A DNA stretch of 64,000 nt from Diphasiastrum complanatum (taxonomy: Eukaryota > Streptophyta > Lycopodiopsida > Lycopodiales > Lycopodiaceae): assembly GCA_029204225.1 (NCBI GenBank), contig CM055095.1, positions 44,109,184-44,173,183 of the forward strand, written 5' to 3'. Positions 1 to 64,000 of the stretch are shown here, piece after piece (within the stretch, counting starts at the first letter, position 1; each line of letters opens with the position of its first letter). A model generated the notes under the pieces. It did not search any database. It was not told where the DNA came from and saw only the letters and a program-made list of their open reading frames with translations. Position numbers and translations under genes: made by a program.

Positions 1-528
1 TGCCTAGACCCAGTCCTGGCATTGAAGTCCCCCGCTAAAAGAATATATCCTCGATCCTCATATCTGATAATGTCCGATGAAATATCCATGAAAGGTGACT
101 CCTCCTTTGAGGTGAAAGCTGATGTCTCTGGAGGGAAATAACAAATAGCCAAGAATATGTCACGATCTAACTCCATCAACCTGTGGTCCAACCTGATCCA
201 GATATAGCGAGCCTGCTCGTCAGTGTATAGTAACTCGACCCGTGGCCGGAGAGAGTCTCAAAATAAGCAAGCAACACCACTTGAACCGCGACTAGTCAGT
301 GCCCTCGTCTTCCCTCTGCAAGTAGAAAGCCAACAAAATCCCTCAATGCAAGGAAGTCCTCTCTCAGGACTCTCATGTGTCTCAGTAAGTATAAGGATAT
401 CCCCTGTAGTACAAAAATCTCTAAAGTCTCCTGCTGTAGCTGAAGAATGGATACCATTGCATTTCCATAAACTCAACCGCAATGCTTTTGTGAGGGCCCC
501 CGAACCGCTCCCAAGTCCGGGGAGCCCA

Positions 529-533
<5 letters not shown>
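1..533 (-). mobile_element. CT-tailed LINE copy 1, 5'-truncated, endonuclease start of ORF2
   Basis: This is the beginning of ORF2 of a non-LTR retrotransposon on the minus strand; it continues beyond position 1. The frame reads the apurinic-endonuclease motifs W-K-C-N-G-I-H-S-S, LTETHESPERG and the RGSSGVACL block seen in the other copies, followed by V-C-Y-F-P-P and D-F-N-A near the window edge. The copy starts just downstream of the ORF1 stop: the ORF1/ORF2 junction hairpin is present at 494-527 but ORF1 is missing. Its 5' end abuts the CT tail of LINE copy 2 directly. One stop and frame change occur near 258. It is a 5'-truncated insertion. Confidence 0.85.
494..527 (-). promoter_or_regulatory. 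ORF1/ORF2 junction hairpin, LINE copy 1
   Basis: The stem arms are at 515-527 and 494-505, with the 9-nt loop TTGGGAGCG between them on the minus strand. About ten Watson-Crick or wobble pairs form. The insertion starts between the position of the ORF1 stop and this hairpin, so no UAG is retained here. Confidence 0.6.

Positions 534-614
<81 letters not shown>
534..614 (-). repeat. (CT)n tail of LINE copy 2
   Basis: A nearly pure 81-bp dinucleotide run reads (GA)n on the plus strand and (CT)n on the LINE sense strand. It follows ACATTAATAAAGATC directly and is the 3' tail of LINE copy 2. LINE copy 1 starts at its far edge. Confidence 0.95.
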
Positions 615-617
<3 letters not shown>

Positions 618-634
618 TTATTAATGTCCATGGA

Positions 635-648
635 ATACCCTAAGGTAC
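635..648 (-). promoter_or_regulatory. LINE 3'-terminal stem-loop, copy 2
   Basis: The minus strand reads GTACC-TTAG-GGTAT, a 5-bp stem with a 4-nt loop about 20 nt before the CT tail. Geometry and position match ATGCC-TTTT-GGCAT and GTGCC-CTCG-GGCAC in other copies, with compensating base changes. A role in reverse-transcriptase recognition is inference from other stringent LINEs. Confidence 0.55.
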
Positions 649-764
649 ATAGGACTGAAAAAAAGGTACATGTCAAGTATGCTCGGTGGGAGCGTGAAAG
701 CTCTACCACCTAAAAGAAACAAGATTACAGTAAAACAGGAAATAGTGCTAGGGACAAGGAGAGT

Positions 765-3700
765 CAAGCATCATAGATGTCTCTCTGCTTGTGAAAAAAA
801 AAATGATGTAAAGTATGTTGTGGCATTGTCTCTGAGCGAGCTGCGTCTCTCTGTCGTCGAGAGGATGATCGGTGGTGTCTATGTTGCCGTGAAGCTGTAG
901 GTTGTGGCCTACGGGCTGGCTGTCTCTCTGGTCGACAACACTGTCTCTGTCGTCTATGTATAGTGGCATCTGGAATCTCAGCCTCTCCATCACAATCACT
1001 ACTCTCCTGCCTTTGTCTCCGGCAGGATAGACACTCTTGTATGCTCAGCCGTATCAAGAGGGAGGTGTCAGCGTCAAGACTCGCCATACGCAAGTCTATC
1101 ATCTCCCGGATCATCAACACAACACATCTGGAGTCCTCATACGATATTAAGGTAGAGAGTGCAAATGGATGATCTCGAAACAAGCAGTAGTATCTCCCTC
1201 GAATCTCATAGTAAGCGGGGCATCTGAAGAGAAAATGAAACTCATCCTCTATATCATGTAGGTCACACATACTACAAATCCGCGCATCTCTCGGGATGCC
1301 CCTGTATCTGCCAGTATCCACAGCTAACTGGTGAGAAGAAACCCGAAACTGACCCATCACTATCCGCAGTCTGTGTGAGATACTGTCCACTAGGTATCTG
1401 GGTACAATGGGATACCCAGCAGGATCCCGGGATAGAAAATGTGCTCGATAAAATTCCGTCTTCACCCCAGATGAATCCTGCCAAGTGCTTTGAAGATATG
1501 CCCTGTATAGGTACCCTCTAATATACTGATGAGTACCAGCTGGTAGATCCATAATGTGAATACTCCACGTGGAGAGGAGACGACAGGCTTGGGAATACCA
1601 CGAAAAGGAGGAATCTGAAGTCGTGAGATGCGCGCCCACTCGGTAGCCGTCAAGCCAGTACTCCATGTCTCTGATGCGTATAGAGTCGAGGGAACGACCA
1701 TAGTGTCAAAGAGTCGGCACTTACTAGTCGCATCTCTAACATGTGAGCTGAAACATAGTCTCTCCAGATCTACCAACGATGCATAACCCTTTCACAGCCG
1801 GGAAAATGCCGCCTGTCGCATGTTGAAAGTGGGACAGAAAATACCACACCTAGGTATGTGTAGGAGTCAACTACCTCAAGTGGATGCTCCTCCCATAGAA
1901 GCACCTGTCGCATCATGAAGGATCTAGAGGTCTTAAATACCATAACTTTGGTTTTGGCCACATTCACTGATAATCCCCACTGAGTACAAAAAGAGTGAAG
2001 CGCGTCAAGATGCCACTGCAGACCTTCCCTCGTCCTCGAAAGCAAAACCACATCATCAACATATAATAGGATAGCAATAACAAGGTCACCCAATGTGCAT
2101 CCCTCACCTCCCTCTGTTTGTATAACCTGCTCAAGCTCGTCTATATATAAACCAAAGAGTGTAGGAGAGAGAGGATCCCTGCTTAACCCCAATGGTACTC
2201 TCTATCTCTGGTGATACAACTCCTGATACTCGGATACGACCAACTGCCTGTATGATATCCTCTTGGAGGCCACGATCCCGAAGTCTCTGTATCAGTAGAT
2301 GTCGAGGCACAGAGTCAAAGGCCTTGCGGAAATCCACAAAGCAGCAATATACACGCTCTCTCCTGGCCTTAGCCTCCTCAATGATGGATCTCAAGGTGAA
2401 AATATGATCTGATGTAGTATATCCTGGTCTGAAACCTGCCTGACCTATGGCATGCAGTGCTCGGGTATCCATCTCTGAACTGATCTTTGACTGAAGAATA
2501 GAACCATAAACCTTGGCAAAGAGGTGGCTGATCATGATGGTATGATAGTTGTTGGCTTTCATGGGATCCCCGCCTTTATGGATAAGATGGATAAGGTTTG
2601 TGGACCAAGGGGAGGGGAAACCATATGTGATAAGAGGAAAGAGAGGAAGGGTGAGAGAATGTCAGCAGCTTGCTTGAAAAGTTCAGCTTCTAGATCATCA
2701 ATATCTTTGGCCTTATGTAGATTTAATCGGTCAATGGCCTCTTCTACTATGGCTGGGGAGAATGTATCAGAAGTACGCGTGTAGGGATGTGTGGGAAGTG
2801 GAGGGGTGTTAGGAATAGTATATAACGATGTGGCATAGGTTACCCATGTGCTAAGATCTGTGATCTGGGGTGGGGGTGCCCATGAGAGGAATTTTTGCCA
2901 AAATGATCGCGAAGAGGAGCTAAAGAGAAGGTCCATCATCTTCTTCCACTGGCCGATTTCGTAAGTAATTTTCTTTTTATGGGTGGTTCTACGATATACA
3001 CGGGATAAGTCCTTTACCATATGGGGAAGGTGGCAGTGTGCATAAATCAAGTCCAGATGAAGTTGGTTACACTCGTGGTCATACCAGGGGTTATGTGGTC
3101 GATTATGTCGTAAGTGCTTAGGCCGTAGTGATGGAAAAGCAAGGGATGCAGCGGTATGCAAAGTCCGGACAAGAAAAAGACACTGGTCTGTCAAAGTATC
3201 GTCGTAAGGGAAATAAGTCAGGAGGTCAGATAATGCTTCCCAATACCTAGGGGTGTTTTGAGGATTATAGCGGTATGCCAGGAGTTAGGGTACTAGTACA
3301 TGGGGTGTGAAGAAGGCCAATAGAGAGAGAGAGAGGTATGAGTGGTCAGACAAAGTGGTAAGGTGAACCAGGAAAGATGAAATGTAGGGGAGGAGAGACG
3401 ACAATCCCATGAAATAGTCAACAACACTACTCCCTCCACTATGTGGAAAACAAGTAAAGTCACCTGAATCAGGCCACTGCAATAAGCCATTATTTATCGC
3501 CAATCCATGAGCCTCGCCTAACTGAAGCATCTGCTCTCCATATGCAGTAACTGGACCCTCTGCATCTGCTGATCGTCGCCAGAGGCCAAGATCATCCCAG
3601 TCTAAAGCATGTATCCGTTGTGGATCATCCTCTGCTCTATGGAACTTTGTCTGCCTGGATCCAGTCCTGGCATTAAAATCGCCAACTAAAAGAACATAAT

Positions 3701-4163
3701 TCCGCTCCTCATATCTGATAATGTCTGAAGAGATATCCATGTAAGGTGACTCCTCATCTGCTGTGAAAACTGATGTGTTCGGTGGAAAATAACAAATGGC
3801 CAAGAAGAGGTCACGGTTCAGTCCCATCAAAGTCCGGTCCACCCGAATCCAAATATAGCGAGCTCACTCATCTGTATGCACCAACTCGACCCAAGGCCGA
3901 ATGAAGTCGCGGACTAAGCAGGCCACCCCACCAGAACCCCGATCTATCAATGCTCTCGTCGACCGCCGATGTGCAGAGTACCAGCCAAAACTCGTAAAAA
4001 CCGGTAGACCTCTTTCCGGACTCTCATGTGTCTCGGTGAATAGGAAGAGATCACCTTCCGCACATAAGTCTCTAAAATCGCCGGCAATAGCTGAAGAGTG
4101 AATGCCATTGCAGTTCCATAGCCTCAACCGCAATGCTCGAGAAGGACCCCCCGAACCGTTACT
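765..4163 (-). pseudogene. LINE ORF2 (endonuclease-reverse transcriptase), broken
   Basis: The ORF encodes the nicking and reverse-transcribing protein of the LINE. It starts with the AP endonuclease (WNCNG at about 4110, TETHESPERG, GDFNART at about 3690, SDHSYLSLSL at about 3345). A linker follows at 3194-2559, then the reverse transcriptase (GQAGFRPGYTTSDH, FVDFRKAFDSVPR, GVKQG, LLYVDDVV at about 2060). The cysteine/histidine C-terminal motif CSMCDLHDIEDEFHFLFRC is near 1240. Breaks include frameshifts near 3290 and 2170, loss of about eight residues after IIQAV, and a deletion joining SRLQI to the C-terminal domain near 1600. The protein cannot be active as it stands. Confidence 0.85.
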
Positions 4164-4187
4164 TAGTTCGAGGGGCCTTAATCCCTA
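4144..4187 (-). promoter_or_regulatory. UAG plus readthrough-like hairpin between ORF1 and ORF2, LINE copy 2
   Basis: ORF1 ends at the UAG at 4187-4185. Seven nucleotides later the stem arm at 4177-4166 pairs with 4156-4144 around the 9-nt loop TAAGTAACG, giving 12 contiguous pairs including two wobbles. The ORF1 frame continues open past the UAG, through the hairpin, into the endonuclease. UAG-GGA and the structured region resemble type III readthrough signals of gammaretroviruses. Confidence 0.6.
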
Positions 4188-4619
4188 TTTTTCAGAATTC
4201 GGAGGATCAATGTATTGAGCCTTGCCATCTCGATAAATTACCCTGTTCCCCAAAGCTTTTGCCTCAATGAATGCTTTTTTCCGATCCGCAACTTGCATGG
4301 GAGTGAGATCTCATCCATAAACAAAAGTGTACCTCTAAGCTTGGCCCGCAGTTTGAGGGTTGCCCGTCTCTTCCAGATTCGTGTTCGATACAACCTTGCA
4401 AAGCTATCTGAATAGAACCCAAAGCACACCAAAGTAGGCTCCAAATATCCACTTTATTGATTTCTCTTCAAAGTACATGGCAAACTATCCACATAAACAC
4501 ATAAGGGCATTGTTGCTAAGTCTCCTCCCAGCCACCTGCTACATAGATTATGAGGAGGAATGCCTCTCTCTAGGCTCAGTTATACACATTCCACAAGCAC
4601 CCTGAGTCAACAAAGATAC

Positions 4620-5075
4620 AATGTCCCTAGTCTTTCGAAAAAGTCAAGGAGATGAAACAGTATCCATACCATTCAATTATTGGCTCTCTCATGTATGCCA
4701 TGATTTGTACTAGACCTAACATTTCTTATTTAGTTAGTACACTCGGCAAATATATGTCGAATCCAAGTTTCATTCATTGAAAAGCTCTACTTAGAGTTCT
4801 TCGATATTAACAGTCGACAGAAAATTATTGCATCCGTTATGGTGAAAATTCGAATGGTGATTGAATACCCATGTTAACTTTCTTCAAGGTTTTACAGATA
4901 CAGTTTAGGCCGGAGATGTTGACAAGAGAAAATCGACATCAGGCTATGTCTTTGTGTTTAATCTTGTCTCATGGACTAGCAAGAAGCAGAATTCACCTGC
5001 ATTATCTTCGACAGAGGCCGAATACATTGTTGCTGCACATGTTGGAGTATAGGATTTGGAGTAGACTAGTCATAC
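4620..5075 (+). pseudogene. Ty1/copia pol remnant (RT C-terminus to RNase H)
   Basis: Short stretches in shifting frames match the end of copia-type reverse transcriptase (G-S-L-M-Y-A-M followed by C-T-R-P-N-I-S-Y and Y-M-S-N-P) near 4680-4780. The RNase H hallmark follows at about 4920-5040: R-K-S-T-S-G-Y-V-F, then SWTSKKQNSPALSSTEAEYI. The remnant has many frameshifts and no start. It lies in the ATM intron next to the 5' end of LINE copy 2. I could not identify LTRs for it, though the AT-rich DNA to about 6600 might include its 3' end. Confidence 0.75.
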
Positions 5076-7311
5076 TACCCATTAATAACACTAACAAATT
5101 GTAAACCACACAACAAAAGAGCAAGCTGAAATTTGAAAGTGTTTACCAACTTATTTAGCGTGGAGAGGACTGCTTGTTTTCATAATCAAAATGAGGTTAC
5201 AATAATGGCCCTTACACGTCTATCAACGGGCAATATTACCACTTATACTAAAAGTCCTATATATTGCAACTTTTGCCTTACAAAACTTAAATCACTAATA
5301 ATACTATTTTGAATTTGACTTTAGTCATACAACTTTACAACTTTAAGTCATGCCTTTTAATCTTAAGTCCCAACTTTAACCTTAAGTAATATCTCTAACC
5401 TTAAGTACTATCTTAACATTAAGGTGGTCAACACAAAATAAACATTAAATCTAACACTTTCCTCGTGTGATCTTTAAGGATCTAATTGATGATTTTTGCA
5501 TGTTCTCAAACTTTATCTCCACCTTGACTTTACATGTCCCTAGCATGAACTAAAAAGGGGTAATATGTATTGGAAGGGTATTTTCACACACAGTTGTAGG
5601 CCATGTCTATTTGTCCAGATACTCAACGTTCACTGGGAAGAGAAAAAAGGAAGGACCCCATTTCACATAGAAAAGTGAGGCCCACATGTGGCAGATGACG
5701 CCTTAAAATGCCCTAGAGCCCCTCTCTTTAAGTTTTGTTAGCACTTGAATTTTCTAGGCAAGAGAACATCCTTGTGGTTCATACAAGACAGAGGAGAGAG
5801 AACAAAGGTCTCCAAGTATGTGTGTGACATGCGGGCCAATGGACGGGGGTAAATGTGACTCAACATTAATATTGGCCTCCCTTGTGCGTGAAAACACCCT
5901 AAGTTCACCAAAATGAAAAACAGTGACTACTAATGTCACTCATGCGCTTAGAGAAAAGCCCACACCATGATTTATTTACTATGCCTTTTCAAACCTAAAC
6001 CATAATTCATGTCATGGCCCTAAATGGTTTGAACCTTTAGGGGGTATCTTGGACAAGGATGGACCTAACCTAGGTAATAGCTGAATAGGACCATGTGGAC
6101 TGATGACCACTACCAGCATGTGTATTGCATGCATGCCTTGGGTGTAGATGTGCACTTACTCTGCTATTGCATGGGTCCTAGCTATTAAACGGTCTTTCCA
6201 CATGCAGTAGACATGCATGGGAGATTGGCATGATCGGTTAGACTGCTTCCGTGTGGATTTCATGCATGGATAGGTAGGGTGGTCTCTATACTCTACATAA
6301 ATACCCATTAGTGTCTATGGGAATTATGGAGAGTCCTACGGCCGTATTGGGAAGCACATCTATCAATCACTTTTGCCTTTCTCCCTGTTGCTCGGGGGCT
6401 AGATCCGTATTCATCTAGGGTTTAGTTGGCAAGGTTTGGTCTACTGCAATCTCTCTCCGGTTTAATGCTACTCCAATTTGGTTTTGATCTATGTGGGCGT
6501 TTCAATTCAAGTGGCTTCAACTGTTGCAATTTACTCGGTTTTGATAAATTGAATAGCTTTAAATACCTTGTCCAGCATCAGAAGTTTTAGGAACATTCTG
6601 ACATACTTATTATTTTCTGAAACTGCGCGCACAACAAATTTCTCTTTACTATGCAAACATGCATGGAGGCTTCTAGCCATAACAACACCCTAAAATGTTA
6701 TTCCGCCATTTATTTTAAAGCTGAAAAGATAATCAATAATAATATCGTCACTGGAAATGGTGGGACTTAAACCCAATTCCATGATTTTGAACACTTGGAA
6801 ATGAATCTATGGTACGATCATACACCTTCTTAGACATGCAATAGTTGGAACTAAGGTCCCACATTCAAAATGAACCACTCAGATGGGACCAGACATGGGA
6901 AACGATCGTCTTCCCTAGACACAACGGGATAGATGATGCTTCCAAACTCATCTGCAGTGAAGTGCCATCTCTTTGACACCTGGTTACACATACTCATGAT
7001 TCACACAAGTATCGCCATCTATTATCTTCTCTATGCTTATCATTGGATACACTATCAACAACTGTCAAAAGATGAGAGAAATTAAAGCAAAGAATCAAAA
7101 ACAGCATAATGCTGCAACGATTCAACAAAGCACTAACATGTTCTTGAGTTGTCTTCTTGATTAGGCATATCATTGCCTCCATTAAGAATGACTCACAGAA
7201 ACAGGAAAGCAGATAGTATTATTCAGAATATTCAGGACATAGCATTCGAGTTTCAACCAAAGACTAGAAACGATCCATTCATGAGCATAGGATACTTCAA
7301 GGGAGACATAC
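5076..7311. other. Intron-like AT-rich sequence without recognised genes
   Basis: No coding segment is convincing here. A cluster of diverged CTTAAG-containing near-repeats occurs at about 5280-5430. At about 6290 a TATA-like CATAAATACC is followed by pyrimidine-rich leader-like sequence, which could be an LTR promoter fragment. I cannot define element ends. The tract lies downstream of the last ATM exon I can propose. Confidence 0.5.
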
Positions 7312-7398
7312 CTTAGCACCTTCATGGACATTATTGAAACGTTTGGACCAGTCAAGAGTTGCAAGACAAGCCTCCACACCTCTATCATGCTCTTCTGG
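7312..7398 (-). CDS. ATM: Candidate ATM exon (i)
   Basis: This is an 87-nt candidate exon. The minus-strand acceptor reads ...GGATACAG and the donor is gtatgt. The phase that continues the exon at 7485-7574 gives an open helical peptide starting QKSMIEVWRLVLQLLTG; an alternative frame is also open. It fits the alpha-solenoid character of ATM, but I cannot align it to a known ATM segment. Confidence 0.45.
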
Positions 7399-7484
7399 CT
7401 GTATCCAGTGCCCGGATAGACAAGGTATAAATGATAACATGCATATATTGCCATCTTATTCCTACCTTAATGTTTATCACTCAC

Positions 7485-7574
7485 ACAGTAACAATCAAAG
7501 GAGCTGGACTACTGTTTGGGCTCAAGTCCCCCCAGATGAAACACTGTCCAGGATCCACTACTTGCTTTTTTATT
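7485..7574 (-). CDS. ATM: Candidate ATM exon (h)
   Basis: This is a 90-nt candidate exon with acceptor CTGCAG and a perfect gtgagt donor. It is open in one frame only, reading QVVDPGQCFIWGDLSP. It ends two nucleotides into a codon, which the exon at 7312-7398 completes. Assignment to ATM rests on strand, order and phase only. Confidence 0.45.
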
Positions 7575-8752
7575 CTGCAGTTTGTAAGAAGCAAGAGGTT
7601 GCTACTTGGAAACTCTAACAAAATTGTTAAATCATTCCATTGTACCAGAATCTCCCCATATATAACCATTTTTCCATTACAGAGTTGATATTTAATTTTA
7701 TTGAACAGCACTTACCTTCTAAAGAAAACTTGAAACTTTACTCAATTTCAACTCAATAGCACAAACTTCTCGTACCTCAAAAACAGACACACACAAATCA
7801 CACCAAAAAACCCTGAGGATGGTGTACAGGGACTGGATTAAATAGATTGTATGACCAGGTAACCAGCGATAGCAGACATTTGTGGCACTTCAAGAACAAA
7901 CTTAGATGGTAGTACAAACTGGACAGATATGACAGCCACAAAAGTGGACCCAAAAAAATCAAAGAAAAGATTATATCAAGAGAAGGCACACTTGGAGGTT
8001 AGAACTTGTAAAAGACCGCAAGGGACAAGTTATCAAACTTCCAGACAATGCCATGATTGGACTCATTGGAGAGTGTGATGGGAGGCTAACGTCTTATGGC
8101 TCTAGGCTATTCAATGGATAGATAAAGAAAACAACAATGCTCAATCTGTGATTGATGATAAAGCACTAAAACAACGCAGTGTATCAAATATGCCTGGAAG
8201 AGAGAGTCCACTTCAAGGCCAAAACTCGGAAAAGCCACTAAGCACCAGTACTAAGTGGTTATCAAATTTCCAAAGAAGAAATGATTAGACACTTTAATGA
8301 GAGGCTACTGCCTTAAAGCTCTAGGCCATTTCAAAAATAAAATTGAAAAAGTCGATGTAAATCTGGGATACGTGGTAAAACGACAGTATTTAAGAACTTG
8401 AATTGAAGTTGGTCTTTTCTGGTACTGCTTGATAATAAAGACAAACTTTGTCAAGACCTTGACTTAAAGAAATTTCAAAGAAATATATGGAGATATGCTG
8501 CAGTTGTTGATCTTTATTGTGAAGTTCCAATCTTAACAAAAATTTCAACCTGATTAGTGTCATTTAAGGTCTTACACAGCTAAAATTGATTGCCTAGACC
8601 ATATAGAATCATTGCTTAATGGAAACGTGAACATGCAGAAAAGGGCAAATAAAAACAAACACCATAGAGCTGGAAAGCTTATATTCAAATATTGAAAACA
8701 TGAAACTGGATTACAGCTCTTCTTGTAGTACAAAGTCTTATTCACTCAAAAA
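7575..8752 (-). other. ATM intron sequence
   Basis: AT-rich and non-coding as far as I can see. Two diverged copies of an approximately 90-bp segment occur at about 8030-8115 and 8245-8330; both contain a GAGGCTA...GCTCTAGGC core. One or more ATM exons between 9011 and 7574 are probably missed. Confidence 0.4.
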
Positions 8753-9011
8753 ATTAAAATATCAGTTTAGCAGCATAACATTCATGCATAATGGTGCGTG
8801 GACATTCTTGAAAGAAAATATCCAAAAGGACAGCCAAGATTCTGACCTCCAACCAATCATCTAGATCATCAGCAAGCGAACTGTCTTGTATTGCCGAAAA
8901 TTGATCTTTTGATGGAAGCTTAAAAGAGCCAGTACAGATTGCCAAAACAGCAGCACTGAAAATCTTCGGTGACACCCGATCATCTAGAAAGACCTTGGGT
9001 CGGACAACACC
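8753..9011 (-). CDS. ATM: ATM exon (g), 3' border uncertain
   Basis: The acceptor ...TTCGCCCATGCAG precedes GGT at 9011. The frame reads KVFLDDRVSPKIFSAAVLA and later LADDLDDWLE. This follows in phase from exon f and corresponds to the Arabidopsis ATM segment around L-x-x-ERV with the acidic DDVD stretch. The frame stays open to the stop at 8753-8755, but a donor may lie earlier, for example a gtcaga after DDWLE or a gttatg near 8780. The upstream intron contains a 99-bp tandem duplication. Confidence 0.65.
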
Positions 9012-9076
9012 CTGCATGGGCGAAATCAGAAAAGGGAACTTTTTCAAGAGAGCAATGACTGAAACAAATGACAAGG

Positions 9077-9270
9077 ATACTATAACTGCAATTTCACCCT
9101 TTCTAAATGAATTTATGAGACTTATAAATTGAAAAATTTTACTCCACTTGGAACTGTAAAATTTGATAACATGGAATACTATAACTGCAATTTCACCCTT
9201 TCTAAATGAATTTATGAGACTTATAAATTGAAAAATTTTACTCCACTTGGAACTGTAAAATTTGATAACC
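9077..9270. repeat. 99-bp tandem duplication
   Basis: Two adjacent copies begin at 9077 and 9176 and are identical over at least 85 bp. The unit lies in the intron upstream of ATM exon g. Confidence 0.9.
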
Positions 9271-10907
9271 AGATATTCCATGGTCATGTAAATAAATAAG
9301 GAGTGCACTCATCCTAAAAATGATATTGATTTTGATATTCTAGAGCCCTTGGCTTTGACATCAGATACAGTAGCTCGGTAAAATTGATAACATCAAAACC
9401 TTTAGTAGAACCTCTTGCAAATAGAAACTAGCCACAAACAGTTAGCTTTATGCCTGCAATGATGCCTTGATTCACATAAACTAGCTCATCCAGATTTGAA
9501 AATGATCAACTAGTGGCAAGATAATAGTTCAAACCTGAGAAACAAACGCCACAATTTTATCGTTCTTTCATGCTTACATTGTGCATTATAGTCTGAGCAT
9601 TTTCTGCCATTATGGACGTATCTGGAGTCTCTTAAACAAATGTTTCGTGCATGATTTTCCTAGGATTCTTAGGTTGATCAGCTCCCAAAAGGATCTTGTG
9701 GGAGTAGCCAGAGTGATCCTGCTCACAACTTGTCTTATCGGATCTGATATGTGACATTTCTTGAGCATGCTTCTTGAAGCCTCTATTGTTCTGCCATGGT
9801 CGCTGCCAAGATTGGAACACAGCTCATAGGTACTAGGTGTTCAAGGTCAGTGTGCATAAATACACAATATTGATAATGTATTATTCATCAAAACACAGAA
9901 TTTTCAGTTTTTCAATTTTTCCGTGCATCAAGAGTTTAGTTTTGGTGGTTAAGCATCCCTTGTTACATCAACCATGAAAGGCCAGTGGTGTAACAGGATA
10001 GCAAAGGTAGGTATCAGAGTACTAAGAGAATGAAAATATGAATAAATTAGTCTACCAATCCCCTGATCAGAATATACATAAGCATATATCTTAATCTGGC
10101 AGATCCTCTCTGCATAAGTTACTCACTTATATAACTAAGAATCTTGTAACTCAGTTCTCAAAATAAGAATTCTATTTCTCAAAGAGTAAATAACATATCT
10201 GGGAAATCTCTGACATGCGAAAACCTCAGTATAGTGCATGAAATGACCTATTGAATACTTTCACTCAGTATACAATGCTTATTCCGACATGCATCAATTC
10301 CATGCAGAGATTTCTACATGAAAACTGCCATAACGTCAGATGCTCATAACTTTGTCATCTGGATACCGCTTTAGGTGCTGTAAAGTGAAGTACTGAGGGA
10401 GGACAAGTGATCATGATGACTGCCATGTCACCCAGGGCCATACTATCCCCACGGGCCACAGGCGGAGTTGTAACAGCCAGAATTTCAGGTAGGAGAGAGC
10501 ACTTTTACTGTGAGAAGAAGCTTCAAAACCACCAACCGAGCATGCATGCATGGAATATGCCAAAAGGTTTGGTGGTAGGTGGAAGCTAGATAGTCGGTTT
10601 GAGATGCTCAATGATCTGAAAAGGTCCATGGTAATGAGGTGCAAGTCTGAAACCTCTTTAGAAACCTTAATTCAAAAAGAACATTATGATTACTTGGTAT
10701 AATTAGCATCCTATAAAAAAGTGAGAACCTACCACATGAAATGTTGTGTCACATAGGCAGTTGAGGTTTGTAGTTTAATTATGTTATATCGATTGTCTTG
10801 ATGGAGCCAATTACCATCTGTGGAAATCTAAGATGAAAATAGTGCTAATGGCTACCTAAGTTATCATGAGCAAGAATGGATCCACTTAGCTTTATGTATG
10901 TTATATA

Positions 10908-10949
<42 letters not shown>
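10908..10949. repeat. (TA)n microsatellite
   Basis: Alternating TA run flanked by TATTAATATA. Confidence 0.9.
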
Positions 10950-10953
<4 letters not shown>

Positions 10954-10984
10954 CCTTCCCAAAATTGATTTACAGTTAGCTTAC

Positions 10985-11056
10985 CAAAGCGTCCAAATAT
11001 GTTAAAGCGCAACGTAAAAGACTTTTCCGAAGACGCACAGCATCACCAAACACTAC
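10985..11056 (-). CDS. ATM: ATM exon (f)
   Basis: This is a 72-nt exon, phase 0 at both ends, with acceptor ...TTCGTTTGCAG and donor gtaagc. It encodes GDAVRLRKSLLRCALTYLDA. The core aligns with L-x-LRR-x-LLR of Arabidopsis ATM. It follows exon e without a gap in the alignment although the two exons are about 35 kb apart. Confidence 0.75.
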
Positions 11057-11616
11057 CTGCAAACGAATATTCATCACTATACTGTCATGGGATTAAAAAG
11101 CACAATAGCAAAGTCAACAACAAACAACATAATTTCTCTAAAAAAAATATATTCCACATTCAAAAGTAAAGCTTTCTCTCAAGACTCAACTATTAACCTT
11201 GCCAGAACCTCAATTTTCACCATTAAAAGCAAAATTGTTATGCATATAAAACACCACATACTCTCGTTGTCAGTAATCCATCTACCTTCAATAACAAGAG
11301 AACGTGCTCCAAAATCAATAACCAATATCAAAACAATCTGATCAAGCATGATTTGGGGTTAGTTGGGGAATGACAGCATAAAGATGTGAACTGTGTGTTT
11401 GGCAGAAACAAATGAACTGAATGACATCCCAACTCCAGAGTTCTAACACTCAAGGAGTAAAGTATGGCGAATAAAGGTACATAAATCAATGCTACTATAT
11501 TGTATATAATCATTAAATTCAGATCAGATCCAAATTGAATCCAATTGACATTACAGTGACAACTTACTAGCAACTAGACTATATGTCCTACTAATCACAA
11601 TCTACTTACTAGTAAT

Positions 11617-11996
11617 TGTTAGAAAACCGACTTGCTCATACAAGTAACCCAAGACAAGATTCCTATTGTGATGAAAGAATAGCCAAACACATGAGAGAGA
11701 ACACAAGTGATGAGGAACTCCAACTATGTCCCATTGCAAATGAGGTAGGGTGCACTACATACTTATAAACTTTGGTCTATGCCGAAAAGCAAAAGCAACT
11801 TAAAACCAATTGCGTAATTAATGTCTCTATATATGGTAAAAGCACCAACACCTATCTATAGCAAAACTTGTCTAACTATAGTCTAACTTGACCTTTACTT
11901 AATATAGATAAGGCCCCCTAGAATTAGCATGTAGGCATTACCCAATATTCCTAAATGACAACATTAGGGGTACTAATGTGAACATTAACTCTAACA
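11617..11996 (-). repeat. 3' LTR of a non-autonomous LTR element
   Basis: This 380-bp LTR has TGTTAG/CTAACA termini. On the minus strand a polypurine tract (AAGGGGGAG, plus coordinates about 11997-12005) immediately precedes it. Its sense-3' end is repeated at 19284-19369 next to a primer site, so the two are the LTRs of one minus-strand element. Confidence 0.8.
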
Positions 11997-12171
11997 CTCC
12001 CCCTTAATGTTTACATTGTCATGAACTATGCATAGCACGAGTATGCATATGTATCCTCCATGGCGCCCATGTAATGAAGATCCTCAATTCTGATGTAGAA
12101 TCCACGATCAACTTTGATCTGAATGTCTTCATTACTCAATGTAGAACTTCCGTTGTATAATGATCCTTTAG

Positions 12172-12521
12172 TGTTATGTCCATTGGCAAACACAAGGATA
12201 CATGTGGCTCGTTAGTCCCTAGAGGGTCCCGGCGGGGTGACACTCAGCCCCGTAGTTCGGGATAATAACCCTTAGGTACTAGGATCTAGAGAGCTTGGTC
12301 TATATCCATAGGGAGTGCCACTTAGTGGAGGGCAGCCTTAGTTACTAAGGGTGGGTTCCTAAAATTAGGTAGGACATGCATGTGAGAGGAGTGCATGGCC
12401 TCCTGGAGGTTGGGCGCCGGTCCTATATGGTGGCCTGTGGATGTAGAGCCAGGTACAGGATAGTGGGTGGAGATCCAAAGTCACTCTTCCATTGTGGTGG
12501 ACCTCTGTCCATTGTTCCTAA
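12172..12521 (+). repeat. 5' LTR of chromovirus A
   Basis: A 350-bp LTR starting TGTTATG, matched by 17498-17849 with roughly 15 differences (about 96% identity by eye). The pentamer TTTAG precedes it at 12167-12171 and recurs at 17852-17856, consistent with a 5-bp target duplication. Confidence 0.85.
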
Positions 12522-12524
12522 TAG

Positions 12525-12536
12525 TGGTATCAGAGC
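12525..12536 (+). other. Primer binding site (tRNA-iMet), chromovirus A
   Basis: TGGTATCAGAGC, complementary to the 3' end of plant initiator tRNA-Met, lies four bases after the LTR. Confidence 0.9.
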
Positions 12537-13353
12537 ATCATTGGTCCTGTTTGGTGGGTCAGCGATTTTCCTCCTTCCAGCGCTACCTTCTTCTCCTTCT
12601 TCTTGTCTTTTCAGCGATACCTTCTTCCTCCCTCAGTGCCAACAGAAAACGTTTTTTGGGTTCTGGTTCTTTGGAGATACAAGCTACAGTGGTGGGCACT
12701 CAGATCTCAGTGGCATCTGTGTAGAAAAACGTGTTCATCACAAACCAAAATCAGTTTTGATCTTCTCCAAGTATCTGAGGGCGCCAGGACCTGATTTTTT
12801 GGAGCTGATAGTTGGGTACCCATTCGTGATCAGAATTGGATCAGAATTTGAGGATAAGTTCTGGAGGCTACTCGCTGGAGGGTGCAACAGATTTCACGCT
12901 CAAATCTATTATACTTTCCAAGATATTCACGTTTCAAGTCAGATTTTTGAGTTTTTGGCCAGAATCGACCTTCTAGAGTTGAAGAAGCTACAAATCCAAA
13001 CGGTTGCGGATTTTCCAGAAGCTGGACTTGGGCAAACTAATATGCAGTAGGGCGCTCTAGGAGGAACAGATCCCGTTGATTGGCGAACAGAATCAGCGTT
13101 GGTGATTGTCCGAAGTTTGATCAACATTCCTGATTTTTTGGAAAAAAGTCGAGAATTGCCACGTCAAATCTGCACGTTGTTGCGGCCCAACCACTTGCAT
13201 TTCCAAATCAGAGAAGCTTTCTCTCTCATTCTTTTGTTTTGCATGTCAGTGCATGTTACTACACACTTCTTGCATGTGTTAGTAAATCGATTTTTGAAGC
13301 ATGTTTAAACATTGTTGTGTCTATTCTATTGCGCATGCTTAATTTTATAGACA

Positions 13354-13905
13354 TGAGTCATACTCCAGTAGATGAACTTGAAGATATAGTCATGTCTAGT
13401 CTGCCTCATGGAAGTTCTCCTGTAGAAAAGAGCCAGTCAGTTCCTCTTTTACCGCCTACTCAAGAACCCTCTCAAAATCCCTCCACGCATGACGACATGC
13501 AAGATGAGGATATGAATTAGGGGGATGAAAATGAAGAAATATCATTTAACCTTTTTGAGTTTAGGCAGTGTGTGGTAGAAACATATGATCATCTTAAATA
13601 ATTAGAAGAGTCCGTTGAAGAGCAAGCCAATACTCAAACAAGAAACTAATGAAAGGCTTTCCAGACTTGAAAGACTAGTACGTGATAGCGTTCAAAGCCT
13701 TAGTGCGCTATGCTTTAAAACAAGTTGTTTTAGCGCAATATCGAGTGAATCCTGCTATCCACGGTAGTAGTCCTCCTGTCCCACCATCACCCCATAAGGT
13801 AGTACCTAAGGATTTGCGCCTTCCCACCTTTGGTGGAGAAGAAAAAGACCGTAACCGAGATTCGGTTGTTGCCTTTCTCGTTAAGCATGATGATGCTTTT
13901 TGATA
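13354..13905 (+). pseudogene. gag remnant, chromovirus A
   Basis: An acidic, proline-rich N-terminal peptide starts at MSHTPVDELEDIVMSSL. A segment containing L-P-T-F-G-G, typical of Ty3 Gag before the capsid region, follows. The frame is broken by several stops, and the capsid and zinc-knuckle region is absent: the sequence passes directly into protease. Confidence 0.6.
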
Positions 13906-14750
13906 CTGCCAACATTTGGCAACCTGCAGTCGGACCTCATACTATTTTCCGACTGTTAGGAAGTATTAATGGCCAGAAAGTTCGGATAATGGTGGATGAT
14001 GGGGCAACCCACAACTTTCTAAACCATTCTTTGGTGAAGAAGTTGAAGTTAGAGCAAAAACAAAGTGATCATCAGTACGTGGTTACACTTGCCGATGGTC
14101 AGCGTAAAGATATTAATGATGCTTTCGTTCCACAAGTTCCCATACAAATCCAAGACTATCAAGATACTTTAGACTTTCAAGTAATGAGCTTGGCCTTGGC
14201 AGATGTAATACTTGGTCGTGAATGGTTGTTTATGTTAGAAACTATTGGTGGTCTTGTTCGTAGTTATGTTGATAACACTTTGGAGTTCATAAAAAGAGGT
14301 CAAAAAGTTAAGTTGGTTGGAAATGCAAGTGTGCCGTCTTCGCCAGTTGTTTCTTCTGTGCAGTTGAAGCGGCTAGTGCGGAAACGAAAAGTTGAAAAGG
14401 TATTTCTTTGTTTCCTTACTTCTGAAACTTTTTCAAGTGATTCAAGTTTATCTTTTCCGTATCCAAAGAAATGTGTTTCTTCTGTTGAGAGAAGAGAGAG
14501 AGATGTGAGTTTGCAAACTATTTTGAATGATTTTAAAGACGCCTTTCCTAGCGATTTACCTTCCGGGTTACCCCCGAGAAGAGAGGTAGATCATCCCATA
14601 GAATTAATACCCGAGACCAAACCTATTAGTAAGCCTCCTTATAGATTGAGCCATTCGGAACACGTAGAGGTAGAGCGGCAACCGCAAGAATATTTAGCTA
14701 AAGGGTTTATACACCCAGTAAATCACCATGGGCCGCACCCATTTTGTTGG
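13905..14750 (+). pseudogene. protease to pol linker, chromovirus A
   Basis: An aspartic-protease-like segment reads DDGATHNFLNHSLVKKL where active copies have D-S/T-G, and the downstream G-R-E-W-L motif (I-L-G-x-x-W-L type) is present. The frame continues through a basic linker into the start of RT (FPSDLPSGLPPRREVDHPIE). The catalytic DSG is changed to DDG. Confidence 0.75.
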
Positions 14751-15175
14751 TTAAGAAAAAAGATGGGTCTATGCGTATGTGCATAGGCTATAGGGCTTTA
14801 AATAAACTCACTGTTAAAGATAAGTATCCTTTGCCCCGGATAGATGAGATCTTTGATCAACTCAAAGGGGCAAAGTATTTTACTAAGATAGATCTTAGGT
14901 CTGGACATCATCAGGTACGTATTAAAGAACATGACGTTCCGTTAATGGCTTTTCGTTCACGGAATGGTCATTATGAGTTTTTGGTTCTTCCCTTTGGATT
15001 AACCAATGCCCCAGCAACATTTATGAGGTTAATGAACAACGTGTTCAGACATCTCTTGGGCAAGTTTGTAATAATCTACCTTGATGATATCCTGGTCTTT
15101 AGTCGTACTAAAGAAGAGCATTTTGAACACTTGTGTCAAGTGTTCCAGGTCCTGAGAGAGAATTCCTTGTTGTAA
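14744..15175 (+). pseudogene. reverse transcriptase core, chromovirus A
   Basis: RT motifs run from [16 protein letters not shown] through [10 protein letters not shown] and [12 protein letters not shown] to the catalytic YLDDILVFS near 15075. The metal-binding DD pair is intact. A frameshift near 15150 separates it from the thumb and RNase H. Confidence 0.9.
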
Positions 15176-15870
15176 AGGAATCAAAATGTGAATTCTTCAA
15201 GGAAGAGATTCACTATCTCGAACATATTATCTCCGCTGAGGGGATCAGGATGGATCTTGGAAAGGTAGCTGCAATTATGCGATGGCTAGCACCAACTTCG
15301 GTGGAAGAGCTGCAGATCTTCCTCGGATTGGCTGGATTTTACAATGGATTTTACAAGAGGTTTATCCATCAGTATGCCCTCTTGACTGCTCTTTTGACAG
15401 ATCTGCTCAAGGGTAAGGGCAAGTACTTTAGTTGGGGGCCTAAACAACAAGCGAGCTTTGAAGATGTAAAGGCTGCAATTGCAACTGCTCCTGTCTTAAG
15501 TTTAGTGGATCCAAATGAAGCATTCATAGTAGAGACCGATGCCAGTGATCAGGCAGTCGGTGTTGTTCACTTAACACGACCGTCCGGTCGCGTTTGAGAG
15601 TAAGAAACTAGATAAACACCAGTTGCATTATTCCACTTATGAGAAGGAGTTGTTTGCAATAGTCTATGCTCTTAAGAAATGGACGCACTACCTCTATGGA
15701 GCTAAGTTTGAGATCGTGTTTGATCAAGAAAGTATCAAGTGGCTTTCCTCCCAAAGCAACTCGAAAGGAAGAAAAGCTCGTTGGGCCGAACTTCTCCAAG
15801 AGTTTGACTATCAACTAAGGTACAGGAAAGGGCGCTACAATGTAGTAGTTGATGCCCTGAGTCGAATGCC
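15133..15870 (+). pseudogene. RT thumb and RNase H, chromovirus A
   Basis: The thumb segment contains FLGLAGFYNGFYKRFI. RNase H contains ETDASDQAVG (first catalytic Asp), then, after a stop near 15598, HYSTYEKELFAIVYALKKW (catalytic Glu), FDQES (DQES for the usual D-H-x-S) and VVDALSR. At least two frame changes interrupt the region. Confidence 0.85.
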
Positions 15871-17243
15871 CATGGTAAGCGCGCTAAGTTTTATGGCATT
15901 CAGGAGTGAATTCCTGGAATCACTCAGAGGAAAGTGTGTTAGTGATTCTCACTACACACTTGTGTGGCAGGCTATTGAGCAAAGGAATTCCACAGCCACA
16001 CCAGGGCCATCTGAGAATGTTGCGGGGCCATCGGAAGATGTTGCAGTTGCGTCGGGACGGGACGCGCCGCCTGAAGATGTTGCGAAAACATCCAAAGTGG
16101 ATGTGCCATCAGCAAGTGTTGCGGATGCTCGATGGAAGAATTTCTCCATTGAGGACGGGTACCTCCTTTATAAAGGAAGAGTATGTGTACCCAAGGACGG
16201 TGACTTTAGGCGCCAAATTCTTGAGGAAAGTCACAATAGTCCCAGTGCAGGCCATCCCGGGATAAAGAGGACCTATGCTCTTGCAAAGAATAAGTTTTAT
16301 TGGCCTAGTATGCCGAAAGACGTACAGGAGTACGTGCTAAGGTGCACCACATGCCAGGCGTCTCAAGGTAGGCGGGCTCCTCCAACCACTAGAGATACCC
16401 AATGGTAGATGGGAGAGTATCAGCATGGATTTTATAGTGGGGTTACCAAGAACGAGTAAAGCCCATGACTCGATCTGGGTAGTTGTAGACTGTTTGACCA
16501 AGATGGTGCGGTTTGTACCAACCAAGAAAACTGTTACAGCTCCAGAAGTCGCCAGGCTTTTTATAGAAAATATTTATAAGCTATATGGCCTCCCGCCAAT
16601 ATAGTCAGTGATCGAGATCCAAAGTTTACAGGTACCTTTTGGAGGGCGATGTTTAACAAGTTAGAGACTAAGTTGTCTATGAGCTCCACTGATCATCCCG
16701 AAACGGATGGTCAGACAGAAAGGGTCAATCAGGTTCTAGAAGATATGCTACGAGCATGTTAGTAAGAAGCAAATCAATTGGAAAGAGTATCTTCTGCTTT
16801 TGGAGTTTGCTTATAACAGTACTAAACACACCACTACAGGGTATAGTCCATTCATGCTAATGTATGGATTTCAGCCTAGAGCCCCCATGGCCGTAGGGCT
16901 TAGGAAAGAAAAAGTACAGAGTGTTAGAGAGTTTCTTGAGGATATGGAAACCATGATCAAGATAGCTAAAGCTAATGTGAAGCAAGCGCAAGTGCGAGCT
17001 AAACATTATGCGGATAAAACCCGTAGGGAAGTTATCTTCCAAGAAGGTGATCGGGTGTTTCTGAAAGTTCCTGAAGACTCTACCACTCTAAGCACAGGCA
17101 AGTGCCCTAAGTTGTCCCCAAGGTATTGTGGGCCATTCACAATACTCAAGAGAGTTGGAAGTTCTGCTTACAAGCTGCGTTTGCCAGAATCCGCAAAGGT
17201 ACATCCGGTCTTTCATGTCAGTCAACTGAAACGGGTGATGTGA
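15870..17243 (+). pseudogene. integrase, chromovirus A
   Basis: The HHCC zinc domain is visible in H-N-S-P-S-A-G-H-P-G...CTTC at about 16230-16350. The catalytic core has SMDFIVGLP (D), SDRDPKF (D) and [12 protein letters not shown] (E) between about 16420 and 16750, and the C-terminal part ends at [14 protein letters not shown]. All three acidic residues remain, but stops and frameshifts occur near 16405, 16600 and 16760. The segment with tandem DVA-type repeats at about 16000-16110 lies before the zinc domain. Confidence 0.85.
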
Positions 17244-17319
17244 GAAGGAGACAATATTGTCTCAGAACAAACCTTAATAGACTTTGAGGAACCTAATTTC
17301 TTGCCACATGAACCAGAGG

Positions 17320-17487
17320 AAATTCTGAAACCGCAAGACTCGTCATGCGGTCTTTCGAGAAGTTTTAGTCAAGTGGAAGGACGGGTCCCAAGAAGAGGCA
17401 ACCTGGGAGTCTGTAAGCAAGCTTCGCAAGAGCTATCCTGATTTCATCCTTGAAGATATCGCTTTCGAGGACGAAAGCTCCTTTTAG
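17320..17487 (+). pseudogene. chromodomain at pol C-terminus, chromovirus A
   Basis: The frame reads EVLVKWKDGSQEEATWES and ends with SYPDFILEDIAF before a stop. This is the chromodomain-type V-x-W-x-G/D...E-x-TWE signature that targets chromovirus integration to chromatin. It is out of frame with the preceding integrase tail. Confidence 0.75.
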
Positions 17488-17497
17488 GGGGAGGAGA

Positions 17498-17849
17498 TGT
17501 TATGGCCATTGGCAAACACAAGGATACATGTGGCTCGTAAGTCCCTAGGGGGTCCCGGCGGGGTGACACTCAACCCCGTAGTTCAGGATAATAACCCTTA
17601 GGTACTAGGATCTAGAGGGCTTGGTCTATATCCATAGGGAGTGCCACTAAGTGGAGGGCACCCTAAGTTACTAAGGGTAGGTCCCTAAAGTTAGGTAGGA
17701 CATGCATGTGAGAGGAGTGCATGGCCTCCTGGAGGTTGTGGGCGCTGGTCCTATATGGTGGCCTGTGGATGTAGAGCTAGGTACAGGATAGTGGGTGGAG
17801 ATCCAAAGTCACTCTTCCATTGTGGTGGACCTCTGTCCATTGTTCCTAA
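17498..17849 (+). repeat. 3' LTR of chromovirus A
   Basis: It is preceded by the polypurine tract AGGGGGAGGAGA at 17486-17497. It matches the 5' LTR at 12172-12521. The divergence shows an insertion that is not recent. Confidence 0.85.
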
Positions 17850-19357
17850 GTTTTAGCGTATATGTGTGACCACCATGAGTGCAACATGTCACCCGATTCC
17901 TTGACTTCCTTTGGATCAAAGAACTTTGACTCCCCCTGAATCATATAACGTAGACATGATAACCTTTGCCTTAACCTTAAGAACTTTGCTTGAAGATAGT
18001 GACTCCCTTGGTCTCTCTGAACATCTTCCAAGCTACCACAAAGGATCTCACCAACATTCATATCATGCATCAACACCCACATTAGAAACGTCTACTTCAT
18101 AAGTAGTTGGCTCCACTTGTGTCGATTCCTTGAATTGAATCCACTTCAATTCTCCTGGTACTTTCATAAGTTACCACTTGTAAGGTCTTGACTCCTGAGA
18201 CCTTCTTCCAAGTAAGCTTCCCATGTATGATCCACTTGATTATGCTCGAGATTTCTCTTAAAAATCTCTAACTAACCACAGCCAATAACTTGCATCCTTG
18301 CATGCAAGCCAAATTAGGTTTACATTTGGCCTTTGAAGCCTCCACCACCTTTTGAGGGTCCCTTCTTCTTTGCTGGTTCTTTGTTGTGTACCCTCTACTT
18401 TTGGGTCATCAGGATTTTAGTCTGTATGAACCTTCCTTGCCTTCACAGACTTCAAACCATACACAGTCGCAATTCTGCACATATTTCAGCAAGTTATGTG
18501 AACGCTTGTAGTGTGAACCGACCAGTAGCAGCACAAACACTTCACCAACAGAAATAACAGTGCAGAACTTCGCGAGGCAATCAGACGAAAGACTTGCAAT
18601 ATCTGTAACTGACCAATCTCATGTGCATGCAGATCATGTAGTAGGTATATAGCGTTGGTAGAGAGCAGTAGGCAACCACAATCAGTCAATCATAGACTAT
18701 ATCTGATCATAGGCCGAAGCAGAATGCTACAACATATGTAGCAACAAGCATAACAGCCAACTTAAAGGCAGGCTGATCTGTAACAAGCAATCCTCATCGT
18801 TTTTCAGCAAGCAGTGATCCAACAAAGTCTTCTTCCTGTGACCTTGTGGACATTACCAAGTAGATTCATCAATCCTTGACCACCACTACCAACAATACTA
18901 CAGCAACAAGGGCTCTCCAATAATCTGGTCAGTAGCTCTCTCTCCTTCTCTCTCTCTTAAATTCTACAGATCTATGGGCATTTTTTTCAGCTATCCAACC
19001 TCTTCCAACGATCTGACCTGTCCTCCAGCACCTACAGCAACCTGAAATCTGAGGCAGATTTCATAATCTCCTCCTTGCAGCTCAACTCCCCCGCGTAGTG
19101 TCAGATCTTCTCACAAAGCTGCCACCATTGTGAATGAAGATCGAAAATGAGAGCTGGCTAGGGACACCACCTGCACCTACTTTTCTCCTTGGAGATGACG
19201 TCCAAATCAATCCCTTATGAATTGATTCCGTTCGTTAGAATACCTCCTTGTTCTCTCGAATCTTGAACCATGCTCTGATACCATGTTAGAAAACCGCCTT
19301 GCTCATACAAGTAACCCAAGACAAGATTCCTATTCCTATGAAACAATAGCCACACAC

Positions 19358-19620
19358 ATGAGAGAGAACCCCCCCTAGCCCTCCTCGGAAAGTCTCAGGC
19401 CACCATATGCTCCCCCTGACCATCATCATCAACACCACTAATGCTGGAGCCATCGTCATGATCAAGTGATTCCTCATCCTCCTGACTCCATGAGAGAGAA
19501 CCCCCCTAGCCATCCTCGGAAAGTCTCAGGCCACCATATGCTCCCCCTGACCATCATCATCAACACCACTAATGCTGGAGCCATCGTCATGATCAAGTGA
19601 TTCCTCATCCTCCTGACTCC
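19358..19620. repeat. 132-bp tandem duplication
   Basis: The segment from ATGAGAGAGAACCCC to CCTCCTGACTCC is repeated at 19358-19489 and 19490-19620 with only a few differences. The duplication includes the last bases of the truncated LTR at 19369 and neighbouring unrelated sequence, so it arose after the two were joined. Confidence 0.9.
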
Positions 19621-19687
19621 TCTTCTTCCCTAGTGTACTCCTCTTCCTCAAAGGTCTCTGTATTTGAGGGCCCAATAAGCTCCTTAT
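19370..19687 (-). other. Unassigned sequence between two LTR elements
   Basis: Contains the tandem duplication and, on the minus strand, an acidic open stretch rich in Asp, Glu and Ser (for example EESLDHDDGSS). It could be a fragment of a transposable-element ORF, but I cannot assign it. Confidence 0.3.
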
Positions 19688-20080
19688 TGTTATGAATAGA
19701 TTCACAGGTATTAGTATCAATGATGCATAAAAAATAGCAAAAGGCATTCACATACCATTCTCCAACAAAGAAACTGTATGAATATCAATGGTCGTCGATG
19801 GCTCAAGTAGATCGTTACAAAGATCTCCAAAATAGTACAACTCCCCTACAAGAAACCCAAGAATCAATAATCAAAACTAGTAAATGACCAGCCTTCGTGA
19901 CTATTTATAGTGGACAAACCCTACCTCCATATTGATTTGGAGGGAAAGTGAAATTCAAAATTAGGGCCAAAAATAGAAAACCATGTAAAATTTCTAGGCC
20001 CGTCACGTGTAATATAAACTGTGTGTCCACTAATACTGTCGAAAGTAGAGAAGTATGGACTATAATGCGTGTCCATAACA
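19688..20080 (-). repeat. 3' LTR of chromovirus B
   Basis: This 393-bp LTR has perfect TGTTAT/ATAACA ends. The polypurine tract AAGAAGGGGGGAG lies next to it on the minus strand (20081-20093). A TATA-like CTATAAATAG is near 19905. The left border is inferred from the inverted termini only. Confidence 0.65.
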
Positions 20081-20984
20081 CTCCCCCCTTCTTAAACATT
20101 TCCCTCAACGTGGGCTATAAAATTTTAACTACTAGAGCTACTTTAGTACCACTGGATTGTCGTTTTCTTTCCTGGGTTATACATTTTGTGATAGTGGTGT
20201 CAGTCCAAAAGCCGAATCCCCTACAGCCACAGATATCCGCTTTCGGTACAATGAAGCAAAGAGAATTATTAATCTCAATTCTAGTAGATGATAAGACTAG
20301 ATCAGTATCTAAGTAATGGAGGTCATCGGGCAACTGAGGTATCATCATCAACAAGTAATGAAGAATAAAGAGCAGAAGCAGCAGGAGCATCGGGACCATC
20401 AATATCTAAGAAATTAGCAGGAGGGATGCCAGCAACAACATCAGAATCAAGGACACCAACGTCATGGAAATCAGCAACAAGAATAAACCGCATCACCAAA
20501 AATAGAAAATGGTGCGACATCAGGATCCAAAACAATGGTGTCGCGCACCAACACATAGAGAAAATGAACTTGTTCTTGCAATAAACGTGAGTGGGCAAAA
20601 ACATCGAAAGACTCTCATGTAGCTCCATCAACTAGATGAATGTGCCATTGGACCAAAAACTGGACAAGAAGACGACAACGACGTAAAACGACCCGAACTT
20701 GTAAAATAGCAGCAGGTAAAAATGGAAAAAGTTCAGGATCAGTAGGAAACGAAGGATCACAAGGTTCACCAGAAAAAAATGACAAAAGCACGAAGCAACA
20801 AGGCTAAATTATTCCACAATCTGAAAAAGACCATAGTAACGGGCAGACAATTTCTTAGTAAGAGAACACCCTGTACAAACTTCTGACGTCCAAAAGATAA
20901 ACGAACATAAACAGATGAGTCTCCACAATAGAATCACGAGAGTTAATAAGAAAAGAAGATAAAGTAATAGGAACATCATCAGAC
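20081..20984 (-). pseudogene. pol 3' end with chromodomain, chromovirus B
   Basis: Minus-strand fragments match the end of pol of chromovirus D. They are an integrase tail (VYVRLSFGRQ-like), P-T-D-P-E-L-F-P-F-L-P-A-A-I-L, and a chromodomain piece (LLVQFLVQW) in which the TWE tryptophan context carries a stop. The region is 5'-truncated at 20984, where a LINE 3'-UTR fragment begins. Confidence 0.7.
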
Positions 20985-21108
20985 GTCCCACACATACTCA
21001 TGTTGCAGCACGAGCTACTCGACCTATCACAAGGAGACCTCTTCATCCTCCCAGACGACGTCAGAGACCACCAGTGGCCCTTCATGTCGCGGGCCATATT
21101 ACATCTTT
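20985..21108 (+). mobile_element. LINE copy 3, 3'-UTR fragment
   Basis: It matches the 3' UTR of LINE copy 11 at about 50236-50360 (CACACATACTCATGTTGCAG onward). It ends without a tail where ORF1 of LINE copy 4 begins. Confidence 0.8.
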
Positions 21109-21264
21109 TCAAGACAATAGTGTTCTCAAGCAGAAAATCCAGATTCTAGAGGGAATGCCATCCGCAGTGACAACTAAGATCAATGAACTGGAGCGACACC
21201 TAGGTGAACGTAAGGAAGCTCCTGGGCTTCGCGTTTTCAAAAAGAGGAAGGTAATGCTGCTCCT

Positions 21265-21678
21265 ATGTTCGCGGTTATCTCTGCTACAATATCTGAAGAA
21301 AAATTACGTGACTTCAAAGCTCTTAATGTTCGATTTCAAGGTGTTCTCGACACTCAAGATGCTATGAAGGAAGCACAATCTTTTTTAACTACCACACTGA
21401 GTTTCAATACCGATGGATTGAATAATGCATGGCGCACCAAGAAAGACAATGCCACCCTCATTGTTTGTTTCACATCAAAAGAAGAACGAACCAAAATACT
21501 GAGACTCAAGTCTAAATTAAAGGGCACACAGATTTTTCTGGATGAGGATCTTACTTACATCCAAGCTCAGGAACGCAAGAAGATTTTTCAGAAGGCTAAA
21601 GCATCAGAACATTTTGCTGTTTATCGAGATGGTTAGGTTCGATATTTGGATCGTGGTCCATCCACTTCCAGTGCCTAG
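21265..21678 (+). pseudogene. LINE ORF1 C-terminal half, copy 4
   Basis: Encodes the L1-ORF1p-like part: a KALNVRFQGVLDTQDA motif (RRM-like), AWRTKKDNATLIVCFTS, then LKGTQIFLDEDLTYIQAQER with a basic helix. An in-frame UAG at 21634-21636 replaces a conserved Gln codon (D-G-Q in copy 5). The natural ORF1 stop is the UAG at 21676-21678. Confidence 0.8.
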
Positions 21679-21718
21679 GAAGTTGGGGCTCTCGAGCGTA
21701 GCAGCAGCCCGGGACCCC
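21676..21718 (+). promoter_or_regulatory. UAG plus junction hairpin, LINE copy 4
   Basis: UAG is at 21676-21678, followed by a six-base spacer, stem arm 21685-21697, 9-nt loop GTAGCAGCA and stem arm 21707-21718. The frame stays open from the UAG through the hairpin to the LWNCNG motif that opens the endonuclease. Confidence 0.6.
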
Positions 21719-22600
21719 ATCCTCATCATCCACATCATCTACGTTTTGGTCTATGGAACTGTAACGGGATCCATTCTTCACCAGCTACAGGAGACTTAGC
21801 TGACTTTATATCACAGGGATATCCTTCTTTCCACAGAGACTCATAAGAGTCAATTTCGTGGACTACCGGATTTTCATGATTTCAGATGGTTTTCAACCTT
21901 TCACCCAGAGATTAGATCTGCAGGAGGTAGAGGTTCTGGTGGAGTTGCATGTTTACAGAGACTCATTACAGCCTACCATTTCTCTGGTTCGACAGGATGA
22001 GCTGGCACGCTTTTTGTGGCTTCGACTTCTTGGCCGAAGTATGGGGCTTGATAGGGATTTGTATATAGCAGTTTGCTATTTTCCACCAGAGTCTTCAGTT
22101 TTCTCCGATCATACAGGTTCACCATATGTTGACCTGTCCTCGGATATTCTCCTTTATGTGGAGCATGGTTATATACTTCTGGCTGGGGATTTCAACGCCA
22201 TGCCTTCCTCTAGACAGACAAAGTTTCATACACTTACGGATGACACTTTGAGGATACATGCCATGGACAATACAGATATGGGGATTCACAAGATATTTGA
22301 CGACGATGGTGGCCCGATCTCTGCATATGGTGAGCACTTTCTTTACTGGGAGAGGCCCACGAGCTTGCCATTTTCAATGGCTTATCATGCTAGTCGAGGT
22401 CTGGTGATTATACCTGCCATCCTTATAGCGGGGGACCTAGTGTCATGGATTATTTCATGGGGTCACCATCTCTTATACCTTTTCTATCTAAGTCCTGACT
22501 TTATTGTATCTCCCACTACATTATCAGACCATTCTTTTCTTTCTCTCAATTTGGACTCTATACTAGATCTCTCTTCATCTACTTCCTCTTATATATAATG
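21719..22600 (+). pseudogene. LINE ORF2 endonuclease, copy 4
   Basis: The AP-endonuclease motifs WNCNG, STETH (out of frame), LLAGDFNAMPSSRQTKF and LSDHSFLSLNL are spread over at least three frames. The catalytic D-N and S-D-H motifs remain readable. The domain nicks target DNA in working copies. Confidence 0.8.
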
Positions 22601-22813
22601 TGCCCCTAAATACACATTTAATAACGCATATACTGATTTTTATCAAGATGCTCTCTCCTTCATCTTCCGGGATTTCCCTATGATTGCCCACTCCATTCCC
22701 AAGCATCGTTCCTCACCACTACTCTTAACATTGCCGCCTCTATGGCCTTTCCATCCAAACATCGCAGAAAACCCAATTGGCCAAAACCTCATCATACCAA
22801 CCTTGGTATGATG

Positions 22814-23381
22814 GATGAGTACGAAAAGCAGTCTTATGTTCGTCAGAAGGGTGCATCCTAATTTGGTAATATCCAAAACGAAGGTCTATCTTAGAAAAGA
22901 TTTTAGAGGTACCGAGCTGGTCAAAGAGGTCATCCATGTGCGGAATAGGGTACTGATTACGAATAGTCAACTTATGTAAAGCACGGTAATCAATACAAAG
23001 GCGTTTGATACCATCTTTCTTACTAACAAGGAGAACAGAGGCACCGAAAGGGTTGTGACTAGGAACAATGAGACCCTGATCTAACAAGGTAGTAATATGG
23101 AGCTCAAGCTCATCATGCTCAGATCGAGACATACGATAAGGGGGACGGGAAGGAGGAGCAGAACCAGGACGCAAGTCAATATGATGGTTCACATCATGTA
23201 GTGGTGGTAGCGTCGTAGGTTCGGAAAAGACAAAAGCATACTGATGTAATAAGTCAGAGATCACCTGAGGAACAGCTGCTGGAGTAGAAACTGGAGGAAC
23301 TGGTACTGCCCGCTGAACACATAATAAGGCTGCACAATGAGCCTTCGGCAGGCTACGAATAAACTGAGTCCCAGTAATCAA
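22814..23381 (-). pseudogene. pol 5' part, chromovirus C
   Basis: Open frame from the UAG at 23384-23382 into [62 protein letters not shown]. It ends at the deletion junction. It is about 88% identical by eye to chromovirus D over this part. Confidence 0.85.
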
Positions 23382-25010
23382 CTAGAAGTCTCCCTGAGAA
23401 TCAATGCCAACAAGTGAGTGTGTAACTGCATCATGGACAAATGTCAATGTCTGTTGTGTCAAGTCCAGTGTAACGGCTCCAAGAGATGCAAACCAATCAG
23501 CACCAAGGATAAGATCATAACGCTCCATACGAATAATGTAAAGATCTGCCTGTCCAGAAAAATCTCCAATGCGATATGGTAAACGCTGAAACATCTGAGA
23601 ACTAGGAAAAGAATGGGGACTGGCAACCTCAACTGTGAGAGGCTGTGAAGCATGAACAGGTGAAGCACGGATCCGACTAGTGATATAACTGTTGATAAAA
23701 GAATGAGTGCTGCCAGTATCAACTAAAGCAATATACTCACGCCCTGTAATGCATACACGTAACCGAATGGAGCGAGGACCAGGACGCCCTGTCCAAGTAG
23801 CATAGGCAAGCTGAGCATGGCAAGTAGCAGGAAGTAAATCAGTGGAAGGCTCAGAGGATAGGTCAGGCTCATCAAAAATATGAATGTAGATATTGGAATC
23901 ATCTGGAGTAGTGCCCTCATGGTAAAAAACAGCAGTAGTAGTAGGGAGAAGCTGACGGCAATCACGGGCAAAATGGTCAGGACTCTTACAACGAAAGCAA
24001 AGACGCTTCTGTTGAAGGTCAGCGAACTCTGCAGACGTGTAACGTCGGACAAAAGCAGGTCGAGGGGTCGGAGGACGAGGAGACGAAGGGACAATGGAAA
24101 GAGCTGGAACAGAAGGGGTAGGTGTAGGGGTGGACGTAGCGGAAAAAGATGAAGCAGAAGGACGGGGTCGGGAGAAGCGGGAAGGGTGTCAGAGTACTTG
24201 TGCTGTAAAAAACTGGCAAGAGACATCTCCTCAACAAGTGTGGGAGGACAGAAGGAAGAAACATCATAACGTAAGGCACCACGAAGCCCAGCAATGTAAT
24301 GAGAAATAAGCTCAGTGGGCTGTAGATTTGCGAAAAGATAAGAAAGCTCCATAAACTGACTGTATAAGAAGCAAGGTCACTGGTCTAAGTGAGACTACGG
24401 AATGTATCACGTTGGCGGTCGAGCCACTGAGGATCAATCATAGCATGACGGAGGTCACGGCGAAAGGTATGCCATATATGGAGCCCGTCCCAATCAGGAT
24501 CAGCTCGATAAACTCGCCACCATGTGGAGGCGTGTCCATCAAAGAGTAAAGTAGCCAACTGGATCTTCTGAGGATGAGTCTTAGGGTAGATTTGAAAATA
24601 TGTGTCAAGTTTAGCAAACCAATTCTCTAATAAGTTCCGATCAGAGGAACCGGAATAGGTGGCAAGTTGTACCCTATCACGAAAGTCTCAAGCAAAGTGG
24701 CGCTCCAGAACTGGGGGACGTGAAAAGAAACTAAGAGGTGGGTTAGGTGGAATGAACGGTCCACCAGTAGGCTGACTAGTAGAGGAAGATGGAAATCCAA
24801 ATGGACGGGGGGTCCCGAATGAAGGAAAAAGAGGAGCTTTACCAGGACCATGAGGCTGTAAAGAATCAATCTGTGACTGCATAGTAGCAAAGCCGGTCAT
24901 AACCGTATTGAAGCGAAGAACGAGGCCAGAAAAGGTATCATCCGTGCGACGAAACTGATCGGATAAGTTTTCCTGAACAGTTTCACTCGGGGTAGGTGAA
25001 TGTGCCATAA
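23382..25010 (-). pseudogene. gag-protease, chromovirus C
   Basis: Starts MAHSPTPSETVQENLSDQF at about 25008 and runs through MQSQIDSLQPHGPGKAP (coiled-coil start) and a capsid-like region. A zinc knuckle (C-x2-C-x4-H-x4-C) lies near 23990 in another frame. An aspartic protease (V-D-T-G in a shifted frame, then LILGADWFASLG) completes it. At least three frameshifts disrupt it, while the homologous frame of chromovirus D is intact. Confidence 0.8.
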
Positions 25011-25694
25011 TGATAGTGGAAGGAATAGACGAGAACTTGAGGGAGCGAACTCTTGTCGTCACCCCAAATTAGTCTATTAAAACCAATATTATCACAACTA
25101 AGAAAGGGCAGCAATCAACAAATGGAAAAAGTGAAAATGAAGGTTGTAAAAATGCGCTGGACAGCCAGGAGGGAAATGTCAAATTGGAATATCAAACGGA
25201 GTCAGAATTCTGTGAAATGTGGCTGAGGATGGGCGTTGGAGAGCCTTTTGATAAACTGTGAAAGATGGCTGGAAACGGATAAAATAATAGGCGAAAGTGA
25301 CAAGTCGGAAGGGCTGGGGCAGCGCTAAACAGGCTGAAGGATTTTGGCAATTTGGAATAGCAAACGATGACGGAATTGGGTGATTTTTGGATGAGGATGG
25401 GCGCTGGACAGGCTGGGAATAATTGTGGAAGATGGCTGCAAACTGGGAACATGTTGGATGAAAGTGACAGGTTGGAAGGCAGGGACAGCGATGGAAAGGA
25501 AGGAGGAGGAGCGCTGGGCAGCAAGGAAGAGAGGGAGCAAAGCAGGGGGAGCGCTAAGTAGGAAGGAGTGCAAGGGGCAGCGATGGAGCAGGGCTGTCAA
25601 GGCAGCAATGGAGCTGTAGGAGCAGCGATGGAGGAGCAGGGCAAGGCAGCGAAAGAAAAAGAAAAAAAATTCCCAAGATTATGCTCAGAAAAGT
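25011..25694 (-). other. 5' leader of chromovirus C
   Basis: Purine-rich on the plus strand, non-coding, with repeated GGGCGCTGG-like motifs and CAGCAATGGAG-like repeats between about 25190 and 25660. The chromovirus D leader has the same kind of motif array. Confidence 0.5.
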
Positions 25695-25695
25695 A

Positions 25696-25706
25696 CTCTG
25701 ATACCA
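25696..25706 (-). other. Primer binding site, chromovirus C
   Basis: The minus strand reads TGGTATCAGAG directly after the LTR end, matching the initiator tRNA-Met type. Confidence 0.85.
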
Positions 25707-26117
25707 AGTTACAGATGAAGCCACAATTGATCTAGAGCTAAGCTATGAAAGCAGCACATAAGCAAGACTTAACCCTAGAAAGCAGGAAAGAGAGAGATTA
25801 AGGAGACTAAAGAGAGAGATCAATATCATCAACTGAATAACAAATGACACAATTTCCCTACTTATAACCAAAAGGAAGCCCTAAAAGGAAGCTTCCGGTG
25901 GCTAGGGCCCAACTGGGAGGGATAATAGTTCGCCCTCCAAGAAGGCCCCCACTCTCCAGTAATATGTCCAAATGGCCTAATAATGAATAATAAGGCCAAA
26001 GGCCAACCATATAGTCTAAGTGTCACTAATGAATAAAAAGGGCCTAAGGCCTGCTTATGCATAAAGTAAAGTACATGTAAATGGATGCGACGAATGTAAT
26101 GAGCCAAGTCCATAACT
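25707..26117 (-). repeat. 5' LTR of chromovirus C
   Basis: A 411-bp LTR with AGTTATGG...TAACT ends, clearly homologous to the LTRs of chromovirus D but diverged. The only LTR left for this copy. Confidence 0.85.
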
Positions 26118-27162
26118 TCAGGGACATCAGTTTTCATGGTACTCCCAGGCTTCTCGTCTCTTGCACATATATGGCATTGATATATCTGATCTACAAGACG
26201 GATCTTATCAGTATCTCAGGGGGTTTATTTATCGTGCATATTCTCGAGTGAGATGGCAGGGGCCCTTGGGGGTCAAACTTCTACCGCGTCAGTTTCCTAG
26301 AGCTTGACAATGTTGGGGTTCCAGTTTTGCCTCGCTACTTGGACAATTGACTTTCACATTGCCTCTGATTTACATTGGGACAGTTCCGAGTTTCCTCACA
26401 TCAGTTGTATGTGGAGACGGGGTGTTTCCAGGGTTTCCTCAGGAGAGAGGTGGAGTCAGAGGAACACTTTCTATTCAAGTGTCCTATCTATTATGAGATC
26501 CGAGGACGCTATCATTGTCTTTTCCGGGATCCTCCAATCACACTACGCTCACTCATTTCATATGCGGACCCTCATTGTGTGGCATCGATGTTGCGTGAGA
26601 TCTTCCTGCTCCGTATAGATATTTGTCAGAGAGATCAATCTGGATACCCCACTCAGTAAACTCAGATTACTTCTTTTTTCTCTAGGAGGCGATCTCAAGC
26701 AGATGACCGACATTTTGTCAAAGGATGGGTCAGACATCTTATCTAGGGATGTTCATCGAGATCGCCCACAGCGCACTGCTTCCAAACCACTCATTATGGC
26801 TACACAAAGACCTCGCAGATGTAGAGCTCATGTACGCAGGCCCAATTCATCAGTTGCTGCATCGTCTTTGTCATCATCTTCTATCATTGCTTTCTTCAGT
26901 TGTGGTCCGGTGGTGACATGACATGACTTCCCATATAGTTCGGATGGTTACTGTACAGCTTTACTGCACCATGTACCTGTACATTATCTCATATTTTCAT
27001 GTCTTGATGACAGAGGAGAGTTTGTTTATTTGTCTAGTCTTGATAGGCTATTATTTAGTAGTTATATTTGCTATTTATGGAGACATTTATTTGCTGCTTT
27101 CATAACACTTGAGATGTACTTGATCCTATATGCCTTTTGGCATTCTAAAGACGTTAATAAAG
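26118..27162 (+). mobile_element. LINE copy 4, 3' part
   Basis: Resumes in the ORF2 C-terminal domain: WYSQASRLL, QYLRGFIYRAYSRVRWQ, GQFRVSSHQL, then EEHFLFKCPIYYEIRGRYHC with the last residues of the Cys/His motif. The 3' UTR and the stem-loop ATGCC-TTTT-GGCAT follow at about 27130-27145. It ends in GTTAATAAAG and a CT tail. Several frameshifts are present. Confidence 0.85.
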
Positions 27163-27198
27163 GTCTCTCGGTCTCTCTCTCTCTCTCTCTCTCTCTCC
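27163..27198 (+). repeat. CT tail of LINE copy 4
   Basis: (CT)n interrupted once by CGG, directly after AATAAAGG. LINE-leader-like sequence starts at its end. Confidence 0.9.
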
Positions 27199-27606
27199 AT
27201 GATCGCTGGCTGCCCACCTTCCTGATCCATCACTGGCTGCTCCATCACAGCTGTGCCTCATCGCTGGCTGGTTGTCCTTCCTTATGGAGCAACTCACGCA
27301 ACCTTGAACTTTCGCTAACTGCCATGACCTGTCATATGTATACATGTATGGATCAACAATGAAGGAGCAATGCACTCGCCTTCACCATAGCTGAGAGCTG
27401 CGCCTCAAGTCATATAACCTCAGGGGTTTGGAAGCTCAACGCAACGATTTGAATGCCAAGGCAGCGTGAGCCAATGATTTGTAAGGCAACGTCTGCTATA
27501 GATTTGTGATGCAACAGGAGCGGAAGCTAAAGATTTGTAATGCAGCTTAATATGATATGCGCCACCTGCTTGCTTGTTGGCATTTCAGTGCTATAAACTA
27601 GAAATT
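27199..27606 (+). other. LINE 5'-leader-like and unassigned sequence
   Basis: The first 75 bp or so repeat CATCGCTGGCTG/CCATCAC motifs like the 5' leader of LINE copy 7. The rest has AGATTTGTAATGC near-repeats and no recognisable gene. Confidence 0.4.
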
Positions 27607-28005
27607 GTGGACAAAGGAGGAGCTCTCTGGCTCAGACGATAGCCTACCCAACTTCTTGAACATCTTAGGGAGCGTGTTTGACGTCACTTTAGGCAGGCAA
27701 CACTACAATTATTTCGCTGGACAGGATGCCATTCGTGGATTCATCACTGGTCAATCAATAGATGATGATGCGTCCGAGTGAGTTCAAGGCCTTTCAGTTT
27801 TGCAGATAAAGAGTACAGTAGATTGGCAAAGCTTTTATTCTAGGTCATATATCTACAGTGGAAAACTGGTAGGAAGATACTATGATATCTATGGTTATCC
27901 AACGAAGGAGTTGCTACAAGGATAAATTACTGAAAAAGCAAGAAGCAGAAGAAAGTCAACTTCCAAATTGCAATTCACGTTGGTCAGAGAAGGATGGAGG
28001 CGAGC
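27607..28005 (+). pseudogene. Retrocopy of a neuferricin/CYB5D2-like heme-binding protein mRNA
   Basis: Intron-less host coding sequence: LWTKEELSGSDDS, then LGSVFDVTLGRQHYNYFAGQ, DWQSFYSRSYIYSGKLVGRY and, in a shifted frame, LPNCNSRWSEKDGGEL. This is the cytochrome-b5-like domain plus the C-x-S-x-W-S tail of the neuferricin (CYB5D2) family, known from general family knowledge. It has one UGA and a frameshift, starts inside the protein, and stops just before the family's usual C-terminal V-W-C. It then joins the 5' leader of LINE copy 5 directly, as expected from a template switch during LINE reverse transcription. Confidence 0.75.
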
Positions 28006-28472
28006 TGACTGGGCGTGCTTCTGCTGACTGGTCGCTGCTGGGCACGTAGCGGACTGGGCGCGCACACTTCAGAGTGCTGGGGGGCTCTAGGGCTGACAGG
28101 GCGCGCATTTGCTGAGTACCATGGCTCCTCCTTGAGGGTCAGGCCCTCCTCGCGCCATACGGACTCGCTCCCCTACAACCGGCACCTCATCCTCCCCCCC
28201 CCCTCGCTGCTAAACCCCCCCCCCCCGGTCGCTGTTGACTCACCCCTTGCTACAGTTCACCCCTCGCTGCTCGTTGACTTCACCACGTTGCAGACTGATG
28301 ATGTGGCAGCGTTGCCTGCCACGCAACGCAAGCAGCGCTGCCTGTTGATGTTGATGTAGATGTAGCACCCCCCCCTGCCTCTTCTTCTCCACAATCACTT
28401 TCTTCTTCTGCTCCTTCTCTTTCATCTTCCTCTTCTTCCACCTCTTCCTCGTCTTCATCGATCTCCAATCCT

Positions 28473-29262
28473 ATGAATTTAGCCATTCCTACGGGCCTCC
28501 TTCCTATTCCTATTTCCCAAGAATCCACGGCTCCTCCACCTACAATAATCCCATACACTCCCTCCAGATCAACCGAACTATTTTCCTCTTGGGAAGCTGA
28601 CCAAATGAGAGCCGATTTTCAACTTTTGAAGCAAGAACTTTCACGATTGAAAGGAGTAGTGGTCTCCTTACTAAAGGAAAAGAACCTGTTCCAGTCCAAA
28701 GTCACCTCGTTGGAGCAAGTGATCAATACTAAGCAGGTTACAGCCTCAGAAACGACCACCACCATGATACGGGAGCTTGAGAGTAAAATCGAACAGCATA
28801 AAGATTCATGGGCAGTAGTCTTAAAGAAAGGCACCAAGCCTAGCGCCCCCATTTCCTCAGTCATCTCAGCCACCATTTCGAAAGAGCGGTCAAGGGAGTA
28901 AAAAGCCCATAACATCAGGTTTCGTGGGATACCGGACACAAGACGCCATTGCCGAGGCTACGAGATTTCTCGAGACCACTCTAGGACATGTGACTGATGG
29001 GCTAGATTCAGCTTGCAGGACCACTAGAGATGCAGCTACACTGATCATTCGCTTCACATCCCTAGACAGCCGCAGAGAAGCTTTACACTGTAGAGCCCAG
29101 TTACGTGGCACTACCATACATATGGACGACGATCTTACCTATATCAAGGTTGAGGAGAGGCGTAAAGCCTTCCAGGTCGCTCGAGAGACTGGTAGACGAG
29201 TCATATGTCGAGATGGTCAGATACGATTTGTTGCTGGCACCCCTAGCCGTTCCCAAAGCTAG
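28473..29262 (+). pseudogene. LINE ORF1 (L1-ORF1p-like), copy 5
   Basis: Begins with a Pro-rich N-terminus (MNLAIPTGLLPIPISQEST). A long coiled coil follows (FQLLKQELSRLKGVVVSLLK and onward), then a linker, an RRM-like domain (ITFRGIPDT-type near 28910) and a C-terminal domain (CRAQLRGTTIHMDDDLTYIK). No CCHC knuckle is present. In L1-type elements this protein trimerises and coats the RNA. The copy is broken by UAA at 28899-28901 and by a frameshift near 28938. Confidence 0.8.
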
Positions 29263-29302
29263 GAAGTCGGGGGCCCCGGGATTGGGAGCATCCCGGGGCC
29301 CC
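29260..29302 (+). promoter_or_regulatory. UAG plus perfect junction hairpin, LINE copy 5
   Basis: UAG is at 29260-29262. The stem arm GGGGCCCCGGGA (29270-29281) pairs perfectly with TCCCGGGGCCCC (29291-29302) around the loop TTGGGAGCA. In this copy a later one-base shift separates the UAG frame from the endonuclease. Confidence 0.65.
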
Positions 29303-29310
29303 ATCCATAC

Positions 29311-32300
29311 CATGCCATCTTCAAATTGGGGTATGCAATTGTGATGGCATCCACTCATCCTCTACAGCAGGTGATTTGATTGACTTTATCACTGCACGGG
29401 ACCTATTGTTTTTTATGGAGACTCACAAGAACCAGGTGCGCGGTTTACCGACCTTCCCGAGATACAGATGGGATTCAATATACAGGACTAGATCAGCCAG
29501 TGGCCGTGGTTCAGGAGTGGCTTGTCTCTACATAGAGTACCTTCATCAGATGTTTGAGTTCGTCGGGATGATGAGCATGCACAATATATTCGGCTTCGTA
29601 TCACAGGACGAGCGATTGGTTTGGACAGGGACATCTTCATTGTTGCCTGCTATTTTCCTCCAGAGTCCTCCTCCTTTGTTGAGGGTGTTGGCTCACCTTA
29701 TTTGGACCTTTCAGCGGATATCATCAGATTTGCAGAGCAGGGGCATATTTTCCTCACTAGGATTTTAATGCCCGGACAGCTTCACGACAGACAGAGTTCC
29801 ATGATGCTACAGACCAGATGCGAGTTCATCCCTTGATAATGACAGCTTGGGGATCAATAGGATTTCCGATGATGGACCGGGACCTATTACTTTATATGGT
29901 GAGTACCTGTTGCAGTTTGGTGAGGCACATGAGTTAGCCATTTATAATGGCCTACCTCACTGGCCTAACTCTGGTAGCTATACTTGTCACCCTCACAGTG
30001 GGGGTCATAGTGTGGTTGATTACCTCATGGGGTCACCGTCATCCATCCCTCTCATTCATAGATTCCATATCTCCCCTACCACCCTCTCCAATCATTCGTT
30101 TATCTTCGCTATTGACCACCTTCCACCATTACAACCTCTACACCAGTCCATCCTTTCCCGTGCAACCAAATACACCTTCCACCCCCTCTCCATCCCACTC
30201 TACCAGGAATCCCTCACCTCCTTACTTCACTCTTTTCCACACAGTGAATCGCTGGAGTCACAAGCCGCCTTCCTCACCACCTGTCTCCACTCTGCAGCTA
30301 CTTTGGCTTTCCCCTCTAAACCTCATAAACACAAACCAATCCATCCACGATCATCCCGACCTTTCCATCCACCGCACTATCACACATGCTTGTTTCCACA
30401 CCCGCCATCTCCTCCGCTCTTCACGGCATACAACCGCACACTTCGTCGCAAAAAAAAAAAAAAAGCGTGCCTATGATGACTCTAAAGGAAACCGCCTTGT
30501 GAACCTTCTTCTCCGCTCCTCCTCTGGTGCCTTTTGGCGTGAGTTTATCCGTCGTGCCCCCCGCCTCTTCTGGACGACTTACATATTTGGAGCGACTATG
30601 CTACCCAGCTTTACACAATACCCACTAATACGCCCATCTCCATCTCTCCTCGACCTTCAGACTTCCCCTTCTTCACCCCTGACTGGGTTCGAGCAGCAAT
30701 CAAAAAGCTGAAAACCCACCGCTCCAAAGACATTGAAGACCTTGAGTCTGAGCTACTGATTCACGCCCCCGATACCCTTGCCCCTACATTACCCACTCTC
30801 CTTAACCATGTTGTTGTTGAGGGCTTCCCATCCTCTTGGTGCACCAACATCATACATCCTATCCATAAAAATGGTGACCCCATGCTACCTGGTAATTACT
30901 GCACTATTATGATTGGACATGTCCTTGCAAAGTTATATGGCGTCATCCTCCAGTCTGCAGTTAGCTCAGAGGCAGAGTCTAAGAGATTACATGCTTTGGG
31001 TCAGGCAGGGTTCCGCGCTCATTATTCCACTATAGATCACATATTCACACTCCGAGCCATCATTGAGGAGGTTAGACACAGGAAAGAAAAGGTTTATTGT
31101 TGTTTTGTGGATTTCATAAAAGCCTTTGATTCTGTCCCACGCTCTTTACTTATCCAGAGACTCTGAGACCTGGGTTTCTCTACAGATATTATTCTAGCCG
31201 TCATGGCTCTCTATGAGAGGGTTTTGGGTTGCTTTCGCCATGGTAGTGGCATTTCTGAGCAAATCTGGAGTACTATTGGGGTTAAGCGGGGATGCCCTCT
31301 CTCACCAGTACTCTTTCGATTATATATTGACGAGCTAGAGCAAGTCATCTCTCAGTGTGGTGGGGATGGTTGTCGGCTGGGAGACATTCAGATTGTCATC
31401 CTTCTGTATGCGGATGATGTGGTACTAGTCTCCCGTACCAGAGAGGGATTACAGAGACAGTTGGACTGTTTACACACTTTTTGTACCCAGTGGGGTTTAG
31501 GGGTGAACCTCTCGAAGACCAAAGTTATGGTCTTCAATACCTCTCAGGCCTTCATGCAGCGCCAGGAGCTTACCTTTGATGGACAGTCCCTAGAGGTGGT
31601 TTCTTCATACACTTACCTGGGCGTGCTCTTCTCTGGTCCTACCTTCAGCATGAGACAGGCGGCTACTTCTAGACTTGGGAAGCGCCACTCTTCCCTAGTC
31701 CAGCTGGAGAGATTCTACTTCCGTAAGTCTATCCGAGATGCCCCGAGTAAGTGCTATCATCTTCACAATGGTCCAACATTTCACGCTTACAGACCACCAT
31801 GTTGGCTTGCATGATCTGAGCGAAGCCCTCGGTTCCCATGAGATCATCCTTGCAGAGTTTGCCACCCCCCCTATTCAGATTGAGGCAGCCTTCCAACTTA
31901 TCACGTACATCCAGAGAGCTCAGGCACTTCCTGATACCGAGCAGCGATATACGCAGACTACACTCATGTCCTCTCATCACCTTCAGACTCAGGGATACCG
32001 GCTATCATGGTTCTCTCAGGCATCACACTTCCTCATGGAAGCATTTGGTATCACTATCACTAATCTCCCTTTGGTTACACACCAGTACATTAGACATTTT
32101 TTATACAGAGCATATCTCGACCGTACTTGGCGTCACCAACTGGGGGTTAAGTCTGACTACTACCGGAATCACTTTCTAAAGCAGGATGCCATTGGTCTTC
32201 CAGTTTTACCTCGCTATTTGTCCTCTAAACTATCACACGGTCTCCGTTTCACTTTGGGACAATTCAGAGTCTCCTCACATCAATTGGCTATTGAGACAGG

Positions 32301-32634
32301 CAGATTCCAGGATACACCACGAGAGGAGAGACTATGCCTGTTGTGTCCCCTACATGAGATAGAGTCCGAGGAGCCTTTTATCTTCAGATGCCCCATATAT
32401 TATGAGATTAGAGGGAGATATCACTATTTATTCCGTGACATGCCTACTACACTCAGAGCACTGATGGGATATGAGGACTCTTGTTGTGTCGCACTTATGC
32501 TACAAGAGATGGTCTTGCTACGCCAGGACAGGTACCAATCAACTCACCAACCACATCCTAGCTCTCAGGCTCAGATTACGTCTTTCTTCACCAGGAGATG
32601 GACACGGCCTGACGACGACATACCACCTCACTGA
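29311..32634 (+). pseudogene. LINE ORF2, copy 5
   Basis: Endonuclease pieces at 29330-30100 (NCDGIHSS, METHKNQVRGLP, VACYFPPESSS, LSNHSF where others have LSDHSF). Linker at 30100-30880. RT at 30882-31600 with GQAGFRAHYSTIDH, FVDFIKAFDSVPR, GVKRGCPLSPVLF and ILLYADDVVLVSRT. The C-terminal domain ends with RLCLLCPLHEIESEEPF...RGRYHYLF. A UGA at 31165-31167 replaces an Arg codon, and residues between K-C and the SRLQ helix are deleted near 31755. The YADD box is intact. Confidence 0.85.
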
Positions 32635-32970
32635 TGTCAGAGACAATGTATCACTCATAGTCATGCAGCAATTCACACTTCTCATCTTATTACGAGAGCG
32701 CACAGTTTTCACCCTCCTAGACGACATCAGCGACGGCCCATACCTCCTGATACAGCTCGTATTATGTCTTTTTTCAACAACAGCACTATCTAACACTATC
32801 TGATACTACTCTACTCCTGGCAGCTATTCTTGCTCCCACTTATGGACAGTTGGCAGTTTGTAGTTTACAGTTATATTACTCATTTCTCTTTTATGCATAA
32901 CTTTTCTTGGAGACGTTTATATACACTCCCATGGTTTTCACATACTTGACATGTACTCCTTTTGGTCTTA

Positions 32971-32985
32971 TATGCCTTTTGGCAT
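32971..32985 (+). promoter_or_regulatory. LINE 3'-terminal stem-loop, copy 5
   Basis: ATGCC-TTTT-GGCAT within TATGCCTTTTGGCATGG, followed by AAAAGACATTAATAAAG and the tail. The same hairpin occurs in copies 4, 8 and 14, and in copy 11 with one G-U pair. Confidence 0.6.
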
Positions 32986-33004
32986 GGAAAAGACATTAAT
33001 AAAG

Positions 33005-33029
33005 CTTTCTTTCTTTCTTTCTTTCTCTC
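33005..33029 (+). repeat. (CTTT)n/CT tail of LINE copy 5
   Basis: CTTTCTTTCTTT...CTCTCA directly after AATAAAG. It is a variant of the CT tail. Confidence 0.9.
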
Positions 33030-33286
33030 AGCGGGTCACTGAGCAAACCTGGAGCGGATCTGAGCGGACATGGAGTGGATCTGAGCGGACCTGGAGCACA
33101 GTTCTGAGCGGACCTGGAGCACAGATCTAGAGCGCGGATCTGAGCGGATCTGAGCCCCCGATGTACTGCTACTAGTCCTACGCTGCTGCTAGCACGCTTC
33201 TGGTGCTAACACATGTTGACCGGACTCCTGCTATTCGGACCTACAAGATCGTGCTACAACCTTCAACCCTGTCCTATGGCTCCATG
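33030..33286 (+). other. GC-rich tandem-repeat leader-like sequence
   Basis: About six imperfect copies of a 20-24-bp unit with the core GAGCGGATCTGAGCGGAC between 33036 and 33155, then unique GC-rich sequence. No ORF. It follows a LINE tail, which is where other LINE 5' leaders start, so it may be the leader of a copy whose body was separated by LINE copy 6. Confidence 0.5.
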
Positions 33287-35960
33287 CAAGTGATAATCTG
33301 AAATATAGCCTCAACAATCAGTGGTGGTGAGGCAAACTCTGCCAGTATGATATCATGGGGAACTGACTGCTTCACACGAATCATCCGGCTAAGCATAAGG
33401 ATCTGCAAACGTGAAATATCACTCCAAGTATCTCTGGACAAGCCAGGACACCATGTCTATGCTGAACATAGAGCAACCGGAGAGACAGTGGTAGAAAAAA
33501 GGCGACAGCGCGTATCAGGATCATGCACATAGTAGATAGAGGAAAACCTCTCCATCTGGACAAGAGCAGAGTGCCCCTTGCGGAGCCTAGACAGTGCAGC
33601 TGGTCTAAAAGTGAGCAATGGACCAGGAAAAAGGACACCCAAGTATGTATAAGAGGCTACTATCTCCAGTGGCAGCTCATCATAGTAGACCCGTCATAGT
33701 AGAACACTGTGTCTCTCATATGCTGTCAATTGATCATTGGTGTTGAACACCATGACCTTAGTCTTACCAATGTTCACCATCAAACCCCATGTCTGGCAAA
33801 AAGTATATAAAGCATCAAGGTGTTGCTGACGCCCAGATGCTGATCTCGATAGAAGTATCACGTCATCCGCATACAGTAGAATAGGGGTAATCATATCTGC
33901 TAACGAACAGCCATCTCCACCCTCTTCCCTAATAACCAGCTCAAGATCATCAATATATAGAGCAAGGAGAGTAGGGGACAAAGGACACCCCTGCTTAACT
34001 CCCACTGTACTATGAATGTAAGAGGACCATCCATCACCATCTCGAAAGTGAGCCAGCACTCTCTCATACAATGTGAAGATAGCAGCAATGATCTCCTGAG
34101 AAAAACCAAGCGATGCTAGGCGCTGGAGTAAAAGGTGTCTCGGAACAGAATCAAAGGCTTTGCGGAAATCCACAAAGCAACAACAAACCCTCTGCTTCTT
34201 GAACTTAGTCTCCTCAATAATGCATCTCAGGATGAATATCTGGTCAGCCGTGGAGTAGCCAGCGCGAAAACCTGCCTGTCCCATAGCATGTAACCCCTTG
34301 TCTCTGCCCGTGAGCTGACAATAGACTGCAAAACGGATCCATATAGCTTGGCCATAGTATGACTGATCATAATAGTGCGGTAGGTGTCTACAATCAAAGG
34401 ATCCCCGACTTTGAGGATAGGGTGTAAAAGGTTGGTGCACCACGATGTGGGGAGACCGAAGATGACAGATTGGTTAAAGATATGGGAAATGTATGTGGCA
34501 ATAATGTGAGCAACTGGTTTTAGGAAGTCCATACTTAGGAGGTCAATATCAGTGGCTTTTTGGGTTTGACCATTTTGGATGGCGTTTTCAACCATGGACG
34601 GGGTGAAGAGGGTGAATTCTGAAGGGCGTGGGGAAAGAGAAATGGAAAGAGAGTCAACTGTATAAAGCTTAGTAGCATAATTTATCCATGACTCAATAGC
34701 AATAGGAGTGGGTTTATAAGGGTTTTTAGGGAACATCCGCCAAAAGAAATTGGAGGATGGGGAGGCAATAGCATCAACAAGTTTTTGTCCCAAGGACTGG
34801 ACATAAGCTGTCTTTTTTTTCAGAGTCACTTTGTGATATTCTTTTTGTTTCAAGGCTAGGGTGTGAGGAGAGTGGTATCTAGCGTAAACAACTTGTTTAT
34901 GCAGTGAGAAGCACTTTGTATCATACCATTTGTTGTGGGTGTGTTTATGCGAAGAGAAGGTTTTCAAAGGATAGGCAATATTGGCAGATTGCAAAAGAGA
35001 TTGAGATAAAAAGACATCTTGTTGGTCAACTGAGGAGGTGAAGGGAAAGTCACGGAGAAAAGTAATTAGGGACTCGATGTAAAGGGGAAAACCAGATGGA
35101 GAGAAAACCGGGCGATGGTGATGAATGGGACGGTGTGTTGTGAATGTGGTACTATGATGTCCAAGGGATAGAAGTAGGAGGGAGTGATCAGAAATGGTAG
35201 GAGGTATAATGTGGAAGGTACGAAGAAATGGGATCAAAGCCTGTGACCCAATGAAGTAGTCAACAACACTATGTCCTCCTCCATGTGGGTGACAGGGAAA
35301 AAAAGATGATGAAGGCCAGCAAAGCAAAATGGTTAAGGATGGGCCTCTGCTAAACCGATCAGCTGCTTTCCAAAGTGGGTAGCTGGAGTATCTGCATCCT
35401 GTGAGGTCCTGTCAAAGCCCATATCTAATGTGTGAACCTGTAGAAAGTCACTCTTTGCATGAAACGCAGCCTGCTTGATGCTCGTTCGAGCATTAAAATC
35501 CCTTGCTAAAAGAATAAGGCCTCGCTGTGCAAAGTTGACTATATCATCTGAGAGAGCCTAGAAAGGGTCACTACCAAAATCTGCAAAAGATGATGTCTGT
35601 GGTGCAAAGTAACAAACTGCAAGAAAGAGGTCATGAGAAAGCCCCAAACAGTGACCAAAGAACTGAAACCAAATAAAACGTGCAAATGGATCACTTTTGA
35701 CCAGTTTAAAATGAGAACTGAAAACATCCTTGGTGAGACATGCAACACCACCAGAACCACGGGAGGTCTTCCCTCTCACGAAGGGCCGATGCGCTGAGTG
35801 CCAGGTGCAGTCTTGTATGGATGGGAGCGGTCTATATAATGATTCATGAGTCTCTGCTAACTAAAGGATATAACATTTCAGCATGAAAGAATGGAAATCG
35901 CATGCTGAAGAAGATGATAGTATGCCATTTTAACTCCAAAAACCAATATGCAAAGGCTTA
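33287..35960 (-). pseudogene. LINE ORF2, endonuclease to RT, copy 6 (inverted part)
   Basis: Endonuclease at about 35950-35180 (motifs in several frames, S-D-H-S-L-L-L-L-S-L intact), linker at 35170-34440. RT at 34440-33694 contains GQAGFRAGYSTADQ, CFVDFRKAFDSVPR, GVKQGCPLSPTL and the intact active site in ILLYADDVILLSRS. A post-RT domain ends at SRMIRVKQSVPHDIILAEF. The frame is interrupted near 34300 and 33690. Confidence 0.85.
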
Positions 35961-36003
35961 GGGATCTCGGGCTATTCCTTTGCCTGGGAGCCCCGAATCC
36001 CTA
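35961..36003 (-). promoter_or_regulatory. UAG plus junction hairpin, LINE copy 6
   Basis: UAG is at 36003-36001. The stem arms are 35994-35982 and 35972-35961, with the 9-nt loop AAAGGAATA and about nine of twelve positions paired. Downstream the endonuclease is one base out of phase with the UAG frame. Confidence 0.5.
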
Positions 36004-36950
36004 TTGAGAAATTTTATCAAAAGATTTTGGTTTGCCTTCAATAAAAGCCACCCATTGATTTCTTGCATTTGCATCCTGGATAATCTGTTTCCTGGCTTGC
36101 CATTGTGTGTAAGGTCATCATCCATAAAAATAAAGGTCACTTTTAATTTGGCTCTAAGGCGTAAAGCTGCGTTGTGGTTGTTCATAGAGCGAAACTTGAT
36201 AAACAAGACATTAGTGTCAAACTTACTTCTCCAAGTTGTATCAAATCCATCCGTGGTGTGTGTGAGCATAGTTAAAAGCAGCTCTTTTGCCTCTTGAATG
36301 GGCTTATCCCCGTCGGGAATCCCTCTAACCCGGATATTAAGGGCTTCTTTAGCCCTTCTTTCTTGGTCTAAAAAGACATCTTCTAGTGTAGAATTCACAA
36401 ATGCATGTTGAACCGAGCTTGAAGATTCGACCTAACCATCGTTTTTGAAACGCGCTGCCCATGTCTTCGTTTCTTCCACTTGTTTCTCAAGGCTGGATAT
36501 TTTGTTCGAAGTCTCCTCCAAAACATTCTTTTGAGGGATATGTTCCGCAATCCGTTGCTTAAGATATACATTTTCTTGTTCAAGCTGCTCCATTCGCTCT
36601 TTAACCCCACAGAGATCCAAAACCAGCTTGCCGTTCTCAATTTCAAAGAAGTGTAATTGTCTTTTGAGACCGATGATATCTTGCCGAATAAAGCTAATGT
36701 CATAAGCAAAGAGACCTTCACTAGGTTCGGAAGGGGTATAATCAACTGTGGGTAGTTGATTAACCGCAAATGTTTCGACAGCCGGGCGGGCATCCGTCTT
36801 GGATTCAGATGCAGATGTGATGGACGGATTAAAAGTGGATGTGATGGATAGACTTGAAGCAGGTACGATGGCAGGAGTAGGTACCAAAAACTCAGGTGTG
36901 AGGGACAGGGGGTTGTTTTCCGGGCCAGTAGGGCTCGGTTCAGCTTCCAT
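36001..36950 (-). pseudogene. LINE ORF1, copy 6
   Basis: Starts MEAEPSPTGPENNPLSL at 36950. A Pro/Ser-rich head is followed by a long coiled coil (DIIGLKRQLHFFEIENGKL, then YLKQRIAEHIPQKN). After a stop near 36432 come the RRM-like domain (LNIRVRGIPDGDKPIQEA) and the C-terminal domain (LRAKLKVTFIFMDDDLTHN). One stop and a frameshift break an otherwise complete protein. Confidence 0.8.
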
Positions 36951-36982
36951 AGCAGGGCGTGGTGGAGAGTGGGGGGAGTTAC

Positions 36983-37699
36983 CTCCCCCTCATTCATAGA
37001 GTCTCGGAGCTTCATTCATCCAGATATGTTGCTGCAGCTTTCGCATCCTCTCACACTCTAGCTAGTCAGCAGGCTAAGTCCTCATGGTTTCAATGTGTTT
37101 CTGACCTTTTGAGTACGCGGGCTTTATCTATATCTGATCTCCCGAATGGGACACACGCATATATCCGCCAGCAGATTTACAGAGCTTACATCAGCACAGT
37201 GTGGTCTCACCCAGATCCATCACGGATCAAGCTTCATTTTTATCACACTCATCTTCTTCAGCTTGATGTTTCCGGGCTTCCCATTCAGCCGGGTTACTTG
37301 TCTCGGACGTTATCTTTCGGCCTGCGTTATCGTCTCGGTCAACTTAGGGTCTCTTCTCACCAGCTTGCTATTGAGATAGGCAGATACACAGATACACCTC
37401 AACCGCTACGGGTTTGTCGATGCTGCTCTTTACAGGAGATTGAGGATGAGTTCCATTTCATTTTCCAATGTCCGGCCTACTGTGAGATCAGAGGCAGATA
37501 CCATTGCTTATACAGAGATACTCCACTTACACTTGGTTCTTTCCTTGCCTTCTCAGATGCGAGATGTGCTGGTTTATTATTACGAGAGATGTTTACTCTG
37601 AGATCTTCCTCTTTATTGGATGCTTCTGATGTGGATCATAGCCAGTCCCACACTTTTTCCAGAAGAGGGAGAGAGATGAGACTTCTAAAAGTGAGATAG
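36983..37699 (+). pseudogene. LINE ORF2 C-terminal domain, copy 6 (upright part)
   Basis: Continuous frame: IHRVSELHSSRY, WFQCVSDLLSTRALSISDLP, HAYIRQQIYRAY, FGLRYRLGQLRVSSHQLA, then the Cys/His motif VCRCCSLQEIEDEFHFIFQC and REMFTLRSSSLL. The C-x2-C...H-x4-C pattern is typical of C-terminal zinc-like motifs of non-LTR ORF2 proteins. Confidence 0.85.
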
Positions 37700-38013
37700 A
37701 CATTCCAGTACGACGATTGAAGCTCCAGCGTCCTCTTCGCTCCTCCAGGCCCAGGCTCTTCACCGGAGGCCAACGCCTACTTCTCACCATATCACGCAGT
37801 TTTTTATATCCACTTAGCCAGATAGTTAATTTTTGTCAATTTTCTCTTTCCCTCTGTGTAGCTGGTGGTTAAGCTACTGATATTGTACCCTCGACAGAGC
37901 TGGAGGTTAAGCTTTGTTTTTCTCTCTGTTTTCTTGTGCTGGTTTACCTTTTAGGAATAAGTCCTACGTGGACAATGCTCCCTCTTTTTTGATGTACTTT
38001 CTAGTTGTCTTTT

Positions 38014-38027
38014 GTGCCCTCGGGCAC
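38014..38027 (+). promoter_or_regulatory. LINE 3'-terminal stem-loop, copy 6
   Basis: GTGCC-CTCG-GGCAC. It has the same geometry as ATGCC-TTTT-GGCAT elsewhere, with an A-T to G-C change at the outer pair. Confidence 0.55.
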
Positions 38028-38064
38028 TTGATAAATATTAATATGATTTTAATTCTAATTCCAA

Positions 38065-38068
<4 letters not shown>

Positions 38069-38149
<81 letters not shown>
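38069..38149 (+). repeat. (CT)n tail of LINE copy 6
   Basis: An 81-bp CT run. A LINE 5' leader (copy 7) starts immediately after it. Confidence 0.95.
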
Positions 38150-38152
<3 letters not shown>

Positions 38153-39458
38153 TGGGCGCCAGCGGATCTCCATGGCCTAGCGATGGCTGTCCTCCATCAC
38201 GCTTCCTCCATCGCACCTGCTCCATCTGATGGCGGATCTGCTGTCCATCACATTTCTGCATTTTTGCACCTGTCCTCCATCGCTGATCTGCTGGCTCTAT
38301 CGTTGTCTTCCATCGCACCTGTTGTCCCTCATCGCTGATCTGCTGGATTCCTCATAATGCCACGTCGCAAAGGAGTCCTTGCCACCACTTTTGAGCCATC
38401 CTTCGTTTCCAACAATGCTTCAACATCTCCCTTACAGCCAGATCCACCTACCCGTCCTCCTCCTATGCCTGTTGCGGTTCCTATCTCTCCATCAAACCCT
38501 ATTCTTGACAATAATGAAACTACTGTAGCTATTCCCTTGACTCCAAACACTCCAGAAGCACCTGTTTCTTTCCCTCCATATGCATTGGTCAAACTTCGTC
38601 GGGATGATCAACTCCGTCTATTTGAATACCTCAATAATCACATAGAGCAACTGGCTTCTCATGATTCCCTGCTTTTAGTGGCGCAATCGCATCTTCAGAA
38701 GTTGGATACTTCCATTCAAGAACTCAAGAACGAAGTTGCAGTTATAAAAAGTGAAGCTTCTTCCCAAATTGCTACTTCGGCAAAAATCCATCAGCTTGAA
38801 AATCAAGTGGAACGACTCCATACGGCTGTCCAGTCATGGGCAGATGTGCTTAAAGGTTCGTCTCCAATTATCTCTCCACCTCCGCCTTCACCTTCGCTTA
38901 TCTCAGCCACGTTCACTGAGAGCTGTCTGCGAAAGCATAAAGCTCTCAATGTTCGTGTTAGAGGTATTCCGAACTCTCAAAATGTTGTTGTAGAAGCTGA
39001 GAAGTTTTTGGAAGGACATCTTCAACACCATAAAAAGGAATGGAAACTGCCTGGCGACCTAAGAAGGACCTGGATACTTGTCATCCGCTTCACATCAATG
39101 TCTCACCGGCGTGGAGTTCTAGGGAAGAGATTCAAATTGCAAGAAACCAAAATCTACTTGGACGAAGATCTTACCTTCATCCAAGTTCAAGAACGTAAGA
39201 AGGCAAGACAAGAAGCTCTATCAACTGGCAAACGGCTTATCTATCGTGATGGTATTATCATATAGTTAATGATAATTCTGAGATAGAATCAGAGATAGAG
39301 AAATGAAGAGATGTCCAGTTGAACATGTAAATGGTCTACGTATCATATAATCCTGGCTATAGGACTCTCTTCCTAGTTAGTTTGTTTGTTTTTTCTACTT
39401 TGACGACACGGATCCGTCTTGTGTCCACAACTTAGTTGATGTACTTGTTCGTCTTATA
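38150..39458 (+). mobile_element. LINE copy 7, ORF1-only element
   Basis: A 5' leader (38150-38356) with repeated CCATCGCACCTG/GCTGATCTGCTGG motifs, one intact ORF1, then about 190 bp of 3' UTR ending ...GATGTACTTGTTCGTCTTATA. There it is replaced by LINE copy 8. No endonuclease or RT sequence and no junction hairpin is present. It resembles mammalian HAL1 half-LINEs in layout. Confidence 0.7.
38357..39265 (+). CDS. Intact LINE ORF1 protein (302 aa)
   Basis: The only complete, uninterrupted ORF1 in the window. It has a basic start (MPRRKGVLATTFEPSF), a Pro-rich segment to about residue 75 and a coiled coil at about 85-165 (QLRLFEYLNNHIEQLASHDS onward). An RRM-like domain at about 195-255 contains HKALNVRVRGIPNSQNVVVE and RTWILVIRFTSMSHRRGVLG. 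A C-terminal domain contains KLQETKIYLDEDLTFIQVQE. It ends IYRDGIII-UAG and is followed by UUA, not by the hairpin found in ORF2-bearing copies. By analogy with L1 ORF1p it would be an RNA-binding, nucleic-acid-chaperone trimer. Intactness suggests a fairly recent copy or selection. Confidence 0.75.
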   Translation: MPRRKGVLATTFEPSFVSNNASTSPLQPDPPTRPPPMPVAVPISPSNPILDNNETTVAIPLTPNTPEAPVSFPPYALVKLRRDDQLRLFEYLNNHIEQLASHDSLLLVAQSHLQKLDTSIQELKNEVAVIKSEASSQIATSAKIHQLENQVERLHTAVQSWADVLKGSSPIISPPPPSPSLISATFTESCLRKHKALNVRVRGIPNSQNVVVEAEKFLEGHLQHHKKEWKLPGDLRRTWILVIRFTSMSHRRGVLGKRFKLQETKIYLDEDLTFIQVQERKKARQEALSTGKRLIYRDGIII

Positions 39459-39975
39459 CGCACTTATGCTACGGGAGATGGTCTTGTTGCGCCAGGATAT
39501 GTACCAGATAGCTCACCAACCACATCCTAGCTCTCAGGCTCAGATTACGTCTTTCTTCACCAGGAGACGAACACTGTCTGATGACGATGACGAAGACATA
39601 CTACCTCACCGATGTCAGAGACAGTGTATCACTCATAGTCATGCAGCAGTTCGCACTTCACGCCATGTTACGAGAACACACAGTTTTCACCCTCCTAGAC
39701 GACGTCAGTGACGGCCCATGTTACCTCCTGTTGCAGCTCATATCACATCCTTTTTCAGCAGCAGCACTACATGATATTACTCTACTCCTGGCAGCTATTT
39801 TGCTCCCCCCTTATGGATAGTTGGCAGTTTGTAATTTCCAGTTATATGCTCATTTCTCTTTTATGTATAGTTTTTTCTTGCAAACGTTTATATACACTCC
39901 CTTGGTTTTCACATACTCGACATGTACTCCATTTGGTCTTATATGCCTTTTGGCATGGAAAAGACATTAATAAAG

Positions 39976-39981
<6 letters not shown>
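39459..39981 (+). mobile_element. LINE copy 8, 5'-truncated 3' end
   Basis: Starts within the last part of ORF2 (M-L-R-E-M-V-L-L-R-Q-D) and contains the 3' UTR, the ATGCC-TTTT-GGCAT stem-loop at about 39941-39956, then ACATTAATAAAG. It is fused directly to the 3' UTR of copy 7. Confidence 0.85.

Positions 39982-40052
<71 letters not shown>
39982..40052 (+). repeat. (CT)n tail of LINE copy 8
   Basis: A 71-bp CT run followed at once by a host-gene retrocopy. Confidence 0.95.
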
Positions 40053-40055
<3 letters not shown>

Positions 40056-40680
40056 GCGGAAGTGTAAGACTATCTTTGGGGAAGTTCGATGAGGCTGAGC
40101 AGGACCTTACCACAGCCATGCGCTTAGCTCCCAATGCATCAGTGCCTTTCCTCAATCGTGCAATTGCATATGAGTATGACTACGCTTGAAGATTTTCCAA
40201 TGTATTGAAAGTGGACTAATTAAAAAACGATACCGTTGCCAAAAATGCTAGCACTGCTCAGGCACTTGAGTGATATCAGGGAGCAATCCAGATGAGTATG
40301 CTGCATCGTACAATCTAGGTAATGTGGATGTTCATGTAAAGGACTATCCTGCTGCATTGGTAACGTATGAGAGAGCATCCACGTTAGCTCCTGGTATTGC
40401 TGGATATCGACTGAAACAAGCTTTAGTTCTGTTTCAAATATGAGATAACGGAGTTGTAGCAGCAAAGTAAGATCAAATGCAACGAGGCAAAAGTTCCATT
40501 CAGAAGAGGGAATGCAAGGCACATTGACGGAGCTAGAAGAGTTTTACGTGGCATTAGTGAGGAGCTTCTTTTTATAGACTGGAAAGGAGTCCTTCTGACG
40601 GGAATTATCTTTGGAGCTTTGCAATTGACTGGCCTTTGCAACCTTCACATGCCATTATTGCCTAGATTCTGACTCCTGAA
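40053..40680 (+). pseudogene. Retrocopy of a TPR-protein mRNA
   Basis: Intron-less coding sequence of a tetratricopeptide-repeat protein, 5'-truncated at the CT tail: LGKFDEAEQDLTTAMRLAPN, ASVPFLNRAIAYE, then in other frames AALVTYERASTLAPGIAGY and a C-terminal part F-R-G-F-K-P-V-T-S. The pattern resembles plant chloroplast/thylakoid TPR proteins (family judgement from memory). At least five stops or frameshifts occur. It lies between a LINE tail and the leader of LINE copy 9, as for the neuferricin-like retrocopy before copy 5. Confidence 0.7.
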
Positions 40681-40932
40681 TTCAGAGGATTCAAGCCTGT
40701 GACTTCAGCAACTCATTGAAAGGGAATCGGGCCACTTTCTCACTCCTAGCCAGCTCTCCATCTGCATTGACACCACTCTCCGCTTCTTGCCAGCACCGTA
40801 GGTTCTGGAGAGGAAGAACCATCTGGAGCAATTAGCACAGATCTTGAGTCAAACATAGCAATCGAGTATTTCCAAGGCTCTGACGGGTTGGCCCGCCCTT
40901 GTCATACCTGCTCGCCTTGTCCCTACTTGGAT

Positions 40933-41700
40933 ATGGAACCAGCTACACCTCCCTCTGCTCTCCCTCCTAATCCTTCTACTCCTCCTCCATTTGTGCTATC
41001 TAAGGTCTCACCTCCAACTATCCCTCGCTCTATTCTACCGGAAGACGTTCATTATCATGTTGGGCAGTTGTATGCACTATTTTCAGAAGTACAAGGAGAA
41101 AATGCAGCACTCAAATTGGAGGTTCAAAAATTGCGGGATGAGATCAGCCAGCTGCGAACTCTATTACCATCATCTACTACGGATCTTGCAGAAACTTCTA
41201 ACAAGATTTCCAGCCTTGAGAAACAAGTAGAAGAGACGAAATCTTGGGCAGCACTGTTTAAAAAAGATAATGGTATAATAGATTTGCCTACCAATATTTC
41301 AATTGACTTAAGATTAGAAAGCATGTTTTCGAAGCAAGAGAAAAGATCCAAAAAAACCCTTAATATTAGAGTGAGAGGCATCCCAAATGCTGGAAAACCG
41401 CTTGAGGAAGCCAAGGATTTACTTTGCAATAAACTCTCACACTCAACTGAGGGATTTGAAACTGCTTGGAGAGGCAAGTATGATGAGAATGTTCTATTTA
41501 TTAAATTCCGGTCTCTTGTACATCGTAATGTTGCCTTGAAACTTCGAGCCAAGCTGAAAGCGACTTTTATTTTTATGGACAATGATTCAACTCATACGCA
41601 ATGGCTAGCAAGGAAAAAAATCATACAAGAAGCTAAGGAAAAAGGGCAATGGGTGGTGTTTATTGACGGCACACGACGATACTATGAGCGCTCACTATAG
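40933..41700 (+). CDS. Intact LINE ORF1 protein with in-frame UAG before ORF2
   Basis: An open frame from MEPATPPSALPPNPST (an in-frame AUG also exists at 40888) to the UAG at 41698-41700. It has a Pro-rich head, then a coiled coil (FSEVQGENAALKLEVQKLRD and SNKISSLEKQVEETKSWAAL). The RRM-like domain contains KTLNIRVRGIPNAGKPLEEA and ENVLFIKFRSLVHRNV. The C-terminal domain contains KLRAKLKATFIFMDNDSTH and a basic helix. The chain ends RRYYERSL-UAG. The reading frame then stays open across the hairpin into ORF2. Confidence 0.8.
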   Translation: MEPATPPSALPPNPSTPPPFVLSKVSPPTIPRSILPEDVHYHVGQLYALFSEVQGENAALKLEVQKLRDEISQLRTLLPSSTTDLAETSNKISSLEKQVEETKSWAALFKKDNGIIDLPTNISIDLRLESMFSKQEKRSKKTLNIRVRGIPNAGKPLEEAKDLLCNKLSHSTEGFETAWRGKYDENVLFIKFRSLVHRNVALKLRAKLKATFIFMDNDSTHTQWLARKKIIQEAKEKGQWVVFIDGTRRYYERSL

Positions 41701-41741
41701 GGACTTGGGGCTCCCGGGCATGGGAGCAGCCCGAGATCCCC
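41698..41741 (+). promoter_or_regulatory. UAG plus junction hairpin, LINE copy 9
   Basis: UAG is at 41698-41700, followed by spacer GGACTT, stem arm 41707-41719, loop ATGGGAGCA and stem arm 41729-41741, with 11 of 13 positions paired. An AUG in the same frame follows at 41743, so readthrough and re-initiation would give the same ORF2 frame. The linker peptide contains G-A-P-G-x-G-S, shared with copies 1, 5 and 10 in similar form. Confidence 0.65.
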
Positions 41742-41742
41742 T

Positions 41743-42590
41743 ATGTCGCTTCGTAATGGCTTTTGGAATTGTAATGGCTTCCACTCTTCCTCTACTGCAG
41801 TTGACTTGCAGTCCTATCTTGCTCGTACAGATATTTTACTGCTAGCAGAGACTCATGAATCTCAAATTCGTCCTCTTCCTATGATGACAAATTTCTCTTG
41901 GCACTCAGTTTTTAGACCATTCCTACAAGGGAAGACCTCCAGAGGCTCACGTGGGGTGGCATGCTTATACAGAGACCAGTATAGTCATACTTTTAAGTTG
42001 GTTAAGAAAGATCCGTACGCATGTTTTATATGGTTACAGTTAGTTGGGCATTCCCTAGGCTTGGCTAGAGATATCTTCCTGGCAGTATGTTATATTGCTC
42101 CTCAAAGTTCGACATTTGTAGACTATGGTGGGGACCCTTTTCAGGTTTTGTCATAGGATATTTCTATCTTTTCTCCCCAGGGATATGTACCTTTGGCAGG
42201 TGACTTTAACGCACGGACGGCCACCAAACAGACGGAATTTTATGCGATGACAGATTATCTCCAGCTTCATGCTTTGGATACAAGTCTTGAGCGGACATCT
42301 CATGATGAGGCTACCCCTTCTACTACATTGCGAAGGACGTCGACTCTCTTAACACGGACTTCCTCAAACCTGTCCCCCAGCTTCTCTCTTCTTACATTGC
42401 CCACACTTTTAACTTGGCTGTTACCTCGGGCTTCCCCACCAACTGGTGCATGAACCTTCTCCATCCCATTCTCAAGGCTGGTGATCCAATGAACGTGGAT
42501 AACTATCGCACTCTCATGATCAGTCACACGATGGCGAAGTTTTATGGCTCAGTTCTGTAGTCTATGCTTGGATCCCAGGCGGAATCAGAT
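41743..42590 (+). pseudogene. LINE ORF2 endonuclease and RT start, copy 9
   Basis: Starts MSLRNGFWNCNGFHSSS, then LLAETHESQIRPLP, RGSRGVACLYRD and FLAVCYIAPQSSTF. UAG at 42154-42156 interrupts it. GDFNARTATKQTEF follows, then a deletion to LLSSYIAHTFNLAVTSGFP and MAKFYGSVL, and another UAG where other copies have CAG. Confidence 0.8.
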
Positions 42591-42652
42591 GAGTGGTGTT
42601 TAACACAAATCGGCATCATATGAGAGATGACGCTTATTATTATGATGGACGA

Positions 42653-45480
42653 CAGCTAATACTCAACACGCCCTTGAAGAAGCTAAAAGTTTCCTTGAAA
42701 GTACACTTGAGCACCATACTAGAGACCTAGATTTAGCACAGAGAACAACACGGGACAACACTACTTAATCATCCGCTTTTGATCCCTAGAGAGCAGTCAT
42801 GATGTTGTACATTGTAGAGCCAAGCTACGAGGTTCTCCAATTTATATCGATGATGATCTTACGTACATATAGGTTGAAGAGAGACGTAAGGCCTTTCAGG
42901 AAGCTAACATGACAGGTAGACGTGTTATTTACAGGGATGGTCGAATCCAATGCATTACGCCTAAGGACTCCACAAAATCAGTAATTGGGGCGCCCGGTAT
43001 TGGGAGCATACTGCGGCCCATTCACGCCGCTTGCAAATTGGGATTTGGAACTATAACGGCATACATCCATCGTCCACTGCTGGTAATTATATTGACTTCA
43101 TAGGTGGGAGAGGTATACTACTCTTCATGGAAACTCATGAGTCGGGAGAGAGGATTACCTTTTTTTCCAGGTTACAGATGGGACTCAGTCTACCGACATA
43201 GCGTTGTCGATTACCTCATGGGATCACCATCCTCCAGATCCCTCATACATGACTTTCATATTCCTCCTGTCACTCTCTCTAATCATTCCTTCCTTTCCTT
43301 CAGTCTTGGGAGTATCTCTTCATCTCGAAAGTTCTCACCCCCATCATTGCTTTGATCACTCACTTGTTCCAACCTATCATCGCTCGCTTATCCCTTTGCT
43401 CCACATCTTCCCACATCACAGCTTGCTAGAAGCGCAAGCGTCCTTCCTTACTAGTGCACTCGATGAGAGTCGTTCACACCATAACCTTGTCACACACATG
43501 CACGCATACACACCCCTCATCTCTTACGCTCCACTCGCCGTATCTATACCCATTTACTTCGTCGTAAGAAGCGAACCTCTGATGATTTAGAAGAGAAACA
43601 ACTTATTGGACTTCCCCTTAGCTCTTCCACGGGTGCCTTTTGGCGTTTGTTCATTCCCCGTGCTCCACCTCCAATCCTCATTGACTTGCACATATGGTCC
43701 GATTATGCAATCCCCTTATATACTATTCATACTGACACACCTATTTCCATCTCCCCAAGACCTTCTAAGTTCACCACTTCACTGCTGTTATGGTCCATAA
43801 TGCCATCAAAAAACTGAACACATGTAAAGTCAGTGAAATAGATGATCTTGAATCTAAGTTATTGATCCATGTTGCTGATTTGTTATCCCCTCTCTTCTAC
43901 CTTACTCAATCAAGCCGTTGTTATTGGTTTCCCCTCTTCTATTATCATTCATCCTTCACACGCTGCTGACACACTCTCCCCTACACTAGCCGTTTAGACA
44001 TAGCAGTGGTATTCTTGAGCAGATCTGGGGTACTATTGGGGTTAAGCAAGGGTACTCTCTTTCACCAGTTCACCTGGACCATACATTGATGAGTTGGAGA
44101 GGGTCGGTGATGGTTGTAGACTTGGTGTGGCGGTGATGGTTGTTTGGTGATATTCTAATTGCTATTCGCCTCTATACGGATGATGTGGTACCAACTCTCA
44201 TACCAGAGAGGGATTACAAAGATAGTTGGATTGCTTACATACCTTTTGTGCCCGTTGGGGCTTACGGGTGAACATTTCGAAGACCAAAGTCATGGTCTTC
44301 AACACTTCTCAAGCTTTCATGCAACGCCCAAAGCTTACTTTTGATGGACAGCCTCTAGATGTGGTTCATTCATACACTTACCTGGGTGTGCCCTTCACTG
44401 GTCCTACGTTCAGTATGAGACAGGCGGCTACTTCTAGACTCGAGAAAGGTCACTCTTCCCTTGTTTAATTGGAGAGGTTTTGTTTCCGTAAGTCCATTCG
44501 AGATGCCAGGAGTAAGTGTAGACTTTTCGACACCATTGTCACCCCTTCAGCCTTGTATGTGGCAGAGATATGGTGTACAGGCCTTTCCTCCTCACATTGG
44601 GCCAGCATTTCACAGAGGAGACCACCATGTTAGCTCGCATGATTCGTGCAAAGCCTTCTATTCCACATGAGATCATTCTTGCTGAGTTTGCCACCCCTCC
44701 TATCCAGATAGAGGCAGCCTTCCAGCTTATCACCTACATCCAGAGGGTTCAGGCATTTCCCAATAGATAGCAGAGATATACACGGATTGCACTTACGTCC
44801 TCCCATGATCTTCAGGCTCAGGGTACCAGTTGTCATGGTTCTCTCAGGCATCACACTTCCTCATGGAGGCATTTGGTATCACCTGCGTACACACCAGTAC
44901 ATCGTACGGTTTTTATACAAAGCATACCTTGATCGTACATGGCGACGTCAGTTGGGGGTTAAGCCCGATTACTACCGGGTTCACTTCTTGGAGCAGGATA
45001 CCGTTGGGTTTCCGATCTCGATATCTGACTTCAGGATTATCACACAGTCTTCGTTTCACTTTGCGTCAGTTCAGAGTATCATCACATCAGTTGGCTATTG
45101 AGACTGGATTATTCTAGGGTACCCTGAGGGAGGAGAGACTATGCCAATTATGTTCTTTGCATGAGGTGGAGGCTGAGGAGCACTTCATCTTGAGATGCCC
45201 TATACATTATGAGTTCAAAGGGAGATACCATTGCCTGTTCCAAGACATGCCTACTACACTTCGATCGCTCATTGCATATGAGGACCCTCGTTGTGTTGCA
45301 CTTATGATACGGAGATGCTCCTACTACGACATGATATGTACCAGTCGGCTCATCAGCCACATCCCAGCTCGCAGGCTCATATTACCTCATTTTTCTCTAG
45401 GAGACGACCACGTAGAGACACTGAGTTTGATGATGACGATGATGCACCTCCTCACAGATATCAAAGATAGTCATAACGTC
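42653..45480 (+). mobile_element. LINE copy 10, badly decayed, tail missing
   Basis: ORF1 C-terminal remnant (LEEAKSFLESTLEHHTRD, 42653-42990), junction hairpin partly conserved (G-A-P-G-I-G-S), endonuclease pieces with a large deletion to SVVDYLMGSPSS, linker to about 43990, RT pieces (the YADD region reads YTDDVV near 44175), and a C-terminal domain ending near 45330. It stops at about 45480 in the 3' UTR with no tail, and ATM intron sequence follows. It forms the right end of the array in the 35-kb intron. Confidence 0.8.
44226..45330 (+). pseudogene. LINE ORF2 3' half, copy 10
   Basis: Frames give LDCLHTFCARWGLRVNISKT, VVHSYTYLGVPFTGPTFSMR, ILAEFATPPIQIEAAFQLIT, HQYIVRFLYKAYLDRTWRRQ and EEHFILRCPIHYEFKGRYHC. 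Many indels occur; it is not functional. Confidence 0.8.
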
Positions 45481-46029
45481 ATAACACCATGACCAGCAAT
45501 GACAAATAATCTTATACAAAAATGTACTCCATCACGTGAACACCAAAACACTCTAGGATTAAAAAGACATCATTTGTTCAACTATCTAGCAGCCATCCAA
45601 GGTCATATTCGTATACATAGGGGCTTAGGCTAGCCTGTGACACTTGATGTAAGCAACTTAGCTCTAGCTTTCACAACTTTAGCAAGTATACTTTTGATCT
45701 AGCTTGGGTGTAAGATCAAGTTGACAATAATCATAATTTACCTTTTTTGTGTTTTATAGCATTTCTATTATTCAGAGATATTAGAACACCATCATCTTCT
45801 TATTCTATACTAGATTGCTACTACACAATAACTAGTAATAGGTAACATGAATGAAAACTAGAAACAACACAATTGAAAAGTTAATATTTTCATATATTCA
45901 CAAAAAATTATGTAAGTCTTTGATCATCAAAAGAAGCATACAAGTTAAAAGCCCTATGCCAGGTGAAGTAAAAGTATTCATTATTAATGCAAGATTCCAA
46001 ATAACCAAAGGTTGGAAAAAGTACAGCAC
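45481..46029 (-). other. ATM intron, right end of the 35-kb intron
   Basis: AT-rich, no coding segment seen. It joins exon e to the LINE array. Confidence 0.5.
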
Positions 46030-46078
46030 CTGGATTTGGTACCTTGCAAAGTACATAGCGACAAAGTACAGAGTATTG
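46030..46078 (-). CDS. ATM: ATM exon (e)
   Basis: 49 nt, acceptor ...ACCTATTGCAG and donor gtgctg. One base completes the codon begun in exon d. It encodes NTLYFVAMYFARYQIQ, which matches A-LYFIACYFSR-MGCQ of Arabidopsis ATM position for position. It ends on a codon border, as exon f requires. An earlier donor (gtacca after GCAAG) would break the phase. Confidence 0.8.
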
Positions 46079-46621
46079 CTGCAATAGGTATCATGCATAA
46101 ATGTCAGCATAAAGGCATATATTCTCATGAATGCTTTATCGCAAAATCACATAGAATCAACTAACATTCAAACGGAATTTCCCAGTATCTACAGGCTAGT
46201 AATACAGCGTAGGGCCCAACTATATTCCTCCCGTTAAGAAAATATTGCATCGAACATGAAATCAAATAATGGGAATAGGAGGGATGCTGATACCACTAGC
46301 ATGCCTAGTGCTAAAAGTATGCATTCTACATCTCTACATTCTCCCCTTCATGCCTGACCATCCATATCTACAAGCATAAAGGTTGCAGGCTGCCACGGCA
46401 CTAGGCTTGCTAGTGTCATCAGCATCCAGTCTATACCCACCTAAAATCAAACATCAATAATCGACAGGAGTTTCAACTTAAAAATGACTAAAGAGAGCAC
46501 CATTTTTATTTCTAACATACACTCCAACATATCCTCAATTGCACGAGACGTATGCTCCTTGGCATCACATGAGCTTATGCATGTAAATTGTTCATTCAAT
46601 AATCTCATCTTTGCTATTCAC
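46079..46621 (-). other. ATM intron between exons d and e
   Basis: AT-rich; nothing else recognised. Confidence 0.5.
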
Positions 46622-46692
46622 CTGTGTGGATGTTCTGTAAAGTATTGCAAGTCCCAAAAATCGGGAGGAACATTGCAGCAAGGAACAACACC
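46622..46692 (-). CDS. ATM: ATM exon (d)
   Basis: 71 nt, acceptor ...GGATGCCAG and donor gtgaat. It encodes VPPDFWDLQYFTEHPH, matching L-P-x-x-x-WD-x-Q-x-F...P of Arabidopsis ATM with no gap on either side. It ends two bases into a codon. Confidence 0.8.
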
Positions 46693-46897
46693 CTGGCATC
46701 CAAAAATTCAAATGAATTCAAACTTCTTTCAAAAATATCTTGAACGTGATAAAACAAATGTTGCATAGAAAAACATCTCCTATGAAGATCCTTCATAGGC
46801 AAAACATACACTACTAAATTATTGGTGCCACAAGGTATTTTTGTAACGATAGAGAAAAGCGAATATCAAGTAGCAAATATGGGAACAAAAAACTAAC
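46693..46897 (-). other. ATM intron between exons c and d
   Basis: Short AT-rich intron with normal GT/AG ends. Confidence 0.6.
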
Positions 46898-46939
46898 CTG
46901 AGCAGCAAGATCACCTAGAAGGCGAAAACTTTCCTCCAC
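46898..46939 (-). CDS. ATM: ATM exon (c)
   Basis: 42 nt, acceptor ...GTCAATTGCAG and donor gttagt, phase 0 both sides. It encodes VEESFRLLGDLAAQ, corresponding to the V-D-A-x-x-x-LLG helix in Arabidopsis ATM. Confidence 0.8.
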
Positions 46940-47977
46940 CTGCAATTGACAAAATGCAAATCAGGAGCCCATTGGTACTAGCAACCACTGAAAGTAAGGT
47001 TTACAAAAAAAAACAAAGCTGTAGAGAGTAAATGACTTTGTTAAACTGTATACAACTAAGGGACTAAACAAATACACTTTCATCATACATGGCTATATCA
47101 CAAGTAGCTACCTAAACTGTTTATAGTGAATGATTAGATTAATTCAACATATAAGAAGGGAATACTCTGGTAATATACGGATTACGGAGTTATACCTCTT
47201 TTAACTATAACGAGAGTGTAGCAAAATGAGATGAACATGTGCTGCTTGGCAAAACTCTAATCATACAGTGATTAAGCACAATAGCAAGAGCAAGCACAAA
47301 GTAGACCTGAAGATGTACGCAGATAATATTGAAAAGTACATGCACGAGTACAAATACATGATCAAAGTTAAAGTTTTACTACAGCTACTAGTAACATGCT
47401 GACGCATTGTTAGGGACCAGTGGACCAGACATGAGGTGACACCAATCACGAGATTTTATCTCTCACGTCTCCCATTGTAGTATTGTGCAATTTCCTGATA
47501 CAACACTGGATTCTCTCTCCTCTCTCTCTAATGTCTGAAATGAATGGTTGTGAGGTAGAATCTTGAAGTAAGTGAGTCAATGATAAGCCTAATAACTAAC
47601 CAGCCGAGGCATCGACCTAAAAATGACAGCTTCAATAATGCTCATCCAATCTAAACGAAAGCTAATATACAGTCTATCCTTCTAACTGATGAGAAGGCAT
47701 CATGCCAATTTATGACACAAATTAGGGCTAGGAGCCTAATAAAGACAGGCCAAGCTTATCCAAATGCAAGTTACTACAGATAAAGCTAGGTGGACTTATT
47801 CCCACTTTTTGAGGGACAAATAGGCGAAACCATATGGTCTATTAAAAAATGATAACAAGTATTGTATTGGAGGCCCATGCTCGTATATATTGTCCATAAA
47901 GAGCCTATAAGTTATCTTCATGCTAAATTTGAGCTTTATAGCAAATTGTACTTCAGCTTTACAACTAAAAAGCTCAC
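46940..47977 (-). other. ATM intron between exons b and c
   Basis: AT-rich intron, no recognised repeat. The flanking exons fit each other without a gap, so no further exon is expected here. Confidence 0.6.
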
Positions 47978-48052
47978 CATGGAAGGATGAGGATTGAACA
48001 ACGGTAACCACCGAAAGAGAGCATCCCAAACTGATTGCCACAATTTTCCATC
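47978..48052 (-). CDS. ATM: ATM exon (b)
   Basis: 75 nt, acceptor ...TTCTTGTAG and donor gtgagc, phase 0. It encodes LWQSVWDALFRWLPLFNP, matching the W-H-S-I-W-S-S-L helix of Arabidopsis ATM, then H-P-S-M. Confidence 0.8.
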
Positions 48053-48133
48053 CTACAAGAATCATGTCAATCCTATCAGTGAAAGTTTCAATTGAAGTAA
48101 TCAGCATATGCAAAGAATGATGTGAATACATAC
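48053..48133 (-). other. ATM intron between exons a and b
   Basis: An 81-bp intron with gtatgt donor and TTGTAG acceptor. Confidence 0.65.
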
Positions 48134-48195
48134 AGCAAAGCTATTCAGAGACAATGAACCCAATTTGAGGGAAATAGATAATACATATAATGCAG
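48134..48195 (-). CDS. ATM: ATM exon (a)
   Basis: 62 nt, acceptor ...TTTCCATCAG and donor gtatgt. It encodes ALYVLSISLKLGSLSLNSFA, comparable to the helix before the W-x-S-x-W segment in Arabidopsis ATM. Earlier exons must lie beyond the right edge or be undetected. Confidence 0.65.
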
Positions 48196-48377
48196 CTGAT
48201 GGAAATCAATGACCAAGACTTGGGCCTCATTCAGCCTCAAACAATTCCATAAATGTTTCTCAATGTAACTTGGGTCCAAGGGGAGCCCCATTTAAATGCT
48301 AAGGTCATATGTTGTTGAGTTAGGCCCAATCATTGTAAGGTACTTAGTAAATGGGCACACCCTTTCTATATAGTTGT

Positions 48378-50578
48378 ATCATTGAAGACCTTGAATCTGA
48401 ACTCCTAACTCATGCTTCCGACCTACTTGCTCCCACACTAGCCACTCTCCTCAATTCTGCCGTTGTCTCTGGCTTCCCTTCATCCTAGTGCACCAACATC
48501 ATCCATCCTATTCATAAAAATGGTGATCCCATGATTCCTGGTAATTACCACACTATCATGATTGGACATGTTCTCACGAAGCTCTATGGTACCATACTCC
48601 AGTCTACAGTGAGTTCAGAGGCAGAAGCCAGGAGATTACATGCATTGGGGCAGACAGATTTCCGATCTCATTATTCTACCACTGACCATATCTTCACACT
48701 TCGAGCTTTGATTGAAGAAGCTAAGTACAGGAAAGAGAGGCTTTACTGTTGTTTTGTGGACTTCAGGAAAGCCTTTGATTCAATACCACGCTCCCTGCTC
48801 ATTCAGAGACTTCCTGACCTTGGTTTCTCCACAGATATTGTTCTAGCAATGATGGCTCTTTATAAGGTCTTGGGATGTTTCTGACATAGCAGTGGCATAT
48901 CTGATCACATTTGGAGCACCATTGGGGTGCAACATGGATGTTCTCTTTCACCGGTTCTCTTTGGATTGTACATTGATGAGTTAGAGCGAGTCATCTCACA
49001 GTGTGGCGGGGCTGGCTGTAGACTTGGCACCATTCTGATTGCTATTCTCCTCTATGCAGATGATGTGGTACTAGTATCCCCGACTACAGAGGGATTACAA
49101 AGGCAACTGGATTGTTTACAAGGATTTTGTACCAGATGGGGATTGGGCGTGAACACTGCAAAGACCAAGGTTATGGTCTTCAACACTTCTCGAGCTTTCA
49201 TGCAGCGCCAGGAGCTCACCCTAGATGGACAGGCCTTAGCGGTAATTTCCTCTTATACTTATTTGGGGATACTCTTTTCTGGTCCTACCTTCAACATGCG
49301 ACAGACTGCCACCACCCGACTTGGGAAGGGACATTCCTCTCTTGTTCATCTTGAGCGGTTCAGCTGCTTCACCATGTTAGCTCATATGATTCGGGCAAAG
49401 CCCTCGGTTCCACACGAGATCCTTCTTGCAGAGTTTGTCGTTCCACCCATTCAGATAGATGCCGCTTTCCAGCTTATCGCATATATTCAAAGAGTCCAGG
49501 CTCTACCCGATGCAAATATGAGATATACTCGGACAACACTTGCTTCCTCACACTCCCTTCATGACCAGGGATATCGACTGTCGTGGTTCTCCCACGCATC
49601 CCACTTCCTCCTTGAGTCATTTGGTATCTCCATTACAGTGCTCCCCTCAGGTACTCATCAGTACACTAGGCGCGTCTTATATCAAGCATATCTCGATCGT
49701 ACTTGGAGGCGACAGCTTGGGGTTAAACCCAACTATTACTGGACTCATTTTATTGAGCTTGACATAGCAGGGTTCCCAGTTTTGACACACTATTTGGACT
49801 CGGCATTATCACATTGCCTCAGATTTACATTGGGACAGCTCCACGTATCATCACATCAGTTGGCTATTGAGACTGGGAGATTCCAGGGTACCCCGAGAGA
49901 GGAGCGGATTTTTCAGTTATGCTCCTTAGATGAGGTGGAGTCAGAGGAGCACTTTATCTTTAGGTGCCCAGTGTATTACAAGATCAGAGGGAGATACCAT
50001 TGTTTGTTCCGTGACACACCTGTCACCCTACAATCCCTCCTAGCCTATGAGGACTCCCCATGCGCTGCACTCAAGATACGAGAGATGTTTATACTGCGAC
50101 AGGACTTGTGTCAAACAGCCCAGCAGAGTCATGTTTCTCAGCCTCAGATCACTTCTTTCTTCTCCAGGAGGAGAGGACGAGAACTAGTATTAGATGATGA
50201 TGATGACTTACCTGCCCACAAAGATCGAAGACAGTGTCCCACACATACTCATGTTGCAGCACGAGCTACTCGATTTATCACGAGGAGACTTCTTCATCCT
50301 CCCAGATGACGTCAGTGACCACCAGCGGCCCTTCATGTTGCGGCCCGTATTACATACTTTTATAGCATCAGCAGGACAAGATTGGAAGATAGTGTCATAC
50401 CCCACTCATGACTTTTAGCAGTATACATGCTCCCACATGTTTCACATATCATCACATCTATTTCAGTTCATAGCTTTAGATTTGTTATTTTTGTTACTGT
50501 TTTGGAGACGTTTCATACGCTCCCATTGTTACCACATACTTTTTACTAGTCTTATATGCTTTTTGGCATGGAAAAGAC
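48378..50578 (+). mobile_element. LINE copy 11, 5'-truncated, tail lost
   Basis: Begins in the linker before RT (IEDLESELLTHASD) and contains RT, the C-terminal domain and the 3' UTR with the stem-loop near 50547-50562. It stops at GGAAAAGACAT, just before the expected TAATAAAG and tail; LINE copy 12 begins at the next base. The left border with ATM intron sequence near 48378 shows no clear target duplication. Confidence 0.85.
48531..50309 (+). pseudogene. LINE ORF2 RT and C-terminal domain, copy 11
   Basis: RT motifs: AEARRLHALGQTDFRSHYST, CCFVDFRKAFDSIPR, then after a stop near 48882 GCSLSPVLFGLYIDELER and AILLYADDVVLVSPT. A 460-residue frame (48927-50309) runs from RT to the C-terminus. 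An in-frame deletion of about 45 residues joins HLERF directly to TMLAHMIRAK. The Cys/His motif reads C-S-L-D-E-V-E-S-E-E-H-F-I-F-R-C, with the first Cys pair changed (QLCSL). Confidence 0.85.
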
Positions 50579-52495
50579 ATCTCATCCCACGCTACATACT
50601 CACGCTCAACTCTCTTTTGCAAGATTGTCCCTTCTCCTCTCCTATTGAGCAACAAGCCAACTTCTTGTCGCTCTCCCTTATACAAGCCGCCACCTAGGCC
50701 TTTCCCCCTAAGACATATCCCACTCATCGAAAGACCTATAACCGATGGTATGATCATGATTGCCACGCCTTACATAAGCAGGTGGTATTCGCCATGCATC
50801 ACTCTCCAGATCTTTTAGTGCTCATACAAAAGCAATATCGCCGCCCTGGTTTGACGCCGAATGTCGTTCCTTCATCTCCAAGTCACCCAAGCTAGACTTC
50901 ATAACACACATTTTCTCCGTGCAGCTCGTCGATCTCTCCATCACACCCTCCGCCGGAAGAAACGAGTGTATGAAACCCAAAAAGGGAAAATCCTAGTCGA
51001 TTCCCTTTGTAGTTCCTCCACTGGTGCCTTCTGGAGGGAATTCATTCCCCGTACCCCACCTCCTCCCCTCACTGACCTTCATACCTGGACTACAGACGCC
51101 ACTACCTTATATATTGTACCCATAGACACACCCATCTCCATCTCTCCCCGGCCGACTACCTTCACTTTCTTCACCTCGGACATGGTCTTGACGGCCATAA
51201 AGAAACTGAAAACTCGTCGCACCCGTGATATTGATGACCTCGAATCCAAACTTCTAATCCATGCTGCAGATACACTATCACCTACCCTAGCCACCTTGCT
51301 CAATCGAGCAGTTGTCTCCGGCTTCCCTTCCTCCGGGTGTACCAACATCATCCATCCCATTCACAAAACTGGTGACCCCATGGACCCTGGTAACTATCAC
51401 ACCATTATGGTTGGGCACATCATTGCTAAGTTATACGGCACCATCCTCCAGTCAGCAATCAGTTCTGAGGCAGAGTCCAGGCGATTACATGCATTGGGCC
51501 AGGCGGGTTTCAGGGCACACTACTCCACTACAGATCGTATCTTCACTCTTCGGGCCATTATTGAGAGCGCTAGACACTGGAAAGAGCGGGTCTACTGTTG
51601 TTTTGTTGACTTCAGGAAAGCCTTCGACTCTGTTCCACGATCCCTCCTCATCCAGCGGCTACGTGATCTCGACTTTTCTACTGACACGATCTTGGCAATG
51701 ATGGCACTATATGAGAGAGTCCTTGGTTGTTTTCGGAGTGACATCGGCATCTCAGATCATATCTGGAGCACTATTGGTGTTAAACAGGGTTGTTCTCTAT
51801 CTCCAACCCTGTTTGGGCTATATATCGACGAGCTTGAGAGAGTCATTGAGGGATGTGGTGGCACAGGTTGCAGACTTGGGAGTATCTTGATTGCTATACT
51901 TTTATATGCAGATGACGTGGTTCTCTTATCTTCTACCAGAGAGGGATTACAGCGACAGCTCGACAGCCTTCATGCTTTCTACAATAGATGGGGATTGGGG
52001 GTTAACATATTGAAAACCAAAGTTATGGTTTTCAACACATCGAGAGCTTTTATGCAGCGCCAGGAACTCATCTTCGACAGGCAACCCTTGGAGGTTGTAT
52101 CTTCCTACACTTACCTTGGTGTACTCTTTACAGGCCCTATCTTTGGTATGCAACAGGCAGCTTCCGTTAGACTTGGGAAGGGCCACGCCTCCCTTGTCCA
52201 GTTAGAGCGTTTCTGTTTCAGACGGTTTATTCGGGATGCCCCGAGTAAATGCCAACTTTTTGACACTCTCGTTACCCCCACAGCCCTATATGCAGCAGAA
52301 GTATGGTGTATGGGTCTTACATCATCGGATTGGGCCCATATTTCACGACTGCAGATTCTCATGTTATCTCAAATGATACGGGCTAAGTCGTCCGTCCCAC
52401 ACCAGATTATACTGACAGAGTTCGCGGTTCCACCCATACAGCTATCCGCCATCTTCCAGCTTATCCTATATATCCAGCGTATCATGATGTTAAAA
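50579..52495 (+). mobile_element. LINE copy 12, 5'- and 3'-truncated
   Basis: Starts inside ORF2 after the endonuclease (H-P-T-L-H-T-H-A-Q-L type linker) and runs through a largely intact RT to Y-I-Q-R. At about 52496 it meets LINE copy 13 in the opposite orientation. No tail. Confidence 0.85.
50861..52495 (+). CDS. Longest intact LINE RT segment, copy 12
   Basis: A 557-residue open frame (the last residues, to 52534, read into copy 13). It contains the linker with LRRKKRVYETQKGK and STGAFWREFIPRTPPP. All RT motifs follow: HPIHKTGDPMDPGNYHTI, LGQAGFRAHYSTTDRIFTLR, CCFVDFRKAFDSVPR, GVKQGCSLSPTLFGLYIDEL, LLYADDVVLLSSTREG and NILKTKVMVFNTSRAFMQRQ. The post-RT domain continues to SKCQLFDTLVTPTALYAAEV and SQMIRAKSSVPH. 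The YADD site is intact. Endonuclease and C-terminal zinc-like domain are absent, so it is only a fragment of a working ORF2. Confidence 0.85.
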
Positions 52496-53483
52496 CCATC
52501 ACAGCCTGTAGCCCTGATCATGAAGATAATGTGAAGCAGCAAGTGCTATTTGTGTATATCTCCCATCTGCATCTGAAAGTGCTTGAACTCTCTGAATATA
52601 TGTAATCTTGAAAGTTGCATCTATCTGTATAGGTGGAACAACAAACTTGGCAAGGAGGACATTGTCTGGAGCAGAGGGCTTCGCCTGAACGAGCTAACAT
52701 GGTGGTCTGTAATCTAGAGATATTGACCCACTATGAGGAGGAAAGATCGTTACACCATGTGTCTACTGCATATAAGGTTGTGGGGGTGACAATGGTATCA
52801 AAAAGTCTACACTTACTCTGAGCATCCCGAATGGACTTCCTGAAGCAAAATCGCTCTAGCTGAAGAAAGGAGGCATAACCCTTCCCAAGGCGCATGGTAG
52901 TTGCATGTCGCATGTTGAAAGTAGGACTAGAGAGAAGTATCCCCAAGTACGTGTATGAAGAGACTACCTCTAGCATTTGTCCATCGAAAGTGAGCTCATG
53001 ATGCCGCAGAAAAGTTCGAGAAGTGTTGAAGACTATGCATAACCTTGGTCTTCGGAATGTTCATCCCCAAGCCCCATCGGGTACAAAAGCCCTATAAGCA
53101 ATCCAACTGCCTCTGTAACCCCTCTTTGGTCAGGGAGACTATTACCACATCATTGGCATAAGGAAGAATGGCAATCAGAATATTGCCAAGTCTACAACCA
53201 GAACCGCCGCGCTGTGAGATGACTCTCTCTAGCTCATCGATAAAAAAACCAAAAAGAACTGGTGAAAGAGAACAACCCTGCTTCACTCCAATGCTGCTCC
53301 AAATGAGCTCAGAAATACCAATGGCATGCCGGCAACAGCCCAAGATTCTCTCATAAAGAGCCATCACAGCCAGAACCAGAGACTCCTGGTAGACTGGCAT
53401 GTATAGAGAGCTGAATGTATATCTAGGTGCAAGAGTAAGCATGGGGTGGGAGGATGACAGGGGGGTGGGAGGCGACCAATAGC
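52496..53483 (-). mobile_element. LINE copy 13, RT to C-terminal fragment
   Basis: Minus-strand pieces: linker (LTLAPRYTFSSLYMPVYQESL, 20 of these residues shared with other copies), a deletion, RT with GVKQGCSLSPVLFGFFIDEL, and an active site changed to LPYANDVVIVS. The C-terminal part ends at HYLHDQGYRL. It is 5'-truncated at the tail of copy 14 and meets copy 12 tail-to-tail at 52496. Confidence 0.8.
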
Positions 53484-53498
53484 GAAAGAGAGAGAAAG
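53484..53498 (-). repeat. Short CT tail of LINE copy 14
   Basis: CTTTCTCTCTCTTTC on the LINE sense strand, directly after ACATTAATAAAG. Confidence 0.85.
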
Positions 53499-53940
53499 CT
53501 TTATTAATGTCTTTTCCATGCCAAAAGGCATATAAGACAAAAGAAGTACATGTCAAGTATGTGGTAACCAGGAGAGCGTCTAAAGCGTCTCCAACGCTGT
53601 AATAAAGAAAAAACATTTGGTACAGGCTAAGATAAATACATAAATGAAAAAGCCTGTGCATGAAAATCATATGTATCCATGTCAAGAAGTCAGGACGGTG
53701 TTGATGCTGTAGAAGGATGTGATGCGAGCTGTAACATCAGTAAGCACTGGAGCATGTTGGCGTCATCGATGACTATGAGCATATGTAGTGCATCTCTGTC
53801 TAGGAGGCCTGGTGGGACGTGTAACTCTCATGGTCGCCTGAGGCTGGGTGGTGCGTCATCTTTGCGTCTTGGGTAAAAAAGGCAAATTTTTTGCAAATAC
53901 CGCGCAGCCCCGAGGGCTGAGTCCTCACACCTTTTGGCGC

Positions 53941-53942
<2 letters not shown>
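53499..53942 (-). mobile_element. LINE copy 14, 3'-UTR-only fragment
   Basis: The sense strand runs from CGCGCCAAAAGGTGTGAGG through the 3' UTR (ACATACTTGACATGTACTTC), the ATGCC-TTTT-GGCAT stem-loop at about 53519-53534, ACATTAATAAAG and tail. No coding sequence. It starts exactly at the CT tail of copy 15. Confidence 0.8.
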
Positions 53943-54006
<64 letters not shown>

Positions 54007-54010
54007 AAGA
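53943..54010 (-). repeat. (CT)n tail of LINE copy 15
   Basis: CTTTCTTTC followed by about 57 bp of CT dinucleotides on the sense strand. Confidence 0.95.
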
Positions 54011-54493
54011 TCTTTATTAATGTCCATGAAATACCCTAAGGTACCTCCAGGCGCTGTATGAATGTGACAATATGGAACAATGCCTCTATCTGAATAGGTG
54101 GGGCGGCGAACTCTGCCAATATAATATGATGTGGTGTAGAGGACTTAGCCCGTATCATCCGAGATAGCATATGAATCTGAAGTCGTGAAATGTGTGCCCA
54201 CTCGGTAGCCGTCAGGCCCGTACTCCATGTCTCTGATGCGTAAAGAGCTGAGGGAACTACCATAGTATCAAAAAGTCGACACTTACTAGTCGCATCTCTA
54301 ATGTGTGAGCTGAAACATAATCTCTCCAAATCTACCAATGATGCATAGCCCTTCCGTAACCGGGAAAATGCAGCCTGTCGCATGCTGAAAGTGGGACCAG
54401 AGAATACCACGCCCAGGTATGTGTAAGAGTCAACTACCTCAAGTGGATGTTCCTCCCACAAGCTCATGTCACATCATGAAGGATCTAGAGGTG

Positions 54494-56551
54494 TTAAACA
54501 CCATAACTTTGGTTTTGGCCACATTCACTGACAATCCCCACTGAATACAACAGGAGTGAAGCGCATCCAGATGCCGTTGCAGGCCTTCCCTCTAGTGATA
54601 CAACTCCTGATACTCGGATCCGGCCAATAACTCGTTTGTACAATACCACAACTGCCTGTATGATATCCTCCTGGAAGCCACAATCCCAAAGCCTCCGTAT
54701 CAATAAATGTCTAGGCACCGAGTCAAAGGCTTTGCGAAAATCCACAAAGCAGCAGTAAACACGCTCTCTCATGGCCTTAGCCTCCTCAATGATGGCTCTC
54801 AAGGTGAAAATATGATCGGATGTAGTATATCCTGGTCTGAAACCAGCTTGGCCAATGGCATGCAATGCTCTAGTATCCATCTCTGTACTGATCTCTGACT
54901 GAAGAATAGAACCATAGACCTTGGCAAAGAGGTGGCTGATCATGATGGTACGATAGTTGTCGACTTTCATGAGATCACCGCCTTTATGGATAGGATAAAT
55001 AAGGTTTGTGGACCAAGGGGAGGGGAAACCAGATGTAATAGCGCGGTTAAATAGGAAAGAGAGAAAGGGTGAGAGGATGTCAACGGCCTGCTTCAAGAGT
55101 TCAGCCTCTAGATCGTCAATGTCTTTGGCCTTATGTAGGTTTCACCGGTCGATGGCCTCTTTTACTATGTCCGGAGAGAATATATTAGAGGTACATGTGT
55201 ATGGGTGTGTGGGAAGTGGAGGAGTATCAGGTACAATGTACAACAATGTGGCATAGATCACCCATGTGCTAAGATCTGTGATCCGGGGTGGAGGTGCTCG
55301 TGAGAGGAATTTTTGCCAAAAAGAACGCGACGAGGAGCTAAAGTGAAGGTCCATCATCTTCTTCCCCTTGCAAATTTCATATGCAATTTTCTTTCTGCGG
55401 GTGGTTCTACGATATACACGAGATAAGTCCTTTGCAAGATGAGGGAGGTGGCAGCGTGCAAAAATCAAGTTCAGATGAAGTTGGTTACATTCGTGGTCAT
55501 ACCAAGGGTTATGCGGTCTATGTCGTAAGTGCTTGGGCCGTGGGGATGGAAAAGCAAGGGATGCAGAGGTATGCAGGGTCCGAACAAGAAAAAGAGACTA
55601 GTCTGCCAAAGTAGTTGCATAGGGAAAATGGGTCAGGAGATCAGATAAGATTTCCCGATACAGAGGGGTTTTTTGAGGGTTATAGCGGTAGACGGTCTTT
55701 TCACTAGGGGTGAATGTACTAGCACAGGGGGTGTGAAGAAGGCCAATAGAGAGAGAGAGGTATGAGTGGTCAGACAGGGTGGTACGGTGAACCAAGAAAG
55801 ATGAAATGTAGGGGAGGAGAGACGGCAATCCCATGAAATAGTCAACAACACTACTCCCTCCGCTATGTGGAAAACAGGTAAAGTCACCTGAATCAGGCCA
55901 CTGCAATAAGCCATTATAAATGGCCAATCCGTGAGCCTCGCCCAACTGAAGCATCAGCTCTCCATATGCGGTAACTGGACCCTCTGCATCTGCTTATCGT
56001 CGCCGGAGGCCAAGATCATCCCAGTCTAAAGCATGTATCCGTTGTGGATCATCCTCTGCTCTATGAAACTCTGTCTGCCTGGATCCAGTCCTGGCATTAA
56101 AGTCGCAAGCTATGAGAATATAACCCCGCTCCTCGTATCTGATAATGTCTGAAGAGATATCCAAGTAAGGTGACTCCTCATCTGATGTGAAAACTGATGT
56201 GTCTGGTGGAAAATAGCAAACAGCTAGAAAAAGGTCTCGGTTCAGTCCCGTCAGAGTCCGGTCCACCCGAATCCAAATATAGCGAGCTCGCTCATCAGTA
56301 TGCACCAACTCGACCCAAGGCCGAATGAAGTCACGGACTAAGCAAGCCACCCCACCAGAACCCTGATCTGTCAATGCTCTTGTCACCCTCCGATGTGCAG
56401 AGAACCAACAAAAACCCGCAACAGCCGATAGACCTCTCTCAGGACTCTCATGTGTCTCGGTAAGTAGTAAGATATCACCCTCAGTGCAAAAAACTTTAAA
56501 ATCTCCGATGGTAGCTGAAGAATGAGTGCCATTGCAGTTCCATAATCTCAA
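54494..56551 (-). pseudogene. LINE ORF2, copy 15, RT active site deleted
   Basis: The endonuclease is well preserved: RLWNCNGTHSSATIGDF, LLLTETHESPERGLS, AVCYFPPDTSVF, CDFNARTGSRQTEF, HSGGSSVVDYFMG, TLSDHSYLSLS. A UAA at 55995 splits it. The linker and RT N-terminal part follow (GQAGFRPGYTTSDH, CFVDFRKAFDSVPR). Then a deletion of about 65 residues removes the whole S-P-T-L-F to YxDD segment, joining RVSGVVS to EGRPATA in another frame. It is inactive. Confidence 0.85.
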
Positions 56552-56568
56552 CCGCGATGCTCTAGAAA

Positions 56569-56611
56569 GAGCCCCCGAACCGCTACCTAGTCCGAAGGGC
56601 CATGCTCCCTA
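56569..56611 (-). promoter_or_regulatory. UAG plus junction hairpin, LINE copy 15
   Basis: UAG is at 56611-56609 (followed by GGA). The stem arms are 56601-56590 and 56580-56569, loop TAGGTAGCG, with mostly paired positions including several G-U. The frame is open from the UAG into RLRLWNCNG. Confidence 0.6.
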
Positions 56612-57298
56612 TTTGTCAGGATTCGGAGGATCAATGTATTGAGCTTTGCCATCCCGATAAATTACCCTCTTCCCCAACGCTTTTGCCTCACTGAATGCCT
56701 TTTTCCGATTTGCAACCTGCATGGGAGTGAGATCATCATCCATAAATATAAGTATACCTCTAAGCTTAGCCCACAGTTTGAGGGTTGCCCGTCTCTCTTC
56801 CAAATTCGTGAAGCGAACAATGAGTGTAGAAGAGTCTCGTTTGGTTCTCCAAGCTCTATCCAACCCTTCGGAGTGGTGGGAGAGTGTGCTTGAAAGAAAG
56901 CTGGTTGCTTCAGTCTTTGGATCATTGGTGTCTTCAATTCCGCGGACCCTTATATTCAGGGTTTTGTACTCGCGCATTCGCTCTTCGGATATGGTGGCTG
57001 AAATGACTCGGTTGAAGGAGGGTGTACCTTCCTTAACATCTTCCTTGAAAAGAGAGGCCCACGTTTTCGTCTCTATGCTGCTCTATCTTCTCTTCCAATT
57101 CTTGAATCTTGGTAGGTTCTCCTTCATTACTTATTGCTGCCTCCAAAGAAGTAATCCGGGTTAACATGGTTTCCCGCTCAGCGGAAATAGATTGAATGAT
57201 CCCTTGAAGCTGTCTCATTTCCTTTCGTAGAGAGGTCGATTCGTGTTTGATCTGCTCGATGTAGGAAAGAATGTACTGTTCAAATGACTTGGCAGGTG
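56609..57298 (-). pseudogene. LINE ORF1, copy 15
   Basis: Coiled coil (REMRQLQGIIQSISAERE, then TKIQELEEKIEQHRDEN), frameshift near 57050, RRM-like domain (YKTLNIRVRGIEDTNDPK, STLIVRFTNLEERRATLKL) and C-terminal domain (LRGILIFMDDDLTPMQVANR), ending YIDPPNPDK-UAG. Its N-terminal Pro-rich part lies on the far side of chromovirus D (63927-64000). Confidence 0.8.
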
Positions 57299-57748
57299 AG
57301 TTATGAACATAGCCACGGCCGATCTAGATTTAGTCTATGAAAGCATCACATAAGCAAGACTTAACCCTAGAAAGCAGGAGAGAGAAAGCTTAAAGAGACT
57401 AAAGAAGGAGATCATATCATAAGCCAAGTAACAAATGACACAGAATCCCTACTTATAGCCAAGAGGAAGCCCTAAAAGGAAGCTTCCAGTGGCTAGGGCC
57501 AAACTGAGAGGGAAAATAGTGCGCCCTCCAAGAAGGCCCCCACTCTCAGTAATATGACCAAATAACCAATATAGTGAATCATAGGGCCCAAGGCCAATAA
57601 TATGGTCTAAATGTCAATAATAGGGCCCAAGGCCAACCATATAGTCTAAATGTCAAATAATGAATAAAAAAGGGCCCAAAGCCTGCCTATGCATAAAGTA
57701 AAGTAAATGTAAATGGACATGGCGAATGTAATGAGCCGAGTCCATAAC
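57299..57748 (-). repeat. 3' LTR of chromovirus D
   Basis: A 450-bp LTR, AGTTATG...CATAACT. It is preceded in sense by the polypurine GGGGAG (57754-57749) and differs from the 5' LTR by about seven substitutions and one indel of about 10 bp (about 98% identical by eye). Confidence 0.9.
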
Positions 57749-57790
57749 TCTCCCCGACACAAAAATACCCAATTGCCATAAAGGACTGGA

Positions 57791-58342
57791 TCAAGTAACA
57801 GCAAGCCCTGGAGGATCAACTGGAACAGCATCTGGTGTAGTAACAACTGGAGCAACAGCTGATGTAGAGGAATCAACAAGTGCGGCAAGAGCACGAGCCT
57901 GATCCGCAAGTGACGGTGTATGATAAAAGACATCAATAGGCTCCCATGTGGCCTCCTCAACAGGACGACCATCCCACTGGACTAGGAACTGAATCTGCCG
58001 GCGGCGTCGACTATGATGCAAACGCACCTAAAGGATAGCAGCAGGTAATAAAGGAAAGAGATCCGGTGCAGTAGGAAACTCAGCATCACGAGGAGCATCA
58101 TCCTCAATAGCAGCACGTAATAAACTGACATGGAATATATCACAGGCACGTGTGGAAGCAGGAAGCTGAAGACGATATGTAACTGGACTAAGAACCTCCA
58201 ATATACAATAAGGCCCATAATAACGTGGTGCAAGCTTCTCAGTAGAAGCATGGCCCTGAATAAAATGATGACATGCAAACCGTAGGCGTAGATATACCAT
58301 ATCACCAACATGAAACTCAACATGACGTCGATGACGATCAAC
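57791..58342 (-). pseudogene. integrase tail and chromodomain, chromovirus D
   Basis: Follows a UAA at 58343-58345. The integrase C-terminal segment (ASTEKLAPRYYGPYCILEVL and ACDIFHVSLLRAA) ends at LLPAAIL, a UAG at about 58028, then a chromodomain (RRRQIQFLVQWDGRPVEEAT, WEPID). Without the two stops it would be one frame. Confidence 0.85.
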
Positions 58343-60097
58343 TTAAGCCTGATAACGCTGCTGGACCTGCTGCAAATGGGAACTGGCCTGGAGAATAAGC
58401 TCGCGAGCACCTGATAGAAATGAAGACAGTGTCACAGGTGTATCCTCGGGAGGAAGAGGAATACACGGTAAAAGAGGTGCATAACCATGAGATAATAAAA
58501 ATGGTGCAACGCCGGTGCTGGTACTAACAGAGCTGTTATAGCTATACTCTGCCAAACATAAGTGCTGATCCCAATCCGTCCCTGAAGGAGTAACAAAATG
58601 GCGCAAATAATCCTCAAGGATCCTGTTAAGGACCTCAGACTGCCCATCAGAAGTAGAATGATAAGCAGACCCCATAAAAAGCTGTACATCCAATATACGC
58701 ATAAGCTCTGTCCAGAGCAATAATGTAAACTTACTATCCCGATCAGAAAGGATAGTACGAGGAAACCCATGTAGGCGAAATATCTTTGAAAGGAACAAGC
58801 GTGCACACTGCTCTGCTGTGATAGTACCGCGGACGGGTATGAAATGTGCCTGTTTCGAGAACCTGTCAACTACCACCATACATGAATCGTGACCACGACG
58901 GGTGCAGGGAAGGCCAATGATGAAGTCCATAGAAACATCAGTCCACTGGCGGTGAGGAATAGGCCAACTCTGAAGCAAACCAACGGACTTAGCACGGGAG
59001 TACTTATTACGTAAGCAGAAAGGACAGGTACGAATAAGTACAACAAGCTCTTTCCCTAGGGATGGCCAATAGAAATGATCCTTAGGACGAGCATAAGACA
59101 TCTGAAAACCAAAATGACCCCCAACTGGGGACGAATGAGCATCCGACAACAACTTAGAACGGATACCCAAAGAACTAGGAATACAAAGGGAACCATAATG
59201 ATAAAGACAGTGGTCAACAATGGAATAAGCCTGATGAGGTGAAGACGACATAGGTGGAGCAGAACTATAAACATCACGAAAATCAGAACATGTAAGATAA
59301 GCAGATGGAAGATCATCAAACCAAGAAGGGATCGTGGCAACAAGGGTATTCAATAAAGCAGGAAGTCTAGACAATGCGTCAGCAGCAGTGTTAGCACGAC
59401 CAGGACGATACAAAATAGAAAAATCAAAAGATTGTAAAAACTGCAACCAACGAAACTGACGATCACTAAGATCACGCTGGGAGAAGAGATAATGTAAGGA
59501 CTGATGATCAGTAACGATATCAAAAGGAACACGGTACAGGTAATGGCGCCACTTCTTAAGAGCATAGATAATGGCAAGAAGCTCTTTCTCATGGACAGAA
59601 TAACGTTGCTCATAAGAGCGTAAACGACGCGACTCATAAGCAATAATACACTGAGACTGACGAAGCAAGGCACCCAAACCAACATTACTAGCATCGGTCT
59701 CAACAATATATTTTTGATCAAACTGTGGTAAACACAGGACAGAGGCCTCCACAACAGCACGACGAAGAGTGTCAAAGGCGAACTGACAATCAGAAGTCCA
59801 AACAAAAGCACTAGACTTCTTCAAAAGGGCATGAAGAGGGGCAGCCACAGTGGCAAAGTGAGGAACAGGACGACGAAGGTGAGTAGCGAGACCAAGAAAC
59901 ATACGAACATGGTGGACATCTGTGGGAACAGGCCAATCAGCGATTGCCCGAACCTTATGAGGGTCCAAACGAATACGACCATCACAAATGAGAAATCCTA
60001 AAAACTCAATCTCAACAACAGCAAAGGAACACTTAGAAAGTTTAGCAAACAACTGGTGATGAACAAGCAATTGAAAAACAGATGAAAGATGTAACAC
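58343..60097 (-). CDS. RT thumb, RNase H and integrase, chromovirus D (584 aa open)
   Basis: RT connection ([17 protein letters not shown]), RNase H ([55 protein letters not shown]), then integrase. The zinc domain is [10 protein letters not shown]...C-P-F-C. The catalytic D, D and E occur in [21 protein letters not shown] and [12 protein letters not shown]. All catalytic residues for RNase H and integrase are present. It lies downstream of a damaged RT core. Confidence 0.85.
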
Positions 60098-60801
60098 ATG
60101 CTCATCAAGAGTCTTACTAAAAACAAGAATATCATCAAAAGACGCATGATGTTATTCATCACATTCTGGAACGTAGGTGGACCATTAGTAACACCAAAAG
60201 GAAGAACACGAAACTCATACAAACCAAGATGGGTACGAAACGCAGTCTTGTGTTCGTCCGAAGGATGCATCCTAATCTGGTGATAGCCGGAACGTAAGTC
60301 TATCTTAGAAAGAAGATGAGAGGTGCCTAACTAGTCAAAGAGATCATCCATGTGAGGAATAGGATACTAGTTACGGATGGTCAACTTATTGAGGGCACGA
60401 TAATCAATGCAGAGGCGTTTGGAACCATCTTTCTTACTGACAAGGAGAACAGGGGCACCAAAAGGACTGTGACTAGGAACAATAAGGCCCTGATCTAGTA
60501 AAGCAGTAATCTGAAGCTCAACCTCATCACGCTCAGACTTAGACATACGGTAAGGAGGCCGGGAGGGAGGAGCAGAACCAGGACGCAAATCAATATGGTG
60601 GTTCACATCACGTAATGGTGGTAGCGTCGTAGGTTCTGAAAAGACAAATGCATACTGATGTAATAAGTCAGAGATCACCTGAGGAACAGCTGCTGGAGGA
60701 GAGGTAGTCACTGGAGAATCTGCTGCAGCACGCTGAACACATAGTAAAGTTGCACAATGAGCCTTAGGTAGGCTGCGGATAAACTGCTTCCCGCTGATCA
60801 G
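60098..60801 (-). pseudogene. RT core, chromovirus D, stops and deletion
   Basis: Continues in frame after the UAG at 60804-60802: [20 protein letters not shown], then a UAG where chromovirus C has the Q of R-N-Q-Y, a second UAG in [15 protein letters not shown] motif, and [21 protein letters not shown] deletion just before the active site leaves FDDILVF in another frame, so RT is lost. Confidence 0.85.
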
Positions 60802-62466
60802 CTAGAAATCTGCCTGAGAATCAATACCAGCAAGTGAGTGGGTCACTGCATCATGAACAAATGTCAATGTCTGCTGAGCCAGGTCCAAAGTAACCGCTCC
60901 CAATGAAGCAAACCAATCAGCACCAAGGATAAGGTCATAGCGCTCCAGAGGAATGATATAAAGATCTGCCTGTCCAGAAAAATCACCAATGCGGTAGGAT
61001 AATCCCTGAAACATCTGAGAACTAGGAAATGAGTGAGAACTGGCAACCTCGACTGTGAGAGGCTGTGGAGCAGGAATAGGTGAAGCGCGTATCCGGCTGA
61101 GGACATAACTGCTGATAAAGGAATGAGTGTTGCCGGTATCAACTAAAGCAATATACTCACGACCAGTAATGCGCACACGTAGCCGAATGGAGCGAGGACC
61201 GGGGCACCCTGTCCAGGTAGCATAAGCAAGCTGAGCATGGCAAGTAGCAGGAAGTAAATCAGTAGAAGGCTCAGGAGATAGATCAGGCTCATCAGATATA
61301 TGAATGTAGATATCGGACTCATCTGGGGTAGTGCCCTCATGGTAGAAAACAGCAGTAGAAGTAGGCAGGGGCTGGCGGCAATCACGGGCAATGTGGTCAG
61401 GACTCTTACAACAAAAGCAAAGACGCTTCTGCTGAATGTCAGCGAAATCTGCAGACGTGTAGACAAAAGCAGGACGAGGAGGCGAAGGCCGAGGAGCGGG
61501 AGAAGTAAGAGAAGAGGTCGGGACGACAGTGGATGGGGCAGATGGGGCCGGAGATGGTAGAGGTGAAAGAGATGGACGGGGTCGGGAAAAGCGAAAGGGA
61601 GCAGGATCAGGGTACTTATGCTGTAAAGTACTAGCAAGGGACATGGCCTCAACAAGTGTGGGTGGACGGAAAGAAGAGACATCGTATCGTAGAGCACCAC
61701 GAAGTCCAACAATGTAGCGAGAAATAAGCTCGGTGGGCTGAAGATCTGTAAAGAGGTAGGAAAGGTCCATAAACTGATCTGTATAGGAAGAAAGATCACC
61801 AGTCTGAGTAAGACTACGGAATATATCACGCTGGCGGCTCAGCCACTGAGGGTCAATCATAGCATGACGAAGATCACGACGAAAGGTAGGCCATAACTGG
61901 AGACCGTCCTGATCAGGGTCAAGTCGGTAGACCCGCCACCAAGTGGCAGCACGTCCATCTAAATGTAAGGCGGCTAACTGGATCTTCTGAGGATCAGTCT
62001 TAGGGTAAATCTGAAAATAAGTATCAAGCTTTGCAAACCAATTCTCTAACAAGTTCCCGTCAGAGGAACCAGAATAGGTGGCAAGCTGTACCCGATCACA
62101 AAAATCTCGAGCAAAATGTGGCTCAGGAGCTAGATGTCGTGGAAAATGTGACTCAGGAGCTGTAGGACGTGGAAAACCGGGTGGTGGGTTAGGTGGAAAA
62201 TGAGGCCCACCGCCAAAGGAAGTAGACGAGCATGGAAGTCCAAATGGAGACCCAAATGATGAATGAACAGGGGCTTTGCCAGGTCCATGTGGCTGTAAGG
62301 AATCAATCTGTGACTGCATAGTGGCAAAGCCGGTCTGTAGAGTGGTAAAACCGGTCATCATTTGGTCGAAACGACTACTGAGGAGAGTAAGAGAGTCACG
62401 CATATCAGCAAACTGTTCATCTAAAGGTCCGGAATGACTCGCAGGTGTAGTGGGTGAGCTAGCCAT
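60802..62466 (-). CDS. Intact gag-protease, chromovirus D (554 aa)
   Basis: Starts MASSPTTPASHSGPLDEQF. A coiled-coil segment with MQSQIDSLQPHGPGKAP, then the Ty3-type capsid region (NWFAKLDTYFQIYP, AATWWRVY, FMDLSYLFTDLQPTELISRY). The zinc knuckle C-F-C-C-K-S-P-D-H-I-A-R-D-C fits C-x2-C-x4-H-x4-C. An aspartic protease has VDTGNTHSFIS and LILGADWFASLG. It ends S-Q-A-D-F-UAG, with pol following in the same frame. Structural protein and protease appear able to function. Confidence 0.9.
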   Translation of the reverse strand: MASSPTTPASHSGPLDEQFADMRDSLTLLSSRFDQMMTGFTTLQTGFATMQSQIDSLQPHGPGKAPVHSSFGSPFGLPCSSTSFGGGPHFPPNPPPGFPRPTAPESHFPRHLAPEPHFARDFCDRVQLATYSGSSDGNLLENWFAKLDTYFQIYPKTDPQKIQLAALHLDGRAATWWRVYRLDPDQDGLQLWPTFRRDLRHAMIDPQWLSRQRDIFRSLTQTGDLSSYTDQFMDLSYLFTDLQPTELISRYIVGLRGALRYDVSSFRPPTLVEAMSLASTLQHKYPDPAPFRFSRPRPSLSPLPSPAPSAPSTVVPTSSLTSPAPRPSPPRPAFVYTSADFADIQQKRLCFCCKSPDHIARDCRQPLPTSTAVFYHEGTTPDESDIYIHISDEPDLSPEPSTDLLPATCHAQLAYATWTGCPGPRSIRLRVRITGREYIALVDTGNTHSFISSYVLSRIRASPIPAPQPLTVEVASSHSFPSSQMFQGLSYRIGDFSGQADLYIIPLERYDLILGADWFASLGAVTLDLAQQTLTFVHDAVTHSLAGIDSQADF

Positions 62467-63472
62467 GAGGAAGAAAAAGTAAGCGAGAAAAGAAATGTGC
62501 TAAACAATTGGACGAACTGAAGGAGAGGACATAAGTCGTCACAACAGGCACGCCAATGAAAAGACACAATAGAACTCGCGATGTAAGATGAACGGAAAGG
62601 ACAACTAAGTAAGAAATACCTCGTAACCGCAACCGGAAGTGAGCTGAAAAATAGCGGCGATATGTCGAGGTACCGGGCAGCCTCCAAAAAAGATGCTAAG
62701 GGCCCGACAACGTGGAGTAAACGGTGGGTAAAAGTATGGGAAACAATAATGGACTATGGGGCTGGAAAGGGAGCAGCCAAGGAAAGGAAGTGATAACAAA
62801 AAGGAGGTATGGGCAGCGAGGAAACAAGGCTGAAAAATCAGAGATCGCCCTTCAAGGGTAAAAAAAAGTTTGCGATAAAGACGAGGAGCAATCCCGATGC
62901 GCGATGAAGTTGGGTGGGAGTGGCTTTCTAAGCATCAAGGCGTGTTTGTATTGTCCGGGGTAGGGTTGCGAACACAGACAGCAGTGTAGGAGGGTGAGCT
63001 GAAATTGAGGCGGATGTAGGGCGCCAGCTATGGTGGAGTGTGGGCGTCCAAGAGAGGTAGTAAACGGCAAAAGAAAATTGGATCAAAAAGATGGGTTGGT
63101 AGGGCGCTAGGAGTGGCTGATGGAAGGTGGCGAATAGGGGTAGCAAAAAGCGGAAATTTTCAGCAAAGGAAGGAGCAGTAGGGCGCTGGTCAACAAGCAT
63201 GAGGGCGCCCAATAGGGCAGCAAATAGGAGGCAGTAGGGCGCCCAAAATAGGGGAGGAAAAAGGCTGAAAATGCAGCAGTAGGCAGCCAGCAAGAGGGCG
63301 CTAGAAATGGGCAGCAAGTGGGCGCCTGTCCTCCTCCGATCCGTCGTGAAAATCTGCAAGACAAGTGTGGAGAAATGCTGAAGATCCGGCTGAAAAATGG
63401 TGAAGATCCAAGCTGAAGATGGGCGCCCTCCTGTGAGAGAAAAATCTGCTCAATGGAGATGCTCAGGAAAGT
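62467..63472 (-). other. 5' leader of chromovirus D
   Basis: A non-coding leader of about 1 kb. Around ten GGGCGCC/GGGCGCT motifs, often next to CAGCA runs, occur at 63015-63430. Chromovirus C has the same motif type in its leader. A packaging or promoter role is speculation. Confidence 0.5.
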
Positions 63473-63484
63473 GATCTGATACCA
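63473..63484 (-). other. Primer binding site, chromovirus D
   Basis: The minus strand reads TGGTATCAGATC directly after the LTR, matching the initiator tRNA-Met type. Confidence 0.85.
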
Positions 63485-63926
63485 TGTTATGAACGTAGCC
63501 ACGGCTGATCTAGATTTAGTCTATGAAAGCATCACATAAGCAAGACGAAAGCAGGAGAGAGAAAGCTTAAAGAGACTAAAGAAGGAGATCATATCATAAA
63601 CCAAGTAACAAATGACACAAAATCCCTACTTATAGCCAAGAGGAAGCCCTAAAAGGAAGCTTCCAGTGGCTAGGGCCAAACTGAGAGGGAAAATAGTGCG
63701 CCCTCCAAGAAGGCCCCCACTCTCAGTAACATGACCAAATAACCAATATAGTGAATCATAGGGCCCAAGGCCAATAATATGGTCTAAATGTCAATAATAG
63801 GGCCCAAGGCCAACCATATAGTCTAAATGTCAGATAATGAATAAAAAAGGGCCCAAAGCCTGCCTATGCATAAAGTAAAGTAAATGTAAATGGACATGGC
63901 GAATGTAATGAGCCGAGTCCATAACT
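63485..63926 (-). repeat. 5' LTR of chromovirus D
   Basis: A 442-bp LTR. It has lost about 10 bp (TTAACCCTA region) that the 3' LTR and the LTR of chromovirus C retain. Confidence 0.9.
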
Positions 63927-64000
63927 GGTGTATAAATCTCAAGTATCACGAAACATGGGTGAGCAGGTGGAGGGCAGGGAGTGTGGACTAGATTGGTAGG
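63927..64000 (-). mobile_element. LINE copy 15, ORF1 N-terminal part beyond chromovirus D
   Basis: The minus strand is open and Pro-rich (H-T-P-C-P-P-P-A-H-P). It continues in frame across the GGTG duplication into the coiled coil at 57298, matching the Pro-rich/coiled-coil boundary of copies 5 and 7. Confidence 0.75.

Follow-up and report, generated by a model that had tools for sequence, protein, structure and literature searches.

Elements of the two-ORF LINE type have to obtain a small amount of ORF2 protein from the same RNA that gives ORF1, and how they do so is a long-standing question, for which reviews, in the portions available, offer reinitiation, stop-start coupling and 2A-like peptides. 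Reinitiation is given there for SART1 and L1 and 2A-like peptides for the LINEs of trypanosomes (PMC5972666, PMC5009743). In SART1 an RNA structure is described downstream of the stop-start site at which reinitiation takes place, and the ORF2 of mammalian L1 is described as starting at an AUG of its own behind a 63-nt spacer (both from the available part of PMC5972666). Outside the LINEs, retroviruses and plant viruses are known to solve a related problem by reading through a UAG stop codon. The gammaretroviral gag-pol junction, as in murine leukaemia virus, is a UAG whose readthrough is stimulated by RNA structure (PMC5009743, in part), and the type III readthrough signals of the carmo- and tombusviruses consist of UAG, a following G and a 3' RNA structure, which a figure legend in the accessible portion of the source names as a compact pseudoknot (PMC5382211). 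Among open-licence PMC papers, judged by titles, the beginnings of abstracts and parts of PMC5009743, PMC5972666 and PMC9252281, no LINE that uses stop-codon readthrough was listed.

The element described here belongs to Diphasiastrum complanatum, a clubmoss of the class Lycopodiopsida, so that an earlier note on this DNA was right to call it a plant LINE. Several copies lie in the 64-kb window, meaning the whole stretch of DNA that was analysed. Their ORF1-ORF2 linkers, together with those of copies elsewhere in the genome, fall into ten families, labelled A to J in this analysis, with G and I represented by single copies. Common to all ten is a layout in which ORF1 ends in UAG and is followed, after about 6 nt, by a 12-13-bp stem with a loop of usually 9 nt and then by the endonuclease. 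The relevant features of the window are as follows.

40933..41697, plus strand: ORF1 of copy 9, 255 aa from the first Met, with a coiled coil and RRM-like fold as modelled for its homologue P0034
41698..41700, plus strand: UAG stop of the copy 9 ORF1, followed by GGA
41707..41719, plus strand: 5' arm of the copy 9 hairpin, 6 nt past the UAG
41720..41728, plus strand: loop of the copy 9 hairpin, 9 nt
41729..41741, plus strand: 3' arm of the copy 9 hairpin
41743..41745, plus strand: in-frame AUG directly behind the stem of copy 9, found only in family A among the copies examined
41764..42156, plus strand: start of ORF2 in copy 9 (endonuclease, WNCNG) in the frame of the UAG, a stop ending the frame early
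4144..4187, minus strand: junction of copy 2, with UAG GGA, stem and 9-nt loop, open into the endonuclease
21676..21719, plus strand: junction of copy 4, the only copy of family G, with UAG GAA and stem, the linker being 78 nt and in frame
29260..29303, plus strand: junction of copy 5 (family H), with UAG GAA and a perfect 12-bp stem, an indel shifting the frame
35960..36003, minus strand: junction of copy 6 (family B), with UAG GGA and stem, an indel shifting the frame
56568..56611, minus strand: junction of copy 15 (family D), with UAG GGA and stem, in frame, with no Met in the 199 codons after the UAG

The earlier note had reported six such junctions, and all six are present, those at 4144-4187, 35961-36003 and 56569-56611 lying on the minus strand. 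As it had described, the UAG is followed by GGA in four of them and by GAA in two, and in all six a stem of 12-13 bp, with 0-3 mismatches, begins 6-7 nt past the stop. Its statement that the loop is exactly 9 nt stands for these six junctions but not for the genome, where the loop is shorter in families F and J and, in three copies of H, has an extra codon. The frame of the UAG is open as far as the WNCNG motif in four of the six window copies (4187-, 21676+, 41698+ and 56611-), again in agreement with the note, and is shifted by an indel in the remaining two (29260+ and 36003-). These two shifts are read as decay because most of the related copies in the genome are in frame: the family B copies elsewhere mostly are, as are 16/19 of the family H relatives of copy 5. 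Six sites in the window combine UAGG[GA]A with a spacer of 6-7 nt, a stem and a 9-nt loop, compared with a mean of 0.83 over 60 dinucleotide shuffles, of which none gave more than 3, a stem being counted when at least 10/13 positions were paired and the loop was 9 nt. Two more decayed junctions lie at about 42970 on the plus strand, without a UAG, and at about 526 on the minus strand, truncated in a CT repeat.

The window also holds other repetitive DNA. Domains of Ty3-type LTR retrotransposons (gag, protease, RNase H and integrase) are found at 58346-62466 (minus strand) and 13830-16405 (plus strand), and near-perfect tandem duplications at 19357-19620 and 9077-9269, with periods of 131 (98% match) and 99 (100%). 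Tracts of (CT)n/(AG)n adjoin LINE copies at 534-614, 38070-38149, 39978-40052 and 53944-54010, and also at loci L056, L099, L104 and L115 elsewhere; in several copies they sit at the 5' truncation point of the element, as if insertion or truncation favoured or created them. An ORF1 copy at 38357-39265 (plus strand) is followed closely by LINE 3'-end sequence at 39459-40000, which matches 32490-33029, and is probably part of an internally deleted copy.

For the nature of the element, copy L027 was examined. Its ORF1 is 98% identical to the annotated D. complanatum protein O6H91_02G138100, and a profile search of its ORF2 finds Exo_endo_phos (4.4e-14) and RVT_1 (1.6e-33), with the APE-like endonuclease at the N-terminus; the best PDB matches of this ORF2 are R2 and human L1 ORF2p. 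The element is termed an L1-like LINE, a class taken from domain content and structural matches. For ORF1, the AlphaFold2 model of P0034, a homologue of the copy 9 protein, predicts a long helix at 54-138 (coiled coil), a β-α-β-β-α-β arrangement resembling an RRM fold and a C-terminal helix, with a mean pLDDT of 61. The top structural match of this model is human L1 ORF1p at an E-value of 0.0024, none of the matches falling below 0.001. At the sequence level, Pfam gives ORF1 nothing above the curated cut-off, with weak coiled-coil matches only, and no L1 ORF1p is present among the best 60 of 93 PDB sequence matches.

The D. complanatum genome (1.74 Gb in 5,176 contigs) was the source of further junctions. 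The searches scored 142-150 of 7,075-11,683 candidates each, and since only this subset was scored, with selection partly for long open frames, the fractions given below describe the better-preserved copies and not the genome. In all, 97 junctions (96 genome loci and copy 9) were anchored by the similarity of a 44-nt block, without use of the frame. Ten were left out: L026, L046, L063, L072 and L097, in which the UAG is out of frame; L069, which has lost its hairpin and, judged by eye, is out of frame; L067, L092 and window 42970, which have no UAG block; and L061, in frame but degraded. The remaining 87 reduce to 77 distinct junctions, and in 72/77 the stop and the endonuclease share one frame, the in-frame share being 73/87 when the dropped rows are included. 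Twenty extra loci carry no evidence on the frame because the script had picked their stop in frame, which is why 72/77 is quoted and not 92/97. With these 20 loci included, the linker is open in 89/92 in-frame rows. A further batch from family H, in which one of 20 loci had no junction, gives 16/19 in frame, 15 of those 16 also being open.

The distance from the UAG to the W of WNCNG is 63 nt in family J, 66 nt in A, B, C, F and I, 69 nt in D, E and H, and 78 nt in the one G copy, with the rarer values of 72 nt in three H copies and 57 nt in the distant copy L138, whose linker can nonetheless form a stem (MFE -19.2, a single value without a control). The lengths 57, 63, 66, 69, 72 and 78 nt differ by multiples of three despite repeated loss or gain of codons in the loop or tail, and linkers of 64, 65, 67, 68, 70 and 74 nt belong to out-of-frame copies. 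The earlier note had named intact copies with ORF2 in another frame as the finding that would speak against readthrough, and none occurs among the seven copies, from part of the genome, whose ORF2 frame is at least 1000 aa and whose junction was read: the UAG is in frame in L027, L079, L080, L119, L120 and L121, and L099 ends just upstream of the linker.

The stop codon itself is almost invariant. At the stop site of the 77 junctions there are 72 UAG, 3 UAA, 1 AGG and 1 UAT, with neither UGA nor CAG at any of the 77. The codon after the UAG (n = 72) is GGA in 61, GAA in 9 and GGG in 2, and the base before it is A in 64/72. In the H batch, which is no evidence of stop identity because UAG was part of its search pattern, the following codon is GAA in 11 of the 19, GGA in 5, AAA in 2 and AGA in 1, so that the base after the UAG is G in 16/19 and A in 3/19. 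Restriction to UAG argues against a role that any terminator could fill, since UAA and UGA should otherwise mark some of the families. It also agrees with the type III pattern of UAG followed by G or by a purine-rich octanucleotide, as 72/77 junctions have a UAG and the next base is G.

A UAG followed by G fits the plant 3' splice site as well, for which CAG is an equally good acceptor. It might thus be supposed that ORF2 is translated from a spliced RNA, and pyrimidines do make up 9-14 of the 20 nt before UAG|G in 10 representatives. This explanation is nevertheless highly improbable: the equally suitable CAG never stands at the stop site in the 77 junctions whereas UAA does in 3/77, the stem and the shared frame would be left unexplained, and ORF1 would be lost from the RNA that is to be copied.

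An in-frame AUG between the stop and the endonuclease is present in 15/18 in-frame copies of family A (21 A copies in all), compared with 0/74 in-frame copies outside family A and 0/16 in-frame copies of the H batch. No AUG overlaps or adjoins the ORF1 stop in the manner of SART1, that of family A being at residue 15. The WNCNG motif lies at about residues 21-28 after the UAG, and the first in-frame Met was located in those copies of families A, B, C, D, F and I that stay open for 100 codons or more past the stop, a length that no available copy of family E reached. It was found at residue 15 or 61 in family A (10 such copies out of 16), 40 in B (9 out of 16), 97 in C (3 out of 3), 119 in F (2 out of 5), 74 in I (1 out of 1) and at 120-219, or not at all, in D (16 out of 25). 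As the first Met falls inside or beyond the endonuclease, any AUG start in families B, C, D, F and I would deprive ORF2 of its N-terminal motif.

These counts bear directly on reinitiation, in which ribosomes would terminate at the UAG, be held by the downstream hairpin and start again at an AUG just behind it, as has been proposed for SART1 and L1. Family A, with its AUG behind the stem in 15/18 in-frame copies, would suit such a route, as would the structure reported downstream of the SART1 stop-start site in the available part of PMC5972666, and two relatives from outside the genome, P0040 and P0041, begin MAAWNCNG. For the element as a whole, reinitiation at an AUG is decidedly unlikely, with none in frame ahead of the endonuclease outside family A (0/74, and 0/16 in H), and with families B, C, D, F and I either lacking a Met or having the first one at residues 40-219, that of the intact young copies being at residue 97. 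Family A (window 41743-41745; L002, L003, L031 and others), with its AUG behind the stem, might combine readthrough and reinitiation.

The outside relatives deserve a brief comment. The nearest outside proteins are 39-41% identical and start after WNCNG as predicted (P0001-P0003), and P0040 and P0041 are 62-64% identical to P0002. The idea that the nearest outside relatives likewise have no start codon, which had been drawn from P0001-P0003, was dropped because of the MAAWNCNG beginnings of P0040 and P0041. A search of viral contigs with P0002 found no relative.

The layout is kept in copies that moved very recently. L027, L119 and L120, on contigs C5, C16 and C19, share 99.3-99.7% identity across some 1.2 kb, and each consists of an ORF1 of 300-302 aa, UAG GAA and an ORF2 of 1182-1183 aa with its first Met at residue 97. 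A fourth copy, L122, which is 99.1-99.8% identical to these three, has an ORF1 of 306 aa and an open ORF2 frame of 595 aa, with no Met in the 118 codons read. Two more copies have the 1182-aa ORF2 without an intact ORF1, namely L121, in which ORF1 is changed and the UAG is in frame, and L099, which is cut upstream of the linker. Since these near-identical young copies keep the layout, the arrangement ORF1-UAG-ORF2 is carried by recent retrotransposition. It could be argued that the layout is a relic, an accident preserved in dead copies in which the stop has no role, many of the listed copies being broken by stops. This is scarcely credible, however, because young copies that are 99% alike keep the layout, because it is common to families that differ at many linker positions and because no young mobile copy was read in which the UAG had turned to sense or the frame was lost.

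An alternative genetic code with UAG as a sense codon was also considered and rejected. The ORF2 of L027 ends in UAG and has no other UAG within its 1183-aa frame, so UAG is not a sense codon in this copy, and many ORF1 matches are free of stops inside.

The hairpin is well supported, more so by its stability among synonymous sequences than by covariation. When each representative was compared with 1,000 recodings, the MFE was below synonymous-codon expectation (p<0.05) in 12/15 and in a further 5/5, that is 17/20, which are not independent tests because the representatives are related. The exceptions are C1 (p 0.24), D (0.25) and G (0.066), so that the stems of the youngest mobile family, C1, and of D are no better than synonymous codons would give. 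Across 106 junctions, 82% of the pair cells are formed compared with 15-68% when slid, and in 19-20 representatives a standard pair occupies 85-86% of pair cells compared with 57-69% after a slide of one column. No match to the hairpin was found in Rfam.

That the two arms covary had been put forward from the window copies, and this claim is borne out in part, so that the covariation is best called suggestive. In its favour, 9/13 stem pairs are changed on both sides in the 19-20 representatives, and cells changed on both sides are more numerous than in any of 500 shuffles, which take no account of relatedness. Family B provides an example, having a C-G pair (CUC/CCG) in some copies and U-A (CUU/CCA) in others, with both changes synonymous; L023, also of family B, has C-A at this position. 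On a tree, by contrast, double changes on the same branch are few, their numbers against a null of random re-pairing being 3 vs 0.4 (p 0.009; 3 vs 0.8, p 0.064, on a flank-only tree) for the internal branches of 95 taxa and 2 vs 0.38 (p 0.057) and 4 vs 0.54 (p 0.024) for those of 106 taxa, and the values for all branches of the 106 taxa are 5 vs 1.15 (p 0.012) and 8 vs 1.48 (0 of 1000). The 106-taxon test left out L099, L108, L123, L125, L129, L130, L132, L133, L137, L138 and L139, and in alignment A4 the row for L134 is off by one base, with one extra gap cell. An R-scape-like null with 77 junctions gave no single significant pair, and changes preserve pairing in a proportion (0.52) no better than under random re-pairing (0.51).

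The loop sequence GGGAGC is kept in several families (for example at window 41720-41728) and is complementary to GCUCCC of the family A 5' arm, making two alternative stems possible. A pseudoknot between this loop and the 5' arm was judged by hand to be sterically unlikely.

As protein, the linker behaves quite differently from the endonuclease that follows it. A codon-substitution test had been suggested for it, and the outcome is negative: the linker is open and in phase but has no excess of third-position changes within the hairpin, where the changes on internal branches are distributed 27/18/26 over codon positions 1/2/3 (23 synonymous, 48 not). In the same test the start of the endonuclease gives 13/4/49 (47 synonymous, 19 not). 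The young copy L027 and copy L030 differ in the linker by 6 synonymous and 3 non-synonymous changes. The amino acids of the linker are not visibly protected. This is compatible with a readthrough linker, and it is also the best argument from sequence that still speaks for a downstream start.

Such initiation could take place, internally or by reinitiation, at a non-AUG codon (CUG, UUG or AUU) close to where the hairpin ends, the stem positioning the ribosome. A stem immediately ahead of such a start would speak for this, and the hairpin linker that lacks amino-acid constraint fits with it. It is still an unlikely source of ORF2, as inspection finds no near-cognate codon common to all families (AUU occurs in A, B and J, whereas C and D have UUG) and as the phase of the linker with the UAG, and the GGA or GAA that nearly always follows, would have no explanation.

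Readthrough of the UAG to give an ORF1-ORF2 fusion is the best explanation of the junctions, and a distinctly probable one, because ORF1 and ORF2 share a frame with only a UAG and a hairpin between them and because, outside family A, the in-frame copies examined have no in-frame AUG ahead of the endonuclease. For most ribosomes translation would end at the UAG of ORF1 and yield ORF1p, which binds RNA. The others, a minority, would insert an amino acid at the UAG and continue through the linker into ORF2, and the product would be a fusion of ORF1 and ORF2 that carries endonuclease and reverse transcriptase and is expected to be the active enzyme. The ratio of the two outcomes, and hence the efficiency of readthrough, may be set by the weak context of the stop (as a rule an A precedes the UAG, and G and a purine follow) and by the hairpin 6-7 nt downstream, as in the type III viral signals. 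A stimulating role of the hairpin is likely, if less certain than readthrough itself.

It also seems fairly likely that the whole LINE lineage no longer initiates ORF2 separately, its endonuclease and reverse transcriptase being produced exclusively by readthrough, fused to ORF1p, much as Gag-Pol is made. If so, the relatives that begin MAAWNCNG would represent an older state with reinitiation, and family A, which has both, would be intermediate. Readthrough would further mean that non-LTR elements have converged on the Gag-Pol solution, and the tethering of ORF1p to ORF2p could explain cis preference. The approximately ten sequence families would, moreover, constitute a natural set of readthrough signals from a plant, suited to simple reporter assays.

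The clubmoss LINE can be compared with four known systems. Like mammalian L1, it has an ORF1 with a predicted coiled coil and RRM-like fold and an ORF2 with endonuclease and reverse transcriptase, but outside family A it has no AUG corresponding to the one described for L1 after the 63-nt spacer. Like SART1, it is a two-ORF LINE whose ORF1 stop is followed by an RNA structure (PMC5972666, in the part available), but unlike SART1, for which UAAUG is described, it has no in-frame AUG near the stop outside family A. The carmo- and tombusvirus type III signals, as far as the accessible portion of PMC5382211 describes them, share with it the UAG, the G and the 3' structure, and do so in plants, whereas the spacer of the clubmoss LINE is not purine-rich over eight bases. 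Unlike murine leukaemia virus, the clubmoss LINE has no LTRs, its hairpin is a plain stem-loop in which no pseudoknot was seen by hand, and its readthrough is predicted. Its organisation is that described for the viral gag-pol junction, with two genes in one frame, a single UAG between them and an RNA structure.
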